The notes beneath the pieces were generated by a model, which had not been told where the DNA came from, made no database searches, and worked only from the letters and a program-made list of their open reading frames with translations. This document shows positions 1-64,000 of a stretch of 64,000 nucleotides of DNA, piece by piece. The translations under genes and the position numbers were made by a program. Position 1 is the stretch's first letter. Each line of letters opens with the position of its first letter. The DNA is taken from contig CM049309.1 of the NCBI GenBank assembly GCA_026874595.1, positions 11,832,576 to 11,896,575 on the forward strand, written 5' to 3'. The DNA comes from Sipunculus nudus. Lineage: Eukaryota; Annelida; Sipuncula; Golfingiida; Sipunculidae.

Positions 1-215
1 CATTTGTGTAAAAAAATTTTCCGGATCGGTCAAACGGTTCCCGAGATATATGGGTTTATGTGTGTAAACAGACGCACAAACGGACGCTGGGAAGAGACGA
101 AAGGTCAGAGGTCAAGGTCACTTGGTTAGGCACCAGTTCACATGTGACCCGATAATTTGTGTAAGTTTCGGAAAAATCTGTCCAGTAGTCTCAGAGGAGT
201 TCTCCGGAAACGAAC

Positions 216-246
<31 letters not shown>

Positions 247-330
247 AACCCGGTCAAAAACATAGTATCCGCAAAACTTCGTTTTGGCGGATACAAATAT
301 TCCTACGAGCTCCTGTTATATTTTTTTCGA
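1..330 (+). repeat. Dispersed repeat copy with CGG tract and hairpin end
   Basis: This block recurs at about 39020-39315 in the same orientation, including the phrases gatcggtcaaacggttccc, gttaggcaccagttcacatg, ctcagaggagttctcc and aacccggtcaaaaaca. The copy here carries a (CGG)10 run at 217-246 where the other copy has a degenerate GC-rich stretch. It ends in a near-perfect inverted repeat, gtatccgc-aaaac / gttttg-gcggatac, at about 267-295. The copy is cut by the window edge. It is a non-coding repeat; the short Arg-rich ORF reading through the CGG run is not a gene. Confidence 0.75.
217..246. repeat. (CGG)10 microsatellite
   Basis: Ten uninterrupted CGG units lie inside the dispersed repeat copy. 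The homologous position in the copy near 39240 is interrupted (gctgcggctgcagcggcggc), so the run has expanded or been homogenised here. Confidence 0.9.
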
Positions 331-2058
331 ATAAAATGTCCTAGACCTGGCCATATTTATTAATGATACAGTTTAATATATAAAACACGCAGAGGCCTAA
401 CTGGGTCTATAAAATGCCTCAGGATCGTCCATTTGAGAGTGTCTTTAAAAAGTATGAATCAATGGCTCAGTGAACCTGACCTCACCTAGCCCGATCTGAT
501 CGGACTAAATGTTATTATAGCGCCTGCCATATATTGAGTCCGATACCCATAGAGCGAGTTTCTACAATATAAGCCATGGTACATGCAACGGATCCGTTGC
601 ACCTTCTTCGCCTGAATAGAGTGTTTCCTGACTAACAACAAGACAAAGGAATACACATTATTTTGATAACAGTAAGTTAGTATGTGCTTCATGGTTTCGA
701 TAGCAACTAAAATTTAACATGGATCATCCTTTACAAGCATTTACTGACCTTTTGATCGGAGGCATGTATCAGCGAGTTTGGTAGGGGCAGAGCAGAATAG
801 TTGACTGGGCACCTCAAAACCTCACAGGGAGCCTCGCTGACTCGAGGGACTGAGAGCCAGATTTTTGTTACATTTTGTTTGAACGGGTACACTTTGAAGA
901 GTGACGGACTGGAACGGGGTGACAATAGTAAGTTTAGTAACACATGTTGCCCCTGCCGGGTTACAAGCTAAATAGGACATTGGGTGGTGTCTAACTTTTA
1001 TAGTGTGAGACTTACTATTTGTAGGAACGCTCACTGTATGGATATCGGACCCAATATTTATGACAGGGTCTTATGATACTGATTTTGATTAAATCGGGCT
1101 TGACCTCGCCTTACCTCTTTTATAGTACGGCTGTCCCGTCTCAATGCCTTGGTGAATGTTTTGTCAACAGATGGCGGAATCGGAGCACCCCTGCATGCAG
1201 CCAGTCATGAATTCATATGTAAAGTTCTGCTTCAAGCTCAGACGCCTAGGGGATATTAAATACACATATGACAGTCAAGGTTAATGTCTAAACCTCAGTT
1301 CACGTACAAATGTCTGATTTCTATGACCATTCAGCGAGTGAACAGTCAGTCTCATGTGACCAAGACGAACGGGGACACCTCATGATTCACAAATCATCGG
1401 CAACTTTAGTTAAGCTAGTCACTACTATTTTTTTTCAATATGGACCGACTTCAGTGAAAGCGCTGTTTGTATGACTATTTAATTTTTTTTTTCAGCATGA
1501 CAACTGTAATCTTAAGTGTAATTTATAACCAAGGCTGGTAGCTCCGAGAGCAATGTCCCACAAGTTTCATTGGCCTTGGTTCATTAAATATTCAGACTGG
1601 GAATAAAAAGTGGTCGTGGGTTAACCACGTGCACATTCGTGTCGTCTGTGTTTATGTAGTCACCACGTGACCAGTCGGGGGAATCCCCCATAACGGAATT
1701 TCGCCTCGTTTTCAGGTCACTATGGCCCTAACCCAGTGAAATTCATGACCCTCTCCAAGCAGTGTAAAAAAACTTGAAATTTTAAAAGATTACCAACACA
1801 TTGTAATTTATTTGAGATAATGCTTAATGTAATGTAAAATAACAAGTAGAGTTTCGTATTATGCTTTTAGATGAGATAATGGTCCAGAGGCAACCTGGGA
1901 TAACCAGACAACGACGTCTTGACCTTTCTCATGAATATTAATAAATCCTGTGACCTACAAGGTTCAGCAGGAATGACATAATCTGACAGCGATCAAACTG
2001 TCCATCAATTCCGTGCTGGGTTTTCCTTCCGCAATTGATGTTGATCGTGTAAATTCTC
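331..2058. other. Upstream flank of the Rab gene, no gene seen
   Basis: No ORF here resembles a known protein. The last 200 bases before the Rab ATG should hold its promoter and 5'UTR; no convincing TATA box was found at a defined distance. Confidence 0.4.
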
Positions 2059-2185
2059 ATGGCTTTTCCGGAGAAGGAACCGGTATTTAAAATCCTGGTG
2101 CTAGGAGACAGCAATGTCGGCAAAACGTGCATGCTACATAGATTTTGCGACGGTAGCTATCACGAAAGCTATATCTCCACCATAG
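2059..2185 (+). CDS. Rab-like gene, exon 1 (start codon, P-loop)
   Basis: The exon encodes [23 protein letters not shown] and the switch I segment up to STI. It ends in phase 1 before GTATGT. The first in-frame ATG gives a normal Rab N-terminus. Confidence 0.9.
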
Positions 2186-3036
2186 GTATGTGAAGACGTC
2201 TGACTGTTGTGTATTGTCTGGGCTGTTTCGTCGAGTCATGACTCACACCAGCATGTCCTGTAACCTGGACAACCGTCAGTTTATTGCGATTCATCAGCTG
2301 CCTTTAAATAGATGCATTGATTTCAGCAGAACTGGTCTTTATTAAGATACCACTGTGCATTAAGTTTTATTAAGTTATATTAAACAATTTAATGGACACT
2401 GTTCAGTTTAATTCAATTTAGATATTTAATTCAAAATCATGCCTTTTTGAAATCATGCCTTTTATTGCTGAATGCGGTATGTCATATAAAGAGTAATTTA
2501 CTGAGTACCTTTTTAAGTATGTATATATTTACATATATATCAAACATATAGTCATAGAAGAATTGCTGATTGCTTTATTTTAAATACATTTTATATTCGA
2601 AGGGGAAAAAAGATTATTTGATAAGTTCCCGTAAGGCCAAAAAGAAGGTAGGATTCTCAGTCACTGCACATATCAATTTTAACTCCCTGCATCACTAATA
2701 TTTATTTATATTTTCAATAGAAACCTTCCAATTTTAAACTCCAGCTGCTTGGACATTTTTTTTTCAAGAAATTAAAATAATACAATTTTGTCAGGATTTC
2801 CTTTGTTATGTAGTGCTTTTACTTATTTAGCAAAACAATCCTGTTATTTATCATGCTTTCCCTGATCATATGACATTTTTTTCAAAATAAACAAAACAAG
2901 GTAAAAAAAAAATAGCCCTCGCGCACTGATTTCTGAAAAAAAGTGCCTGAGAACCCATCCTTTTTTTAGCCTAATAGATATATATATATATATTCGTATT
3001 TATATACATTTAACTAGTTTATTTATATATATATAT

Positions 3037-3111
<75 letters not shown>

Positions 3112-4178
3112 ACAAGCAGGAGAGAGAGAGGTACTGTACGCAGAATGTTAATTCAATTGCATTCAGAATGTTCATTTAAAAAACACTTTTTCCTAAAGTT
3201 TTCTGAGGTTTAGTAAGTCTTTTTAAAAGGTTTAACACCAGTATATTTGATTTGATTCAATATGTTATCTGACTTCAGTAAGGGGATTTGAACACCAACA
3301 TTTGTCAAAATGACAAAATATTCAAATGTTAAAAGTATTTACATTTAAAGGGGCCCAATCATCAATAAAACAAGTTGAGATAACACAAAAAATAGCTTCT
3401 CTCCTTTAAAATAAATCTATACCTGCCAAAATATTGCCTTGGAACCGTTTGCTTACTCCTGTACACGAGTGTTAAAAACAGTGAACCGGGTGTGATTGCA
3501 GGTGTAAACATAAACCGATGCACCTACCATGTTCTGCGCGGAGCCACAACATGTGCAAATCAGGAGATTCTCTGACTGACTTTGCTAAAAAAAATGTTAT
3601 ACATATTCCTGCTGGCTGAAACACCGTGTGTTGTCCCTCTTAATCTGACCTTGGGTCACGCGGCCTTGTTATGGTAAACAGACTGTGTTTACCAACACAC
3701 AGGGTCATAACATGGTGTTAAACCATCATATGTGAGGAAATAAGACTGTGTGCTGGAACAGTTTTGCTGGGGAACTTTTGTATAAAGCAAAACTGAACTG
3801 GTAGTGTGAAAGAATAGGAATAATATTGCTCCTGATATGCTCTTCAATCTTCATCTATTCTTTGTAGGAATTGACTGCAAACAAAGAATAGTTTATGTTG
3901 ATGGTCAGAAGATTCGCTTAAAAATATGGTGAGTAATGTATGTAATGACACCATGGGAATTCAGTAGCTGTCAAACACAGTGTTGCTTAATTTTATTTCT
4001 ATTTTATAATATATCAGGGTTGTTATTAGTGGGAAAAACCCGGGATTAATTGGAAATAACTGGGGAAAACTGGTTAGTACCGGGAATTACTGGGGCAAAT
4101 GTCTGATCAAAATTTTTGAGAGAGTATAATGATGTATAGTTAATTAATTCTGTTTAATGTTGCATGTTGAAATTATAT

Positions 4179-4270
<92 letters not shown>

Positions 4271-4501
4271 TACATATATTTATATATATGAGGTCCATCA
4301 GAGTTGGATTGGTAAATATGTATCAAATAACCTTATTTCTTAGCCATCAATGGACCTTTTCATTGTAACTGATATATCTGATTATCTGTTTACCTATCAC
4401 TATGTATATACATACAAACAAGCTGTTTTTAAGGAAAACAATATAAATTTTCATATCTTGATTTTGTGATTTGAGTGTGTTTGTTTATATATATAGATAT
4501 A

Positions 4502-4532
<31 letters not shown>

Positions 4533-4708
4533 TGATATTTCCTTTTAATTCAATCAGATATCTGCTGGTCTCTCCTTTTATAAGATTATTACAGGTTTTT
4601 CCCAGTTTTTCCCATTTTCCAACTTTTGAGAGGTTTTTCCAAAGGTGGTAAATATTGGTATTTACCAGCTGGTAAATACCTCACTGGGAAAATCTTAACA
4701 ACCCTGTA

Positions 4709-4766
<58 letters not shown>

Positions 4767-7700
4767 GGTTTAGTATCACTTATAAAGACAGCAATAACTG
4801 TGTGAACATTTTCTTTTTTATTATTTAACAGGGACATCTGGTGAAATCATCATAAATTAAAATTAAGCTTTACATTTTTTAAATGCTATTTAATAGTATT
4901 ATAGAGCTAGGTGGTGTATTGGGCTCACTGAACAAAGTTTCCTTGTATACTTGTTAAGCTACATGTGTCAAAACTAGCTGTTACAGTCAGATGGTGTAAT
5001 GAGGGAAATAATATCTTCCCTTCCCATAAATAAATCTGATGAATAGCATGTTTACAGTATCAACTGTAGTTGGCTTAATATTTGCTCTGGTTTCGAATAT
5101 ATGATATTCGCAGCAGGGCAAAGACAAAGAAATAGTAACCACACAGCAGACAGGCCAAAAATTTTGCCCTACATTATCTAATCAAAATAAATTTTGTGCT
5201 GTACAGGGACACTGCAGGACAGGAACGGTTCCGAACTCTTACTACAGCCTACTACAGAGGGGCTCATGTAAGTAGCCACACTCCAACAGGGCTGGACATT
5301 AACTTTTGAAAGGACTTGCCCGACTGGGCAAGTAACATCTAGCTTTTACTTGCCCTACATAAATTATTACTTGCCTTTTCACTGATTGTATTTAAGGACA
5401 CAAACATTTATTTTCAGGCCTTAGGATAAAGGTATATGTTAGACCCACTTGCCCCGTCACTTTTAGTTGCCCTCCCACTATTTTCTGGATCTTTCATTTG
5501 CCAAGGGCAGGCTGTTAACCGTTAATGTCAAGCCCTGCCCAATGCAGGATTTTTGTGTTCAGCACACCTGACCTTCAATCAGGTGATATTTTGAACAACA
5601 TTGACAGTCAGACTTTTTTTCAGTGTTCATAGGTGTCCAACAAATATCCTTCACTGGATATTAAAACTAAAATAATGTGCCTCATGTAAATATTTAATTT
5701 CATCATTTTAAAGCATTTTACAAAATCAAAATAAACAGTTAAATGTCACCACAACTGTTAAATTACACTATGTTTTTATACCATAATAATTATTGGATAC
5801 TAGTTAATTGCAGTGCATGTTTATTTTGAATTGTTGCTGCATATAAAACAATTGGTCCCATCTACATATTATTATTCTCACTGCTACTCAAGTTTAATAT
5901 AAGTGTTAAGAATGACAGTTTTAGCTGTGTAATATCATCAGACTGGCCAAGTCAGTAAAGCATAGAAGACTTGCACTCACTACATGGCAACACCCAGTGC
6001 TGATACTGCCATCTGGTGGCAAATTTTATATTTGGTTATCTGACCATTATGGTTAAGTATCAGCCAGCACAGTGGGGTTTTAAATAAGTTTAATTGATAC
6101 AATTATTTACATAATATAATGGCAAATGTAATTACCCATTACTAAAATTATAATGTCTACAGTATCATATATTTTACATGTTTGAACAGATAGGTTATGC
6201 TTTTTAAACTGTGCATTAATTCTAATCTTATATTTTCATTTAAGGGTATTCTTCTTGTGTATGATATTACAAATACAGAATCTTTCAACCATCTGACCAA
6301 CTGGATGAAAAATATTAATGATGTAAGTATGAAAGTATTTCTTATAAGATTACTATTAAGCTTTAAATCATGATTTTTGTTTTACTTTTGTGAGAAGGAA
6401 CACAAAAATGACGACAATAAGAACCTATGTTCTTTCATCTGAATTGAGTATCTGTTTGTAAAACTATTTTTCATTTGATTGCTTGTCTATATTTTATGAT
6501 TAAATATGTGTCATTCAAAGTATGCTTAGGACAAAAGACCTCCCCCCTCCCTCTTTCGATTTACTTTAGATTTGTATCCATGGCAGTTGATAAATACCAC
6601 ATTAAGAGCATACGGTTATATTTAATTAGCTATTATATCCTTATTATTGTATAATATATTGGCAGTTCATATTAAGGTTAAATGGAGAATTATTTTCAAA
6701 GTATGTGCATTATTCCTGTTACTTCATTTTGCCTTAATACAAAAGTTTACTATAAAACCATCCTTGTACACTTACCTACTATCTCTAGTTTACCTGTTTT
6801 ATATGTTGTTATGGTTCTGTGTGTGAGTAAACAGTGTGTGTATGTTGACCATAACAAGACTGTGTGACCAGAGTTCCCATCTTACACACATTGACTCCAA
6901 AACAAGGAGAGGAAACATGAAAGTAGAAGCATTGAGATAACACTGATTTGAAAAACCTTGATTTTGCTATGCAATACAGCCACAAGGTGGCATGCCACAA
7001 TGATTATGCTTTGTGCCACTGATTATGCCTAGTGCAAGCATGTTTCTACTTGTGTACAGGAGTAAGCAAACAATTTTAGAACTAAATATTGGCAAGTAAC
7101 ATAATATTTTAAGGAGAAAACACTATATTTCATGAATATTTAACATACCTGTTAGGTGAATAGGTCCCTTTAAACAAATATTGACCTGTATCTGCAGATG
7201 GCACCCAAAGAAACTCGAGCTTTGATCTGTGGCAACAAATGTGATAAAGAATGGAGCAGAACGGTGGAGCGGGATAGAGGCAAAAGGGTAAGACATTTAT
7301 ATTCTCTATATAAAAACTCTAAACAAAGAAATATTTTATATTTAATTAAAGTAGACGCTAAGCTGTCATTTCTGAAATGTAGTAACATATTACCATATTT
7401 GGAAGTCACCTTCCTTTTCATTAGATTTTATTTGATTTCTGGTTTATTCTGTGTACATATTAATGAACTGTAGGTAATTCCTCTGTGATGGATGTATGAG
7501 CTTGTTTATCTACCTGCTGTTAGTAAACAGTTCACTGTACATGTGCTAATGTTGATAAATTAAAAAAAAAACATGTAACCCTAGGTGGTAGTGTTGAATC
7601 TGTTAGGAATTTCAAAGTTCACTAGTTGCAAAATGCCCTTTGCAAAACTCTGGCTTGTCTGGATTGTCCTTGTTGAATGTGTTTGGATTATTTTGGCAGC

Positions 7701-8287
7701 CCCCACATGTTATAAACATGGATTTTGTTGTGTTGATTGTTGATATGACATTGTCTGTGTCTAACATTTATGATATAGATTAGATTAAATATCACAGTGC
7801 AATGCACAAGTAGTATTTGCAATGAATTATTCAGGTATTCTTAAAACAAATGAGGTAATTACTAATTACATACATGTATAGTGAAACCTGTGGCCAAAAG
7901 TAGTCATAAATGACAGGTGGTCTTATTAGACAATTCAGATGCAATCAATGTGAATGCTTTTTGATCATCCAAGGGTGGTCTTAATACACAGGTGGTCTTA
8001 TAAGACAGGTGGTCTTTCAGACTGGTTCCACTGTACTTCTAATAACAGCTGCTGATTTAGCCATTATAGATAAATGTGATATTTAGCAACTTAATTTTCA
8101 GCAAAATTAATAAGAGATTAATTCAAGCAGGACTTTTTGCAAATACTATTCTCATTAAAACTTGTCATTGTAGCTTGCAGATTCCTATGACATCAGTTTT
8201 TATGAGACCAGTAGTAAAACCAATGTGAATGTAGATGAAGCCTTCCTAAAGCTTGCTAGACTCATCAAAGATCATTTGGAACAAAAG
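2059..8287 (+). CDS. Rab8/10/13-type small GTPase gene (six supported coding exons)
   Basis: Six exons joined by GT/AG introns give a continuous 177-codon reading frame: 2059-2185, 3868-3928, 5207-5267, 6245-6322, 7198-7287 and 8174-8287. Seen: P-loop GDSNVGKT (G1), the switch I segment YISTIGID, switch [11 protein letters not shown] (G3), GNKCD (G4) and ETSSK (G5). The [15 protein letters not shown] stretch is Rab-typical. Established: Rab GTPases cycle between GDP and GTP forms on membranes and direct vesicle traffic; the ISTIGID and [17 protein letters not shown] pattern is closest to the Rab8/10/13 branch. Several positions differ from canonical Rab8, for example Asn in the P-loop (DSNVGKT) and Cys after STIGID. 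The ATG at 2059 is chosen because it gives the usual short N-terminus before FKILVLGDS. The hypervariable C-terminus and its prenylated cysteines are not resolved. Introns carry several MITEs. Confidence 0.9.
2635..2971. mobile_element. MITE-like element, family with GGCC/GGCT TIRs, copy 1
   Basis: The ends are inverted repeats of about 25 bp: ggccaaaaagaaggtaggat at the left, and the complement of the right end begins ggctaaaaaaaggatgggtt. Flanking TAA is repeated. It lies in Rab intron 1. Related copies are at 26277-26596 (same orientation) and 17709-17948 (inverted, partial). There is no coding capacity, so it is a non-autonomous DNA transposon of a family I cannot name. Confidence 0.7.
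3047..3107. repeat. (TA)n followed by (GA)n microsatellite
   Basis: About 27 bases of TA alternation run directly into about 35 bases of GA alternation inside Rab intron 1. Confidence 0.9.
3868..3928 (+). CDS. Rab-like gene, exon 2
   Basis: TTTGTAG acceptor and GTGAGT donor. The exon encodes [20 protein letters not shown] and the first two bases of the Trp codon of WDTAGQE; the phases match exons 1 and 3 exactly. Confidence 0.92.
4015..4706. mobile_element. Non-autonomous hAT-like MITE in Rab intron 2
   Basis: The termini are CAGGGTTGTTA at 4015 and TAACAACCCTG ending at 4706. The flanking 8-mers taatatat and taatttat match at 7 of 8 positions, as expected for the 8-bp duplication of hAT elements. 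Subterminal CCCAGT/ACTGGG and GGTAAATACC words recur in both orientations. The centre is filled with an expanded (TA)n tract at about 4189-4286. No transposase is encoded. Confidence 0.75.
4712..4762. repeat. (TA)n microsatellite
   Basis: About 50 bases of TA alternation directly abut the right target-site side of the hAT-like MITE. Confidence 0.9.
5207..5267 (+). CDS. Rab-like gene, exon 3 (switch II)
   Basis: TGTACAG acceptor and GTAAGT donor. The exon completes [20 protein letters not shown] and His. It contains the DTAGQ motif with the catalytic Gln used for GTP hydrolysis. Confidence 0.95.
5287..5537. mobile_element. Short hAT-like MITE just after Rab exon 3
   Basis: The inverted ends CAGGGCTGGACATTAAC and (complement of the right end) CAGGGCTTGACATTAAC match at 16 of 17 positions. 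The interior has paired ACTTGCCC/GGGCAAG words. No clear 8-bp duplication is visible, so flank decay or loss is assumed. It begins 20 bases after the exon 3 donor site. Confidence 0.68.
6245..6322 (+). CDS. Rab-like gene, exon 4
   Basis: The exon has 26 codons in phase 0, starting [14 protein letters not shown], between an AG acceptor and GTAAGT. It matches the conserved Rab core strand and helix 3. Confidence 0.93.
7198..7287 (+). CDS. Rab-like gene, exon 5 (NKCD)
   Basis: The exon has 30 codons in phase 0 between TCTGCAG and GTAAGA. It encodes the G4 motif GNKCD that reads the guanine base. Confidence 0.93.
7879..8034. mobile_element. MITE-like element with ACAGTGAAACC ends, copy 1
   Basis: The left end tagtgaaacctg mirrors the right end, which reads ggttccactgta. 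The interior repeats ggtggtctta. The same family is seen at 41836-42015 and, inverted and partial, at 27117-27310; fragments occur near 17655 and 20338. Non-coding. Confidence 0.6.
8174..8287 (+). CDS. Rab-like gene, exon 6 (ETSSK)
   Basis: The exon has 38 codons in phase 0, starting [15 protein letters not shown] and ending DHLEQK before GTAAGT. It covers the G5 motif and the last helix of the G domain; the hypervariable tail should follow in later exons. Confidence 0.92.
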
Positions 8288-8504
8288 GTAAGTATATCTG
8301 TTTTGACTCCAATGAAAGACCATAGTCCGTTCCACTACCCCTGTCCACCTGTTTTTTCACGATTATCTCAACATAAGACAAACTTGCCAAACAAAATTTG
8401 CACCAACTACAGAATAAGAAAATGTGTAATTTTTGGTACCCTACCCCTGCTTAAGATATAAATATAACGGTATTCACTTAACTGCCTGGTTGACATCATG
8501 TCTC

Positions 8505-8511
<7 letters not shown>

Positions 8512-8568
<57 letters not shown>
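8512..8568. repeat. (TA)n microsatellite
   Basis: 57 bases of uninterrupted TA alternation, downstream of Rab exon 6. Confidence 0.92.
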
Positions 8569-8570
<2 letters not shown>

Positions 8571-8884
8571 ATGGTTCATGTGGTCCCCAACAAGTGACCA
8601 TTGTTTATCTTCCGTAGATTTTGATTTTAAGTTATTTGACATAACAATGAAGCCCTTGCATGAGGAGTGTACAAGTCTCAATGTAAACAGGGATCAGCAG
8701 CTCTTGATTATTGGTCCCATGAATGTTGGTGCTTCTTTTGTGCATCACATCTGTTGTGATTTCATCACTGTACCCTGCCATCCCAATTACATAGACACTA
8801 TAGAATATACATACATATACATATTTATACATGTCACTACAGACTAGACTTGTTACTCATAAAATGGTTTTAAATTCTTTACAG

Positions 8885-8902
8885 GAAAATTACACAAGGT
8901 AG
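8885..8902 (+). CDS. Candidate Rab-like exon 7 with early stop (low confidence)
   Basis: After a TTTACAG acceptor the phase-0 reading gives ENYTR and TAG. A GTAGGC donor overlaps the last codons, so this could also be a short internal exon ending at 8898. If terminal, the 182-residue protein would lack prenylation cysteines. Confidence 0.3.
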   Translation, partial: ENYTR

Positions 8903-9714
8903 GCTAGTACTTCCATTATAGTTAAATACATGTTTTCCTCTTTCTGCCCTAGGGGCAAAAAGTTTTGGCATTCTTTGATTTGTGAAAATATAATCAAAGA
9001 AAAACTGCATGGACAGGGGTACTGGAAGGGACTATAGTGCATTGATTTGTCCTGACAGAAAGTAAAATATCATAATGGCATTGAAAGCATCACATAGTTT
9101 TACCAAAACAAAGTCCAAGAGCCATATAAAGCATGAAAAATTAAATGTTATTTTAAGTATCAGTTAATGGCACCCAATTGGATAAACTTAGGTTGAAAAA
9201 TATGTTAAAGTGAACTCTATGAAAGTACAACAAAAATCGTATTGTGATGGAATGTGTCATTATAACCATACTGAATGCTGGAATACCTTTACAGGCCCAT
9301 ATTTTGGATGCCCCCCACCCACCTGCCTCCTTCACACATACATGTACATGTGAATACATTTTCCAGAAACAATGAACATGAGTCTTAAGAAAGTTTCAGC
9401 TTCTATGAAAAACATTTGAATCCTGTATAAATTTTACAGTCACAGGATTTTATTAATTAATTAATTTTATTAATTTAAAAATAAATTATAGTTGTTTTGT
9501 TGTTAAAGGGCTGTGTTTAATAGGTTGTAGAAATGGGTTGGTAATGACATTGTTCATAAGAGTAATGAGAGAGATAATACTGGTTAATTTATCAGGTGTC
9601 AAAATCTTCTTAGTTCAGGTTTATAGCTACATTCCTCCTGTGGGTCTAAGCCATCATGTGATGGTGATGATGGTGATGATGGACAAAAGTAATTTTGTCA
9701 TCAATACTGGTGTC

Positions 9715-10085
9715 TAGGGCTGTAACAATTAACCAGTGCACTGATACATTACCATACAAAGTCAAATATCATATCAGTATCATCAAATGTCACCATATTA
9801 TGTCTCGTTATCTAATGGAAAGTGACATCTAAGGGGAAAGGTCATAGGCAAGAAAATAGTTGAACTGCTTCTGATTTGCTAATCCATTGGAAATTAATAC
9901 AATTTGTTGTCTAGATAAAACATTTTACAAGAATAAGCTTATTTATATTTTTGTGTACATGGGTAAAATTTGTCTTGTAATCGAAATGATAAAATACTTC
10001 TACCCTATATGAATTGCACCATGTATCATATCGTGCATATTGTGATATGTATTGTATGCTGAGACAATGTATTGTTTCAGCCCAC
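9715..10085. mobile_element. hAT-like MITE with TAGGGCTGTAACAAT end
   Basis: The left end tagggctgtaacaattaa resembles the complement of the right end (tgggctgaaacaatac). The flanking 8-mers ctggtgtc (9707-9714) and atggtgtc (10086-10093) match at 7 of 8. The interior has paired words such as gatacattaccat and gtgatatgtattgtatg. No ORF of note. Confidence 0.6.
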
Positions 10086-10267
10086 ATGGTGTCCACATCT
10101 TCTGAGTTCAGGAGTATTAAAATAATCCACCAATAGGTCTGAGCTTTCAGTTGATAAAGATGATGGTGATGATTGGCAATAGCAGTATTATAATCAGTTC
10201 AGGCATCCATATTATCTGAGTTCAGATGTATGAAACTAACAAGCACTCAGAAAGCACAGACCTAAAC

Positions 10268-10490
10268 CAAGGCAGCTCATTATCCCCATGTGGCATTGTC
10301 AGAAATACAGCATTTTTCCTTAAAAACACCCTTTATCCTGATGGTGATCTGGATCACCTCCACACGTTAATTGTATCTTTGCCAAGCTATCCTGAAAATT
10401 TCATGAAAATTTGTTTTTTGGGTAATGTTGCTAACAGACAAACAAACAAATACAGGCAAAAACATATCCCTCACCGCTTGGCTTAGGTTA
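10268..10490 (+). repeat. Dispersed repeat (ggcagctcatt..ctggatcacc family), copy 1
   Basis: Shares with 24602-24855 the ordered words ggcagctc, gcattgtcagaaat, gatctggatca, gccaagctatcctgaaaatt and gttgctaacagacaaacaaac. The order and strand are conserved, so this is a dispersed SINE- or LINE-tail-like repeat without coding potential. Confidence 0.65.
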
Positions 10491-13400
10491 AAAATAATTT
10501 TCCTATAGGTCACAGCCATGATCATGTGATGATGATAATGAGGATGATTTTTATTATTTCAGGTATCCAGGTCCCCGAGTTCAGGTGTACATAAGTTATC
10601 CTCAATGGATCTGAGCCATTCCTCCACGACTCGCTCCTGGTGCGGTTGTTGATAGCAGTGTATGTATAAGGCCTGGTGCTGTAAACGAGTGACTTCCATT
10701 ATACTTGGAAAACTGCAATGATAATCAAGTATAGACCTGATGGATGAATGTTGTATGTCATGTCCTTGTATCACATGTTTTGCTTCAGTTGAGATTATAT
10801 AATAGCAGGAGATATACTTCTCCAACCGCCGAGTTTTGTTAAGCCGTCCTCCCATCTACTGGGTTTTTCAGACGGCGAAAAATCGGTAGGATCATAAGAT
10901 ATGAAGGTGCTGCTGGCTGGATATTTTAAAATCAAGCAGGAAAAATCAGCTTAAAAATTCTTGACAATGTCAAGGATTTTCTGGCTAATTTTTATCCAGC
11001 TGAAAAAAATTGGCTGATTTACAATCCTCCTTAGTCCTTTCCTTCTTTTTATAATTTCTGATGCCAATAATAATTGGAAATCAAAAGTGACCAAAATAAC
11101 CGGAGAAATCAGGTGATCTGCAGGAAAAATGGATAGGTGGGCAGGCACCCAATAGCCAGCTAGACTTGTAGATTTTTTGGGCCGGTTTAAGAAATCGGCC
11201 ATAAAAAAATATTGTTGGTGGGTGGCTTGCTTTAGACTTTAAAGTTTGATTATGCTCTGGTATTGGAAGGGCAAAGCTACCACTTGGTACTGTGACAATT
11301 ATTGGTTACAGTAATGTCAGTTATATTCATACAGATATGTTTATGGATGTATTTGTATGCCTATTGATATTATCAATGAAATGTTTACCTTAAACACAGT
11401 GTGGAATAGATATGTGGGGTATGTGCCTTAACTGATGTTCTGGTAAAAAAAAATATTGCTTTCCCTATGTCAATCCAGCCATGCACATTCCAGTAAATAT
11501 TTTCTGACTATAGTCCGTTTCATCCCCTCATGTCTACCTGTTTTTTGCTATGAAAATTTTTAATAGGTACATTTCAAGGGAAACAATTATAGTGTAAAGG
11601 AGAGGATTACAGAACCTAATTTTCAACAGGGTAACTTAATTCCTACCTTACACCTTATTTGAGCAAAAGAATTTTCTGAAAATATGAGAAATTAGTCTAC
11701 ATTTTACAACATATGAGACCCACTTATGGCGATCAAGGTCATTGGTCACATGCAAAAACAGCCTCAGCTGACAGCTGCTGATTGGATGATCTCATGTAAA
11801 CACTCTAAAAGATATAAACAGCTAAAACAAAGATGGCTACTTATGGAGGGACACACCACGTCTGCCAGATCATGATAAGGAGACTAAAATGTTGTGAAAC
11901 ATAAATGGGGGATTTATTGTAAAATTCTTAACTGCCATATTAGGTTGTCACTTCCATATGTTGTTTTCTTGGAAAATATTGAAAAATATAAACTTTTAAG
12001 TAAATCATCCACAAAAAATTGGTGGACAGCAGGTGGTGAAATGGGCTATAGTTTCTTCATTACACTACAACTTCAGATCAACCTTCTCATTATTATTTAC
12101 ATATCCCTTTCCATACTTTATATATTACAGATCTATGACTGGCAAACAGCTATCACAGTTTCAGAAATAACACATAGAACTCTCTCTTCACATATGAATA
12201 AAGGAGAGAGAGATAAACAGATTAGAAAGGATGGAAAGAGATATGGGCACAGAAAAGTTTAAATGCTCGAACCACCTGACCTTACAATTTTACATTAGAA
12301 GCTCTACGGCTGAGCAAAATTGACCATGATGGTCCAGATGGTTCAAATAAAAGTGTACTGGTATTGGTACTTAGAAAATGTTTGTGGAGATTTGGTAGCT
12401 CAGAGGCAGAGAATCCAAAATGAAATCAGAGGGTCCAGAGTTTCAGTGACATGTTCTGTTTAAGGATTAAAGCTATTAATTGATATATATTGCTCTCTAT
12501 TGGCATGTGTGAATGACAGATTCACCTGACCATCTTGGTCTATTGATCATCTTAGTTTTTCCCAGTAAGGGAGTTATGAATGTGCAAGTATATGTTGTGT
12601 GTTATGTTGAGGAATAATGTAATAATCCTCAGTTAAATAAGTAGGCAAATTTGTTATCATATTTCTTTGAATATAACATGTTTTAGGAATATTGTTTTTC
12701 ACATTTCTTTGAATATTACATATATTGATATAATTGTTTTGGTTGTGTATATAAGAAAAAATATTTATTTTTTTTCAATTATTTTTTATAATTTAATTAT
12801 CTTAATTATTTATACTAGATTTTATTTATATAAAGTATCAATAAAGGATATTTAAAGTCTATGGTAACCAATGCATTTCTGTTGATCTCACATTTATAAC
12901 TGCAAATTCACAAATATCACAAGAATTGTTTATAAATTATTTCCATAACCCTGAAATTGTTTTTAATGTAATTTTTCAGATTCTCAAACTGGAAACTCAC
13001 ATTCACATAGGTGTCTGTATATCATTTGAAACATAAAACTTGCATGTATCAATGTGATAAATGATTCATTTTTCACTGTAATAAAAGCATGCAATAGCAT
13101 AGGTGTTACATAGACAATATACATTACAAATCTCTAAGTTCATCTGTTTTCAGAACTATATTTTTTTTTACATATCAAGGTTATGTATCATAAACCATAT
13201 TATATTTGCATATTGGTTCCCTGTTTACCTTAATGACAGGGGTAAGATAAATCCAAATGTGAACGGCACATCTTCATCCCATCAAGTCATTTGTAGCTAA
13301 GATTTCACAGACCTTGATTCAGTGAGACTTTCTAGTGTCTATGTCATGAATAATGAACAAGTTAATTTGATCAATCAATGTGAACTACACTTGTTTTACA

Positions 13401-13649
13401 CAGCTGCTGGAACATGTCTAGTGCTAATTCTTGACCGGATGTTTAGCGTTGCCAGGAAGGCATCTACATTTTGACAAATGAGATAAAGCCACCTGAACCT
13501 GTACAATATCTGGTGCATGTGATCATGTTCAGACAGTATGTGAACAGTGTAGTTTATATTTTGTTCAATTGATTTGATGAGCAGTTGTGATTTCGACCTG
13601 AACACCAGCAGTCTTGTTCAATAATCTTGAAACAGACACCAGAGCAGTT
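10491..13649. other. AT-rich region, no gene seen
   Basis: Only short spurious ORFs occur here. The region could be intron or 3' flank of the Rab gene. No RNA gene, transposon ends or conserved exon was recognised. Confidence 0.4.
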
Positions 13650-13925
13650 GTTAAGAAGGCCCAGTGACTACTGCACCTGCGGTCCCTGGTGTGTAATCAT
13701 CTATAATGCTGGGTCATACCACAAGGGAACCCCCCAAAAGCCACATTCATTTGTGAGAAAAAAAATGGCCATAGGGCATGACCTTCCCAATAAGCCTGCA
13801 GAGTGCTCACCCTGGGTGGAGGACTATGAAAAATCTCACGGCCTCAGATGAGATTTGAACTCATGACCTCCCAGCTTTTAGTCCTTTGCTCTACTTCTAG
13901 ACCGCTGAAGCTGGATTTTTAAGAA
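13650..13925 (-). mobile_element. tRNA-derived SINE, copy 1
   Basis: On the minus strand the head (about 13840-13915) reads like a tRNA: gctctaga-type A-box region, then ggtcatgagttcaaatctc as a good B box (GGTTCAAATC type). The body matches 34055-34315 in order (acctgcggtccctgg, gtgtaatcatc, catttgtgag, cttcccaataagcctg, aatctca). Two related copies with a tRNA-like head define a SINE. It is not a functional tRNA because the cloverleaf arms are broken. Confidence 0.75.
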
Positions 13926-15339
13926 ATTTTATAAGAAATTCTTATTACCTTTAATGAAAATTATTTTAATAAAAAAAATTAAAAAAGGATAGAATTGCAT
14001 TGAATCATAAGCCTTATGTTTGGATAGAACATTTTACAATATTATTTCACTTATGAACACTAGAGGGTAGTGATTATCATAATTGTATATTTTACTATGT
14101 ATATGCTGTAGTGTTATAATACCCATCATAACTGTAACTTTATCATCCTATCTAAAAGAGAAGCAGAAGTATAGATTTACATTTTATTATTTTTTTTAAT
14201 TTGATAACTGTACTATATTTCATGTTACACAACATTCCTTGCATTTTTTGCTTGAAAACAACACATTGGAGTTATAATTTTGTATATATGAACAATATTA
14301 TGGAACTGTGAAATAATTGGTCCAGGATTTATAAAACACCAACATACATTCATATAATTTTATATTTTATATTATTGGTTACGTTCAATGCAGTATTTTT
14401 GGTCTTTATTTTGTTCTTTTTTGTGTGTGTAATAAATTTATTTCATATGTTACATTTAAACTTTATGTAGATTTATGTATTTAAACAACATCAGATTATC
14501 ATATATACTTTTGAAAATGAAAAAAAGCATCATAGATACAACCTACAGACCAAATAAAACATCAGTATTAATCATAAAGCAACATTCAAGAACAGTTTTG
14601 CAATCTAAAATCAAATTTCCTGAAGAGATTTGATTGAAAAAAGTTATTTGTATTGTAACACTCAATCAATTCATATATTAATATATATGAATGGAATAAT
14701 CATACCATAATTTGAGGCAGTAAAAAAAAAGCATTATTCCACCCTATACTTTGGTAATACACACCCTTATCCCACCAAAATCTTTGCAGATAGATCTTTG
14801 CCTGGACACTGTTCTTTTGAATTGCATCCCTGTACTCCTATGGTACCATGACAGTTTTATTTCTCCAAGTTTATCCAGACTGCCTATGGGGGCTGCCATT
14901 TTGCATACACACTTAAGCCCTGGTCTCACAGGTAGCATGATGAAATTATGGGTAATTTCTAGTTTATTATTAAACAACATTCAAGGACAGTTCTCCAGTT
15001 TTAATTCATCATTCCTTGACACTTTTGTTAAAAAAAAAGTCAGCTGTGTTGTTGCACTGAAATATCTGAATAGAATAATTATTGAAATACCTGCTCTTGA
15101 AATACTGGGTAATTAATACACCTCAGTTATTACCTAAAATATATAACATTTATGAAATATAATTTCATTATAATACCTACCGTATTGAATGATAATATTG
15201 AACGACTATGGATTAATGTAATTTTGATAAATATTTTATTATATTGTAACTGTAATTCAAGATTATTATTATGTAAGTGTGATTCTCAGATATAACAGAT
15301 AACTGTAAATATTAATTTATGTAAAATAAGATTACCATG

Positions 15340-15690
15340 TACGGTAATTCCAGTAAATAACTAATGACCATGTCATGTAATTTCAGTTGATATCTAATGA
15401 CCAAATATCTAATGAACATGTCATGTAATTCCAGTTAATATCTAATCAACATGTCATTTAATTCCAGTAAATATCTGATGAACATATGTCATGTAATTCC
15501 AGGAAAATATCTGATGATTTTATCATGTTATTCCAGTTAATATCAAATGACCATGTGAGTGATTTTATCGGATGACCTTGGACGTGCAATTCCAGGCAAT
15601 GTCTAATTCTCATGTAAACATGTATGTGTTATTCCATTTACATGGGATCTGATGACCATGTTCATGTAATTCTAGGGAAAGTCTCTCTCT
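15340..15690 (+). repeat. Degenerate tandem repeat, ~35-bp unit
   Basis: About eight to ten diverged units of the form atgaccatgtcatgtaattccagttaatatct lie head to tail. The unit length varies by a few bases. Non-coding. Confidence 0.8.
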
Positions 15691-15869
15691 GTTTTCAATA
15701 TAGTTAAATATATATTTCATGGAGATTGAAAAACAGCTAAAGTCATGCATATACAATTGTAAAATTGTGATATTTATTCATTTATTTAATATATGTGTGT
15801 TACTCAGTGTGTTAGTAATTCATGTAAATTATTAACCATAAAGTGTTAATTATGTATGGGGTTTTTCAG

Positions 15870-15938
15870 ATTGCTAGTTTCAACAATGTGGTTCAAAACA
15901 CACTGTCCTCTAATGAAGAAAATGAAAAAAGTTCCTAA
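15870..15938 (+). CDS. Candidate terminal exon of the Rab-like gene (low confidence)
   Basis: A TTTTTCAG acceptor is followed in phase 0 by IASFNNVVQNTLSSNEENEK, two Ser codons and TAA. The low-complexity acidic and Asn/Ser composition suits a Rab hypervariable tail, and an AATAAA signal lies at 16112-16117. Joined to exon 6 this would give a 199-residue protein of normal Rab length, but no C-terminal Cys is visible. Another exon could intervene, or this could be chance. Confidence 0.35.
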   Translation: MASFNNVVQNTLSSNEENEKSS

Positions 15939-16111
15939 ACTGAATATCTCTACTGGGATTCACTGCTTAATCACCATATTGGTGAGCAGGAAATGCTCCA
16001 CAAATATTTACATGACCACCTTACCAACCAGCTCAAAATCAGCTGTATATTATGTTGGATATTATTCAGCTGTATATTCTTTTGTCTGTATAAATATGTA
16101 CATGTATATTG

Positions 16112-16117
16112 AATAAA
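16112..16117 (+). terminator. Candidate polyadenylation signal AATAAA
   Basis: AATAAA lies about 175 nt after the stop of the candidate Rab terminal exon. It supports a transcript end near 16135 only if that exon is real. Confidence 0.35.
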
Positions 16118-17708
16118 AATCCTAATTATATCCCACCGAAAAAATTGTTAATTTCAGTAACATTTTTTTATTAATTTATACTGTTTTTAGAAGATGTTTG
16201 ATTATAAACTCCTCTTCTCATGCTGTTCTTTTTTTTAATTTACACAGAATGAAGATGCTTGTGCAGATCATCACTGCTTTCATAGTATTTTTTGCACACA
16301 ATAATTGCCATATGTGTTTTTGAAAATTCCTTGTTGTGGTTCTGAAAAAAAACTCCCTTTTCTGTTTGGGAAATATTCATATATATTAGCATTTTTAAAA
16401 CATCAATTTGGGCGGACTTTTGAGCAGCTTTACTTACACTTGTAGATTTTATTCCTAATAAGAAACCTTATTCCCATGGTCATCCCATGTCATGGCCATT
16501 CATATAGTCTTGTCATATATTTAGCCATCTATTCACATATCTGTTTATTTTATCCAATGACATCACACTCAGAGCAGCCAATCACATTTTCCTCTGTCAT
16601 ATGTGCATGGCTTAATCTTCCTGGCACATATAAAACTGTTATAAATTTGCTCGATCTCTCACTTCAGTACACATATTTTTAAAATGGTTCTAAGGTGTCA
16701 CACTGATCATTATGATTTAATTGTAAAGATTTTAGAAAATACCCAGAATTAAATTAAAGACTTAAGTAGGGTTTGGCCTGAAATAAATATGACATCGCTT
16801 GATTTGGATGACATGTTATTTAGTTGTGTACATTGATGTGACTCCCAGGTGTATTTGTATTATACACATTCCTATAATAATTTCTTTTACATATTTATTT
16901 ATTTACGTTTTTCAGCATTATGCCCCTTCTGAATAGCACCAATTTTGCTTGACCTGACCAGGAGTTTGTGATTATATTAATGCATTTTAATTTGATGTCA
17001 CTGACAGTGTTTGTCTCCTCCCTGAGATAAACATAACCAAAATATATAATGAAAGATAATGAAAAATCAAGATAGAAATAAACCAATAAATTTGTACTGT
17101 TTTTTTTTATAACCTTCAAGATACATACCATCAGATAAAATATGCTGGTATTTTACATGATACCAGTGGTTTATACAAAACAGTATGTTTAATGTGTGTG
17201 TGTGTGGGGGGGGGGGGGAGAGATATAAAAAAAGGATGATTAAGGTTTAAATTTGAGCATATAATAGTTATTTTAAAGTAGACTATTTGTTAAAATCAAG
17301 TCGGATATAAATTTGAGATTTTAAAATATAAGACATATGTTTGAGTTTTCTGATATCTTAATCAGTGCACCATGTTAATAATAATATTGTTCAAAAAGTA
17401 AAACAGTACTGGTACATTAACATTGCCAACACTGGTTATATATAATGATTTGCTTGAGGGGGGCTGGATACCAGTAACAATTATCCAGTCACTATCTCTG
17501 AGTTATTGATTTGTTGTTGTATGAGTTTTAATGTTTTGCTCTTAAGTTTGCCTGGTGCTCTTGGCCTATATGTTATTACGAGTAGGAATTGAAAATGTTT
17601 CAGTCTGGGTGGCTTGCAAAACAGATGTACCTCAAAGACAAGTGACATGTGTACAGTGGAACATGTGTAATAGGACCACCCTTTGGACTGGAATAAAGTG
17701 GTTTTATT

Positions 17709-17948
17709 AGGCAAAAAAAGGTTGGGTTCTCAGGAAACTTTTTTTTTAAATCAGTGCACATATTTTAATCTTTTTTGTATGATTAGATAACAATTTCATA
17801 TGATCATGGAAAAGCATGATAATAACAGAATTGTTTCGCAAAACAGGTAAAAAAACACTACATAACTAAGGAAATCTGATCAAAATTGTATTATTTTATC
17901 TTCTTGAAAGAAATGTTGAAGCAGCTAGAGCTCAAAATTGATAAGGTG
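17709..17948 (-). mobile_element. MITE-like element, GGCC/GGCT TIR family, copy 3 (partial, inverted)
   Basis: Begins taggcaaaaaaaggttgggttctcag and continues as the reverse complement of the copies at 2635 and 26277, including atgatcatggaaaagcatgat and actacataactaaggaaatc. The distal end is not recognisable. Confidence 0.6.
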
Positions 17949-19704
17949 GTCTCATGGAGAGTTTTCACTGTATATTATAATATAAATATAACTCAAATGT
18001 AAAATAGATGAAGCATGACATACAGGGCTTAGAGTAAGCAACCTACATAAATATTAATCAAGACTTAATTTAAATCATCATATATCATCATGTTGTTTAA
18101 ATTTATTATTTAAAGAATATGAATCAGTGTGTTTTTATCTATAAACTGCACGATTTGTTACTTTGTTTTAATTCATTTTTTTTTTCAACTTGATTAACTC
18201 TGGATAGAGTGAAGTTGAAGGTTGTAAAGAAAAGCAAAAGACCAGAAAGGTTTGAAGTGCTTAAGTTCATGTTAAATTTTGTGCGCTCAAAAATATACAT
18301 ATAGGATATAGGGGCTGTGTGTGTTATTTAAGAACATTTCATATTGAACCGTCATATTTGTCTTCAAAACCTTCTCATCGAAAAAATAATCCTTAGTTTC
18401 CCATTTAAAAGACACTTCTATCATATCCATTATATATTGATTAACTGTTCTGTTTTGCATGTTTGACTGTTTTATGACTGTTTACAAGTTATTATTACTG
18501 TCCATGGTTTTCACCATCAAAGTACTGTTTTATGTATAATACTCTTAGTGAACAGATCTTAAAGTGCCATATACTCCAGTGCCAGGTATGCGTTTTTATT
18601 ATATCATGTTCTAGAAAAGGGATGGAAACCTGCCTTATAAACACACTTATGGCAGCTTTCCTGGCACAATCAATTTAAATAAAAATCAGCCCAAAAGCCA
18701 TTTAAAAAATATTAAATTCATGATGTATATATCATTTCAAACCTGGTGTAGGGGTCTTTCTAATAGTATTTTTTATTTATGAAATTCATTATCATATGAA
18801 ATTTTGACCTTTTTGAAAATGTTTGTATGGTACATGATTTTAAACAACCGTTATCAGCAAACCACTGTTAATTGGGCTAATACACAATTACATAACAATA
18901 TTTACCCCTTCCATGTTTCATTCACATTTAAAAATGAAAAATTTTTTTTTTATTAATCAAAATTCAAAAATTCAATTTAAAGTTAGAAAGACAGTGTAGA
19001 GGGAGAAAAAAAACAAACAGTGTATAGGGAAGAAAAAAAAACAGGTTTGAAAGTGGGGAAAAAAAACAGGTATGAATTTTTGTCATGTAGTTTGATATTA
19101 ACCCACTAAATATTTTTTTGCTCTTACTGGTTGTTAAATATCCTGAACCATTTAAAAATTTTTAATGTTCAAAAAATGTTAAAATTCCATATGGAAATGA
19201 ATATGATTTTCATACATACATATACCATTAGAAAGAGGTCTGTACCTGGTTCAAAATGATAATATACATTTGAAACCACTTTGGGATTGATTTTAAATTG
19301 AGGGGGTTTTGCCAGGGATGCCACCTTAAAATCATTTGTTTTTTAGCATTTAAATCCTATCATAAATACCATAGTGTGTAGGCTATTCTTTCTAGAATAT
19401 GACTGCATGTTATCATGTTTCCTTCCATAATTCATCTTATCTATGCACAGAACAAACTTAATGAATTCATTCTTGAAGTAAGTCTCTCTTGTTTTTACCA
19501 TACTGACTGGTACAATATTTCTCTTATGCAGGTTATACTTCATTCACTTTTGCTGGGAAATAAAATCACAATATTTGTTAGATTTATGGTCAGTAATTAG
19601 CACTAAACACTAAATCAGGTTGGCTGTATCTATGTCAGGTTAGTTATGACACTGATTTAAAATGTTGAAGTGCCATGCAATCTGCAGCAGTTTGCTACTT
19701 GCAC

Positions 19705-19768
<64 letters not shown>

Positions 19769-20500
19769 TTATATTTATTTATTAAAATTGTTTTGCGCTA
19801 TGAGGAAAAAAGGGTTATATATATTTATGTATGTATGTATGTTTGTATGTATGTATAACAACAGTTTACTTTTTCCTAGAATACCAAATAGATTATCCCG
19901 TTGCACACTGACTATCATAATGTTAGAGCCTGGAATGTCACCATTTTGCAGTGACATCAACCAAGTAAGAACAAAGTGTAGCCATGTGTATTTGAATGAT
20001 GTTACTTATGTGTGCCAACTCTGTGCAAAGTTTGACTCACAGACACTCAGTCAAATTTCATCATGCATTATTCAGCAACTAATCCCCAGTCTTTGGCCAT
20101 TTAGTTCCAAAGTCCAAAGCTACAACCACGCAGTCACACCTCATCACAACACTCAACTACACTCAGATGGCTGTAGAAGTTCACAAGGTTTTATATCACA
20201 TTTCTTCCTCATGTTGACTCTGAGCTTTGTATTATTTATAGCTTTGTAGGTGTTCTTACATAAAGTAGCACCCTGTGGCTTACAAAAAAAGATAAATATT
20301 TATTCTGTGAAATATACAGTTAATATATACATATACAGTGAAGTCTCGCTAAAACAACTACCTGTGGGACCAGCCAAAGTGGTAGTGTGAGCAGGAGGTT
20401 TTTATGATGATTTACATTAGACAGGGACCAAATAATGTGGTTGTCTTCATTGGTGGTGGTGATGCCGGGATGGTCATCAGGCAAAACTTCACTGTGTATA

Positions 20501-20504
<4 letters not shown>

Positions 20505-20568
<64 letters not shown>
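20505..20568. repeat. (TA)n microsatellite
   Basis: About 64 bases of TA alternation. Confidence 0.92.
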
Positions 20569-20569
<1 letters not shown>

Positions 20570-22476
20570 GGTCAGGCAGATTTCATGGTACTTTGTCATA
20601 TACTTTGAATTATGTGTGTGTGAGTATGTTTTTAAGTTCTGATGCGGCTTGCTAAAAATGTGGTGGATAGAACACCTGATAAGTCCCACCTTAATCCTGA
20701 TAAGGCCTACCACTAAAAGTCTGGCCTTCCTCCTGTTTGGCATACTTCACCAAAAATTATGGATAGAAAAAATAATTTTTAAAACTCCCCCCCCCCCCCC
20801 CCCCCGAAAAAAAAAATTGCATTACTTACTGATGTGGCATACTTTGAGGTATGTCACATCAGGGCAAAGTGATACACATAACCAATGAACTTGTGTTAAA
20901 CTCCCAGCAGTCCATATAAACTGACTGGTCTAGTTGACAAATGATCAGTTCATTGGCACAGAAAGGGACTAGGTGGTAGGCCATTACAGGAGTAGGCCAC
21001 ATCAGGTCATGCTTGTGTATGTAGGTGTGTGTTTGTGATAGATATTATACCAGCCGTAGATATTTAAATTTGTAAGTATCAGTATCAGATTTAGTAGAAT
21101 CATGTTTTTTTTTTCAATTATACACTAATACCAATTAATACAGACACTTTTCCTGGTAATCATGAGTACCTGTATATACATTGCATGTGGATAATTGTAT
21201 CACAACAAGCATATGTTAAGGTTAATGTTACCTGTGTTATATGTATGCTGATAAATTTAATGTAAAATGGTACTACTGTACTGAAATTATCTTATAATAA
21301 CAAGAATATGTAATTGTATACTTACACAGCTTGCAAATATATTTTTAATGCTCAATGCTACAAAATATTTATTTTCTACATGTGAATAAAATACCTGTTC
21401 ATGGTAAAAAATCAAAGAGCATCATCAGGATTATGGTTTAGTGTAATTTATCCTATCTTGTGATATTATGTGGTGTTGTGTGATAATTTGATGTTAGTCC
21501 AAATACAGCTGCTTTCAGAACCTTCTCCACAGTCGCTCAAATCCCTATATCAGGGGGAAAAGGGAAGAAACAGTGCATATAACACCTCTATAATGATACA
21601 TGCTATCTTCTTACTATGTAAGGCACTGCTATACACTGATATATAGTGCACAGTTTCATCCATTTCCTCGATAAAAAAAAAAAAACAACGACTATTAGGG
21701 ATTCGAGCGTCTGTGCCTTGTCATCTCAGTGTTGGAGGGCAGCAAGACTGCAGGGGCCATCCACTGGAGATGTAATAAACTAGGGTACCCATGGGTGCCA
21801 AAAAAAACAAAACTTGATGTTGACTTGTTTATTACGACTCCTTATGCTAAGATTTGCTAATCACACAGTTGACTGAACATTAGATGATAAGGGAGGAACA
21901 AACATGTATATAGGAGAAAATGAAATGTATCAACCAAAATAGTCTGCTAAAAATTGTATGGTGGATTGTATACACACAGAAACATAATGCAAATAAATTT
22001 GTAACAACTGAATTTTTTTGCCTATATTTATTTATTTATTAATTGTTTGTGTGAATGTGGAAGTATTTATTGTTTTTTATCTCTTACTAGCATACAACTC
22101 ATTAATTTTTTCCCATTTGAAGATAAGTTATTTCCAAATATGATAGAAGTTTCAAGTTCACTTTCTAGTTACACTAGTTTCTGAGAGATGGCACTGCAAC
22201 AGCCCCTTCATAAACCAATGTCAGATTTCTAAGGATTTATGGGAAAATATGGCAAATAACCCCCCTTAGGACATGCTTTGCCAAAAATGGGCATTTCAAA
22301 AGCATGCATGTGCACAGAGTAGTTGTGTGATAATGGTTGAGTGTCACCATGGTCAGCTTTTATATTGCTAATCCTTCAAACCTAGTGCAACATTTAATTT
22401 TTAAGTTTTGTCCAAATGTTGTCAGGTGCAGCAGTCTGTTGATTAACATGGTGTAGCCTTAGGCAAAAAAAATAAC

Positions 22477-24338
22477 AAGTGACCCATTGGTCATGACGCT
22501 CAGCAGACTGGGAAGTGATTTGCAAAAGGAAATTTTATCATCTGAATGGTAGTATATACCCATTCAACTGAAGCATCAAACAGATTAACCAACAGGCTGA
22601 GATTGTGTCTGTATAAATATATCTAAAAAATAGAGAAAAAAAAAATACTGGTGGCTCCACCAGTCTGTAAAAACTAATAAAAACACTTAATGGTCAATAT
22701 CTATGCAAAGAGGCATGGTGGTCCCTGGATTAGTTGTTCAGATACTTCAGCTTTTGTATCAAATTTTCCATTATTCTGGGGGGGGGGGGGTGTTTTGGAT
22801 CCATACAACCTAATGGATATGGGTAACAGAGACCTAATTTCAGGTTTCCATGGAGATTTTTCATGGGTCTCCCTGGGTGTAAAGAATGAAGATTCTAGGT
22901 CCAGTTGTTATGATTTGTGCCCTGTTAACAGATGTTCATATCTTTAAAGGTCTCAAAAATAGAGAAAAAAATTCGTAAAAAAATCGAAAAATACAGGTGG
23001 AGCCACCAGTCTGCAGAAAATGATGAAACATCTCATGATCAATATGTATGCAAAAAAAATCATGACCATCAGTGATGTAGTTAATGAGATATTTAATTTT
23101 TGTTTGAAATTTTTCACTATTCGGGGGGGTACTTTGGGGCCCCATAGCTCGAAGGATATGGGTAACAGAGACCTAATTTCTGGTTGTCATGGAGACTTTT
23201 CAAAGGCCTCTCAGAATGTCAAGAATGAAGATTCTAGGTCCAGTCTTTACGATTTGTGCCCTGTTAACAGATGTCCACATTTTTAAAGGTCTCAAAAATA
23301 GAGAAAAAATTCATAAAAAATAAAAAAAAAATAGAGGTGGTGCACCCAGGCTGCAGAAACTGATGAAACACTCCATGATCAATATCCATGCAAACAATTA
23401 TGGTGATCTCTGCATTAGATGTTCAGATACCTCGGCTTTTGTTTCAAATTTTTCATTATTTTGAGCTGTACTTTGGAGTGCCATAGCTCAAAGGATATGG
23501 GTAGCAGAGACATAATTCCAGGTTTCCATGAAGTCTTTTCATGGGTCTCCCTGTGTGTCAAGCATGAAGATTCTTGGTCCAGTCGTAACAATTTGAACCC
23601 TGTTGACAGATAACTATATCCTTAAAGGTCTCAAAAATAGAGAAAAAAAAATTGTAAAAATTTGAAAAATACAGGTGGCGCCACCAGTCTGCAGAAACTG
23701 ATGAAACATCTCATGATCCATATGTATGCCAAAATCATGACCATCAGTGATGTAGTTAATGAGATATCGAAGTTTTTGTATGAAATTTTTGAATATTCTG
23801 GGGGGTACTTTGGGGCCCCCATAGCTCAAAGGATATGGGTAACAGAGACCTAAATTCTGGTTTCCATGGAGACTTTTCATAGGTCTCCTTGTGTGTAAAG
23901 AATGAAGATTATAGGTCCAGTTGTTATGATTTGTGCCCTGTTAACAGATGTTCATATCTTTAAAGGTCTCAAAAATAGAGAAAAAAATTCGTAAAAAATT
24001 GAAAAATACAGGTGGCGCCACTAGTCTGCAGGAACTGATGGAACATCTCATGATCAATATGTATGCCAAAAATCATGACCATCAGTGATGTAGTTAATGA
24101 GATATTGAAGTTTTCGTATGAAATTTTTTACTATTCTGGGGGGTACTTTGGGGCCCCATAGCTCAAAGGATAAGGGAAACAGAGACCTGATTTCTGGTTT
24201 CCAAGGAGATTTTTCATGGAGCTCTCAGAATGTCAAGTAACAAGATTCTAGGTCCAGCGGTTACGATTTTTGCCTTGTTAACAGACAGACAGACGGACAG
24301 ACAGACGGACGAGGGACAAAGAGTGATCGCTAAAGCTC
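22477..24338 (+). repeat. Composite repeat: head, five ~338-bp units, GACGGAC tail
   Basis: The head acaagtgacccattggtcat is followed by units starting at the ggtgg(c/a)(t/g)ccacc word near 22650, 22996, 23335, 23674 and 24011, a spacing of 335-346 bases. Each unit repeats catgaccatcagtgatgtag, ccccatagctcaaaggatat, ggtaacagagacctaattt and gattctaggtccagt. The tail is an acagacagacggac run followed by caaagagtgatcgct. The same architecture occurs at 61433-62669 and 37113-38060. Short ORFs with [10 protein letters not shown] are readings of this repeat. Confidence 0.88.
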
Positions 24339-24601
24339 AGCATGAAAGGTATGGTTCTCAGGCAGGAGCATTTAACTGTTCCTGTTTGCATAATTTTTGC
24401 TGAAAGGAATAGGAACATGTTTGAGAATGAAAGTGCTGCAGTTGATATCTACAGCAAACTAGAAAAGCATTCACAGCGCAGACCTCTGCCAATGTTGCTC
24501 AATACCCCCCGTTGTCAGAATTAGGTGATAAACACAGCAGGACAGTTCCTAAACATGAAAGCATACTGACACTGAGTGCCATCTAGTGGCAAAAAAATTA
24601 A

Positions 24602-24855
24602 CAAGGCAGCTCTTACCCTCATATAGCATTGTCAGAAATGCAGCACTTTTTTCCTGAAAAAAATTCTCCTGGATCCAGATTGTTATCTGGATCAACCCAA
24701 AAAATTAATGCTTTTTTCCTTGTATCATTGCTGAGCTATCCTGAAAATTTCATCAAAATCAGTTTAGAACTTTTTGAGTAATGTTGCTTACAGGCAAACA
24801 AACAAACAGACAAATAAACCAACACTGGAGAACATAACCTCCTTGACACAGGTAA
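24602..24855 (+). repeat. Dispersed repeat (ggcagctc..ctggatca family), copy 2
   Basis: Collinear with 10268-10490, including catatagcattgtcagaaat, gttatctggatcaa, gagctatcctgaaaatttca and ggcaaacaaacaaac. Confidence 0.65.
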
Positions 24856-26276
24856 TAAATAGAAAACCAATGTCATGGTACCCTAGAAGTAGAATAAACC
24901 TGGAAGTTGCGGGGAGGGCACATTTTTTCCAGTCCAACATTTTTATTCCCCAGTAAATATAAATTCCCTTGCCTCCATATTCATCAAAATTAACTCTGAA
25001 TAACAGTGCCAAACTCCTCCAAAATGGGGAAAAATAAGACAAAGAAAATTTTGGGAAGTAAAACTGCTGAACAGGAATGTAACATTAATTATATATATAT
25101 AATCATATTTGCAAATTATTTTTGTTCGTGTATAATCAGATCCAATTATACATGAATACAAGTATGTCTCTACATGTAATCATAAATGCATAAAAAGTCA
25201 GAATACATGAAGGAAATTAATTTTATTTTAGTCAGTTTACAAGGGATGGAGTACAAGAGAATGTGATAACACCATGACACATGCTACACTCAGTCATAAA
25301 CAATGTACAAACTGTACAAAACAGTATGAGCAATAAATTCACAAATCCAGATTCAAATATAGTCATCCAACGTGCAAATCCTCTATTTATACAGTCTTCA
25401 CAAACACTCAGATGTTAACACATTCATTCAACCCCTATAAAGTGAACAATCATATATACAAGCCTAGGCAGCATTAACAAGTACTTTGGAATATCTTTAA
25501 CAATAAAACATCTTAAGTAGTACATCAAATATGTGCCAGTGCAGAGTGTGCAGTATAGCCTTACTCATACACCACCAATTTACTCATTTAATTAGCGGAC
25601 CTCACTGTTTTCATGTGGTTGCCCTTTAAAATCTGGAAACGTTTTTAAAAATTACAGTGCAGCCACTCTTAGTTCTTTTAAAAGAACCATGGCCAAATTA
25701 ACCAGTTTAAAACAGAAACATAACTTATAAATTACACAGAAACTTAAATAGACTTGATTCTTTAGTAGCAGGTCAAGGTCACCAGTACTCACACTATTCC
25801 ATGAACTTAGTGGAAACAACTTGTATATCAATTTGAGGACAAAATATGCTAAACTTCAAAGGTTATGGGCTTCATAAAAATGTTACATTTCAATTGATTT
25901 GACCTTGAAGATCATGGACAAGGTCATCATTTTTCGAACTTTTCTGAGATTATGGTAAACACAAAGTTTCAAATTAAAAAAAAGATATACAAGGCTCGAT
26001 ATGTTACCGCATTCACAAGAAATCCTACCAACCAGGACTGACAATGACAGACAATGTGACTGAAAACAACAAAGATGAAATAGTCTAATTTTCATGGATG
26101 GTGGTCATTGTCAAAGGTCTCATTCACAAGAATGCATATTACTAAGACTGGTTGGGTGTCACAAAGAATTTCAACATATATGTAATTATCCAAGTGAGGT
26201 TGGTAACTTGTGAAAGACATTATGTCACCTGGGCTCATAACCTACATTGTCAGGAGGTTGTAAAATATAAATGTTA

Positions 26277-26596
26277 GGCCAAAAAAAATTAAAGGTATGG
26301 TTCTCAGGCAACACGTGTCAATTTTAACCCCTTGCATCAAAAATTTTTATTTTCAATAGAAACTTTACCAATTTTGAGCTCAAGCTGCTCAGACATTTCT
26401 TTCAAAAAGATAAAATAATATATTTTTGATCAGATTTTCTTTGTTATGTAGTGCTATTTTACCTGTTTAGCAAAACAATTGTTATTATTATGCTTTTCCC
26501 TGATCATATAACATTTTCTCAAAACATGCAAAAAAAGCTGAAAAAAATCCCCCTCATGCACTGATTCCTAAAATAATTCTTTTTTTTTTTTTGGCC
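26277..26596. mobile_element. MITE-like element, GGCC/GGCT TIR family, copy 2
   Basis: Starts ggccaaaaaaaattaaagg and ends ttttttttggcc. It aligns along its length with 2635-2971 (aactccctgcat / aaccccttgcat, tttgttatgtagtgct, tgatcatat, gcactgatt). Confidence 0.7.
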
Positions 26597-27116
26597 TCAA
26601 TTCTTGTTGTGAAGTTTTTGATCTCATACTGGGTCATAAGGCCCTCATTCACTTAATTGCTGCCCGTGTGATAATATAAACTTTCAGGAGTATAATCAAA
26701 TTTCAATGGGCCACCCCTTTGCTGAAAAGCAGCATGCTCTGTTATGTTGCAGAAATCACTCTTCTTTCTACAATACTTTATTTTACTTGTAGCATGTGCC
26801 ATCAATTACGTTTACCCACAATAATTTTTTTATGATGTCCTGATGGATATTTTGACGGTAATCAATGACCACTTCATAAGCAGTGATACACAACAATCAA
26901 GAATTCATAACTGAATCTATGCAATCTTCATGTTACTGGACCTTGTTTGCCATGAAACACATACTGCAGACCATTGGTTTCCATCCTATTCATATATCAA
27001 TGGGAGTTTACTGTCAACAGACCACTTACAATCACACCAAGGGACCAACTCTACTAATGTGATCAATACCTCTAGTCACATGCCATTTGTTAAATTAATT
27101 CATGCATTCCCTGTGG

Positions 27117-27310
27117 GTATAGTGAAACCTTTCTCAAAGACCACCTATCTAAAAAAAATACCTGTCTATTAGGACAACCCTGGAGTGAACCAAAAGCATT
27201 CATATTCATTATAACTGACATGTCTAATAAGACCCACCCTATGAATAAAGACCAATTTTTGCCAGTCCTATGGGTGGTCTCAATACACAGGTCTCACATA
27301 ATGTATTTTG
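27117..27310 (-). mobile_element. MITE-like element with ACAGTGAAACC ends, copy 3 (inverted, partial)
   Basis: Begins atagtgaaacctttctc and contains agaccacc, taataagaccca and gggtggtctcaatacacagg. It matches the family at 7879 and 41836, but the far terminus is eroded. Confidence 0.5.
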
Positions 27311-28728
27311 AAAAGCAAATCCTGCATTTACTAATGCCTCTGTTATATAAATTAGAACTTGAAAGCATAAGTTAAAATATTCATCCTTTTATAAATTATT
27401 ACAGTCCAATGGACAGACACAATATACACAAATCATATTCTGGTAACACATAAACTAAATGCAATAATCTATCACAGAACAAGGGAACACTTATGGCTTG
27501 GAATATGGACCCACAGCATGAGGGTCTTCATAATAAACTGATGAAATCCTATAAAACCAGTGCATATATGTACAGTAAAAACATACCACATGTGGTTGTA
27601 GGGAAGATTTAATTTGAAAGTTTGAAATGATTTTGTTTCATATATCTGTTTTGCCCTCTTTGAAAATGCTGCCTGAATCATATTTTAATCTTGAAAATTT
27701 GATATTTCTAATATGATATTTACTATGAGAAACCCCGGAGTTATATTTTGTTTCATAAAATGAACACTAGATGGCACTGATCAATAATTATGGTATGGTT
27801 TACTGTAAATATGTGTCAGTTTATAGTATCCCATCATTTCACCTCTAAAACATCTGGAGATAATCTATATAAATATATGTCAGTGGGAAATAAAATAACA
27901 ACACGTATGAAATAAAAAGTTGACCACACAGCTGACAAATCATAAACAATGTTCAGTTCCATATCATAGAGGCTGGATGCCCCTTTGACAAGGGTCAATG
28001 CAAAAGAATCCAAAACATCTGGTTACAGATAAAGAAAAATGTGTTAAAAATTACATTGTATGATTATTTCAATCCAGTCCACAAGGAGAAAGTTCATGTC
28101 TGATGATGGTATGCAATAACGTCCATTCTCAAGAACTGACAAGAAAAGAACAATTTTTAAAAATTTATAACTCATTTCTATGAGGGACATAACACAGTGA
28201 GTATTACAAGTTTAAATTGTATAAAACTTCAAGGGTTGGGTGAAATTTTATAATTCCACTTTTAACTATGAATAAAAGATCAAAATGCTTAGTGATCACA
28301 TGCCTTCATTGAAATTAAATGTATGTTTCTAGAGATATAAATGTAGCAGTGATTGTTCAAGAAGTACATATGTATATATGTATGAGAAAGACCCTTGGAA
28401 AAGTTTAGTTTGCACTGACAGGGGATTGAACCCTTCTCACATCAGAAGGTCCAGAGTCTGATTCCCTTGTAGTGAAAGTAAAATTTTCCATGTCCATGTC
28501 ACAAATATACCCTAATGATAACCAAACCCGTGGCCATTACAGATACGAAATCTGAACCAATCAGTTTTTAATCTGAAGCATGGTGGTGAATATCCTCAAA
28601 TCAATAACATTTCACCTAAAACACTGAAACCTAAAAACATCTACTTCTGGTAAACTTATAAGCACTTCTGATTTCAGGACACTTGCAAACTATATGCCCT
28701 TGAACTTATTGAGGTCTGTCTTTAATTA

Positions 28729-28734
28729 TTTATT
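28729..28734 (-). terminator. Candidate polyadenylation signal of the RFX7-like gene
   Basis: TTTATT on the plus strand gives AATAAA on the minus strand, about 710 nt after the stop codon. Other candidates occur further left, so the choice is uncertain. Confidence 0.25.
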
Positions 28735-29444
28735 CTATTTCACAACAGAATACAATTGATATGGCACTGTGCAGGGCATGCAAGAGTCATACTTGTTAAA
28801 AATAATTTTGTCTCAGCTGCTGACAAAAATTTATAACAAACTTATGACTGTATATTAAAATGTAAAAAAAAAAAGTATCCTCCTTTCATATAATTACCAT
28901 TCCCAAATTTCTTCTCAATTATACTGCATTCTTCTCACGCATGGTCTAAGCATGGAATTATTTAATTGTTCTATGATACAGAAACTTTGAACATATTATA
29001 TATGCACATTTTAAATATTCAATATTGTTACAACCATATTTTGTCAATAGAGTAACAATAACACTGTGACTCTCACTGTTGGTTCAGATAGTTGCACAGA
29101 CTCATATAACTTTAAAATTAAATAGAATTTCACCAACTGACCAACAGAAGATTTAAAGTCATACCCTGAATTTAAAGAAAGAGAGTCAATCCCACAGGTT
29201 CTATCATTATTATACAACGTGCTTCCTTAGAGGACGTGGCAGGTCTTCCTTTATGTATATTCTGAACCTAGAGCATGAACACTGCAATGTACAATGAAGT
29301 CTTGCTTCTTCTACAACTGGACCTCTTTGCAGTTAGTCACAGTACACGAAAGGTTTGTTTCACTGACAATACTGCTCATCAATTATTTTAAAAATCAGAT
29401 CTGGTTTTGAAATGCAAATCTGAATGATAAAATACAGGATGTGC

Positions 29445-32400
29445 TTATTCTTTCATGACAATGTGTCGACCAATATGTTGGCCAACAAGAGACTGAACTG
29501 CTGCTTGAAGAACCACAGTATTCTGATTATGCAACAATGACTGGTCATTAAGGGTCACTGGGGTGGGGTTGCCTGACAGAGGTGGGGTAAAAGCAGGATC
29601 ATTTGGCAACAAGAATGGTTGTGCATCCTGTGGAACAGCCTGAGGAGAAAGTTGTGCGTTCAGCATCTGTGTCAAATTCCTTCTTGCACTGAAGTCTGAA
29701 GTCCCTCCTTGAGCCTGCCCCTGCCTGGACATCATGAGCTGTGCTGCGTTGCTAATGCTGGTGGCTGGATGCTTGGAATTCCAGGAAGCAGGGACTGATT
29801 GACTGCGGTGGTTTAGGGGTACACCCTGACCAGATCCTGATCTGTTCCTGTTGGCAAATATTGCATGTATCTCAGGAGAAAATGGGGATTCTGGCAGCAT
29901 TGGGTTTTGATTCACTGAGGCTTCTTCTGGATGTTGAGTTGCCTCAAGGGTATGGTGACCATCTCCACCATTCAAGAACTGTTGACCAGGGTTTGATATG
30001 TGACGCTGTCTTTTGGACACTGCTGACTTCTGCGTGTGGGTGCCAGCTCGCTTCAGAGGCCGGATATTTGTCACAGGTATAAAGTTCACCTGATCTCCTA
30101 ACCCCAGTCCCTGAGCCTGTCTGTTATGCTGCACTGTGTCTGGATATGCTGTTTGCTTCTGCAGGGCATGTAAAAGGTGCCCTCCAGGATCTGTCTGTGC
30201 ATCAATGACCAGGGCCTGCTCATTACTTGGCAGCACTATATTTGATGGCACTTTGGCAATTGGCCGCACTGGTACACTACTTGGATCTACATTGACATCA
30301 CTACTGTTGTCTTGTATTGGCAGGAAGGAATGTGGTGGTTGGTTGGAATATTTAGTTAAAAGAATCTGTTGTGTTTCAAAGCTGAGAACAGAGTCATTGT
30401 GACCTGCAACTGAACCATGGCTGGAGTTTGGTGAGAACAGAGGCAACGGGCTGGGTTCAAAATCTGGTGTCTCTGAGGTTGATGACCTTGACCCTGTTGC
30501 ATGTTCTTCACCTTCTTGACAACCTGGGGTACATGAAGCTGGAACAGAGGCTGGGTGGGGTATGGCAGCACATGTGGGGCTGGGTGTTGTCTGCTGTACT
30601 CGCATAGCAGAATCAGGGCACCATGATGCATTGATAGCATTTTTAGACAGCTGTTGTGAAAATGTATCAGGGTGGCAAGGAAATAACCCAGGGTTGATTG
30701 GGACATTTTTCATGTGCTTCTCTTTTTCCCTTGATGCTGTTTGAGCATGCTCCCGTGCAGAGGCAGTCAACCCACTGACATCATCTGTCAGGGATTCGGC
30801 ATCTTGAGTGTTCATTATCTGTGTAATGGAGGGAGTGATGTCAGCCAGATCAGGTGCTCCTTCATCTCCCAAGAACTCTAACAATGCATCCTGCTCCAGG
30901 TTTGACACATCTACATCCACCATGACCTTAATTTTATCCACTGCCTCCAACTTGGTGTCAAAACTTGTCTGCGGCAGTAAATCTTTTGAGGAGTGCTGAT
31001 TGGTAGATTTTTTCCCTTTGGCTGCTGCCACTTCATTTGCTCCCCAGGAAATACTTGGGGTATGACTATCATGTGCCGGTTGTTCTTCATTACTCATGCC
31101 TGGATTAACAATCACATCATTTTTATCAGCTGCCACACCTCGACATAAACGAGGCAATATTTTGTTCAGTTTGGGCTGATTTGTGCAGGTATTTTGTGCA
31201 TGTGGTGAGCAACTATCTAAAAGAGCAAGAAGATTTTTGTTGGACTCTGCCGACTTTTTCTCCAGCTTAGTGCTAGGTGCGGCTGAACTTTTCTGGCTCA
31301 GTTGGACAACAGGAGTGGGTTGAGCAGACTGGTTGGGTACATGGTTCAGCACATGCAGTACTTGAACAGTCGGTGGTGCCTGAAGCTGCTGTGCTAGAGA
31401 CTGCTGACTCTTCTTTGCCTCAGCTTCTTCCAGCAGTTTAGATATAGGCCTTCTCTTCTCTTCCTGGCCTGGTAAGACAGGACATGACATCTGTGGGCGC
31501 TGGCCATACTTCTCAAACAGCAGCTGTGAGACAGTTTTAGAACCATGAGGTTTGGCTGATGAACCCGGCCGGACAACTGTGCTTAATGATGAAACTTTGA
31601 CCCCAGTTTGGGCCATAGTAGTGTTGACCTGTGATTTGGTAACTGATGCTCCTGTGAAACTGGTCTTTCTTGCTGCAGGCACCGTCTTATTTGAAACCAC
31701 AACTGACTGTGTCACTGGTGCTTGATATACCTTACATTTGGGGGTTTGCCCAACTTGCGCAGAGTTTGTGAGCACTGTTGAGTTACTTACTTGAGTTACT
31801 GGAACCAGACAGACTATATTCTGTCCTGAAGGTTTATTCCCGCCTGGGCTAAGTACAACAGTACCTTTATTATTTGTGTGATTAGTTATCACATTTGTTA
31901 CGGCACTATTTGCAGGTCTACTGCTCTGCTGCACTGGCATTGTTATCTGCAGATTTTGCTGAATGGCACTGCACTGCAGTGGAGATGCTGGCACTAGCAC
32001 TTGCTGACCTTGGAGGACCTGCTGACCCTGGATCACTTGTTGACTCTGAAGCACCTGTTGACCCTGAAGCACTTGTTGACCCTGAATCACCTGCTGACCT
32101 GGTACCAGTTGGGGCATAAGCACCACCTGCTGTTGTAGCTGGGTACCAGCAGAGGGTGACAGCAGTAACATTTGCTGTGGATGCTGAACTGTCACCTGCC
32201 CCAGGTTTGGGACATCCACGCTCATATTCTCCACTGGTGATGGGGTTGGCAGCCTTTTTGGGAGTATCTTCTTCTGCTGTGAGCTGGAGGACTGTTTTTT
32301 GTGATTATTTTTATCATTTTTGAAAGGTGACAGGAGAAATCCCTGTCTGGAGTTTGGCATATCATTGCCTGATTTTCTCCTCATTCTTTGAGAATTAACA

Positions 32401-32971
32401 TTATTTTGTTTCATCGGGGATATCAGCCCATCACATAACCTATTTGCCAGATTATTTGTCATAGCTTCAGATAAACTTTCTCGGACTGTCTTTTTCCTCT
32501 CTTCTGGGACAGCTACTCTTACCTCCCCTGTAGGACCTGACACTTTCTGTCTCTTTAACACATCAGCATGACCCTTAGCTGGTGTACTTGTTTTATTGTT
32601 CTGAAATTCATTTGTCATTTCTGACTTGGCTGGAGAACTGACACACTGGCTTACTGATACAGCATTTGATACAGTCTCTTTCTTCTGAAGCAAAACATTA
32701 TTGTTTTGCATCTTTTGTTCACTGCCATTATGTTTTTGTTCCCTAGCATTATGATTTGATGATGTAACTTGTGGGTGCTGTTCCTGTGGTTCTGCCATCA
32801 CGTTATCACCAGCAGCCCGTGAATCATGATTTGTCAATTTCTTTATCAGTTCCTCTTGGTGTTTGGTGATGGCATATCGGTGGTCACGAATCATCTCCTT
32901 TTCTTTAATCTTACGATGAAGAAGAAGCTGAGTTTCACGATGTCGACTCATTGGGGTTGGAGTACCAGGAC
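29445..32971 (-). CDS. RFX7: RFX7-like gene, giant terminal exon
   Basis: Acceptor TTTAATAG; the reading frame runs 1175 codons to TAA at 29445. Low-complexity Gln, Ser, Pro and Val-rich sequence. Residues near the start ([17 protein letters not shown]) match the basic helix after the RFX7 helical domain. [16 protein letters not shown] and NLTQML near the end match the conserved C-terminal islands. A run of QQVLQG-type six-residue repeats is encoded at about 31990-32105. It has no introns, like the long last exon of vertebrate RFX7. Confidence 0.93.
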
Positions 32972-35900
32972 CTATTAAACAGAAAAAAAAATATGACAGC
33001 ATATGTAAAAATATCAAATGAAGAAGAGTATTTTTTCGATGTATATTCATTTGCTTCACAGATTTTTCAATTCAAATTTAACAATTAACAGTTACATTTT
33101 TGTTTCTGACAGGCAATCCAAGTATACATTATTAAAAAAATTCTAACAAAAACTTTCTCCTTTCTCTTTTTCTTATATATTGACAGACAATGTTTAGTAT
33201 CATATATATTGAAATGTACCTCAGTTTTAATGGTAACAAGCCATTTGGTTAAAGTTATGACCATTGTAAGTGTATCCGATTTGTTTGGACACAGGTTTTG
33301 CATATGGCTGCATTTCAGTTTTTAACATGCCTGGATCTAGCTTTCCTATCATAAAAAAAAGATCATTACCAGAAAAAAATTTCAAATGTTTTGAGTTTAA
33401 GGGAAAGTAGACAAATATTATTAATTGAGTAGCTTTTTGTACCAGACATAATACCAGTAATTAAGCATAAATTAGTAACATATACAAGGACAGATTAAAA
33501 ACACAACTTACAACTTATTAAAACAACTTTTCAGTGAAGTTTTTGATACATATTATACTGCCACTCAGGTGCTTCTCATTAACAGTTAGTGGTGTGAGTG
33601 GGAGAAGAATTCAAATGATCATCTCACCTTCACAGAGGTCAGGTCCACATTTGGTGACGGATCGTACAGTAAATGCTGCCACAGATCTGGGGTCCACATA
33701 GGTGTTTTTTATCAGATGTTCAGCCAGTTTCTGAACACTGCTGAAGTTTTTATTCATCACTTTACTGGCCCATTCACACACTACAACCCCTGAAGCTTTG
33801 TTCACTTGTAAGGCAGCGTCATCAAACCTGTCACTCTGCAACACAATATGTAAGTAGAAAAATCAAACCTTGCAAAATATAAAAATATGAATGTTATAAT
33901 TGATTATTTTTTTTTAAATTTTGTGTTTGAGGTAATTTCTACCATTTATTAATGATAGCTTAACTACATTTATTTTCAATTCTGGTGTCAGACTATGTGA
34001 CATGGCCCTATCACACACTTCCTTTCATTTTATATCCTGTTGTTAACCAGGATAGTTGACTTCTGCACCTGCAGGCCCTGGCTGTGTAATCATCCCCATA
34101 GCTTCTTCATACTATTAAGGAACCCCTGAAAGGTGCACTCATTTGTGAGTGAAACACACCGTGGAGCATGGTCTTCCCATTAAGCCTTTGAGCTTCCCAT
34201 GCAATCCCCTATTTGGGGGCCTAACGTGAAAAATCTCACCGCCTCAGCTGAGATTCTACTCATGATCTCCTAGCTTTAAGTACTGTGCTCTACCCCTGAG
34301 CCACAGAAGCCGGTATGTAACAACTGATTTTTGACACAAATTTACAGAACAGCAAAAATGCTTTGAAAAATTTGCAAAACAAGATGAAACAAGGGCACCA
34401 CAAAGCAGAGCATCCCCTCGCATGGGAGCATAACTATACTGGGTGTATTACACAGTATGAAAATGATGAAGGCAGCTCTGTGACCTTGACCTCTGACTCA
34501 CTGACCTCAAAATACATAGGTTTCTTTATTCGTGGTTGATTGAGACATATAAGCAAGATGAAAGGTTTCAGCAAACAGTTTGGCTTAAGTCGGTCAACAA
34601 GCTTTTTCAAGAATTGGGTCCTGTGGCTTTGACCTATGACCCTGTGACCTCTAAATCAATAGAGTTCTTCATCTGTGGGTGAGTTAGCCATATGTACAAG
34701 ATGAAAGGTTTTGGTCAAATGGTTTGGCTTAAAATGGGTCCACAATCCAATTCTAGACGGATGGACAGACAGACACACAAAGTACTTTATCCTCTCTGGC
34801 AACTTTGTTTTGAGGGGATTATTATACAACCACTATATTTTAAGTGATAGGACAGCATGAAACAGCAAATACCTCTGCCAACACTTGTGGCCAGTCTTCC
34901 AACAATTCCCAATTAATTAAGAAATATTTCAGTTATTTTACTGACAATCAAGGCACATTTAATCTTTGCTCTTTCTGAGGGATGCATGTCTTTGTGGTGA
35001 TTTTATAAAGGAAGAAACGTGCAAACACCATGTCACCACCATGAAACCACAGTAAAGGAAGTTTAAAAGAATGAATTGATGAGGTTTCTTGTTTTTAGTG
35101 AAATTATAACAAACCATCTGGTCTTTAATGAGAAACAAGGGCATATACTGAAGATCATACAAGTTATCAGACACTGGCAATGAATCTTGCCACCCTAGCT
35201 CCAAACTGAATTTGTATATAGCATTTATCAATATTTCAAAAAGTATTCAATGAATATTAATGGGAATTTGTGGAAGTAAGGACCAAGGGTTCATGTGGAT
35301 CAATCAGTTTTTGGCGCAGATCTGGATGAGGATCAATAAATGTGTCGGTGGAGGTATGTGCTCTTTGAGTGCTTTCTATTAGATACCTCATCAGATGCCT
35401 GCTTCGGAGGCTGGATATCAGGAAGTCGTGGAACGGTCATCAGTTTTCTCATGATGCCACTGAAGTAATATCTGAACCCATTCAGGAATATGATAACAAT
35501 AAACATATATACAGTAATGATTATACAAACTAAAGGTAACTAAAGCCTTGTTCACACTTCATCCATATTCACTTAATTCAGTATCAAGCACTGGTTTACT
35601 GCATCCAAATCCATGTTCTGATCACACTACACTTGTATTCATTTTCCACATCGGTGATTTCACTTTGGGAGATAGTTTCATTCCCAAATTCATTTTTGAG
35701 GTATAAAATAATCCAAACATATTCAACAGCGACATCTGGTGGTAAGTCAGACCAACCAGAGTTGTTCAGAGGGCGTTTTGCAACTTCTGAACATATGAAA
35801 CCAAACACCTCGGGTTTTCTGTTTGCAATAAATGGCATATGTACTGTATTTACTAACAACTTGTAGATAAAAAAAGCTCATACATTCATCACAGAGGTGT

Positions 35901-38900
35901 TATCAGAATTTTCTGAACAGGAATTAACTATAGTTCATAAATATGCACACAGAGTAAGCTAGAAATCACATAAATTTGACAGAAAAGTTCGGTGAATAGT
36001 GAATTTAAATGTCCAGAATCCAGAAATCATAAAAATTCTATGGTAAAGTTAGTTGAACAGCTAACTTAATTGTTGAGACGCCAGCTTTGTGTACTAGATG
36101 TCACATGAAGGATACTGTGGCTGTCCTTTCAGACTGAGTCTGCGTGACTGGAGCTGAGGAAACACCACACGTAGCAGCTTACTAAGATCAGCCAGTCCCA
36201 CAAACTTCTGACTATGTGCCTCACAGTAGCTCCTGAAACATACAGCATCATCTGTGATTATGTTAGAACAGTCAAAACAGCACTGATTCTTGTCAGAGTT
36301 ATCAACAATTACATGGTTCCTCTTTCTTCTGTCAATATATCAAATCACTGTATCTTTCATCTGTCAATATATAAATACACTGCATCTTTCTTCTGTCAAC
36401 ATAACAATACACTGTTTCTTTCTTCTGTCAACATAACAATATATAGCATCTTTCTTCTGTCAACATAACAATACACTGCTCCTTTCTTCAGTCAATATAT
36501 CAATGCACTGCATCTTTCTTCTGTCAATATATCAATACATTGCATCTTTTTTCTGTCAATATTTGAATACAATGCATCTTTCTTCTGTCAATATATCAAT
36601 ACGCTGCATCAGCTACAAAGTAACTAATATAATTCAGATAATATTTTTTATTTAAACTCAAAAGTGCATGATATGCTAGTCATATATCTTGTGATCTCTG
36701 TCCTTGATACATAAGCACATATTTTGCTAAGAATTAGATATTTGACTTGGTAAATTTTAGTTTTGTGCCAGTTAATGGTTAATATTAATGACTGGTTGTT
36801 TTCTTTTACAAAGTGAATAAATTGGTTGTAATTATGCATAACCGATCAAGAATGATGATTTATGCACATGCAAAGAATTTTTTTTTTTAATATTCCAATC
36901 TTGCCAGTGATATGAGAAGGATGGGAAATAAGTTGTGAATATCATTCAAACTGAACCATGAGTGGCGAATAAGAGGGAGCAACCTTGCTGTTACTCTGAT
37001 CTTTCAGTGTGATGTACAAGATAGACTGCATTTACTTGTTAAATATTTTAAGTATAATTTTATATTGCAGAGGAAATGGTACCATAAAAAAGTGCATAAA
37101 ATAATCAATAAACAAGTGACCTAGGGGTCATGATGCTCAGCTGTCTAGAAAGACATTCACAAAAGGAATTTTATCATCTGAATGCAACATTTTGTAGGAG
37201 GTATGCCAACTGAACTGAACCATAGTTCAAAGGATATGGGATCGGGTAAGAGAGATCTAAGTTAAATTTTCAAATGAGATTTTTCATGGACCTTCCTGGA
37301 AATTAGAAGATTCTAGGTGCAACGGTTATGATTTACGCCCTGTTAAAGGGAGACTGCATCTTTGAAGGTCTCCAAAATAATAATTAAAAGAAAATGCGTG
37401 AAAATTTGAAAACAATCCAGGTGGTGCCACTTGCCTGCAGGAACCAATGAAATATTTGATGACCAATATGCATATAAAGAATCATGGTGAAAAATGCATT
37501 AGATGTTCAGAAACTGGAGGTTTTGTATCAAAATTTTAATTATACCGAGGGGTATTAACAAGCCCTATAGCTCAAAGGATAAGGATAACAAAAACCTAAT
37601 TTCAGGTTTCCAAGGAGATTTTCCATGGACCTCCCTGGATGTTAAATAAGAAGATTCTAGGTTGAATGGTTACGATTTGTACCCTGTTAACCGACGACTG
37701 CATCTTTGAAGGTCTCAAAATAAAAAAAATTACATACAGATTATTTTCAAATCCAGGTGGCACCACTAGTCTGCAGGAAAAAGTCTGTGATGAATATGCA
37801 TGCAAAGAATTATGGTGATCAAAGCATTAGTTGTTCAGATTCTGGAGCTTTTGTATCAAATTTTTCATTATTCTGGGGGGTACTTCTGAGCCCCATAGCC
37901 TGGAGGATATGGGTAACAGAGACCTAATTTCCGATTTCCAAGGAGGTTTTTTTGGACCTCCTTGAATGTAATGTTTGAAGATTCCAGGTCCAGCAGTTAT
38001 GTTTTGTGCCAGATTAAGAAATGGACAGACGCTCAGATAGCTCAGATGACTTTCAGACTGCTTACAATCAAAGACCACGATTTTTCAAACAATTACTAAG
38101 ACCGGTAAATATTCAAATTGACTTGAATACGGGTAGTCGACAAGCAACTACATGTATCTGCCAAAATCAGAGTGGAACGGGTGAAGTGAGGCATGGATTG
38201 AGTGGCAAGGGGTAATAGAGTGAGGTGTGTTGCATATCAGCATGGATGTCTGCAGCCTAAATGTGTATATAGTTTGCTCCACCCACCACAAATCCAGAAA
38301 GCTGTCCAAGTAGTATACATATGCAAAATTTTAGGCAAAAAAGGCAAACCACTACAGAGATACGAGTGATTTTAGCTCTTGGCACACAAACAGACAGATG
38401 CTCTGCAAAAATGGTTGCAGGTGGCCCCTCCTGTTTTGTGTATGATAAAGAGCTATGTGAGATCTATACACATGCAAAATTTTGGCCCAATCAGTCAAAC
38501 GGTTTATGAGATATGAGCTTGGATGTCTGCAGCGTAAACTAGAATGTAGGTGGCGCCACCTGTCATAAAATCAAGAAAGCTGTCCAGGATGTATAAAACT
38601 GAAAAATTTTAGGCAGATATGTCAAACCACTGCCGAGATATGAGTATTATTATCCCACGGCAGACAAACAGACAGACGCTGTGCAAAAATGGTTGCAGGT
38701 GGCGCCACCAGTTTTGCGTATGATAAAGAGCTATGTGAGATCTATACACATGCAAAATTTTGGCCCAATTGATCAAACGGTTCCCGAGATATGTGTTTGG
38801 ATGTCTGCAGCGTGAACGTGAATGTAGGTGGCCCACTTATCATAAAATCAAGAAAGCTATCCAGGATGTATACACATGCTGAATTTCAGGTGAATTAGTC

Positions 38901-41548
38901 AAACCATCACAGAGATTTGAGTGATTTAAGCCCAAGGCAGATGAACAGATGGACACTGTGCAAACATGGTTGCAGGTGGTGCCACCATTTTTTGTGTATG
39001 TTATAAAGCTATCCAAGGGCTACATTTGTACAAAAATTTTTGTTGGATCGGTCAAACGGTTCCCAAGATATGTGTGTTTATGTATGGAAACAGATGCACA
39101 AATGGACACTGGGCAGAAAGGAAAGGTCAGAGGACAACACAAATTGGTTAGGCACCAGTTCACATGAGACCCATAATTGGTGTAAGTTTCAGAAAAATCC
39201 ATCCTGTAGTCTCAGAGGAGTTCTCCAGAAACGAACGAGGCTGCGGCTGCAGCGGCGGCAGAACCCGGTCAAAAACACAGTATCCGCAAAACTTTGTTTT
39301 GGCAAATACAAATTATGAAAATCGTTAAAATTTTTGGTAAGTCATCATGGTTCTCCCAAATTCTGGTGCCCACTGACCTTATTAAATATGCTTGGGTTTT
39401 GCTAAGAATCAAACTCAGATGTAACATCACGTTCCGATCTGTTAATGAATAACCATCATCCACTCTACCTTGACTGAGTTGTTTGACACTAGGCAGTGTC
39501 ACCCTTAGCATCATATCGACCCTCTGGCATTACGACCAGATTACAAGCGCCAGAGTGTCATGACATCTATGTCTGAGGAACGCATTAATGAAGATGCAAA
39601 TATTATGCAACCTGATACAAGACCACTGCAATACATTCCTAGATATAACTTGTATCACGACTTGAGTAGGCTTACCAGCCCAATTATCTGATTGCCTACT
39701 GAGTAAGGTTGTCACGGCTATGTCGCCCTACACCGCTCAGCCTCATAATTGTGCTAAAAGGCATGTGTTCACTGCTGTGTGTGTTTGTTTGGTGCAAGTT
39801 GGATCTGATCAGCAAGTTTGTCAATTAATTAATGGATAAGAACCAGCATGTCCCAAAGATTATATATCAGATAACCATTTACAGGCAAACTTTAAGCCTT
39901 TTTCCTTCTTTAATGTACATGTGGTCACATGAATATCATACAAAAACAGTGCGATGAACTTTCCACAACTCACCCACACCTGAATAATTAAGGATGCAAA
40001 ATAAATATCTTGACATTTATGAGGTGTTTCCAAACACTGTCCCAATCACTTTAACAGTTATGATTACCATGGAAGACATGAATTTTCTCTCAAAGAAAAG
40101 GTAGAACATATCAGGAAGAGTGACAGGAAAGTAATAACGACAATTAGCAGAAATCTATGGTGGGCACATGATAAACACCCTCAGTAGGGTCTTCTTCCGA
40201 GTAGGGATAAAAGCCAAATTGAGGACAGCACTGCAATACCAGGCCACGCTTTAACTGTATCTCGGCATACAGTTAACCTTTTTTATTATAATTCACCCTT
40301 CACCCTTTCCCATCAAAGGCAATGTCCAAATGCACCAACCTTAACCCTTAGACAGCTTAATGACAGTATAATGTGTGCAACAATGAGGAAATGGCGGCAA
40401 CTGGCCCCTAACTGTAAGCTGATAGGCTCAGGGTATGCGAGACTGACTTAATTAGAGTCCAAAAGTCAGAGGACTAGGAGAATTTATGGAGAGATTTTTC
40501 TGGCTATTTACGCACTGATAGATGAACTTTAGCATTAAAATTGTCAAAAACCTTAGCCATATTACTCTTATATTTATTTCTACTGTTAAAAGACAGAAGC
40601 AATTAAATTTTGCTTATTTAGAGCTAATTTTAAAATGTGCTCCTGCCTATTATGTGAGATCAAATATTAACCAATGATTCCAGCCTTCTTCCCAAGCTGG
40701 TTTTTATACTCTTAAAAAAAAAAAAATAATAATAATAATAATAATTCTTACTTTAATCTTTACCGTCACATCATAAATTCTTAAACAAAATTATAATAAA
40801 TTTTTTTTAATAATATAAGAATAATATGATTAGGTTGATACTGTTTACTGTTTATTCTCTTACTTTATTGGTAGTACTGATTTTTGTATTAAATTATATA
40901 TTTTAACTTAGGCAATTATTAGTATCAATATTTGCAAAATTAACATCTTATTGACTATTATAACAAAATTATATTTGAACAGTGACAGATATAACAATAA
41001 TTTAAATTCAGATATAGTAAACTTTATATTGTTTTAATTATTAATATTGAGAATATGATTTTACAGTTATTAATATCATCCTGACATCCAGTTTGAGAAT
41101 TCAAAATTAGGTGTCATGTTGTCAGCAGTGAGACTGCACTGATAGCTCTAAAATGATTATGCTGGGATTGATTAATCAAGTGTTTCAAGAGTTATCAGAG
41201 CACCAATTTGGCCTTAGTTCAAAACATATTCCAGAGGAAACAGGAGATCATAGAATAGTAAGAAGAAAACACAAATACACTTATACATCTCTATATTTGT
41301 ATATAATGTTGGTATAGTGATAAAAAATTATATATGTGTAAATATATAGTGATAAAAAATTATATATGTGTAAATATATAGTGATAAATATTATTATGTA
41401 TGCTGTTGACTGTAATTAACACTCTAATTTTTTGTGTTATATTTTTAAAACCTCCCCTCACTCCAGGTCACTTCTTACATTAAGGCCACTCCTGTATTAA
41501 GACCACTTTTATCCAGTCCAAATAGTGACCCTTATACAGGGGTTCTAC

Positions 41549-41641
<93 letters not shown>

Positions 41642-44600
41642 ATATATATACACACAATTAATAAATATGAGTTAACTGACCTGTACTCATCATACAGCTC
41701 CTGCTTTAGGATGTTAGTACTGGGATCCTCCTCCAGGTGGCTCTTGATCCAGTTTATGGCATTTACAAACTCTGTCTTCTGTGAGGGGCATGCTGATCTT
41801 CCAGAGCTGTAAATGTTTAAACAACAAAAGGCTTATACAGTGAAGCCTGTGTTATGAGTCCACCCATGGGACTGGCCAAAAGTGGTATTAAATCACATAT
41901 GGTCTTATTAGACAGGTCAGTTATAACCAATATGATAGGTTTTGTTTCACCCAAGGGTGGTCTTAATAGATAGGTAGTCTTATAAGACAGGTGGTCAATC
42001 AGATAGGTTCCACTCAAACTACATGTTAGAATATAATTTAAACAACAACCAATGCAACTGACCTATCAGTATATTCACAAAAAGATTATTCTCCCTGAAG
42101 CATAATTTTTTTTGGTGTGGCCTAAGAGATTAAATCTGCTTTTTGACAGTACTGATAGTCTTCTGTCTGGTGGAATACTGTTTTCTTTGGACGACAACAG
42201 TACTTAAAAGTTCCCATTCACCTTCTTTTTGAAAAAGAACTGATGAAATTTCTGGCTTCCTCTGTGTATATATTAATGATCTAAGTGTAATTCTTGTAAC
42301 GAAAAGTTCTTATAAGGTCTATGTGAAGGATGCATGAACTGGTTTATCAACAACATGTTTTAAACACAGAAATGTTGACAAAGGGGGAAAAATATGTAAC
42401 TTAAAGGTCAGACTGGTGATTGGGCTCCTTTAAAGGGGCCAATTCCAATATCTGACACCTATCAATTAAAGATAATATCTTAAACTTTTCACAGAAATAT
42501 GCTGGAAACTGCTGATCCCACAGTACATAGGCTGTTTGTTTCATTTATAACTAGTGTTTATAACATTTGGGGGGCAAGCCAAAATAAACAAAATTCACTG
42601 AACAAGGACATCTTGTGGCAAGTCAGACAAAGCAGAGTTTTGCAAATGGCGTTTGCAGCTGGCAACATTTCGTCTTCTATAATTATTCACCCAACCACCT
42701 TCAGATTGTTGTTTTTTTTGTTTGTCTTCATGAGCACCAGTACCATGTTTGCTAGAAATGAGTAGATAAACAATGTCACACATCTGATACAGAGGCATTA
42801 TTTGAGCCTTTCTGAGCAGGACCTACCTATAGTTCATTAATATGTATGCAGAGTAAGCCAGAAATAACATACATACTCTACAGGTAAGGCATGTGAATAG
42901 CTGGCTTCAAATGACTGATATGTGCTGCAGACAATAACACTTATCGGATGTGTAGAACTACACTGGGAAAAAAGACTAGGTATTAAGTTGGTCAAACAAA
43001 AAAGCTACTGATAACATGATGATACATCAAACTGTTAACTACAGACATACAAGATTTTATCATCTCAGTTTACTGGTATGTTGAAGATAAGGTGATAAGA
43101 TATGATATTAAGCCTCCAATAGCCAAATGTAAAACCAGTGTCATAATTGCTTGTTCAGTAGATTAATGTAACTTTGCCTATGTTCCTTTAAATCAGGCTG
43201 TCATTACCTTTGTCAAGGGAGTTACGTTCAACAGAAATGATGCACTGATGCTTTGGTTGATTAAAAATATAAATTAAAGACTGGAGCATGAGATTATTAT
43301 CTAAATTAGTTCACTCCCTAAACAATGATTGATGAATCAAAAACTCTTTGATTTTATCTCAAATTACATACAACAGTATCAATACCCTTCTGGTGAGACA
43401 CAAAGTTATTATAATGCCACAGCCATTGCAAACCATTAAACTTGAAAGATATCAGTTGCCCTTTTTATAAATCATGAGAAAAATGCCATTCACATAACAA
43501 AAATTGATGAATACCTGGTCAGAAATATAACATTTCTTGGCACTGCAAGTACCAAAGTACCCCCAGACAATTAATCCCCCCTCCCTTTAAGAACAGGCTA
43601 CATCTTCAGCAGCATATACTGACACTTGGCAAGCCACCATGGTTTCTTCCATTTATCAACTTGGGAAACAATATTTTTTTAATATTTGCCAAATTGCAGA
43701 CCAACACACTGAATGATTCCTCAGATATGTCAATTTTCACCTAAAGCAAATGTACAGATGGACCCCACAAAAAGACTATTGCAGATGGCATCACCAGTCT
43801 TGAATATGAGATGGATGTATGCAAGATCTATAGACAAGCACAATTTCAGGCCAATACAGCAAATCATTCATGAAAAAAGGGCATTTTATTTATACAATGA
43901 AACAGTAAGCAAGGTGGCGCAACTTTTCTGCTTTACGATAAAACTCTCCAAAATGGATGTACATGCAAAATTTCAGACCAATACATTGAAACACTCCTGA
44001 GATATGAGCAATTTCCACCTAAAGCGAATGTACAGATGGACGCCACATGAAAACAATTGCAGATAGCATAACCAATTTTGAATACAAGATGGAAGTATCC
44101 AAGATCAATGGACGTGCACAATTTCAGCCCAACCTGTTTTTTTACTTATGATGCTCACAGTACTGTCATTGGGCAATGATTAGGTATTAGAAGGTGCAAA
44201 AACAAGAAAAGGATAGAAGGTGGTGCCACCTGTCTTCCGCAGAAGACAAAGCAATCCAAGATCTTTGGTCAATTTGATTTTTGGACCAATTCATGCACCC
44301 TTATTGAGATATCCATGATTTTGTGTGATTTTCACCATATATGGCTATATTCAAGGTCAAGGTTACTCTCAATGGATAGGTCATGACCCTAATTTAAATA
44401 TAAATCATCCCATAACCCATACCTATGTATATAATATGAAGGAAATGTGTCTATTCGTTTTTAAATTATAATGCTCACAGTACTGTCAAGTATAATTGAT
44501 GGGGGGTATGAAAGGGCATGGAAACAAGAAAACTTTTAGAAAAGGATAACAGGTGGCATCACCAGTTTCTGGTACGTGACAACACTATCCAAGATCTTCA

Positions 44601-47600
44601 GTCAACTTGATTTTTAGATCGATCCATGCAATATTTCTTGAGATATTTAAGAATTTGTGTGATTTTCCAAAATGGACCTTTTTAAGGTCAAGGTCGCTCT
44701 CCTAAACAAGGCCTACAGGCCTAATGCGAACCTGTGCATATGGATATACACCAGGTATAACGCTTCAATGCTGAACCAATACTTTTCATATATATGAACA
44801 ATGCAAGTTCTAAACATTTTGAACAAGAAACAATACACAAACATCACTGCTGAAATTCTGGCATGGGTGCACACAACACAAAAATTATTGTAGGTGACAC
44901 CACCATTCTTGTATACGACAAAGCTATTTGACATGTACAAATATGCCCAATTTCAGGCTGATATATCAAATTCTTCCGTAGAATTAAGCAGGCATATACA
45001 CTTTGCAAAAGTCATTGTAGATGGCGACACCTGTCTTGGGAACGAGAAAGCCATTAAAGACATATAGACAGGTCAGAATATCAGGCCAATACATCAAACT
45101 TACCTTGAGTCTGATGCATGGGGCTGACCAGGCTTAGGTGAGAAAGGCTGTTGCCCCGAGTGTACTGTGACAAATTACTGGCTCAGGCTACTGCACTGAG
45201 TGAACTCTTGACCTGCACCTGGCTAGACTGAGTGAACTTTTGACCTGTACCTGGCTGCACTGAGTGAACTCTTGACCTGTTGCATAATCTGACACAGTTG
45301 GCAGTCTGCCAAAGCTATAAATAAATCCAGTCTGACCTTTTGCCTATTGCCAAATCTGAAATAGTAGCCACACAATTGCATAAGCTCACAGATTGGCTCC
45401 ATATGCAGCCCTGAGGGGCATGACACCCATGAGGTGATCACATGATACTCATGAGGTGATCACATGCTACCCATGAGATGATCACATGCTGCCCATGAGG
45501 TGATCACATGCCTTGTGCTTGGCTGCACTGATTGAACTGTTGACCTATATTTGGCTGCACTGAATGAACTCTTGATCTGTTGCCAAATCTGAAACAGTTG
45601 GCAGTTTCTCAACCTATTCAAGAAACAAACACAATATTGGCCTGTTATGTAACTCTGCTTAAATTTATCCAACACAAACCATTTGAACAAACTTGAGAGG
45701 GCTTGCCTCTGGGATCATTTCTGTAAAATATTGAACAATTTGGCTGGACTGGTTACAAGAAGAAGACTTTTTTTCAGCTTTTTCCTTGTAAAATCTAAGT
45801 AAATGCAGATAGCAAAAATAAGCTGAATCCATCAACATTTGATATGTGACAGATAATTGCATAACATTTGGGGATGGTAGCTCCCGCTATTCCTGAGAAA
45901 TTATGAGTAAGTGTACAGATGATATGTAATATCATAAATCTACATTTTTTAAAAGCTTTCAAAAAATATTCTTGTCAATATTTTCCATAGATAACCTGAA
46001 ATCTTAATGTCTAGAGGCATGATGTAATGGATGCTGATAAACTGGTGCTATTATAGTAGATGTAGGTAGTCTCACCTCGTAGTACGACCTCAAACACGCC
46101 AACAGGCAGCTCCAATCGGACATGGACTCCTCGATGGCTCTCTACAGCTCGGCCCTTATACACACGACACTCACCGGAGGTCTTCTGGCGTAAAACTGGG
46201 GGGTCCTATGACGGGTCCCGGATCCTTGGGCAGGTCATTTAATCCGTTCCTACTACATTCCTCCCCTTTTTGTGAGAGGTGAGCCCATCTTCCAAAAGAA
46301 TGGACTGAGGCGACTATATCCCGAGACTATGGATATTGAATGTTTGCAGCTAACAACTGGACAAAGTAGTCAAACTGGACAGTACACTGGACACTGAACA
46401 CTAAAATTACCCTGTCGACCTGAGGTCTAAATTACTCTGGCTTGGAACAACACAACATATCTAGTGATGCCCTAAGGGACAATCAGCTGTACAAAGTCGG
46501 AAGGGTCACCGAGGCTTGCCCCGCAGACATTGGCAACGCATCCGTTGTACACTGTACAGCTTCTAAACCTATTTAGTTTAAACTGTCTCAACAAAACCTT
46601 GCCCTACAGGTAATAACAAGTGAACTATGAAAAGAACTATAAACGAAGAGAGCTATTCCCACTGGAGTACAACTTATAAGGGGGACTAGCTGTACGAATA
46701 CTCTCAGAGGACTCACCGAGGGGTTGCATCGCAGACATCGGCTGTACCCTCCGGAAAGGCTCCGTACAGCTCCTGTGCATTAGCATTGCAGTGCATTGCA
46801 AAGGTTTCTACTGGTAACCCTCTCAACTGGGCCAAATACTTAACCAGCTCTCCGAGATGCCATGGGGAAGCAGCGAGGTATGGACTGTCGGACTCGACTA
46901 GGATTCGGTTAAGAGGCACTACCGATACTGCTTCCTCTGTTTCCTGACTTCTACGTACTGTAGATGTGAACCCGAAGTAACAATTCGGAAGACGACTAAC
47001 CCACGTCTCTAACTCGTCTTTATTCCCTGAGAAACAATGACGGTGGATCTTATGTCCTTGCAACCCAGAATCCAACAGCATGGCTAAGGCTTGTCTAGCC
47101 GCCTCCCCCGAGCCGTAATCCCTACAGTGGAGAATGAGGACCTTGGACTGGAAATCCTCCCGGCGCAGAAGACTAAGAACCTCCCTGAAGAACCCAGTCT
47201 GCAAAAGCTGTTCCCTAGTGCTAGTATGAGTGAATTCTAGCCCCACTTCACCCAAAGCTACACAGGAAGGTAAGGCCAAAAGGTGCTCAAGCGACAATAA
47301 CTGCTGTTGGCGAGCTGCCCTGGACTTGATGAGGCGAGGGTGGACACCAAAAGAACACTTTATACGTCGGTCCCCAGACAAACTACGGTGACTATCCCAG
47401 TAATGAGGGAACACAAAGTTCGAAACCATGCCTAAGACCGCTCGCTCTGGCTCACCCACTGAGGCTTCGAACTGTGCTAGAGACCTGGCATCTGCCCTGC
47501 TAAGCATGACGTCAAGGTGGCAGTGTGAATCTATGATGCCTACTACTGCGGCATGAGTGTTAGAGTCGGGGACGAACCCTGAGATGGCAGACCTAGTATC

Positions 47601-50600
47601 AACTGGAAGTGTGGCTAAAAGCCTCATTAGAACGTCCCAGTGAATCACACAGATTTCCGAATTAGGGGGCCTAGCACTAAACACACTGGGTATCTCCCAT
47701 CCGTACTTAGAAGCTACCTTGGCTAAGAGTACCTGCTCTTCCTCGTTAAACCCTGGCGGATGAGGATTAGGGTTATGCAACTGGTGTTGAAGGATATATG
47801 CCTTGAGATCAGAGGGTTCACCCAAGCCTAATTTTTGGGTAATGAACTGGATGAACTGGTATACCCATAATCCCCACAAGTCCTCAAACAGATTACTATC
47901 ATCGAACTTTTTGCATCCAACCCCTGTATGCCTAAGCCTAAGGAAACATTTGGACGACTCCTGGACTCTGCACGTCCAGCATGCTGTGAACGGGTGGTGC
48001 CACCAGGGCAAATGGTCAGTTGCCACATGCCGGCCAAGGGAACTGCTATCTTCCCCACATATACGACAAGTGTGTTGGCGCCTGGACTTCCTGATGCTGC
48101 CAGTAGCACCGGATTTAGCCCCAGGAACGGGCTCATAATTGGGAACAAATCTGTCCTCCCCAAGACTCTCTGGGTCTTCCATTGCTCTACAAAATGTAAC
48201 TCTAAATAACAATAAGTGGCAACGCCTTATCTATAACTCCATGCACCTTACGCTATGGCATAAGATAATCCTTAAGATAAGCCGGCTTCCGGCACTTACG
48301 CCTCGACTCCCTGTTGCTATGGGCTGGTGAGTCTAGTGGCGAGATCCCCGAATCCTGGCACTCAGAAAGAGGCTCTGGACTTCCCTTTGGAATATCTTCA
48401 GTTATACTGCTACTAGGATCCGAAACGGCGGGATCACTACCAAGGGCGCCCTCTGAGGCTGCAACAGCTACTGCAGGTTCCCCTGACGAGGTCGGTGCTG
48501 ACCCTCCTTCTGCCGGATCTTGACCACCATCAGAGGATTCTGGAATGGATTCAGACTGATCTAGTAAGGTGGCTGTTTCCCGATGGAATAACTGAGCGCG
48601 AGTTCTTCGTAGCCAATGGGGAAGAAAGCCGTCTGCACAACGCTTCAGGTTGTTGTGGTGATGGTAGGACTCTTTTTTCTTTGTCCTGACCAAATACAAT
48701 GGAGGCTTTGCCTTAACCACTAGATAAGGCCCTTTCCAGATGGGTTGAAGCTTCGGGCTTTGCCCCTTCTTTGTTGACCTGTCACGGAGGTAAACCACAT
48801 CACCCATCCCAAAACGATCCTCTCTTACGAGAATGTCGTACAGTTGTTTTTGATGCTCGAGGTTACCTTTCAACTTCTCCCTCACACGATGGTGAATGGC
48901 CTCCATACGCTTCGTGAGGTTATGGACCCAGCTCTCAGGAGTATGGCTTTGCTCATCTGTGTTCATACCAAGTATCAGATCGGTGGGTTGGTAAACCTCG
49001 CGTCCCAGCATAATTTGATTTGCAGAGAAACCTGTCATTCGGTTGACCATCGAGTGCAGAGCCATAACGACGAGTGGTAGATCTTCGTCCCACTCCCGAG
49101 TCCGGCCTTGGATCATACACCGCACCATCTGCAACACATTCCTGTTTTGCCGTTCAACCTGGCCATTCGAAGAGGGGTGGTAGGGCGTAGTCCTAGTCTT
49201 GGCTATACCCATCCTCTCACAGAACGCTTTGAACAGGTTCGACTCAAAATTGCGGCCTTGATCGGTGTGAACGATAAGCGGACAACCGAAGGTGGTGACG
49301 AAATGCATGATGAATTGCTTGGCCACAGTCTCCGCTGTCTGGTCAGGAATAGCCGCACACTCAAGCCATTTGGAGAATTGGTCACACATCATTAAGATGT
49401 AAGAGTTCCCCTGTGTGCTTGTTGTAAATGGCCCAAGGACGTCCAGATGCACACGTTCCATTGGATATCCAGAATGATAGTTGACTAATCCTGCTTTTGC
49501 AGTTCTAACAGGCCGTTTATGTTGGTTGCAGACTTGACACTGTGCCACATACAGTGCACAGTCTCTGACCATATTGTGCCAGAAAAAGGACCTACGGAGG
49601 CGTGCCAAGGTCTTATCTCTTCCTAGGTGCCCAGCCGTGGGGCAGCCATGGCAAAGTTTAAGGATTTCCTGTTTTAAACCCTCAGGGACCACCAATAAGG
49701 GGTGCGCCCCATCATCGCCTTCCCACATATAATGGAGTACACCACCCCTCAACTGCAATTGGGACCTACATGCCCACAAAGATTTAACTGCAGGACTAGT
49801 GAGGAGCAGTTCTGCCTGCTTCGGCTCTCCATTGTCCAACCACAATACCAAGGGCTTTAGGTCCGGGTCAGCTTCCTGCATCTCTATCAGCTGATTAGAA
49901 GAGTAAGCTTCCAGCCAATTAGGCGTCTGGTCCGGGGTGGATTCTGTGTCGGACACTTCACTGCCTGAATCCGTGGCTGTATGGCATCCAGATGCATCTG
50001 AGGAACCGTCAATTTCTCTCGCATCTCCAGGTTCCTCTTCACCAGCTGTATCTTCGGCCGTAACCCCAAGTTCACACGTCCTGACTGCCAAAGGAACCAC
50101 ATCATCTACATCTTCTGTGAATCGGATCCACTTTTCACTTGCTCTCTGGCAGTTCTGACACCCCTTACAAGGGAGGTCTTGGGTACGAGCTCCCGCACTG
50201 TAGCATTCACATGGCGGTGCTGGAATTCTGGAAAGGCCGTCCGCGTTGCAATGCTTATTGCCGGCCCGGTGCACGATCTTAAAATCATAGTTAGCAAGTT
50301 CCTCCAGCCAACGGGCTAGCTGACCCTCTACATGCCGAAAACGCATAAGCCAGGCCAGACAATTGTGGTCAGACCTTACCACAAATGGTCTCCCCAAGAG
50401 ATAGTGTCTGTAATGTCGACAAAACCGTATTACCGCCAGCAGTTCCTTGCGGGTGGTACAGTAGCGTCTCTGCTCCTTGGTCAGAGTAAAGCTCGCATAT
50501 GAGATGGTACGCTCCTGGCCGTTCTGCAACTGCGAGAGTTCAGCCCCTATTGCGTAGTCGGAGGCGTCGCAATCTAAAATGAACGTTCCTTCCTTTGAAG

Positions 50601-53600
50601 GCAGCGCTAGGCACGGGGCTGAAGTCAGCCGCTCCTTGAGTGCTTTGAATGCATCATGGTGCTGTTCAGACCATACGAAAATGGATTTGGGTTTCACCAG
50701 CTCATACAAACATGCAGTAATTCCCGCATAGCCTTGGATGTGTGCGCGATGATAGTTGCAGAATCCCAGGAAGGATTCGAGTTCTTTCCTTGTGACAGGG
50801 ACTGGCCAACTTCTGATTATGTCCGTTTTCCTGTCTGTGATCTTGACACCTTCGTAGCTAACGGTCCGTCCTAAGAATTCTACTTCAGATCTCAGGAACT
50901 CACACTTTCTTGGCTTGAGTTTCAGGTTGTGTGTCCGCAGACGTCCGAATACTTTCTCCAAACTGGCCAAGTGTTGGTCAAATGAAGTACCGAGGACGAT
51001 TATGTCATCGATGTACACGATGACTTCGGACCACGTGAGCCCCCTCAGCACGTGATTCATGGCACGCTGAAAGGTCGCTGGCGCATTACAAAGGCCGAAA
51101 GCGAGACGGTTGTGTTCAAACAACCCGTACTTTGTTATGAATGCTGTTTTCCTTTTTGCCTCTTCTTCCAACTCTATCTGGTAGTAGCCGGAGGCTAAGT
51201 CAAGAGTGGAGAAATAGACAGTGCCAGCCAGGGTATCCAAGCAATCTTCGATTAGGGGGAGAGGGTAGGTGTCCTTGACTGTCCTTTCGTTCAGGGCTCT
51301 AAAATCTATGCACCATCTCACCCCTCCGTCCTTCTTCCTTACCAACACTGGTGCTGAGGCCCACTCCGAACTAGAATGGCGAATAACCCCTGCTGCTAGG
51401 AGTTTCTCTAGGTGGCTCCTCTCTTCCTGTTCGAAACTGATTGGAACTCTCCTCATGCGTTGGTGGACTGGCGCGTGGCCTTTTGTATCCAGGTTGTGGC
51501 GAACCTCAGACAAGCAACCTAGATCCAGGTCGTGCTTAGCAAAGACGTCATGGTACGTTAGCAAGAGCTTCTCTAATTGTGTGGCCTGATCCTTTGATGC
51601 TGTCTCCCTGACCTGACTGACAATTTCTTTCAGATGGTCTGGTACCACTCTGCCATCTGTATTCTCCTTTAACTGGTCCCCTGCAATTCCAGACACGCGT
51701 CTGACAGTGGGCACTGGCATTGGTGGAACCGGCACAGCGCCCCCTGTTGGAGCACTGTTATAGTCCGCAGACTCGATACTTAGGGATGTAAGGATCCCTT
51801 CTACTCCTGTCGCCACGCCCACAGGTTGATTTGGGCGAAGCGTGATACACCTGTTGGAACTATTGCAAACTTCTATGCGCCCACTACTCCTAGTGAGCAT
51901 CTTGGGGGACCATAGTTCCGCCTGGCTAAACTTGGGTTCAACTAAGTAGTCGCAATTCTCAACTCTGCAACTAAGGACTCTTATAGGGATGGTGCTCACC
52001 GCATTGGGTTGCAGCACCCTCCGCGCTGCAGCGACTACTGAACATCCACAGATATCGTCATCCGGACTTGTCCGGATTGAAGCCTGTACTACCTCTCCCG
52101 GTAAGCTTACGGTTTTGTTTTCTAAATTAACCGTGCACTTTTGTGCCAGTAGAAAGTCTAGACCAAGAAGCACTGAATCTGATATCTTGGCTATGTACAC
52201 TGGCCAATGGTACGCTTTCTTTCCGAACTGGATAGTTGTGTCAGGGGCGCGCTCTGCTGTAAGCGCCGAATCATCCCCGCCAATCCCTTTCAGGGTGGCT
52301 GTGCCTGTGCATACAGGCTTCTCGGGTAGACTATCATAAAAGCTGAGGCTGATTACAGTGATTTGAGACGCACTGTCGATCACAGCCTGGGTGTCAACCC
52401 CGTTTATCTTAACTGGGGCTACTAGCGTTAGTCCTTGAGTTTGGCACACTTTAACTTCTGCCTCACAGAAACGTTCCTGAGTACCTGAACTGACAGAGGA
52501 GTCCTCCCGCTGAAGGGGAGGCTGACCTTGCTCCGCCCCACCTAGCTGGGTCGATGAGTGCTGACGATTGGCCTCGTCAGCCTCTGTTTCTTGTAAATGG
52601 CCTTCTGATAACTGGGTTGCGTCTAGGCCGTTTAACGCAACCCTTGGCCTTTTAAACCCTGTCCTGGTTCCTTATAGGCAGGATTGCCCTCACTATTTGG
52701 ACACTGTTTCTGAAAGTGTCCCCGCTGATTGCATTTGTAGCAGACGCTATTAGCAGGCTTTAGCTGGGGCCTACTTGGGCTTACGGATCTGGGCCTGGAC
52801 ACCATTAAGGCTTTCTTGATCAACCCTTCCAGACTGTCAATGCGTTTGTTCATTTGCGCCCAAGCCTGGTCGCTGGTTTCGGGTTGTGTGCCATTCCGCG
52901 GGTTGACCCTTTCAGATATTGTCGACTGGGCCTGCTTTGTGTCAACTTGACCTTCCATATCTGACGTTGCACTCTCGGCGAACGTTACCATTTTACGGGC
53001 TATGTGTATCTTCCCATAAATGGCTCGGTGGTTGTTGATGGCATCCTTCACGTATTGAAGAGCTTTGTGGAGGTATTTTGGGTTCCTTCCCATGGCACTA
53101 ACTGCTGCTTTCTTGTCGCCGCATCCCCTCAGGAAGTATTCAATGGCAAGCTGTTGAATTGTATCTTCTGTGGCGCCCGGGAAACCGTTTATAACCTGGA
53201 CGTGAACCCTTTCGCTAAACTCCTCCAGGGTCTCCTGGTCCTCCTGTCTTGCAAACTGAAGCTCCCTTCGCACAGTGATAGGTGCATCTCTCATGCCGAA
53301 ACGTTGCTCTAACTTCTTAGTTAAGCGTTTGTAGTCACCTTCCAATTCAAGCTCTCTGACATAATCAAGGGCCCTCCCACCAAGGGAGTCGACAAGTTTT
53401 TCTGCTTTCTTGTGTCTAGACCTTCCTCGCCTGTCTGCCAACCTCTGGAACTGGAAGAAGAAACCACTCCAATTCCTATCGCCTGTGAAGGTGCCTAACT
53501 TCATGATGTCTGGGCTCCTTCTTCTCCTTCTGGTGCCATGGCGGTGAGGTGAACAAGAGTAGTCTGAATCTTCGGAGTAAGAACTGGCTCTGATATCCCT

Positions 53601-56600
53601 TCTCCTATGCCTCGAACCATCACTAGAGCTGATGGACCTAACCCGACGCCGGTGATGCTTCTTACGGGACCGTGTGCCGCCACGTTCTTCGGAGGTTGAG
53701 TCGCTTGACTCAGAGGAACTGGACCTATGCCGGCGACGCCGTTCGTGTCTGTCTACACTCTTCTTAGGCCTTGAAGGCCGTTTCTTGTTGCTAACTCGGC
53801 TGGATCTAGTGGGCTGAGCCCAGAGGACGCCCTGGTCATACGCCTCCCGCTGTGTGTGATTATAGGGACCCACATTACCTGAGGCCGGTTGAGTACCCGG
53901 GCGTGAATTCACTGGTAAGGGGGCAGAAGTTCGACGCACGCTTAAAGCAGGACCTGTAGCTGGGTCAAAACCCTCATTTGTTCCCTGATAGTATACTTCC
54001 CCCCTAATATCGCCCTGGGTGGACCGAGGACCTGAATTCCCAATCATCGTTAACATGTCAAGGTTACTTATACCTTGCTGGGAATATCCAGCCGTTGACG
54101 CTGGACTACTGCCTTCATTACTGGGGGCTCCAGCATGACGACCGAGTTCAGGCTGGGTTTGGTCTACACTGGGACCATTTCGCATTCCCACACCTCTAGA
54201 CTGGGGTAAACAGTCACCTCTTACACTCCCCTCCCTCAACATATTTGGAGGCGGGACATATACAGCTTCGGTAGGAAGTGCATGAAGGATTCGATCTATG
54301 GAGGAATCGTTTGGGCCGCGATTCGGGGGCCCATCCGTCTTACCTGAAAGACGAATCTTGCCTTCCCGGGAAAGACGCTCCCAAAAGGTTAACGCTAGAC
54401 CAGTAGCATGAGCCAAATCAGGTAGGCCAAAATCAGGGGTTGACTCACGCAACCGAACAATGTGGAGGATAGTGGCTGGGGACAGCATATCCGTGAAATA
54501 GGTGACCAATTGGGACACCGAAGCAGAACTTACATCAATAGAATTTTGAAATTGGGCCATGATGCCAGTTGTAACAAGGGACAGGGAAGGTTGCCTGTGT
54601 GACAGGGAGCCCAATGCACGCAAGGAATATTCAATGATTAGCAAAACAAACAACGCAAGCTGATTAGGGATGCGCAAATTTAGCAAAAAGCAATGCCAGG
54701 CTCATAACCAACAACAAAGGTAATAGGGGCTCAACAACATGAACAAGCAAGTAAGCCAGCAAAGTGCATGCACAGGGTCCAGATCTATACAGTTTAAAGA
54801 GGAATATGACAAATAATGCAAAAAGTATCGGGACCTACTACACTAAAAGTACCTGTCCAGGCTATAATAGACTATAAAAGAACTTGGTGGAAGCACAATA
54901 CAACAACAGCAATATGGGGTTACCTCATGCTTCCTGCTTACCCACCCATTACTACTGATGGCTTAAAAAAAATTTTGTCAGCAAACAACCTTGACCTTAC
55001 CTGCACATTAAAAATACAAGATTGGGCCTCAGTACAGGCAGACTGTGAACTACAAAAGGGGCTAATACTACAGTAATAGCATACAAGTATAAACTCGTAC
55101 AAACTCCGATCCTAACAAGGTATATAAAGGAAAATTGCCTGTAACCACAGAAATTGCAGCTAATCAAGGGGGCAGAGAAGAATATGAAATATTCTAGGGC
55201 AATACTCAAGGAAATACGTGACAAAAAATCGTTCAGAGTGAAGAATTTCGGGGATCTTGACCAGAAACACGGGGTCACGTGATCACAGCTCTGATCAAAA
55301 CGATATGGAGAAGACCGAAATTCGACTATTGCTAGCACTAAGACTATTGACAGCTCTATCCAGTACAATAACAGGCAAGAACAACTAATTGTCCAGTTAA
55401 GTAAACACAAGACAACGCTGTACTAAGCTTGTCTCGACTGCTGAAGTCAGCAAAGGGACCAAAGTTTTTGACTAGCGCGCCAAGCAAAATGGCGGCTCCT
55501 TGCCGAGCTAAGATCTAGATACAACGACTACCGACTATCTAAGAGGTAAAACCGGGGCTAAACCCGCTCCAAATCATCCGTCGTCGCCATTATAGTAGAT
55601 GTAGGTAGTCTCACCTCGTAGTACGACCTCAAACACGCCAACAGGCAGCTCCAATCGGACATGGACTCCTCGATGGCTCTCTACAGCTCGGCCCTTATAC
55701 ACACGACACTCACCGGAGGTCTTCTGGCGTAAAACTGGGGGGTCCTATGACGGGTCCCGGATCCTTGGGCAGGTCATTTAATCCGTTCCTACTACACTAT
55801 GCTAGATGTATCTGCTTCACACAGCTAACATATTTGGTAAAATGACTCAATTCAATCTTTATAATTCAGCCAAAATGCATTTTTTGGAACCATAAAAGAC
55901 AATTATTATAAGAATGATTCAGGGAATTATTCTTGCAAAATATTAAACGAACTGGCCTCAGTATCATCATCAGTCAAAAAACGTTTTGTAGGTTTATAAC
56001 TCATATGGGAAAATACAGCAAAATGGCAAAGTTCAGCTTCCCATAACTCAGCCAAAAATCATTGAATCAAAACCATTTGAACAAACTTGAATTATCAATA
56101 TCTAAGGATAATTAATGTGTGAGATTTAAGAATTTGGCCCAGTGGTTTTTGAGAAGAAGATTTTTGTAGCCACTTAGCTAACATGGGCTGTTATGGCATA
56201 TGACTAAATTCAGCTTCCCATAACTCAGCCAAAAGTCACTGAACTGAGACCATTTGAACAAACTTGAATTATCAACATCCAAGGATAATTAATGTGTGAG
56301 ATTTATGAATTTGGCCCAATGGTTTTTGAGAAGAAGATTTTTGTAGCCACTTAGCTAAAATGGGCTGTTATGGCATATGACTTATTTAGGCTTCCAATAA
56401 CTTAGCCAAAGTCACTGAACTGAGACCATTTGAACAAACTTCAGAAAGCACTACCCTAGGATCATTTCTGTGCGATATTAAACAATTTGGCCATTTCGTT
56501 TCAGAGAAAAAGTTATTTGTAGCTGTCAGTATGATACGGGCACTGATGACCCCCATACAAAAAACCGATGCAGATGGCGCCACCAATACCTCAATTTCAG

Positions 56601-58312
56601 ATATGACTCATGTGACCAACATTGGCATAAAATTTGGTGATGATAGCTCAAGCCATTTCTGAGATTTTAATTTTAGTATGCTTTTTTGGACAGATGACTA
56701 AGTTCAATTTCCTGTAACTTGGCCAAAAATCACCGAACTTAAACCATTCGAACAAACTTGAGAGAGACTGTTCCAGGAATCATTTCTTTAAAATATTGGA
56801 CAATTTGGCTCAACAGATTCGGAGAAGAAGATTTTTTAAGCTTTTTGAGCTTTTTCCCTATAAAATCTAAGAAAATGCAGATAGCCAAAAAATAAGCAAA
56901 ATCCGACAGAGTTTTTTCAGATGACTAATTTTATGCATAAACTTTCGTGATGCCAATTCTTGCCGTTTTCAAGATAGTGTGGGTTAACGTACACACGACG
57001 GACGACGGACGACGCCACACCATTGCATAAGCTCACAGGTTCGCTAAAAAGGTCATGACCCCCATTTTGAATAGGCTTTGTCCCTGCACCTATATCTATG
57101 GACATGTCAAGTTTGGTAAAGATCCTTGAAATATTTTTTTAGTTATCTCGCCTGAAAGAAATCTCTGCTGCGGCACCACAATCGTGCCTAAACCATAGTA
57201 TCCTGACTTTGTCTGGGGATACAATTACTGAGACTGGGCAAGATATTTTCCATAACTCCCGTGGTAATATCCCTGTCAAGGAAATCTGTAAATGTATTAA
57301 GTCCCTTTATAACTCGTTGCAACATTTCCATATTTTTGTCTCTGTGTCACAGCTGACAACTTTTTGCAATTCCGAGATATTGGTGGAAACATTTCACAAG
57401 TTGAATTTCATGAAAATATACTGAGTAGTTCAAAAGTTATTACATTCACATAGCTGACTGGACCTTGAAGATCCAGGTCAAGGTCACCAGTTTTTGAACC
57501 CCTCAAAGAACTTGGATAAACCAATTAGTGTTTCAAATTTGAAGAAAAAAATTGTGATACTTCAAAAGTTATGGCGTTCACTATTTCTGCTTATTTGACC
57601 TTGATGATGAAGGTCAAGATCACTGGTTTCTGAACTTGTCTGAGATATTGGTAGAAAAATTTGAATTTCAAATTTCATGAAAAAATGTCAAGTTGTTTCA
57701 AAAGTTATCATGTTCAGAAGAAATGACACTATAAGTCTCCCCCCATGGGAGGGGAGTCATAATGATCAATAGATGATGCACAGGACTATGATCAATAGAT
57801 GATGCACAGATCAATGATGATAGATGATGTACAGGACAATGCTGAATAAATGATGCATAGGACAATGATCAATAGATGATGCACAGGTTAAATGATCAAT
57901 AGATGATGCACAGATCAATGATAAATAGATGATGCACAGGACAATGCTGAATAAATGATGCATAGGACAATGATCAAAAGATAATGCACGGGTTAAATGA
58001 TCAATAGATGATGCAAAGGAGAATGATTAATAGATGATGCACATGACAATGATCAATGGATAATGCACAGGACAATGATTAATTGGGTGAATGACTTAAC
58101 AATGCCCAAACAATGATGGACTGCACAAAGCTAAATAGTTACAGACTGAAGAATTTTCAACTGATGATGGACAACAGTTGCTGAAGGCAAGCAAAATAAG
58201 CATGACAAACTAAGATAACTCACCCTTTACTGGTGTCCTGTACAGCTTGACCGGTGGGCAGCTTTAGATACAGCAGTAGCTTCTCTACATCTGACAAGCA
58301 GCTGACTTCTTT
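29445..58312 (-). CDS. RFX7: RFX7-like transcription factor gene (six exons visible, N-terminus missing)
   Basis: Six minus-strand exons join in phase to 1383 codons and a stop: 58312-58224, 41806-41681, 36232-36116, 35471-35387, 33835-33628 and 32971-29445. Seen, in order: an N-terminal helix ([16 protein letters not shown]), the RFX winged-helix DNA-binding domain ([12 protein letters not shown] to YYFSGIMRK), a PRLPDI motif, the RFX5/7-specific helical segment ([14 protein letters not shown]), and a 1175-residue Gln/Ser/Pro-rich tail. The tail carries human-RFX7-like islands [19 protein letters not shown] and RRNLTQML. Established: RFX factors bind X-box DNA in the nucleus; RFX7 recruits ANKRA2 through PxLPx[I/L]. 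The visible length is close to full-length RFX7, so only a short N-terminal part is expected beyond 58312. The first intron shown hosts an intact Gypsy element. Confidence 0.93.
31990..32105. repeat. Coding minisatellite, 18-bp unit, in the RFX7-like gene
   Basis: About six head-to-tail units of a cctgttgaccctgaagca type on the plus strand encode repeating GQQVLQ / GQQVIQ on the minus strand. The frame is preserved because the unit is a multiple of three. Confidence 0.85.
33628..33835 (-). CDS. RFX7: RFX7-like gene exon: RFX5/7 helical domain
   Basis: TTGCAG acceptor and AAG|GTGAGA donor. Encodes [21 protein letters not shown] and SVAAFTV, collinear with RLVCEWAQKVL and SMAALTV of vertebrate RFX7. 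Ends in phase 1 and joins GPGTPTPMS of the last exon. Confidence 0.92.
34055..34315 (-). mobile_element. tRNA-derived SINE, copy 2
   Basis: Collinear with 13650-13925. The minus-strand head (about 34235-34312) contains tRNA-like A-box and B-box remnants around gagatcatgagtagaatctc and ccggcttctgtggctcag. Lies in an RFX7-like intron, in the gene's orientation. Confidence 0.75.
34440..34800 (+). repeat. Two-unit tandem repeat, ~150-bp unit
   Basis: The words tgtggctttgacc / ctgtgaccttgacc, gttgattgagacatat / gtgagttagccatatg, aagatgaaaggttt and gtttggctta recur about 150 bases apart. The second unit ends in an acggatggacagacagac tail like the other composite repeats. Confidence 0.7.
35387..35471 (-). 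CDS. RFX7: RFX7-like gene exon: end of DBD and PxLPxI motif
   Basis: TTCAG acceptor and GAG|GTATCT donor. Encodes [26 protein letters not shown] fits the PxLPx[I/L] ankyrin-repeat-binding motif and sits at the same place as PTLPNL in vertebrate RFX7. Confidence 0.92.
36116..36232 (-). CDS. RFX7: RFX7-like gene exon: centre of RFX DNA-binding domain
   Basis: TTTCAG acceptor and ACA|GTATCC donor. Encodes [20 protein letters not shown] and the wing approach [10 protein letters not shown]. The next exon completes QYYFSG. The RRLSLKGQP wing differs from the usual RRLGTRGxS. Confidence 0.92.
36340..36615 (+). repeat. Minisatellite, ~31-bp unit
   Basis: Eight to nine units of catctttcttctgtcaatat plus atcaatacactg lie head to tail in an RFX7-like intron. 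Confidence 0.88.
37113..38060 (+). repeat. Composite repeat of the ~338-bp family, diverged copy
   Basis: The head acaagtgacctaggggtcat is followed by two to three diverged units (ggtggtgccacttgcctgca at 37419, ggtggcaccactagtctgca at 37756; spacing 337). The tail is acagacgctcagatagctcagatgac. Same layout as at 22477 and 61433. Confidence 0.8.
38280..39015 (+). repeat. Tandem repeat, ~145-bp unit with GGTGGCGCCACC
   Basis: About five units share gatgtctgcagcgtaaac, (g)gtaggtggcgccacctgt, aagaaagctgtccaggatgt, tcaaac(cactg)ccgagatatgag and gacagacgctgtgcaaaaat. The perfect palindrome is at 38549-38560 and 38698-38709. Confidence 0.85.
39020..39315 (+). repeat. Dispersed repeat, second copy of the 1-330 block
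   Basis: Aligns with 1-295 from gatcggtcaaacggttccc through gttaggcaccagttcacatg, ctcagaggagttctcc and cccggtcaaaaaca to the terminal inverted repeat tatccgcaaaactttgttttgg. It directly follows the ~145-bp array, so the array and this block may be one element whose left part is cut off at position 1. Confidence 0.8.
39316..41551. other. RFX7-like intron, no gene seen
   Basis: Very AT-rich between 40500 and 41100. It carries a three-unit 30-bp direct repeat (atatagtgataaaaaattat) at about 41320-41400. No exon of the host gene recognised. Confidence 0.4.
41552..41650. repeat. (TA)n microsatellite, ~99 bases
   Basis: TA alternation with one TTTA interruption, 30 bases from the donor of the RFX7-like exon at 41681. 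Confidence 0.93.
41681..41806 (-). CDS. RFX7: RFX7-like gene exon: start of RFX DNA-binding domain
   Basis: TTTACAG acceptor and CAG|GTCAGT donor. Encodes the first helices of the RFX fold ([26 protein letters not shown]). Phases fit the exons on either side. A (TA)n tract begins 30 bases from its donor. Confidence 0.92.
41836..42015. mobile_element. MITE-like element with ACAGTGAAACC ends, copy 2
   Basis: Starts tacagtgaagcctgtg and ends gataggttccact. The interior has tggtcttattagacaggt and gggtggtcttaatag, shared with 7879-8034. It starts 30 bases upstream (in the gene's sense) of the acceptor of the exon ending at 41806. Confidence 0.6.
42016..43700. other. RFX7-like intron, no gene seen
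   Basis: No exon, RNA gene or transposon ends were recognised. The segment acatcttgtggcaagtcaga at about 42608 resembles acatctggtggtaagtcaga at about 35730, so it holds a dispersed repeat. Confidence 0.4.
43700..45110 (+). repeat. Diverged tandem units related to the GGTGGCGCCACC repeats
   Basis: Recurring words about 150-300 bases apart: aatttcaggccaatacatc, gagatatgagcaatttcacc, gcgaatgtacagatggac, gcagatggcatcaccagtct and aaggtggtgccacctgtctt. This appears to be an old, shuffled relative of the array at 38280. Confidence 0.65.
45195..45515 (+). repeat. Two short minisatellites (31-bp and 24-bp units)
   Basis: Units of ctggctgcactgagtgaact plus cttgacctgta lie at about 45195-45290. Four units of catgaggtgatcacatgcta type, each with a TGATCA palindrome, lie at about 45427-45512. 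Immediately left of the retrotransposon. Confidence 0.8.
46048..46051. repeat. Target-site duplication CTAT, left
   Basis: CTAT flanks the left LTR and is repeated right after the other LTR (55797-55800). A 4-bp duplication suits a Gypsy-type integrase. Confidence 0.75.
46052..46257 (-). repeat. 3' LTR (206 bp)
   Basis: Matches 55591-55796 at every position I compared. In the element's sense it starts TGTAGTAG and ends CTACTATA, giving a 7-of-8 terminal inverted repeat. A TATAAG box lies at 46155-46160. Confidence 0.96.
46258..46271 (-). other. Polypurine tract
   Basis: The minus strand reads AAAAAGGGGAGGAA directly before the TGTAGTAG start of the 3' LTR. This is the expected primer site for plus-strand DNA synthesis. 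Confidence 0.9.
46272..46712 (-). other. 3' untranslated part of the retrotransposon
   Basis: About 440 bases between the TatD stop codon and the PPT. No long ORF. Confidence 0.6.
46713..48182 (-). CDS. Retrotransposon ORF3: zinc finger plus TatD-family nuclease
   Basis: 489 residues from the ATG at 48182 (the open frame reaches 48212 without ATG). Residues 39-57 hold a C-x2-C-x9-H-x4-H pattern ([15 protein letters not shown]), followed by further Cys/His pairs (CWTC). A middle region of about 130 residues is unassigned. From about residue 215 a full TatD fold is readable: IIDSHCHLD (H220, H222), [16 protein letters not shown] (E312), LHCRD (H352), HRHCFSG (H382) and VESDSPYL (D432). These are the expected metal ligands, so the enzyme should be active. 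Established: TatD proteins are metal-dependent DNases; the metazoan TATDN2 branch is closest in style. It lies 70 nt after the pol stop, in another frame (+1), at the position of env in retroviruses. Inference: it is expressed from a spliced RNA and acts on DNA or RNA-DNA intermediates. Confidence 0.93.
   Translation of the reverse strand: MEDPESLGEDRFVPNYEPVPGAKSGATGSIRKSRRQHTCRICGEDSSSLGRHVATDHLPWWHHPFTACWTCRVQESSKCFLRLRHTGVGCKKFDDSNLFEDLWGLWVYQFIQFITQKLGLGEPSDLKAYILQHQLHNPNPHPPGFNEEEQVLLAKVASKYGWEIPSVFSARPPNSEICVIHWDVLMRLLATLPVDTRSAISGFVPDSNTHAAVVGIIDSHCHLDVMLSRADARSLAQFEASVGEPERAVLGMVSNFVFPHYWDSHRSLSGDRRIKCSFGVHPRLIKSRAARQQQLLSLEHLLALPSCVALGEVGLEFTHTSTREQLLQTGFFREVLSLLRREDFQSKVLILHCRDYGSGEAARQALAMLLDSGLQGHKIHRHCFSGNKDELETWVSRLPNCYFGFTSTVRRSQETEEAVSVVPLNRILVESDSPYLAASPWHLGELVKYLAQLRGLPVETFAMHCNANAQELYGAFPEGTADVCDATPR
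48183..48200 (-). other. Candidate 3' splice acceptor before the TatD ATG
   Basis: The minus strand reads TTACATTTTGTAG then AGCAATGG. AG ends at 48187, four bases before the ATG. Upstream T-rich sequence (TTATTGTTATTTAG) suits an acceptor. Confidence 0.5.
48253..52656 (-). CDS. pol: Retrotransposon Pol: protease, RT, RNase H, integrase
   Basis: The frame is open from the frameshift site (52656) through a GTG at 52449 to a stop at 48253. There is no ATG before the protease, as expected for a Gag-Pol fusion. Residues counted from 52449: protease with [12 protein letters not shown] (25-28 is DSAS, not DTG) and VLLGLDFL (93-100); RT at about 330-530 with [10 protein letters not shown] and YIDD (479-482); RNase H at about 620-740 (D626 or D628, E669, D694, D737); an acidic linker; integrase with H934-H941-C971-C974 and the D1003-D1063-E1099 triad (second gap 35 residues); a GPY-like module (WKGPYLVV, 1238-1245); then a Ser/Pro/acidic tail of about 110 residues. 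All catalytic residues of RT and integrase are present. Confidence 0.96.
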   Translation of the reverse strand, partial: FKRPRVALNGLDATQLSEGHLQETEADEANRQHSSTQLGGAEQGQPPLQREDSSVSSGTQERFCEAEVKVCQTQGLTLVAPVKINGVDTQAVIDSASQITVISLSFYDSLPEKPVCTGTATLKGIGGDDSALTAERAPDTTIQFGKKAYHWPVYIAKISDSVLLGLDFLLAQKCTVNLENKTVSLPGEVVQASIRTSPDDDICGCSVVAAARRVLQPNAVSTIPIRVLSCRVENCDYLVEPKFSQAELWSPKMLTRSSGRIEVCNSSNRCITLRPNQPVGVATGVEGILTSLSIESADYNSAPTGGAVPVPPMPVPTVRRVSGIAGDQLKENTDGRVVPDHLKEIVSQVRETASKDQATQLEKLLLTYHDVFAKHDLDLGCLSEVRHNLDTKGHAPVHQRMRRVPISFEQEERSHLEKLLAAGVIRHSSSEWASAPVLVRKKDGGVRWCIDFRALNERTVKDTYPLPLIEDCLDTLAGTVYFSTLDLASGYYQIELEEEAKRKTAFITKYGLFEHNRLAFGLCNAPATFQRAMNHVLRGLTWSEVIVYIDDIIVLGTSFDQHLASLEKVFGRLRTHNLKLKPRKCEFLRSEVEFLGRTVSYEGVKITDRKTDIIRSWPVPVTRKELESFLGFCNYHRAHIQGYAGITACLYELVKPKSIFVWSEQHHDAFKALKERLTSAPCLALPSKEGTFILDCDASDYAIGAELSQLQNGQERTISYASFTLTKEQRRYCTTRKELLAVIRFCRHYRHYLLGRPFVVRSDHNCLAWLMRFRHVEGQLARWLEELANYDFKIVHRAGNKHCNADGLSRIPAPPCECYSAGARTQDLPCKGCQNCQRASEKWIRFTEDVDDVVPLAVRTCELGVTAEDTAGEEEPGDAREIDGSSDASGCHTATDSGSEVSDTESTPDQTPNWLEAYSSNQLIEMQEADPDLKPLVLWLDNGEPKQAELLLTSPAVKSLWACRSQLQLRGGVLHYMWEGDDGAHPLLVVPEGLKQEILKLCHGCPTAGHLGRDKTLARLRRSFFWHNMVRDCALYVAQCQVCNQHKRPVRTAKAGLVNYHSGYPMERVHLDVLGPFTTSTQGNSYILMMCDQFSKWLECAAIPDQTAETVAKQFIMHFVTTFGCPLIVHTDQGRNFESNLFKAFCERMGIAKTRTTPYHPSSNGQVERQNRNVLQMVRCMIQGRTREWDEDLPLVVMALHSMVNRMTGFSANQIMLGREVYQPTDLILGMNTDEQSHTPESWVHNLTKRMEAIHHRVREKLKGNLEHQKQLYDILVREDRFGMGDVVYLRDRSTKKGQSPKLQPIWKGPYLVVKAKPPLYLVRTKKKESYHHHNNLKRCADGFLPHWLRRTRAQLFHRETATLLDQSESIPESSDGGQDPAEGGSAPTSSGEPAVAVAASEGALGSDPAVSDPSSSITEDIPKGSPEPLSECQDSGISPLDSPAHSNRESRRKCRKPAYLKDYLMP
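52614..52656 (-). promoter_or_regulatory. -1 ribosomal frameshift signal between gag and pol
   Basis: In the element's sense the heptamer TTTAAAA (52656-52650) sits in the gag frame as T TTA AAA, the X XXY YYZ rule. It is followed by a 6-nt spacer (GGCCAA) and a perfect 9-bp hairpin GGGTTGCGT / ACGCAACCC (52643-52635 with 52622-52614). The 12-nt loop contains the gag stop codon. Pol lies in the -1 frame, open across the site. A loop GGCC could pair with GGCC at 52599-52602 to form a pseudoknot (inference). Confidence 0.9.
52632..54560 (-). CDS. gag: Retrotransposon Gag with SR-rich domain and zinc knuckle
   Basis: 642 residues from the ATG at 54560 (the open frame extends to a TTG at 54686 without another ATG). 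Residues about 254-353 are rich in Arg, Ser and His with RS/SR dipeptides ([21 protein letters not shown]), like a splicing-factor RS domain. Residues about 354-518 look like a retrotransposon capsid ([43 protein letters not shown]). A CCHC knuckle, C-x2-C-x4-H-x4-C, lies at residues 607-620 ([14 protein letters not shown]). The stop is at 52632, within the frameshift hairpin loop. Function: particle assembly and RNA packaging. Confidence 0.93.
   Translation of the reverse strand: MAQFQNSIDVSSASVSQLVTYFTDMLSPATILHIVRLRESTPDFGLPDLAHATGLALTFWERLSREGKIRLSGKTDGPPNRGPNDSSIDRILHALPTEAVYVPPPNMLREGSVRGDCLPQSRGVGMRNGPSVDQTQPELGRHAGAPSNEGSSPASTAGYSQQGISNLDMLTMIGNSGPRSTQGDIRGEVYYQGTNEGFDPATGPALSVRRTSAPLPVNSRPGTQPASGNVGPYNHTQREAYDQGVLWAQPTRSSRVSNKKRPSRPKKSVDRHERRRRHRSSSSESSDSTSEERGGTRSRKKHHRRRVRSISSSDGSRHRRRDIRASSYSEDSDYSCSPHRHGTRRRRRSPDIMKLGTFTGDRNWSGFFFQFQRLADRRGRSRHKKAEKLVDSLGGRALDYVRELELEGDYKRLTKKLEQRFGMRDAPITVRRELQFARQEDQETLEEFSERVHVQVINGFPGATEDTIQQLAIEYFLRGCGDKKAAVSAMGRNPKYLHKALQYVKDAINNHRAIYGKIHIARKMVTFAESATSDMEGQVDTKQAQSTISERVNPRNGTQPETSDQAWAQMNKRIDSLEGLIKKALMVSRPRSVSPSRPQLKPANSVCYKCNQRGHFQKQCPNSEGNPAYKEPGQGLKGQGLR
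54561..55576 (-). other. Retrotransposon leader between PBS and gag
   Basis: About 1 kb without a long ATG-initiated ORF. It holds short upstream ORFs and an ATG-less 137-codon open frame (55410-54997) rich in hydrophobic residues. A strong donor-like CAG|GTAAGG sits at its end (cut after 55001). Packaging signals are expected here but not recognisable. Confidence 0.6.
54995..55004 (-). other. Candidate 5' splice donor in the retrotransposon leader
   Basis: The minus strand reads GCAG|GTAAGG, close to the metazoan consensus; the exon would end at 55001. A second donor-like GAG|GTGAGA lies in the 5' LTR (cut after 55615). Confidence 0.5.
55577..55589 (-). other. Primer-binding site, tRNA-Ser-like
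   Basis: One base after the 5' LTR the minus strand reads TGGCGACGACGGA. The first nine bases are complementary to CCA plus the 3' end of metazoan tRNA-Ser(GCT) (..TCGTCG-CCA). The match weakens after that. Confidence 0.75.
55591..55796 (-). repeat. 5' LTR (206 bp)
   Basis: Identical by eye to the 3' LTR. Contains TATAAG at 55694-55699 as a likely core promoter and the TG start / TA end. The transcript would start a short distance left of the TATA box. Confidence 0.96.
55797..55800. repeat. Target-site duplication CTAT, right
   Basis: Matches CTAT at 46048-46051. Confidence 0.75.
55840..56540 (+). repeat. Tandem repeat, ~177-bp unit
   Basis: Three units with cttcccataactcagcc at about 56037 and 56214 and a variant at 56391, each followed by caaaagtcactgaactgaga, ccatttgaacaaactt and ttttgagaagaagatttttg. 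Diverged relatives occur at 45660-45900, 56690-57060 and 59400-59990. Confidence 0.85.
56541..57060 (+). repeat. Diverged relatives of the 177-bp unit with a gacgacggac tail
   Basis: Shares taacttggccaaaaatcacc and attttggac(a)gatgac with 59690-60000 and ends with gtacacacgacggacgacgg. A GATGGCGCCACC word lies at 56573. Confidence 0.7.
57420..57745 (+). repeat. Tandem repeat with ccttga..aggtcaaggtcac words
   Basis: Three units of about 130 bases carry gaccttgaagatccaggtca or a variant, then accagtttttgaacccctc, then a ttcaaaagttatnncgttcac-type phrase. Similar sequence is near 25860-25960 on the opposite strand. Confidence 0.7.
57760..58085 (+). repeat. Minisatellite, ~27-bp unit
   Basis: About twelve units of atgatcaatagatgatgcac plus aggacaa, some with deletions. 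Spacing is irregular. Just downstream of the donor of the first visible RFX7-like exon. Confidence 0.9.
58224..58312 (-). CDS. RFX7: RFX7-like gene, first visible exon
   Basis: TTTACAG acceptor and GG|GTGAGT donor; 29 codons plus 2 bases. Encodes [20 protein letters not shown], which parallels the helix before the DNA-binding domain in vertebrate RFX7 (DLEKLYLYLQLPSG). It has an acceptor, so at least one upstream exon exists. Confidence 0.88.
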
Positions 58313-59689
58313 CTGTAAATGTAATTTATAAAACAATACTTAAAAACAGATAAAACCAAAAAGCTGTCAACAGAACACATGCATCTTCCCCATGACAGAA
58401 TATCTAAACACATGTTAAATAAAGTGAAACAAAGCTTACAGGCCTAATGCAAACCTGTGAAATGGGATATACATCAGGTATAATGCTTCAATGCTGGACC
58501 ATTACTTTTCATATACATGTGTAACATGTATATGAACAATGCAAGTACTAAGCATTTTGAACAAGAAACAATTACACAAACATCACTGCTGAAGTTCTGG
58601 CAAGGGTGCACACAACACATAAACGATTGTAGCTGGCACCACCAGTCTTTTGTATATAAAGAAGCTATCAGAGATATATACATATGCCCAATTTCAGACT
58701 GATATATCAAACCCCTCCTGAGAAAAAAACAGGGACCTGTTGCCTATCTGATAAAATTGGCAGTCTGTCAAAGCTAAAAATAGATCCAGGCTGACCTTTG
58801 GCCTGTTGCCAAATCTGAAATAGTTAGAAGTCTATCAAGCTATTTATATATACAGACACAATCTTGGCATGATGGTAAATCTGTTTACTCATACTGAAAG
58901 ACTTTGACTAAAATGCTTCTTTTAAGCTGATGCATTCATAAGAATTTTATAAAAATGTTTAGAATAATAAAAGATGCAGTCCTTTCATTTTAAAGGTCTA
59001 ATAATTGTGCCAAAAATCATTTAAGTAATCATGAATGTAGGCCACCTAAGAATAACTTTGGTGCAATGTTACATAAATTGAAACAACAGTTTTGCAGAAG
59101 GAGACTATTGCAGCCCCCAATTTGAAATAGGCTTACTTATGGCCTCAAGACCAACTTAGTCTTTCTATGACTACAATTAAAAAAAGACCTATCCTAGAAT
59201 ATTTTGTGAAAAATTAAACCATTCAGCTTGACTGTTTCATCATAAAACATTTAAAGGCTGAAAGTGGCTAAAATTACAAGGTTTCTGACGGTAAAAAACA
59301 GGTCAATGTAGGTTGCACCACAAAAACTGCAATTTCAAATATGAGTCACATGACCAACATTTGCACAATTTAGTGATCCTAGCTCCTATTATTTCTGAGA
59401 TTGTTATGTTAGTATGCTTTCTTGCCAAATGACTGAATGATTTCAGAGAAGAAGATTTTCAAAGGTTTTTTAGCTTTATCCCCATAAAATGTAAGTTAAT
59501 GCAGGTGGCACTCAATCCCACATCATTTGTTATGTGACAGATTTTTACATAAAATTTGGTGATGCTAGCTCCTGCTATTCCTGAGAAATTATGGATTAAT
59601 GTACTGATGACTGATGACCCCTGTACAGAAAAGGCTGATGCAGGTGGTGCCTTCAATACCTCAATTTGAAATATGACTTATGTGACCAA
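58313..59689. other. Upstream intron of the RFX7-like gene, no exon seen
   Basis: Contains diverged repeat words shared with 44700-45100 (ggcctaatgc..aacctgtg, atacatcaggtataatgctt) and 45540-45620 (tgttgccaaatctgaaa). No coding exon recognised. Confidence 0.4.
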
Positions 59690-60000
59690 TCAATTTGGTG
59701 ATGATAGCTCCAGCTGTTTCTGAGATTGTAATTTTAGTATGCTTTTTTGGACAGATGACCAAGTTAAACTTCCTGTAACTTGGCCAAAAATCACCAAACA
59801 AACTTGAGAGAGATTGTTCCAGGAATCTTCGGTGAAATATTGGACAATTTGGCTGAACAGTTTCAGAGAAGAATTTTTTATATGACTAATTTTTCGCATA
59901 AATTTTGTGATGCTAGCTCCTGCCATTTTCGAGATAGTATGAGTTAATGTACAGACGATGGATGACGCTACACCATCGCATAAGCTCACAGGTTTGCTGA
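59690..60000 (+). repeat. Diverged copy of the ~177-bp / 56690 repeat
   Basis: Repeats taacttggccaaaaatcacc, acaaacttgagagagattgt, tgctagctcctgccattttc and a gtacagacgatggatgac tail in the order seen at 56690-57030. Confidence 0.75.
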
Positions 60001-60283
60001 AAATATACATGAAACAGGCAGTCAGTACTTGGATCTGAACACTCATCTCCTGCTGTGGTGGGCATTCACACATCCACTAGACCAACCAGCATTCACAGAT
60101 CCACTAGACCACCCAGCAGACTGCAGAACAATTCAATGAAATTCATTTCATTACTAAGTACAATACCTGTATCATCAAATCTTCCTTAAGATACCAATAT
60201 GTTGACAATATTTTAAAGAGCCTGTGGGAAGCTATATCAAACATCTGATAACAGTCTCTATCTGCCACATGAGGCATGTAAAG

Positions 60284-60730
60284 CAGGGTTTGCATTTGAC
60301 CTGTGTAAAACCAATTTAACCGAACCCAGTGGGTAAAACCTGGGTTAAAAGTATTTACCCAGGATTTACATGTGTTTTACCCAGCATATGACCCAAGCTG
60401 TTTCCCATGTTTATTTACTTTTATCAAGTAGGTCTTTAGCTCAGTTTAATTCTGGTTGGTCAGCAGAAGTTATACATACATTCTGTGAATAATGGGAGAA
60501 AGCAAAGTGGCTATGACCATATCACCATCATCTTAAAGAAGCCATTTACCACTCACATTTCAATTCATGTGTGGGTTCACGCTTGGCATCACTCTAATGA
60601 GAAGTAATTAGGGAGTAAAACCCATGAATCCTTGGTAATATCTGGGTAAAAACCTATTTTACATAACCAGGGTTTTACCCAAGTAAAACACAGGTTACAT
60701 CAATGTGTTGGGTAAAACCTGCAAACCCTG
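60284..60730. mobile_element. Non-autonomous hAT-like MITE
   Basis: The ends CAGGGTTTGCA and TGCAAACCCTG are inverted. The flanking 8-mers atgtaaag (60276-60283) and atgtaagg (60731-60738) match at 7 of 8. The interior is packed with inverted GGGTAAAAC / GTTTTACCC words. No ORF. Same CAGGGTT-type terminus as the element at 4015. Confidence 0.78.
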
Positions 60731-60738
60731 ATGTAAGG

Positions 60739-61430
60739 TGAAATATCATTGGTCAGAAACAAGTTCTGGTTCACACAGCATCTGGTTGGCTAAATGTTCT
60801 GCAACATATTTTTTAGTTTTTAAAGAATTTCCATTAAAGGAAGTTTAGCTATATTTCTATCACACAAGAAAAACTCTGACTTATTCTTTTGAATCTAAAT
60901 TATTTTTTTAAATTTTGTATTGTGTATGAAAGTGTAATTAGTATGTACCCTATACTATATAGCTGATAACCCTACCGGTGACCACTGGAGGTGTTCAACA
61001 GGGACAATAAGCTGAGACCTGCATCAAGATTAATGAACTTAATCACCTATATACACTTAAAGAAAATATAATACAAAACAAAATATGGCTATATTGCTTG
61101 AATTTAGGCGTCTTAACGAAGAATGTATGGGCCTGTTCAGAATACAATGGAGTCTATATGATTAGCCTCCATTTTCATAGCGCCCAAATGAACAGCGTCC
61201 AGGTGATACAATGGCATCTATCTGAACAGCATCCGTCTGAGAAGATCCCACCTAGAAAAAAAATCACCCTTCCCAAACATTTATGTACTGAACTGAATAC
61301 TTACCAGTATATTTTGTATTCTTTCTGCAGCATTTTGTCTGAAATTATACAAAAACTAATAAATATCTTGATATACATGAAATTTTTGATTATATTGTTC
61401 ATCTGCAATTAAGAACCTCACCACTATATA
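60739..61430. other. No gene seen
   Basis: AT-rich, with a short imperfect repeat of (a)acagcgtcc..acagcatccgtctga near 61190-61240. No exon of the RFX7-like gene recognised. Confidence 0.4.
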
Positions 61431-61432
61431 AA

Positions 61433-62669
61433 ACAAGTGACCCATGGGTCATTACGCTCAGCTGACTGGGAAGAGATTCACCAAAGGAAATTTTATTATC
61501 TGAATGGTAGTATATACCCATTCAACTGAAGCATCAAACAGATTAACCAACAGGCAAAGATTGTGACTGTATTTATACATCTCAAAAATGGAGAAAAAAT
61601 GCATAAATTTAAAAAAAAATACAGGTGGTTCCACCAGTCTGCAGAAACTAATAAAAACACTTAATGGTCAATATCCATGCAAAGAATCATGGTGATCTCT
61701 ACATTAGTTGTTCAGATACTTCAGCTTTTGTATCAAATTTTCCATTATTCTGAGGGATACTTCCGAGTCCTATAGCTTGAAGGATATGGGTAACAGAGAC
61801 CTTATTTCAAGTTTCCATGGAGACTTTTCATAGGTCTCTCACTGTGTGAGGAATGAAGATTCTAGGTCCAGTCTTTAAAATTTGTGCCCTGTTGACAGAT
61901 GTTCACATTTTTAAAGGTCTCAAAAATAGAGAAAACAATTCGCAAAAAATCGGAAAAAAACTGGTGGCGCCACCAGTCTGCAGACACTGATGAAACATCT
62001 TATGATCAAATTGTATGCAAAAAATTATGACCATCAGTGATGTAGTTAATGAGAAATTGAAGTTTTTGTATGAAATATTTGACTATTCTGGGGGGGGGGG
62101 GGTTTGGTGCCCCATAGCTCAAAGGATATGGGTAACAGAGAACTTATTTCAGGTTTCCATGGAGACTTTTCATAGGTCTCTCAGTGTGTCAAGAATTAAT
62201 ATTCAAGGTCCAGTGTTTACGATTTGTGCCCTGTATACTGATGTTCACATATTTAAAGGTCTCAAAAATAGAGAAAAAAATTCGTAAAAAATGGAAAAAT
62301 ACAGGTGGCACCACCAGTCTGCAGGAACTGATGAAAATTCTCATGATCAATATGTATGCAAAAAATCATGACCATCAGTGATGTAGTTAATGAGATATTG
62401 AAGTATGAAATTTTTTAATATTCTGGGGGGGTACTTTGGGGCCCCATAGCTCGAAGGATATGGGTAACAGAGACCTAATTTCTGGTTTCCAAGGAGATTT
62501 TTCATGGGCCTCTCAGAATGTAAAGTTACAATATTATAGGTCCAGCGGTTACGATTTGTGCCAGGTTAACGGACAGACGGACGGCACGACAGACGGAGGG
62601 ACGAACAGACAGACAGACGACGGACAAAGAGTGATCGCTATAGCTCAGATGACTTACAGTCAGCTGAGC
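61433..62669 (+). repeat. Composite repeat of the ~338-bp family with GCTCAGCTGACT ends
   Basis: The head acaagtgacccatgggtcat contains GCTCAGCTGACT (61456-61467). Three units start with the ggtggnnccacc word at 61625, 61963 and 62306. The tail run of cggacagacggacg is followed by caaagagtgatcgctatagc and the inverted AGTCAGCTGAGC (62658-62669). Head and middle match 22477-24338 closely. Confidence 0.88.
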
Positions 62670-64000
62670 TAAAAAATGGCCCTTCGGGTTTAAATATGAG
62701 GATTTTTATTTTGTCAATCTCTCAAACAACAACTTCAAGGATGGACCAACAAGTAAACACAGCTCTCCTTTATAATGTTGTTCCCAGTTCCAATTAAACA
62801 AAAAAAATCTCATACACATTAATTAATCTTTATAAAAGATGCTTAAGAACAAAATTTAAACATCTGGCTGACAATTTTATATTTATAAGTGTTTCTGATT
62901 TTACTGGAAACTTTAACTCTCTCCAGCACATGTGTAGACAGTGTGCAGTCATGTGGAAATATTGATTTTAAGCAGTATCTAAAAAATGAATTCCTGTTAT
63001 ACTTTTTCATGATGTTGGTAGATATCATGCTTTACATCTCTTTTATACCAGACATATATTGACAATTGCCCAGGACTGATAAATGGTTATCATTGAACTC
63101 AGGACATGAAAAGTAGGGATCCATGTTCTAAGATGCTCAGATGAATCTGATAATACATGCAGCAAGGAGTTTATATAAATGGAGATACAACTCTGAGAAG
63201 CCATTCCAGCACTCAAGTGTCAGCCAAGCCCTAATTGCAATTAAGATGCAATAAGCTAATTAACTCATTGTGGGTCTATTGTCCAGCATTGTCAGAAAAA
63301 CAGCAGGGGCACAGCCTTTGATAGAGCATGGCTTTCGGATCTTACTGATGCAGTCCCCTGAAACTCATCATCCAGAAACTGAGTGGTAAATCACAGGAAT
63401 AACACTGATCAGAATTATGAATTCATGCAAAGATTGTTTGTTTTGTTAAGTATTACGCACAACAGGTATACCTAGAGAGGTCTAATGCTGAGGAATCACT
63501 GCAGCAATTTTGAAACAGATACAGTCACTCTTCATCAATATTTGCTCATGATAAATGACGAACCACTGGTATGAATAAACCATATTTTCCTTGTATAAAT
63601 TTGGATTTCTGTTAGTTCACATCAGTCCACGCACTTCTTTATTAGCCTTTTTTATAGTATTTTGTGGATGCCAATATTTTATGTTGCCCATGTTTGGATG
63701 ACTTTCATTTTTAATGAAAACTGTGAGCCCTCCCCCTCTGCATCATTGATGTTATTATTCTGGTATTATCACCCATGTTTACCACTTTCCAGCAATGGCT
63801 CAGGGGTCTTTGGGTCTCCAGAAACTAATGAGTTGTTCTGAAGCCAATTACTGAAGGATGGATTCTTGCACTGTATCAATTAGTACTTGGCCTAACAGCA
63901 GCATCTATCTGTGTCTTTTACCAGTGAGTTTTATGAGCCATTTCAGCAACATTCAACACGACCAGACCCGGAGTTGTTACTCCATTTCTCTCCTTGCATG
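62670..64000. other. Right end of window, no gene seen
   Basis: No ORF, exon, RNA gene or transposon end was recognised. N-terminal exons of the RFX7-like gene could lie here or beyond the window, but none could be identified. Confidence 0.4.

Follow-up and report, generated by a model that had tools for sequence, protein, structure and literature searches.

A Ty3/Gypsy-type retrotransposon of Sipunculus nudus with a predicted TatD-family nuclease as its third gene

Enzyme-encoding extra genes in LTR retrotransposons

Gag and pol are thought to be sufficient for LTR elements. The closest described systems with a further enzyme gene are Juno and Vesta, LTR retrotransposons of bdelloid rotifers in which ORF3 encodes a DEDDy exonuclease (Rodriguez, Kenefick and Arkhipova 2017, PMC5408684); in that paper, the within-genome departure from neutrality of the bdelloid extra ORFs is given as not significant. 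In orchids of the genus Phalaenopsis, Gypsy elements encode an m6A demethylase of the AlkB type, the activity of which was demonstrated in vitro (PMC9289625). On the side of cellular genes, links with R-loops and with the survival of germ cells have been reported for animal TATDN2, a TatD-family protein (PMC12709183). Here, we examine an element in which the third gene is of the TatD family.

Anatomy of the element

The window, i.e., the whole stretch of 64,000 nucleotides analysed (Sipunculus nudus, contig CM049309.1), contains a complete and intact Ty3/Gypsy-type LTR retrotransposon at 46052..55796 on the minus strand. An earlier note, made from the sequence alone, had placed an intact Gypsy-type element there, and its coordinates proved exact, with LTRs, a CTAT duplication, a primer-binding site (PBS), a polypurine tract (PPT) and a PR-RT-RH-IN pol. 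The two LTRs, described then as identical-looking, are 206 bp long each and identical at 206 of 206 positions (5′ LTR, TGTAGTAG...CTACTATA, 55591..55796, minus strand; 3′ LTR, 46052..46257, minus strand). Moreover, a 23-base pattern of the LTR ends, allowing up to three mismatches, occurs at two places in the window, both LTRs, against zero expected. The target-site duplication CTAT was read on the left (46048..46051) and on the right (55797..55800) of the element. One base inside the 5′ LTR lies the PBS (TGGCGACGACGG..., 55570..55589, minus strand), assigned from its position and leading TGG only and with an arbitrary inner end, and the PPT AAAAAGGGGAGGAA (46258..46271, minus strand) adjoins the 3′ LTR. 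Altogether, the LTRs, the short target-site duplication, the PBS and the PPT are those of a Ty3/Gypsy element. A tRNA scan and an Rfam scan of the window returned no matches. The element is young, since identical LTRs imply a short time since insertion, even though 206 bp without a difference yield a loose upper age limit only.

All genes of the element are on the minus strand, and gag, pol and ORF3, which had been reported as open, are indeed free of inner stops. Gag (52635..54560, minus strand; 642 aa, counted from the first in-frame ATG) features a CCHC knuckle (zf-CCHC, E = 1.1e-5); it also has a PNMA match below threshold. The pol open frame (48256..52671, minus strand), which is −1 relative to gag, matches the Pfam families aspartyl protease, RVT_1, RT_RNaseH, Integrase_H2C2 and rve, in the order PR-RT-RNase H-IN expected of Ty3/Gypsy. 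Pol is most likely produced by −1 frameshifting, for which a probable site exists at 52614..52659 (minus strand), where G GGT TTA and T TTA AAA overlap in the gag register, with a 6-nt spacer and a 10-bp stem (−16.6 kcal/mol, z −2.14, equally good in 6 of 200 shuffles); the gag frame holds six in-register heptamers, four of which are away from this site. ORF3 would most likely be translated from a spliced subgenomic RNA, like env in retroviruses, using a candidate donor AGGTAAG in the leader (54996..55002, minus strand) and a candidate acceptor TTTTGTAG just 5′ of the ORF3 start codon (48187..48194, minus strand), both of which are consensus matches alone, among seven donor-like and five acceptor-like sequences, some overlapping. 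Finally, third-position GC is 0.52 in ORF3 and 0.50 and 0.52 in gag and pol, respectively, versus 0.39 in the sole long ORF outside the element.

The ORF3 protein and its relatives

ORF3 (46716..48182, minus strand; start ATG at 48182; 489 aa) lies after pol and before the 3′ LTR, without overlapping pol. Its residues 217–474 form a TatD nuclease domain, matching TatD_DNase (PF01026) over profile positions 1–253 of 253 (E about 1.7e-40; 139.5 bits for a cut-off of 27). This is the only Pfam family above its cut-off in ORF3, and no DEDDy exonuclease domain was found there. The motifs HxH, GE, HCRD, HCFSG and SDSPY listed in the earlier note all occur in ORF3 and line up with TatD enzymes of solved structure (e.g., YcfH), and the metal ligands of the TatD family (HxH, E, H, H, D) are complete, at positions that we take, from that family, to be H220, H222, E312, H352, H382 and D432. 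While the TatD part of the original description (zinc finger plus TatD) stands, the "zinc finger" is really a wider Cys/His domain of ~170 aa (residues ~36–205), which corresponds to no Pfam family, is common to the relatives of ORF3 and may bind zinc. In TATDN2 as well, the TatD domain is C-terminal in a longer protein, which probably also has an HRHCF motif, as seen in ORF3. With its catalytic residues intact and in an element with identical LTRs, ORF3 is the intact nuclease-type gene proposed earlier, and we predict that it is a functional auxiliary nuclease.

Eleven database proteins have the whole architecture of ORF3, with both the Cys/His and the TatD halves. Together with ORF3, they form a single clade (100/99) with respect to 36 ordinary TatDs, in a tree in which the bootstrap had not settled, long branches meet and none of TATDN1, 2 or 3 is included. 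The motif HxHC[FY] occurs in 12 of 12 proteins of this clade versus 0 of 94 other TatDs. Despite identities of 24–46%, catalytic residues are retained: H220, H222, E312, H352 and H382 in 12 of the 12 aligned proteins and D432 in 11, because P0011 is a truncated protein. Likewise, N-terminal C42, H52, H57, C68 and C71 are kept in all 12, and C39 in 11. The closest relative of ORF3 is P0001 (46%, 223/489), which was also the sole protein, of 112 candidates, recovered with residues 30–205.

For pol, the closest relative among the 120 listed of at least 861 pols found (7998 candidates) is P0023 (57%, 816/1430). A quick tree without clade names, covering the window pol and 62 of the 120 listed database pols, places P0023 as sister to the window pol (SH-aLRT 96). 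P0001 and P0023 are each listed on one contig, and both contigs have 557,787 bases; given this equal size, they are probably on one contig, even though equality of size is no proof of adjacency. The species of this contig could even be that of the window. P0001, P0023 and P0002 represent clusters of 4, 6 and 27 members, respectively, sizes that do not show whether members share one genome; those of 4 and 27 would fit multicopy genes, a one-genome origin not being implied. Of the 11 whole-architecture relatives, one is on a contig whose size is found again for one of the pols (120 listed, of at least 861), while the other 10, for which no pol link emerged, could be host genes or parts of other element types.

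In viral contigs, a scan with the full ORF3 alignment yielded three loci where only the TatD part matched, and no contig matched the N-terminal part of ORF3, the pol alignment, P0007 or P0023. Among prokaryote genomes scanned for the conserved TatD motif, at least 511 stretches encode a relative, and the best 80 are all named bacteria. Sixteen phage records have a TatD match, all below 60% identity and none covering 80% of ORF3, and a search of PHROGs with ORF3 and gag gave no match.

Possible roles and comparison with known systems

We consider it fairly probable that a Ty3/Gypsy-type lineage stably carries a TatD-family nuclease as its third gene, which is predicted to act on the nucleic-acid intermediates of the element. 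With 11 whole-architecture relatives in one clade, ORF3 does not give the impression of having been captured just once, and the related proteins found elsewhere suggest that the TatD gene has long been associated with such elements. The equal contig size of 557,787 bases supports the existence of a second, diverged element with a like pol and a like ORF3, in which case P0023 and P0001 would belong together. Mechanistically, the Cys/His domain would most likely bind nucleic acid or gag, thereby bringing the nuclease to the particles or cDNA of the element, where the TatD domain would act on nucleic-acid intermediates by trimming or cutting them, to the presumed benefit of the element. As substrates, RNA in RNA–DNA hybrids and RNA 3′ ends come first, a doubtful choice made because of the activity reported for animal TATDN2 (PMC12709183); among the roles proposed earlier, the removal of RNA–DNA hybrids would fit that report best.

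A broader proposal, which we advance only tentatively, is that of a widespread class of animal retroelements with a dedicated Cys/His plus TatD ORF3, predating the divergence of the sampled elements. All 12 proteins would then be retroelement genes of one origin, and many invertebrate TATDN2-like genes would be copies or domesticated versions of them. If true, tallies of TATDN2-like genes in invertebrate genomes may include transposon genes. And if the nuclease was kept over a long divergence, this would point to a step of the cycle that is not left to host enzymes; examples are the removal of hybrids, the trimming of ends, cDNA repair and the fight with the host.

The last of these could be the actual function, ORF3 being a weapon against the host or competing elements that breaks down silencing intermediates, or DNA or RNA sensed by the host, rather than the element's own replication intermediates. 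We regard this as unlikely, even though TatD enzymes do occur in conflict systems, as indicated by the match of ORF3 residues 215–472 to QatD, the TatD nuclease of the Qat anti-phage system, and the fixation of the demethylase in orchid Gypsy elements was related by its authors to host surveillance (PMC9289625). Indeed, the QatD match reaches 90.2 of 230 bits, far under the curated NCBIfam cut-off, and a higher score is obtained with TIGR00010, the general TatD model (109.9 bits); moreover, the QatD model (239–250 positions) is devoid of the N-terminal domain.

Equally unlikely, in our view, is that the main home of the gene is a multi-copy, TATDN2-like host family, from which the element acquired it a single time, and that the relatives in the databases are host genes. 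This would agree with the 10 of 11 relatives lacking a demonstrable link to the pols (120 listed of at least 861) and with the TATDN2-annotated genes mentioned for molluscs, both in the giant squid, where the Hox cluster includes one among its non-Hox genes (PMC6962438), and in oyster (PMC10778899), but not with the contig match between P0001 and P0023. That same match weighs against an even less probable reading, in which the element took up a host TatD gene recently or by accident, ORF3 being roleless and open only through the youth of the element. Host-gene capture by LTR elements is documented (PMC7264820) and identical LTRs leave little time since insertion, but a passenger gene should have decayed, whereas here both halves and the catalytic residues are kept even though the closest relatives differ in at least half of their residues. 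Finally, that ORF3 retains an envelope-like job, as its env position might evoke and as the bdelloid authors leave formally open for their own enzyme ORF3s (PMC5408684), is highly improbable, since its 489 aa contain neither a transmembrane-like stretch (highest 19-residue hydropathy 1.44) nor an N-glycosylation motif (NxS/T), and a full TatD domain accounts for more than half of it, which upholds the earlier view of a third-ORF type distinct from env.

Returning to the nuclease reading, the window element resembles Juno and Vesta in that the third ORF after pol is of nuclease type and not an envelope, and a Cys-His-Cys motif noted in the ORFs of Vesta2 and Vesta5 is comparable to the Cys/His domain of ORF3 (PMC5408684). 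They differ in the nuclease family, DEDDy (RNase D-like) versus TatD, in the dUTPase of the bdelloid pol and in an ORF3 that bdelloid LTR elements share with Penelope-like elements; the word TatD is absent from the main text of that paper. The Phalaenopsis elements are likewise of Gypsy type with an extra enzyme ORF, but the enzyme is a demethylase, the hosts are plants and the elements measure about 25 kb; the extra domains that the survey names, part of a total of 15, do not include TatD (PMC9289625). Animal TATDN2, likened here by its description only, is a TatD-family protein too, but encoded by a cellular gene, and its link to R-loops and germ-cell survival makes an element-borne relative a natural tool for probing such nucleases on reverse-transcription intermediates (PMC12709183). 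The literature searched yielded no description of a retroelement with TatD. Given the bdelloid DEDDy precedent (PMC5408684), the window ORF3 is not the first nuclease known as an ORF3; what is new is its TatD version.

Structure and coding frames of the element

The earlier note had proposed an intact Gypsy-type retrotransposon, and its coordinates (46052-55796) proved exact for a complete LTR retrotransposon on the minus strand. The two LTRs (46052-46257 and 55591-55796, minus strand; 206 bp each) start with TGTAGTAG, end with CTACTATA and are, as they had looked to the earlier note, identical (206/206 positions). The element is flanked on both sides by the target-site duplication CTAT; at its inner edges, a primer site starting with TGG follows the 5' LTR after one base, and a polypurine tract directly adjoins the 3' LTR. 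Within the window, blastn returned no second copy (only the element against itself and LTR against LTR), and a 23-base LTR-end pattern (up to 3 mismatches) located the two LTRs and no extra one. GC content in 2-kb bins is 45-52% across the element vs. 28-47% in the remaining bins.

The gag frame (52635-54560, minus strand) encodes 642 aa, counted from the first ATG, and features a CCHC knuckle. Its residues 367-452 give a sub-threshold PNMA match (18.9 bits vs. a cut-off of 25), which is in line with a Gypsy-type capsid. The domain order of pol (protease, RT, RNase H, integrase) is that of Gypsy. Pol lies in the -1 frame and overlaps gag by 37 bases (52635-52671). This stretch holds two heptamers in -1 slippage register, G GGT TTA and T TTA AAA, and 6 bases past them comes a stem of 10 bp (-16.6 kcal/mol, z -2.14; 6/200 shuffles equally good); the whole gag frame has six in-register heptamers, of which just these two fall within the overlap. 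ORF3 (46716-48182, minus strand) starts 70 bases past the pol stop codon, and the acceptor-like TTTTGTAG directly before its ATG, together with a donor-like AGGTAAG in the leader, suggests that its message may be spliced, both being candidate sites.

Around the element, a 177-bp tandem repeat (56032-56441; 2.3 copies, 92%) starts about 230 bp past the right end, with diverged copies reaching 56870, and further tandem arrays occupy 45191-45280, 45425-45511 and 57761-58000. A single open frame of 1204 aa outside the element (29445-33059, minus strand), Gln/Ser-rich by eye and devoid of Pfam matches at E up to 0.1, may represent one long host-gene exon.

The ORF3 protein and its relatives

In the 489-aa ORF3 protein, the TatD domain spans the entire Pfam profile (E=1.6e-40), and solved TatD nucleases align with it, the best being YcfH (E=3e-15 alone, 4.1e-36 with the family profile). 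An envelope is without support in the sequence, as the earlier note had held, since ORF3 shows neither a transmembrane-like stretch nor an NxS/T motif.

From about 5.8 billion proteins, we scored the 8000 candidates that had the most words in common with ORF3 and obtained 22 matches. Half of these (P0001-P0011, 24-46% identity) share both ORF3 halves, while the remaining 11 proteins, P0012-P0022, align with the TatD part alone, over 39-53% of the query; two of the latter carry an extra Pfam entry (PF04055 in P0014, PF04909 in P0019). When ORF3 and P0001-P0011 are aligned, the metal ligands, said to be all present in ORF3, are indeed kept in all twelve proteins, with D432 in 11/12 (P0011 ends early). 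In the Cys/His region, C42, H52, H57, C68 and C71 are found in 12/12 and C39 in 11/12, the second Cys/His part being largely missing from P0011. For the N-terminal 215 residues of ORF3, Pfam gives nothing at E up to 1, and P0001-P0011 include one protein each with a weak C2H2-finger match to zf-C2H2_4, zf-C2H2 and zf-C2H2_2 (the best at E 0.097).

In a tree with 36 other TatDs (P0012-P0022 and 25 drawn at random from 83 scan loci of viral contigs and prokaryote genomes), these twelve proteins fall together in a single clade (100/99), within which ORF3 groups with P0001-P0004 (100/99). Moreover, the motif HxHC[FY] occurs in 12/12 ORF3-type proteins vs. 0/94 other TatDs. The position of the clade among TatDs is unreliable, because the bootstrap is unsettled and long branches meet in a sample from which TATDN1, 2 and 3 are absent.

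Probable association with pol elsewhere

For pol, 7998 candidates were scored and 861 proteins found, of which the best 120 were compared. Among these, P0023 is the top relative (57% identity, pol residues 3-1396; cluster size 6) and lies on a single contig 557,787 bases long. P0001, which heads the ORF3 matches (46% identity over the whole length; cluster size 4), has a contig of equal length. Since the top matches of two independent searches have contigs of exactly equal size, which is otherwise very unlikely by chance, P0001 and P0023 would share one contig, on which we infer the pol and TatD genes to be adjacent. In a quick tree of our pol and 62 of the 120 best, our pol and P0023 are sisters (SH-aLRT 96), and P0053, a shorter pol of 1219 aa, branches next to the pair (support 100).

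None of the ten contigs of P0002-P0011 equals in size a contig of the best 120 of 861 pols, nor do the 22 ORF3 matches provide, by equal contig size, a TatD partner for P0053 (contig of 1,659,729 bases); these negatives are weak, because the comparison covered the best 120 of 861 pols. Some related Gypsy pols carry extra Pfam entries, which we take to be a macro domain (PF01661 in P0035, named O-acetyl-ADP-ribose deacetylase in one source), PHD (PF00628 in P0137 and P0142) and zf-CW (PF07496 in P0078 and P0090).

Possible function and known third frames

The conservation of active-site residues over such a large divergence argues, at the sequence level, for a working nuclease. An element-borne TatD enzyme would have substrates at hand, since RNA-DNA hybrids, primer remnants and gapped ends all arise in reverse transcription. 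According to PMC12709183, E. coli TatD is a 3'-5' exonuclease on ssDNA and RNA, AP endonuclease activity is known for TatD, TATDN1 and TATDN3, and TATDN2 combines RNA 3' exonuclease and endonuclease activities and resolves R-loops. Our first choice for ORF3, itself rather doubtful, would be the processing of hybrids or RNA ends; a use directed at the host ranks second.

Genes annotated as ZMYM1 or POGK are company expected of transposon-derived genes. PMC6962438 lists a TATDN2-annotated gene together with such genes, among the non-Hox genes of the giant squid Hox cluster, and it may be a retroelement TatD. In the open-licence PMC literature, screened by title and opening of the abstract, and in passages of PMC6962438, PMC5840709, PMC5408686 and PMC8062694, we found no report of a TatD inside a retroelement.

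ORF3 had also been proposed as a third-ORF type distinct from env, which is supported. Bdelloid LTR elements likewise have an enzyme as ORF3, but these are DEDDy exonucleases and GDSL esterases (PMC5408684), and orchid Gypsy elements likewise carry an extra enzyme, but an m6A demethylase, active in vitro (PMC9289625). Enzyme ORF3s, nucleases among them, are therefore a known kind, of which TatD is, as far as searched, a new type.
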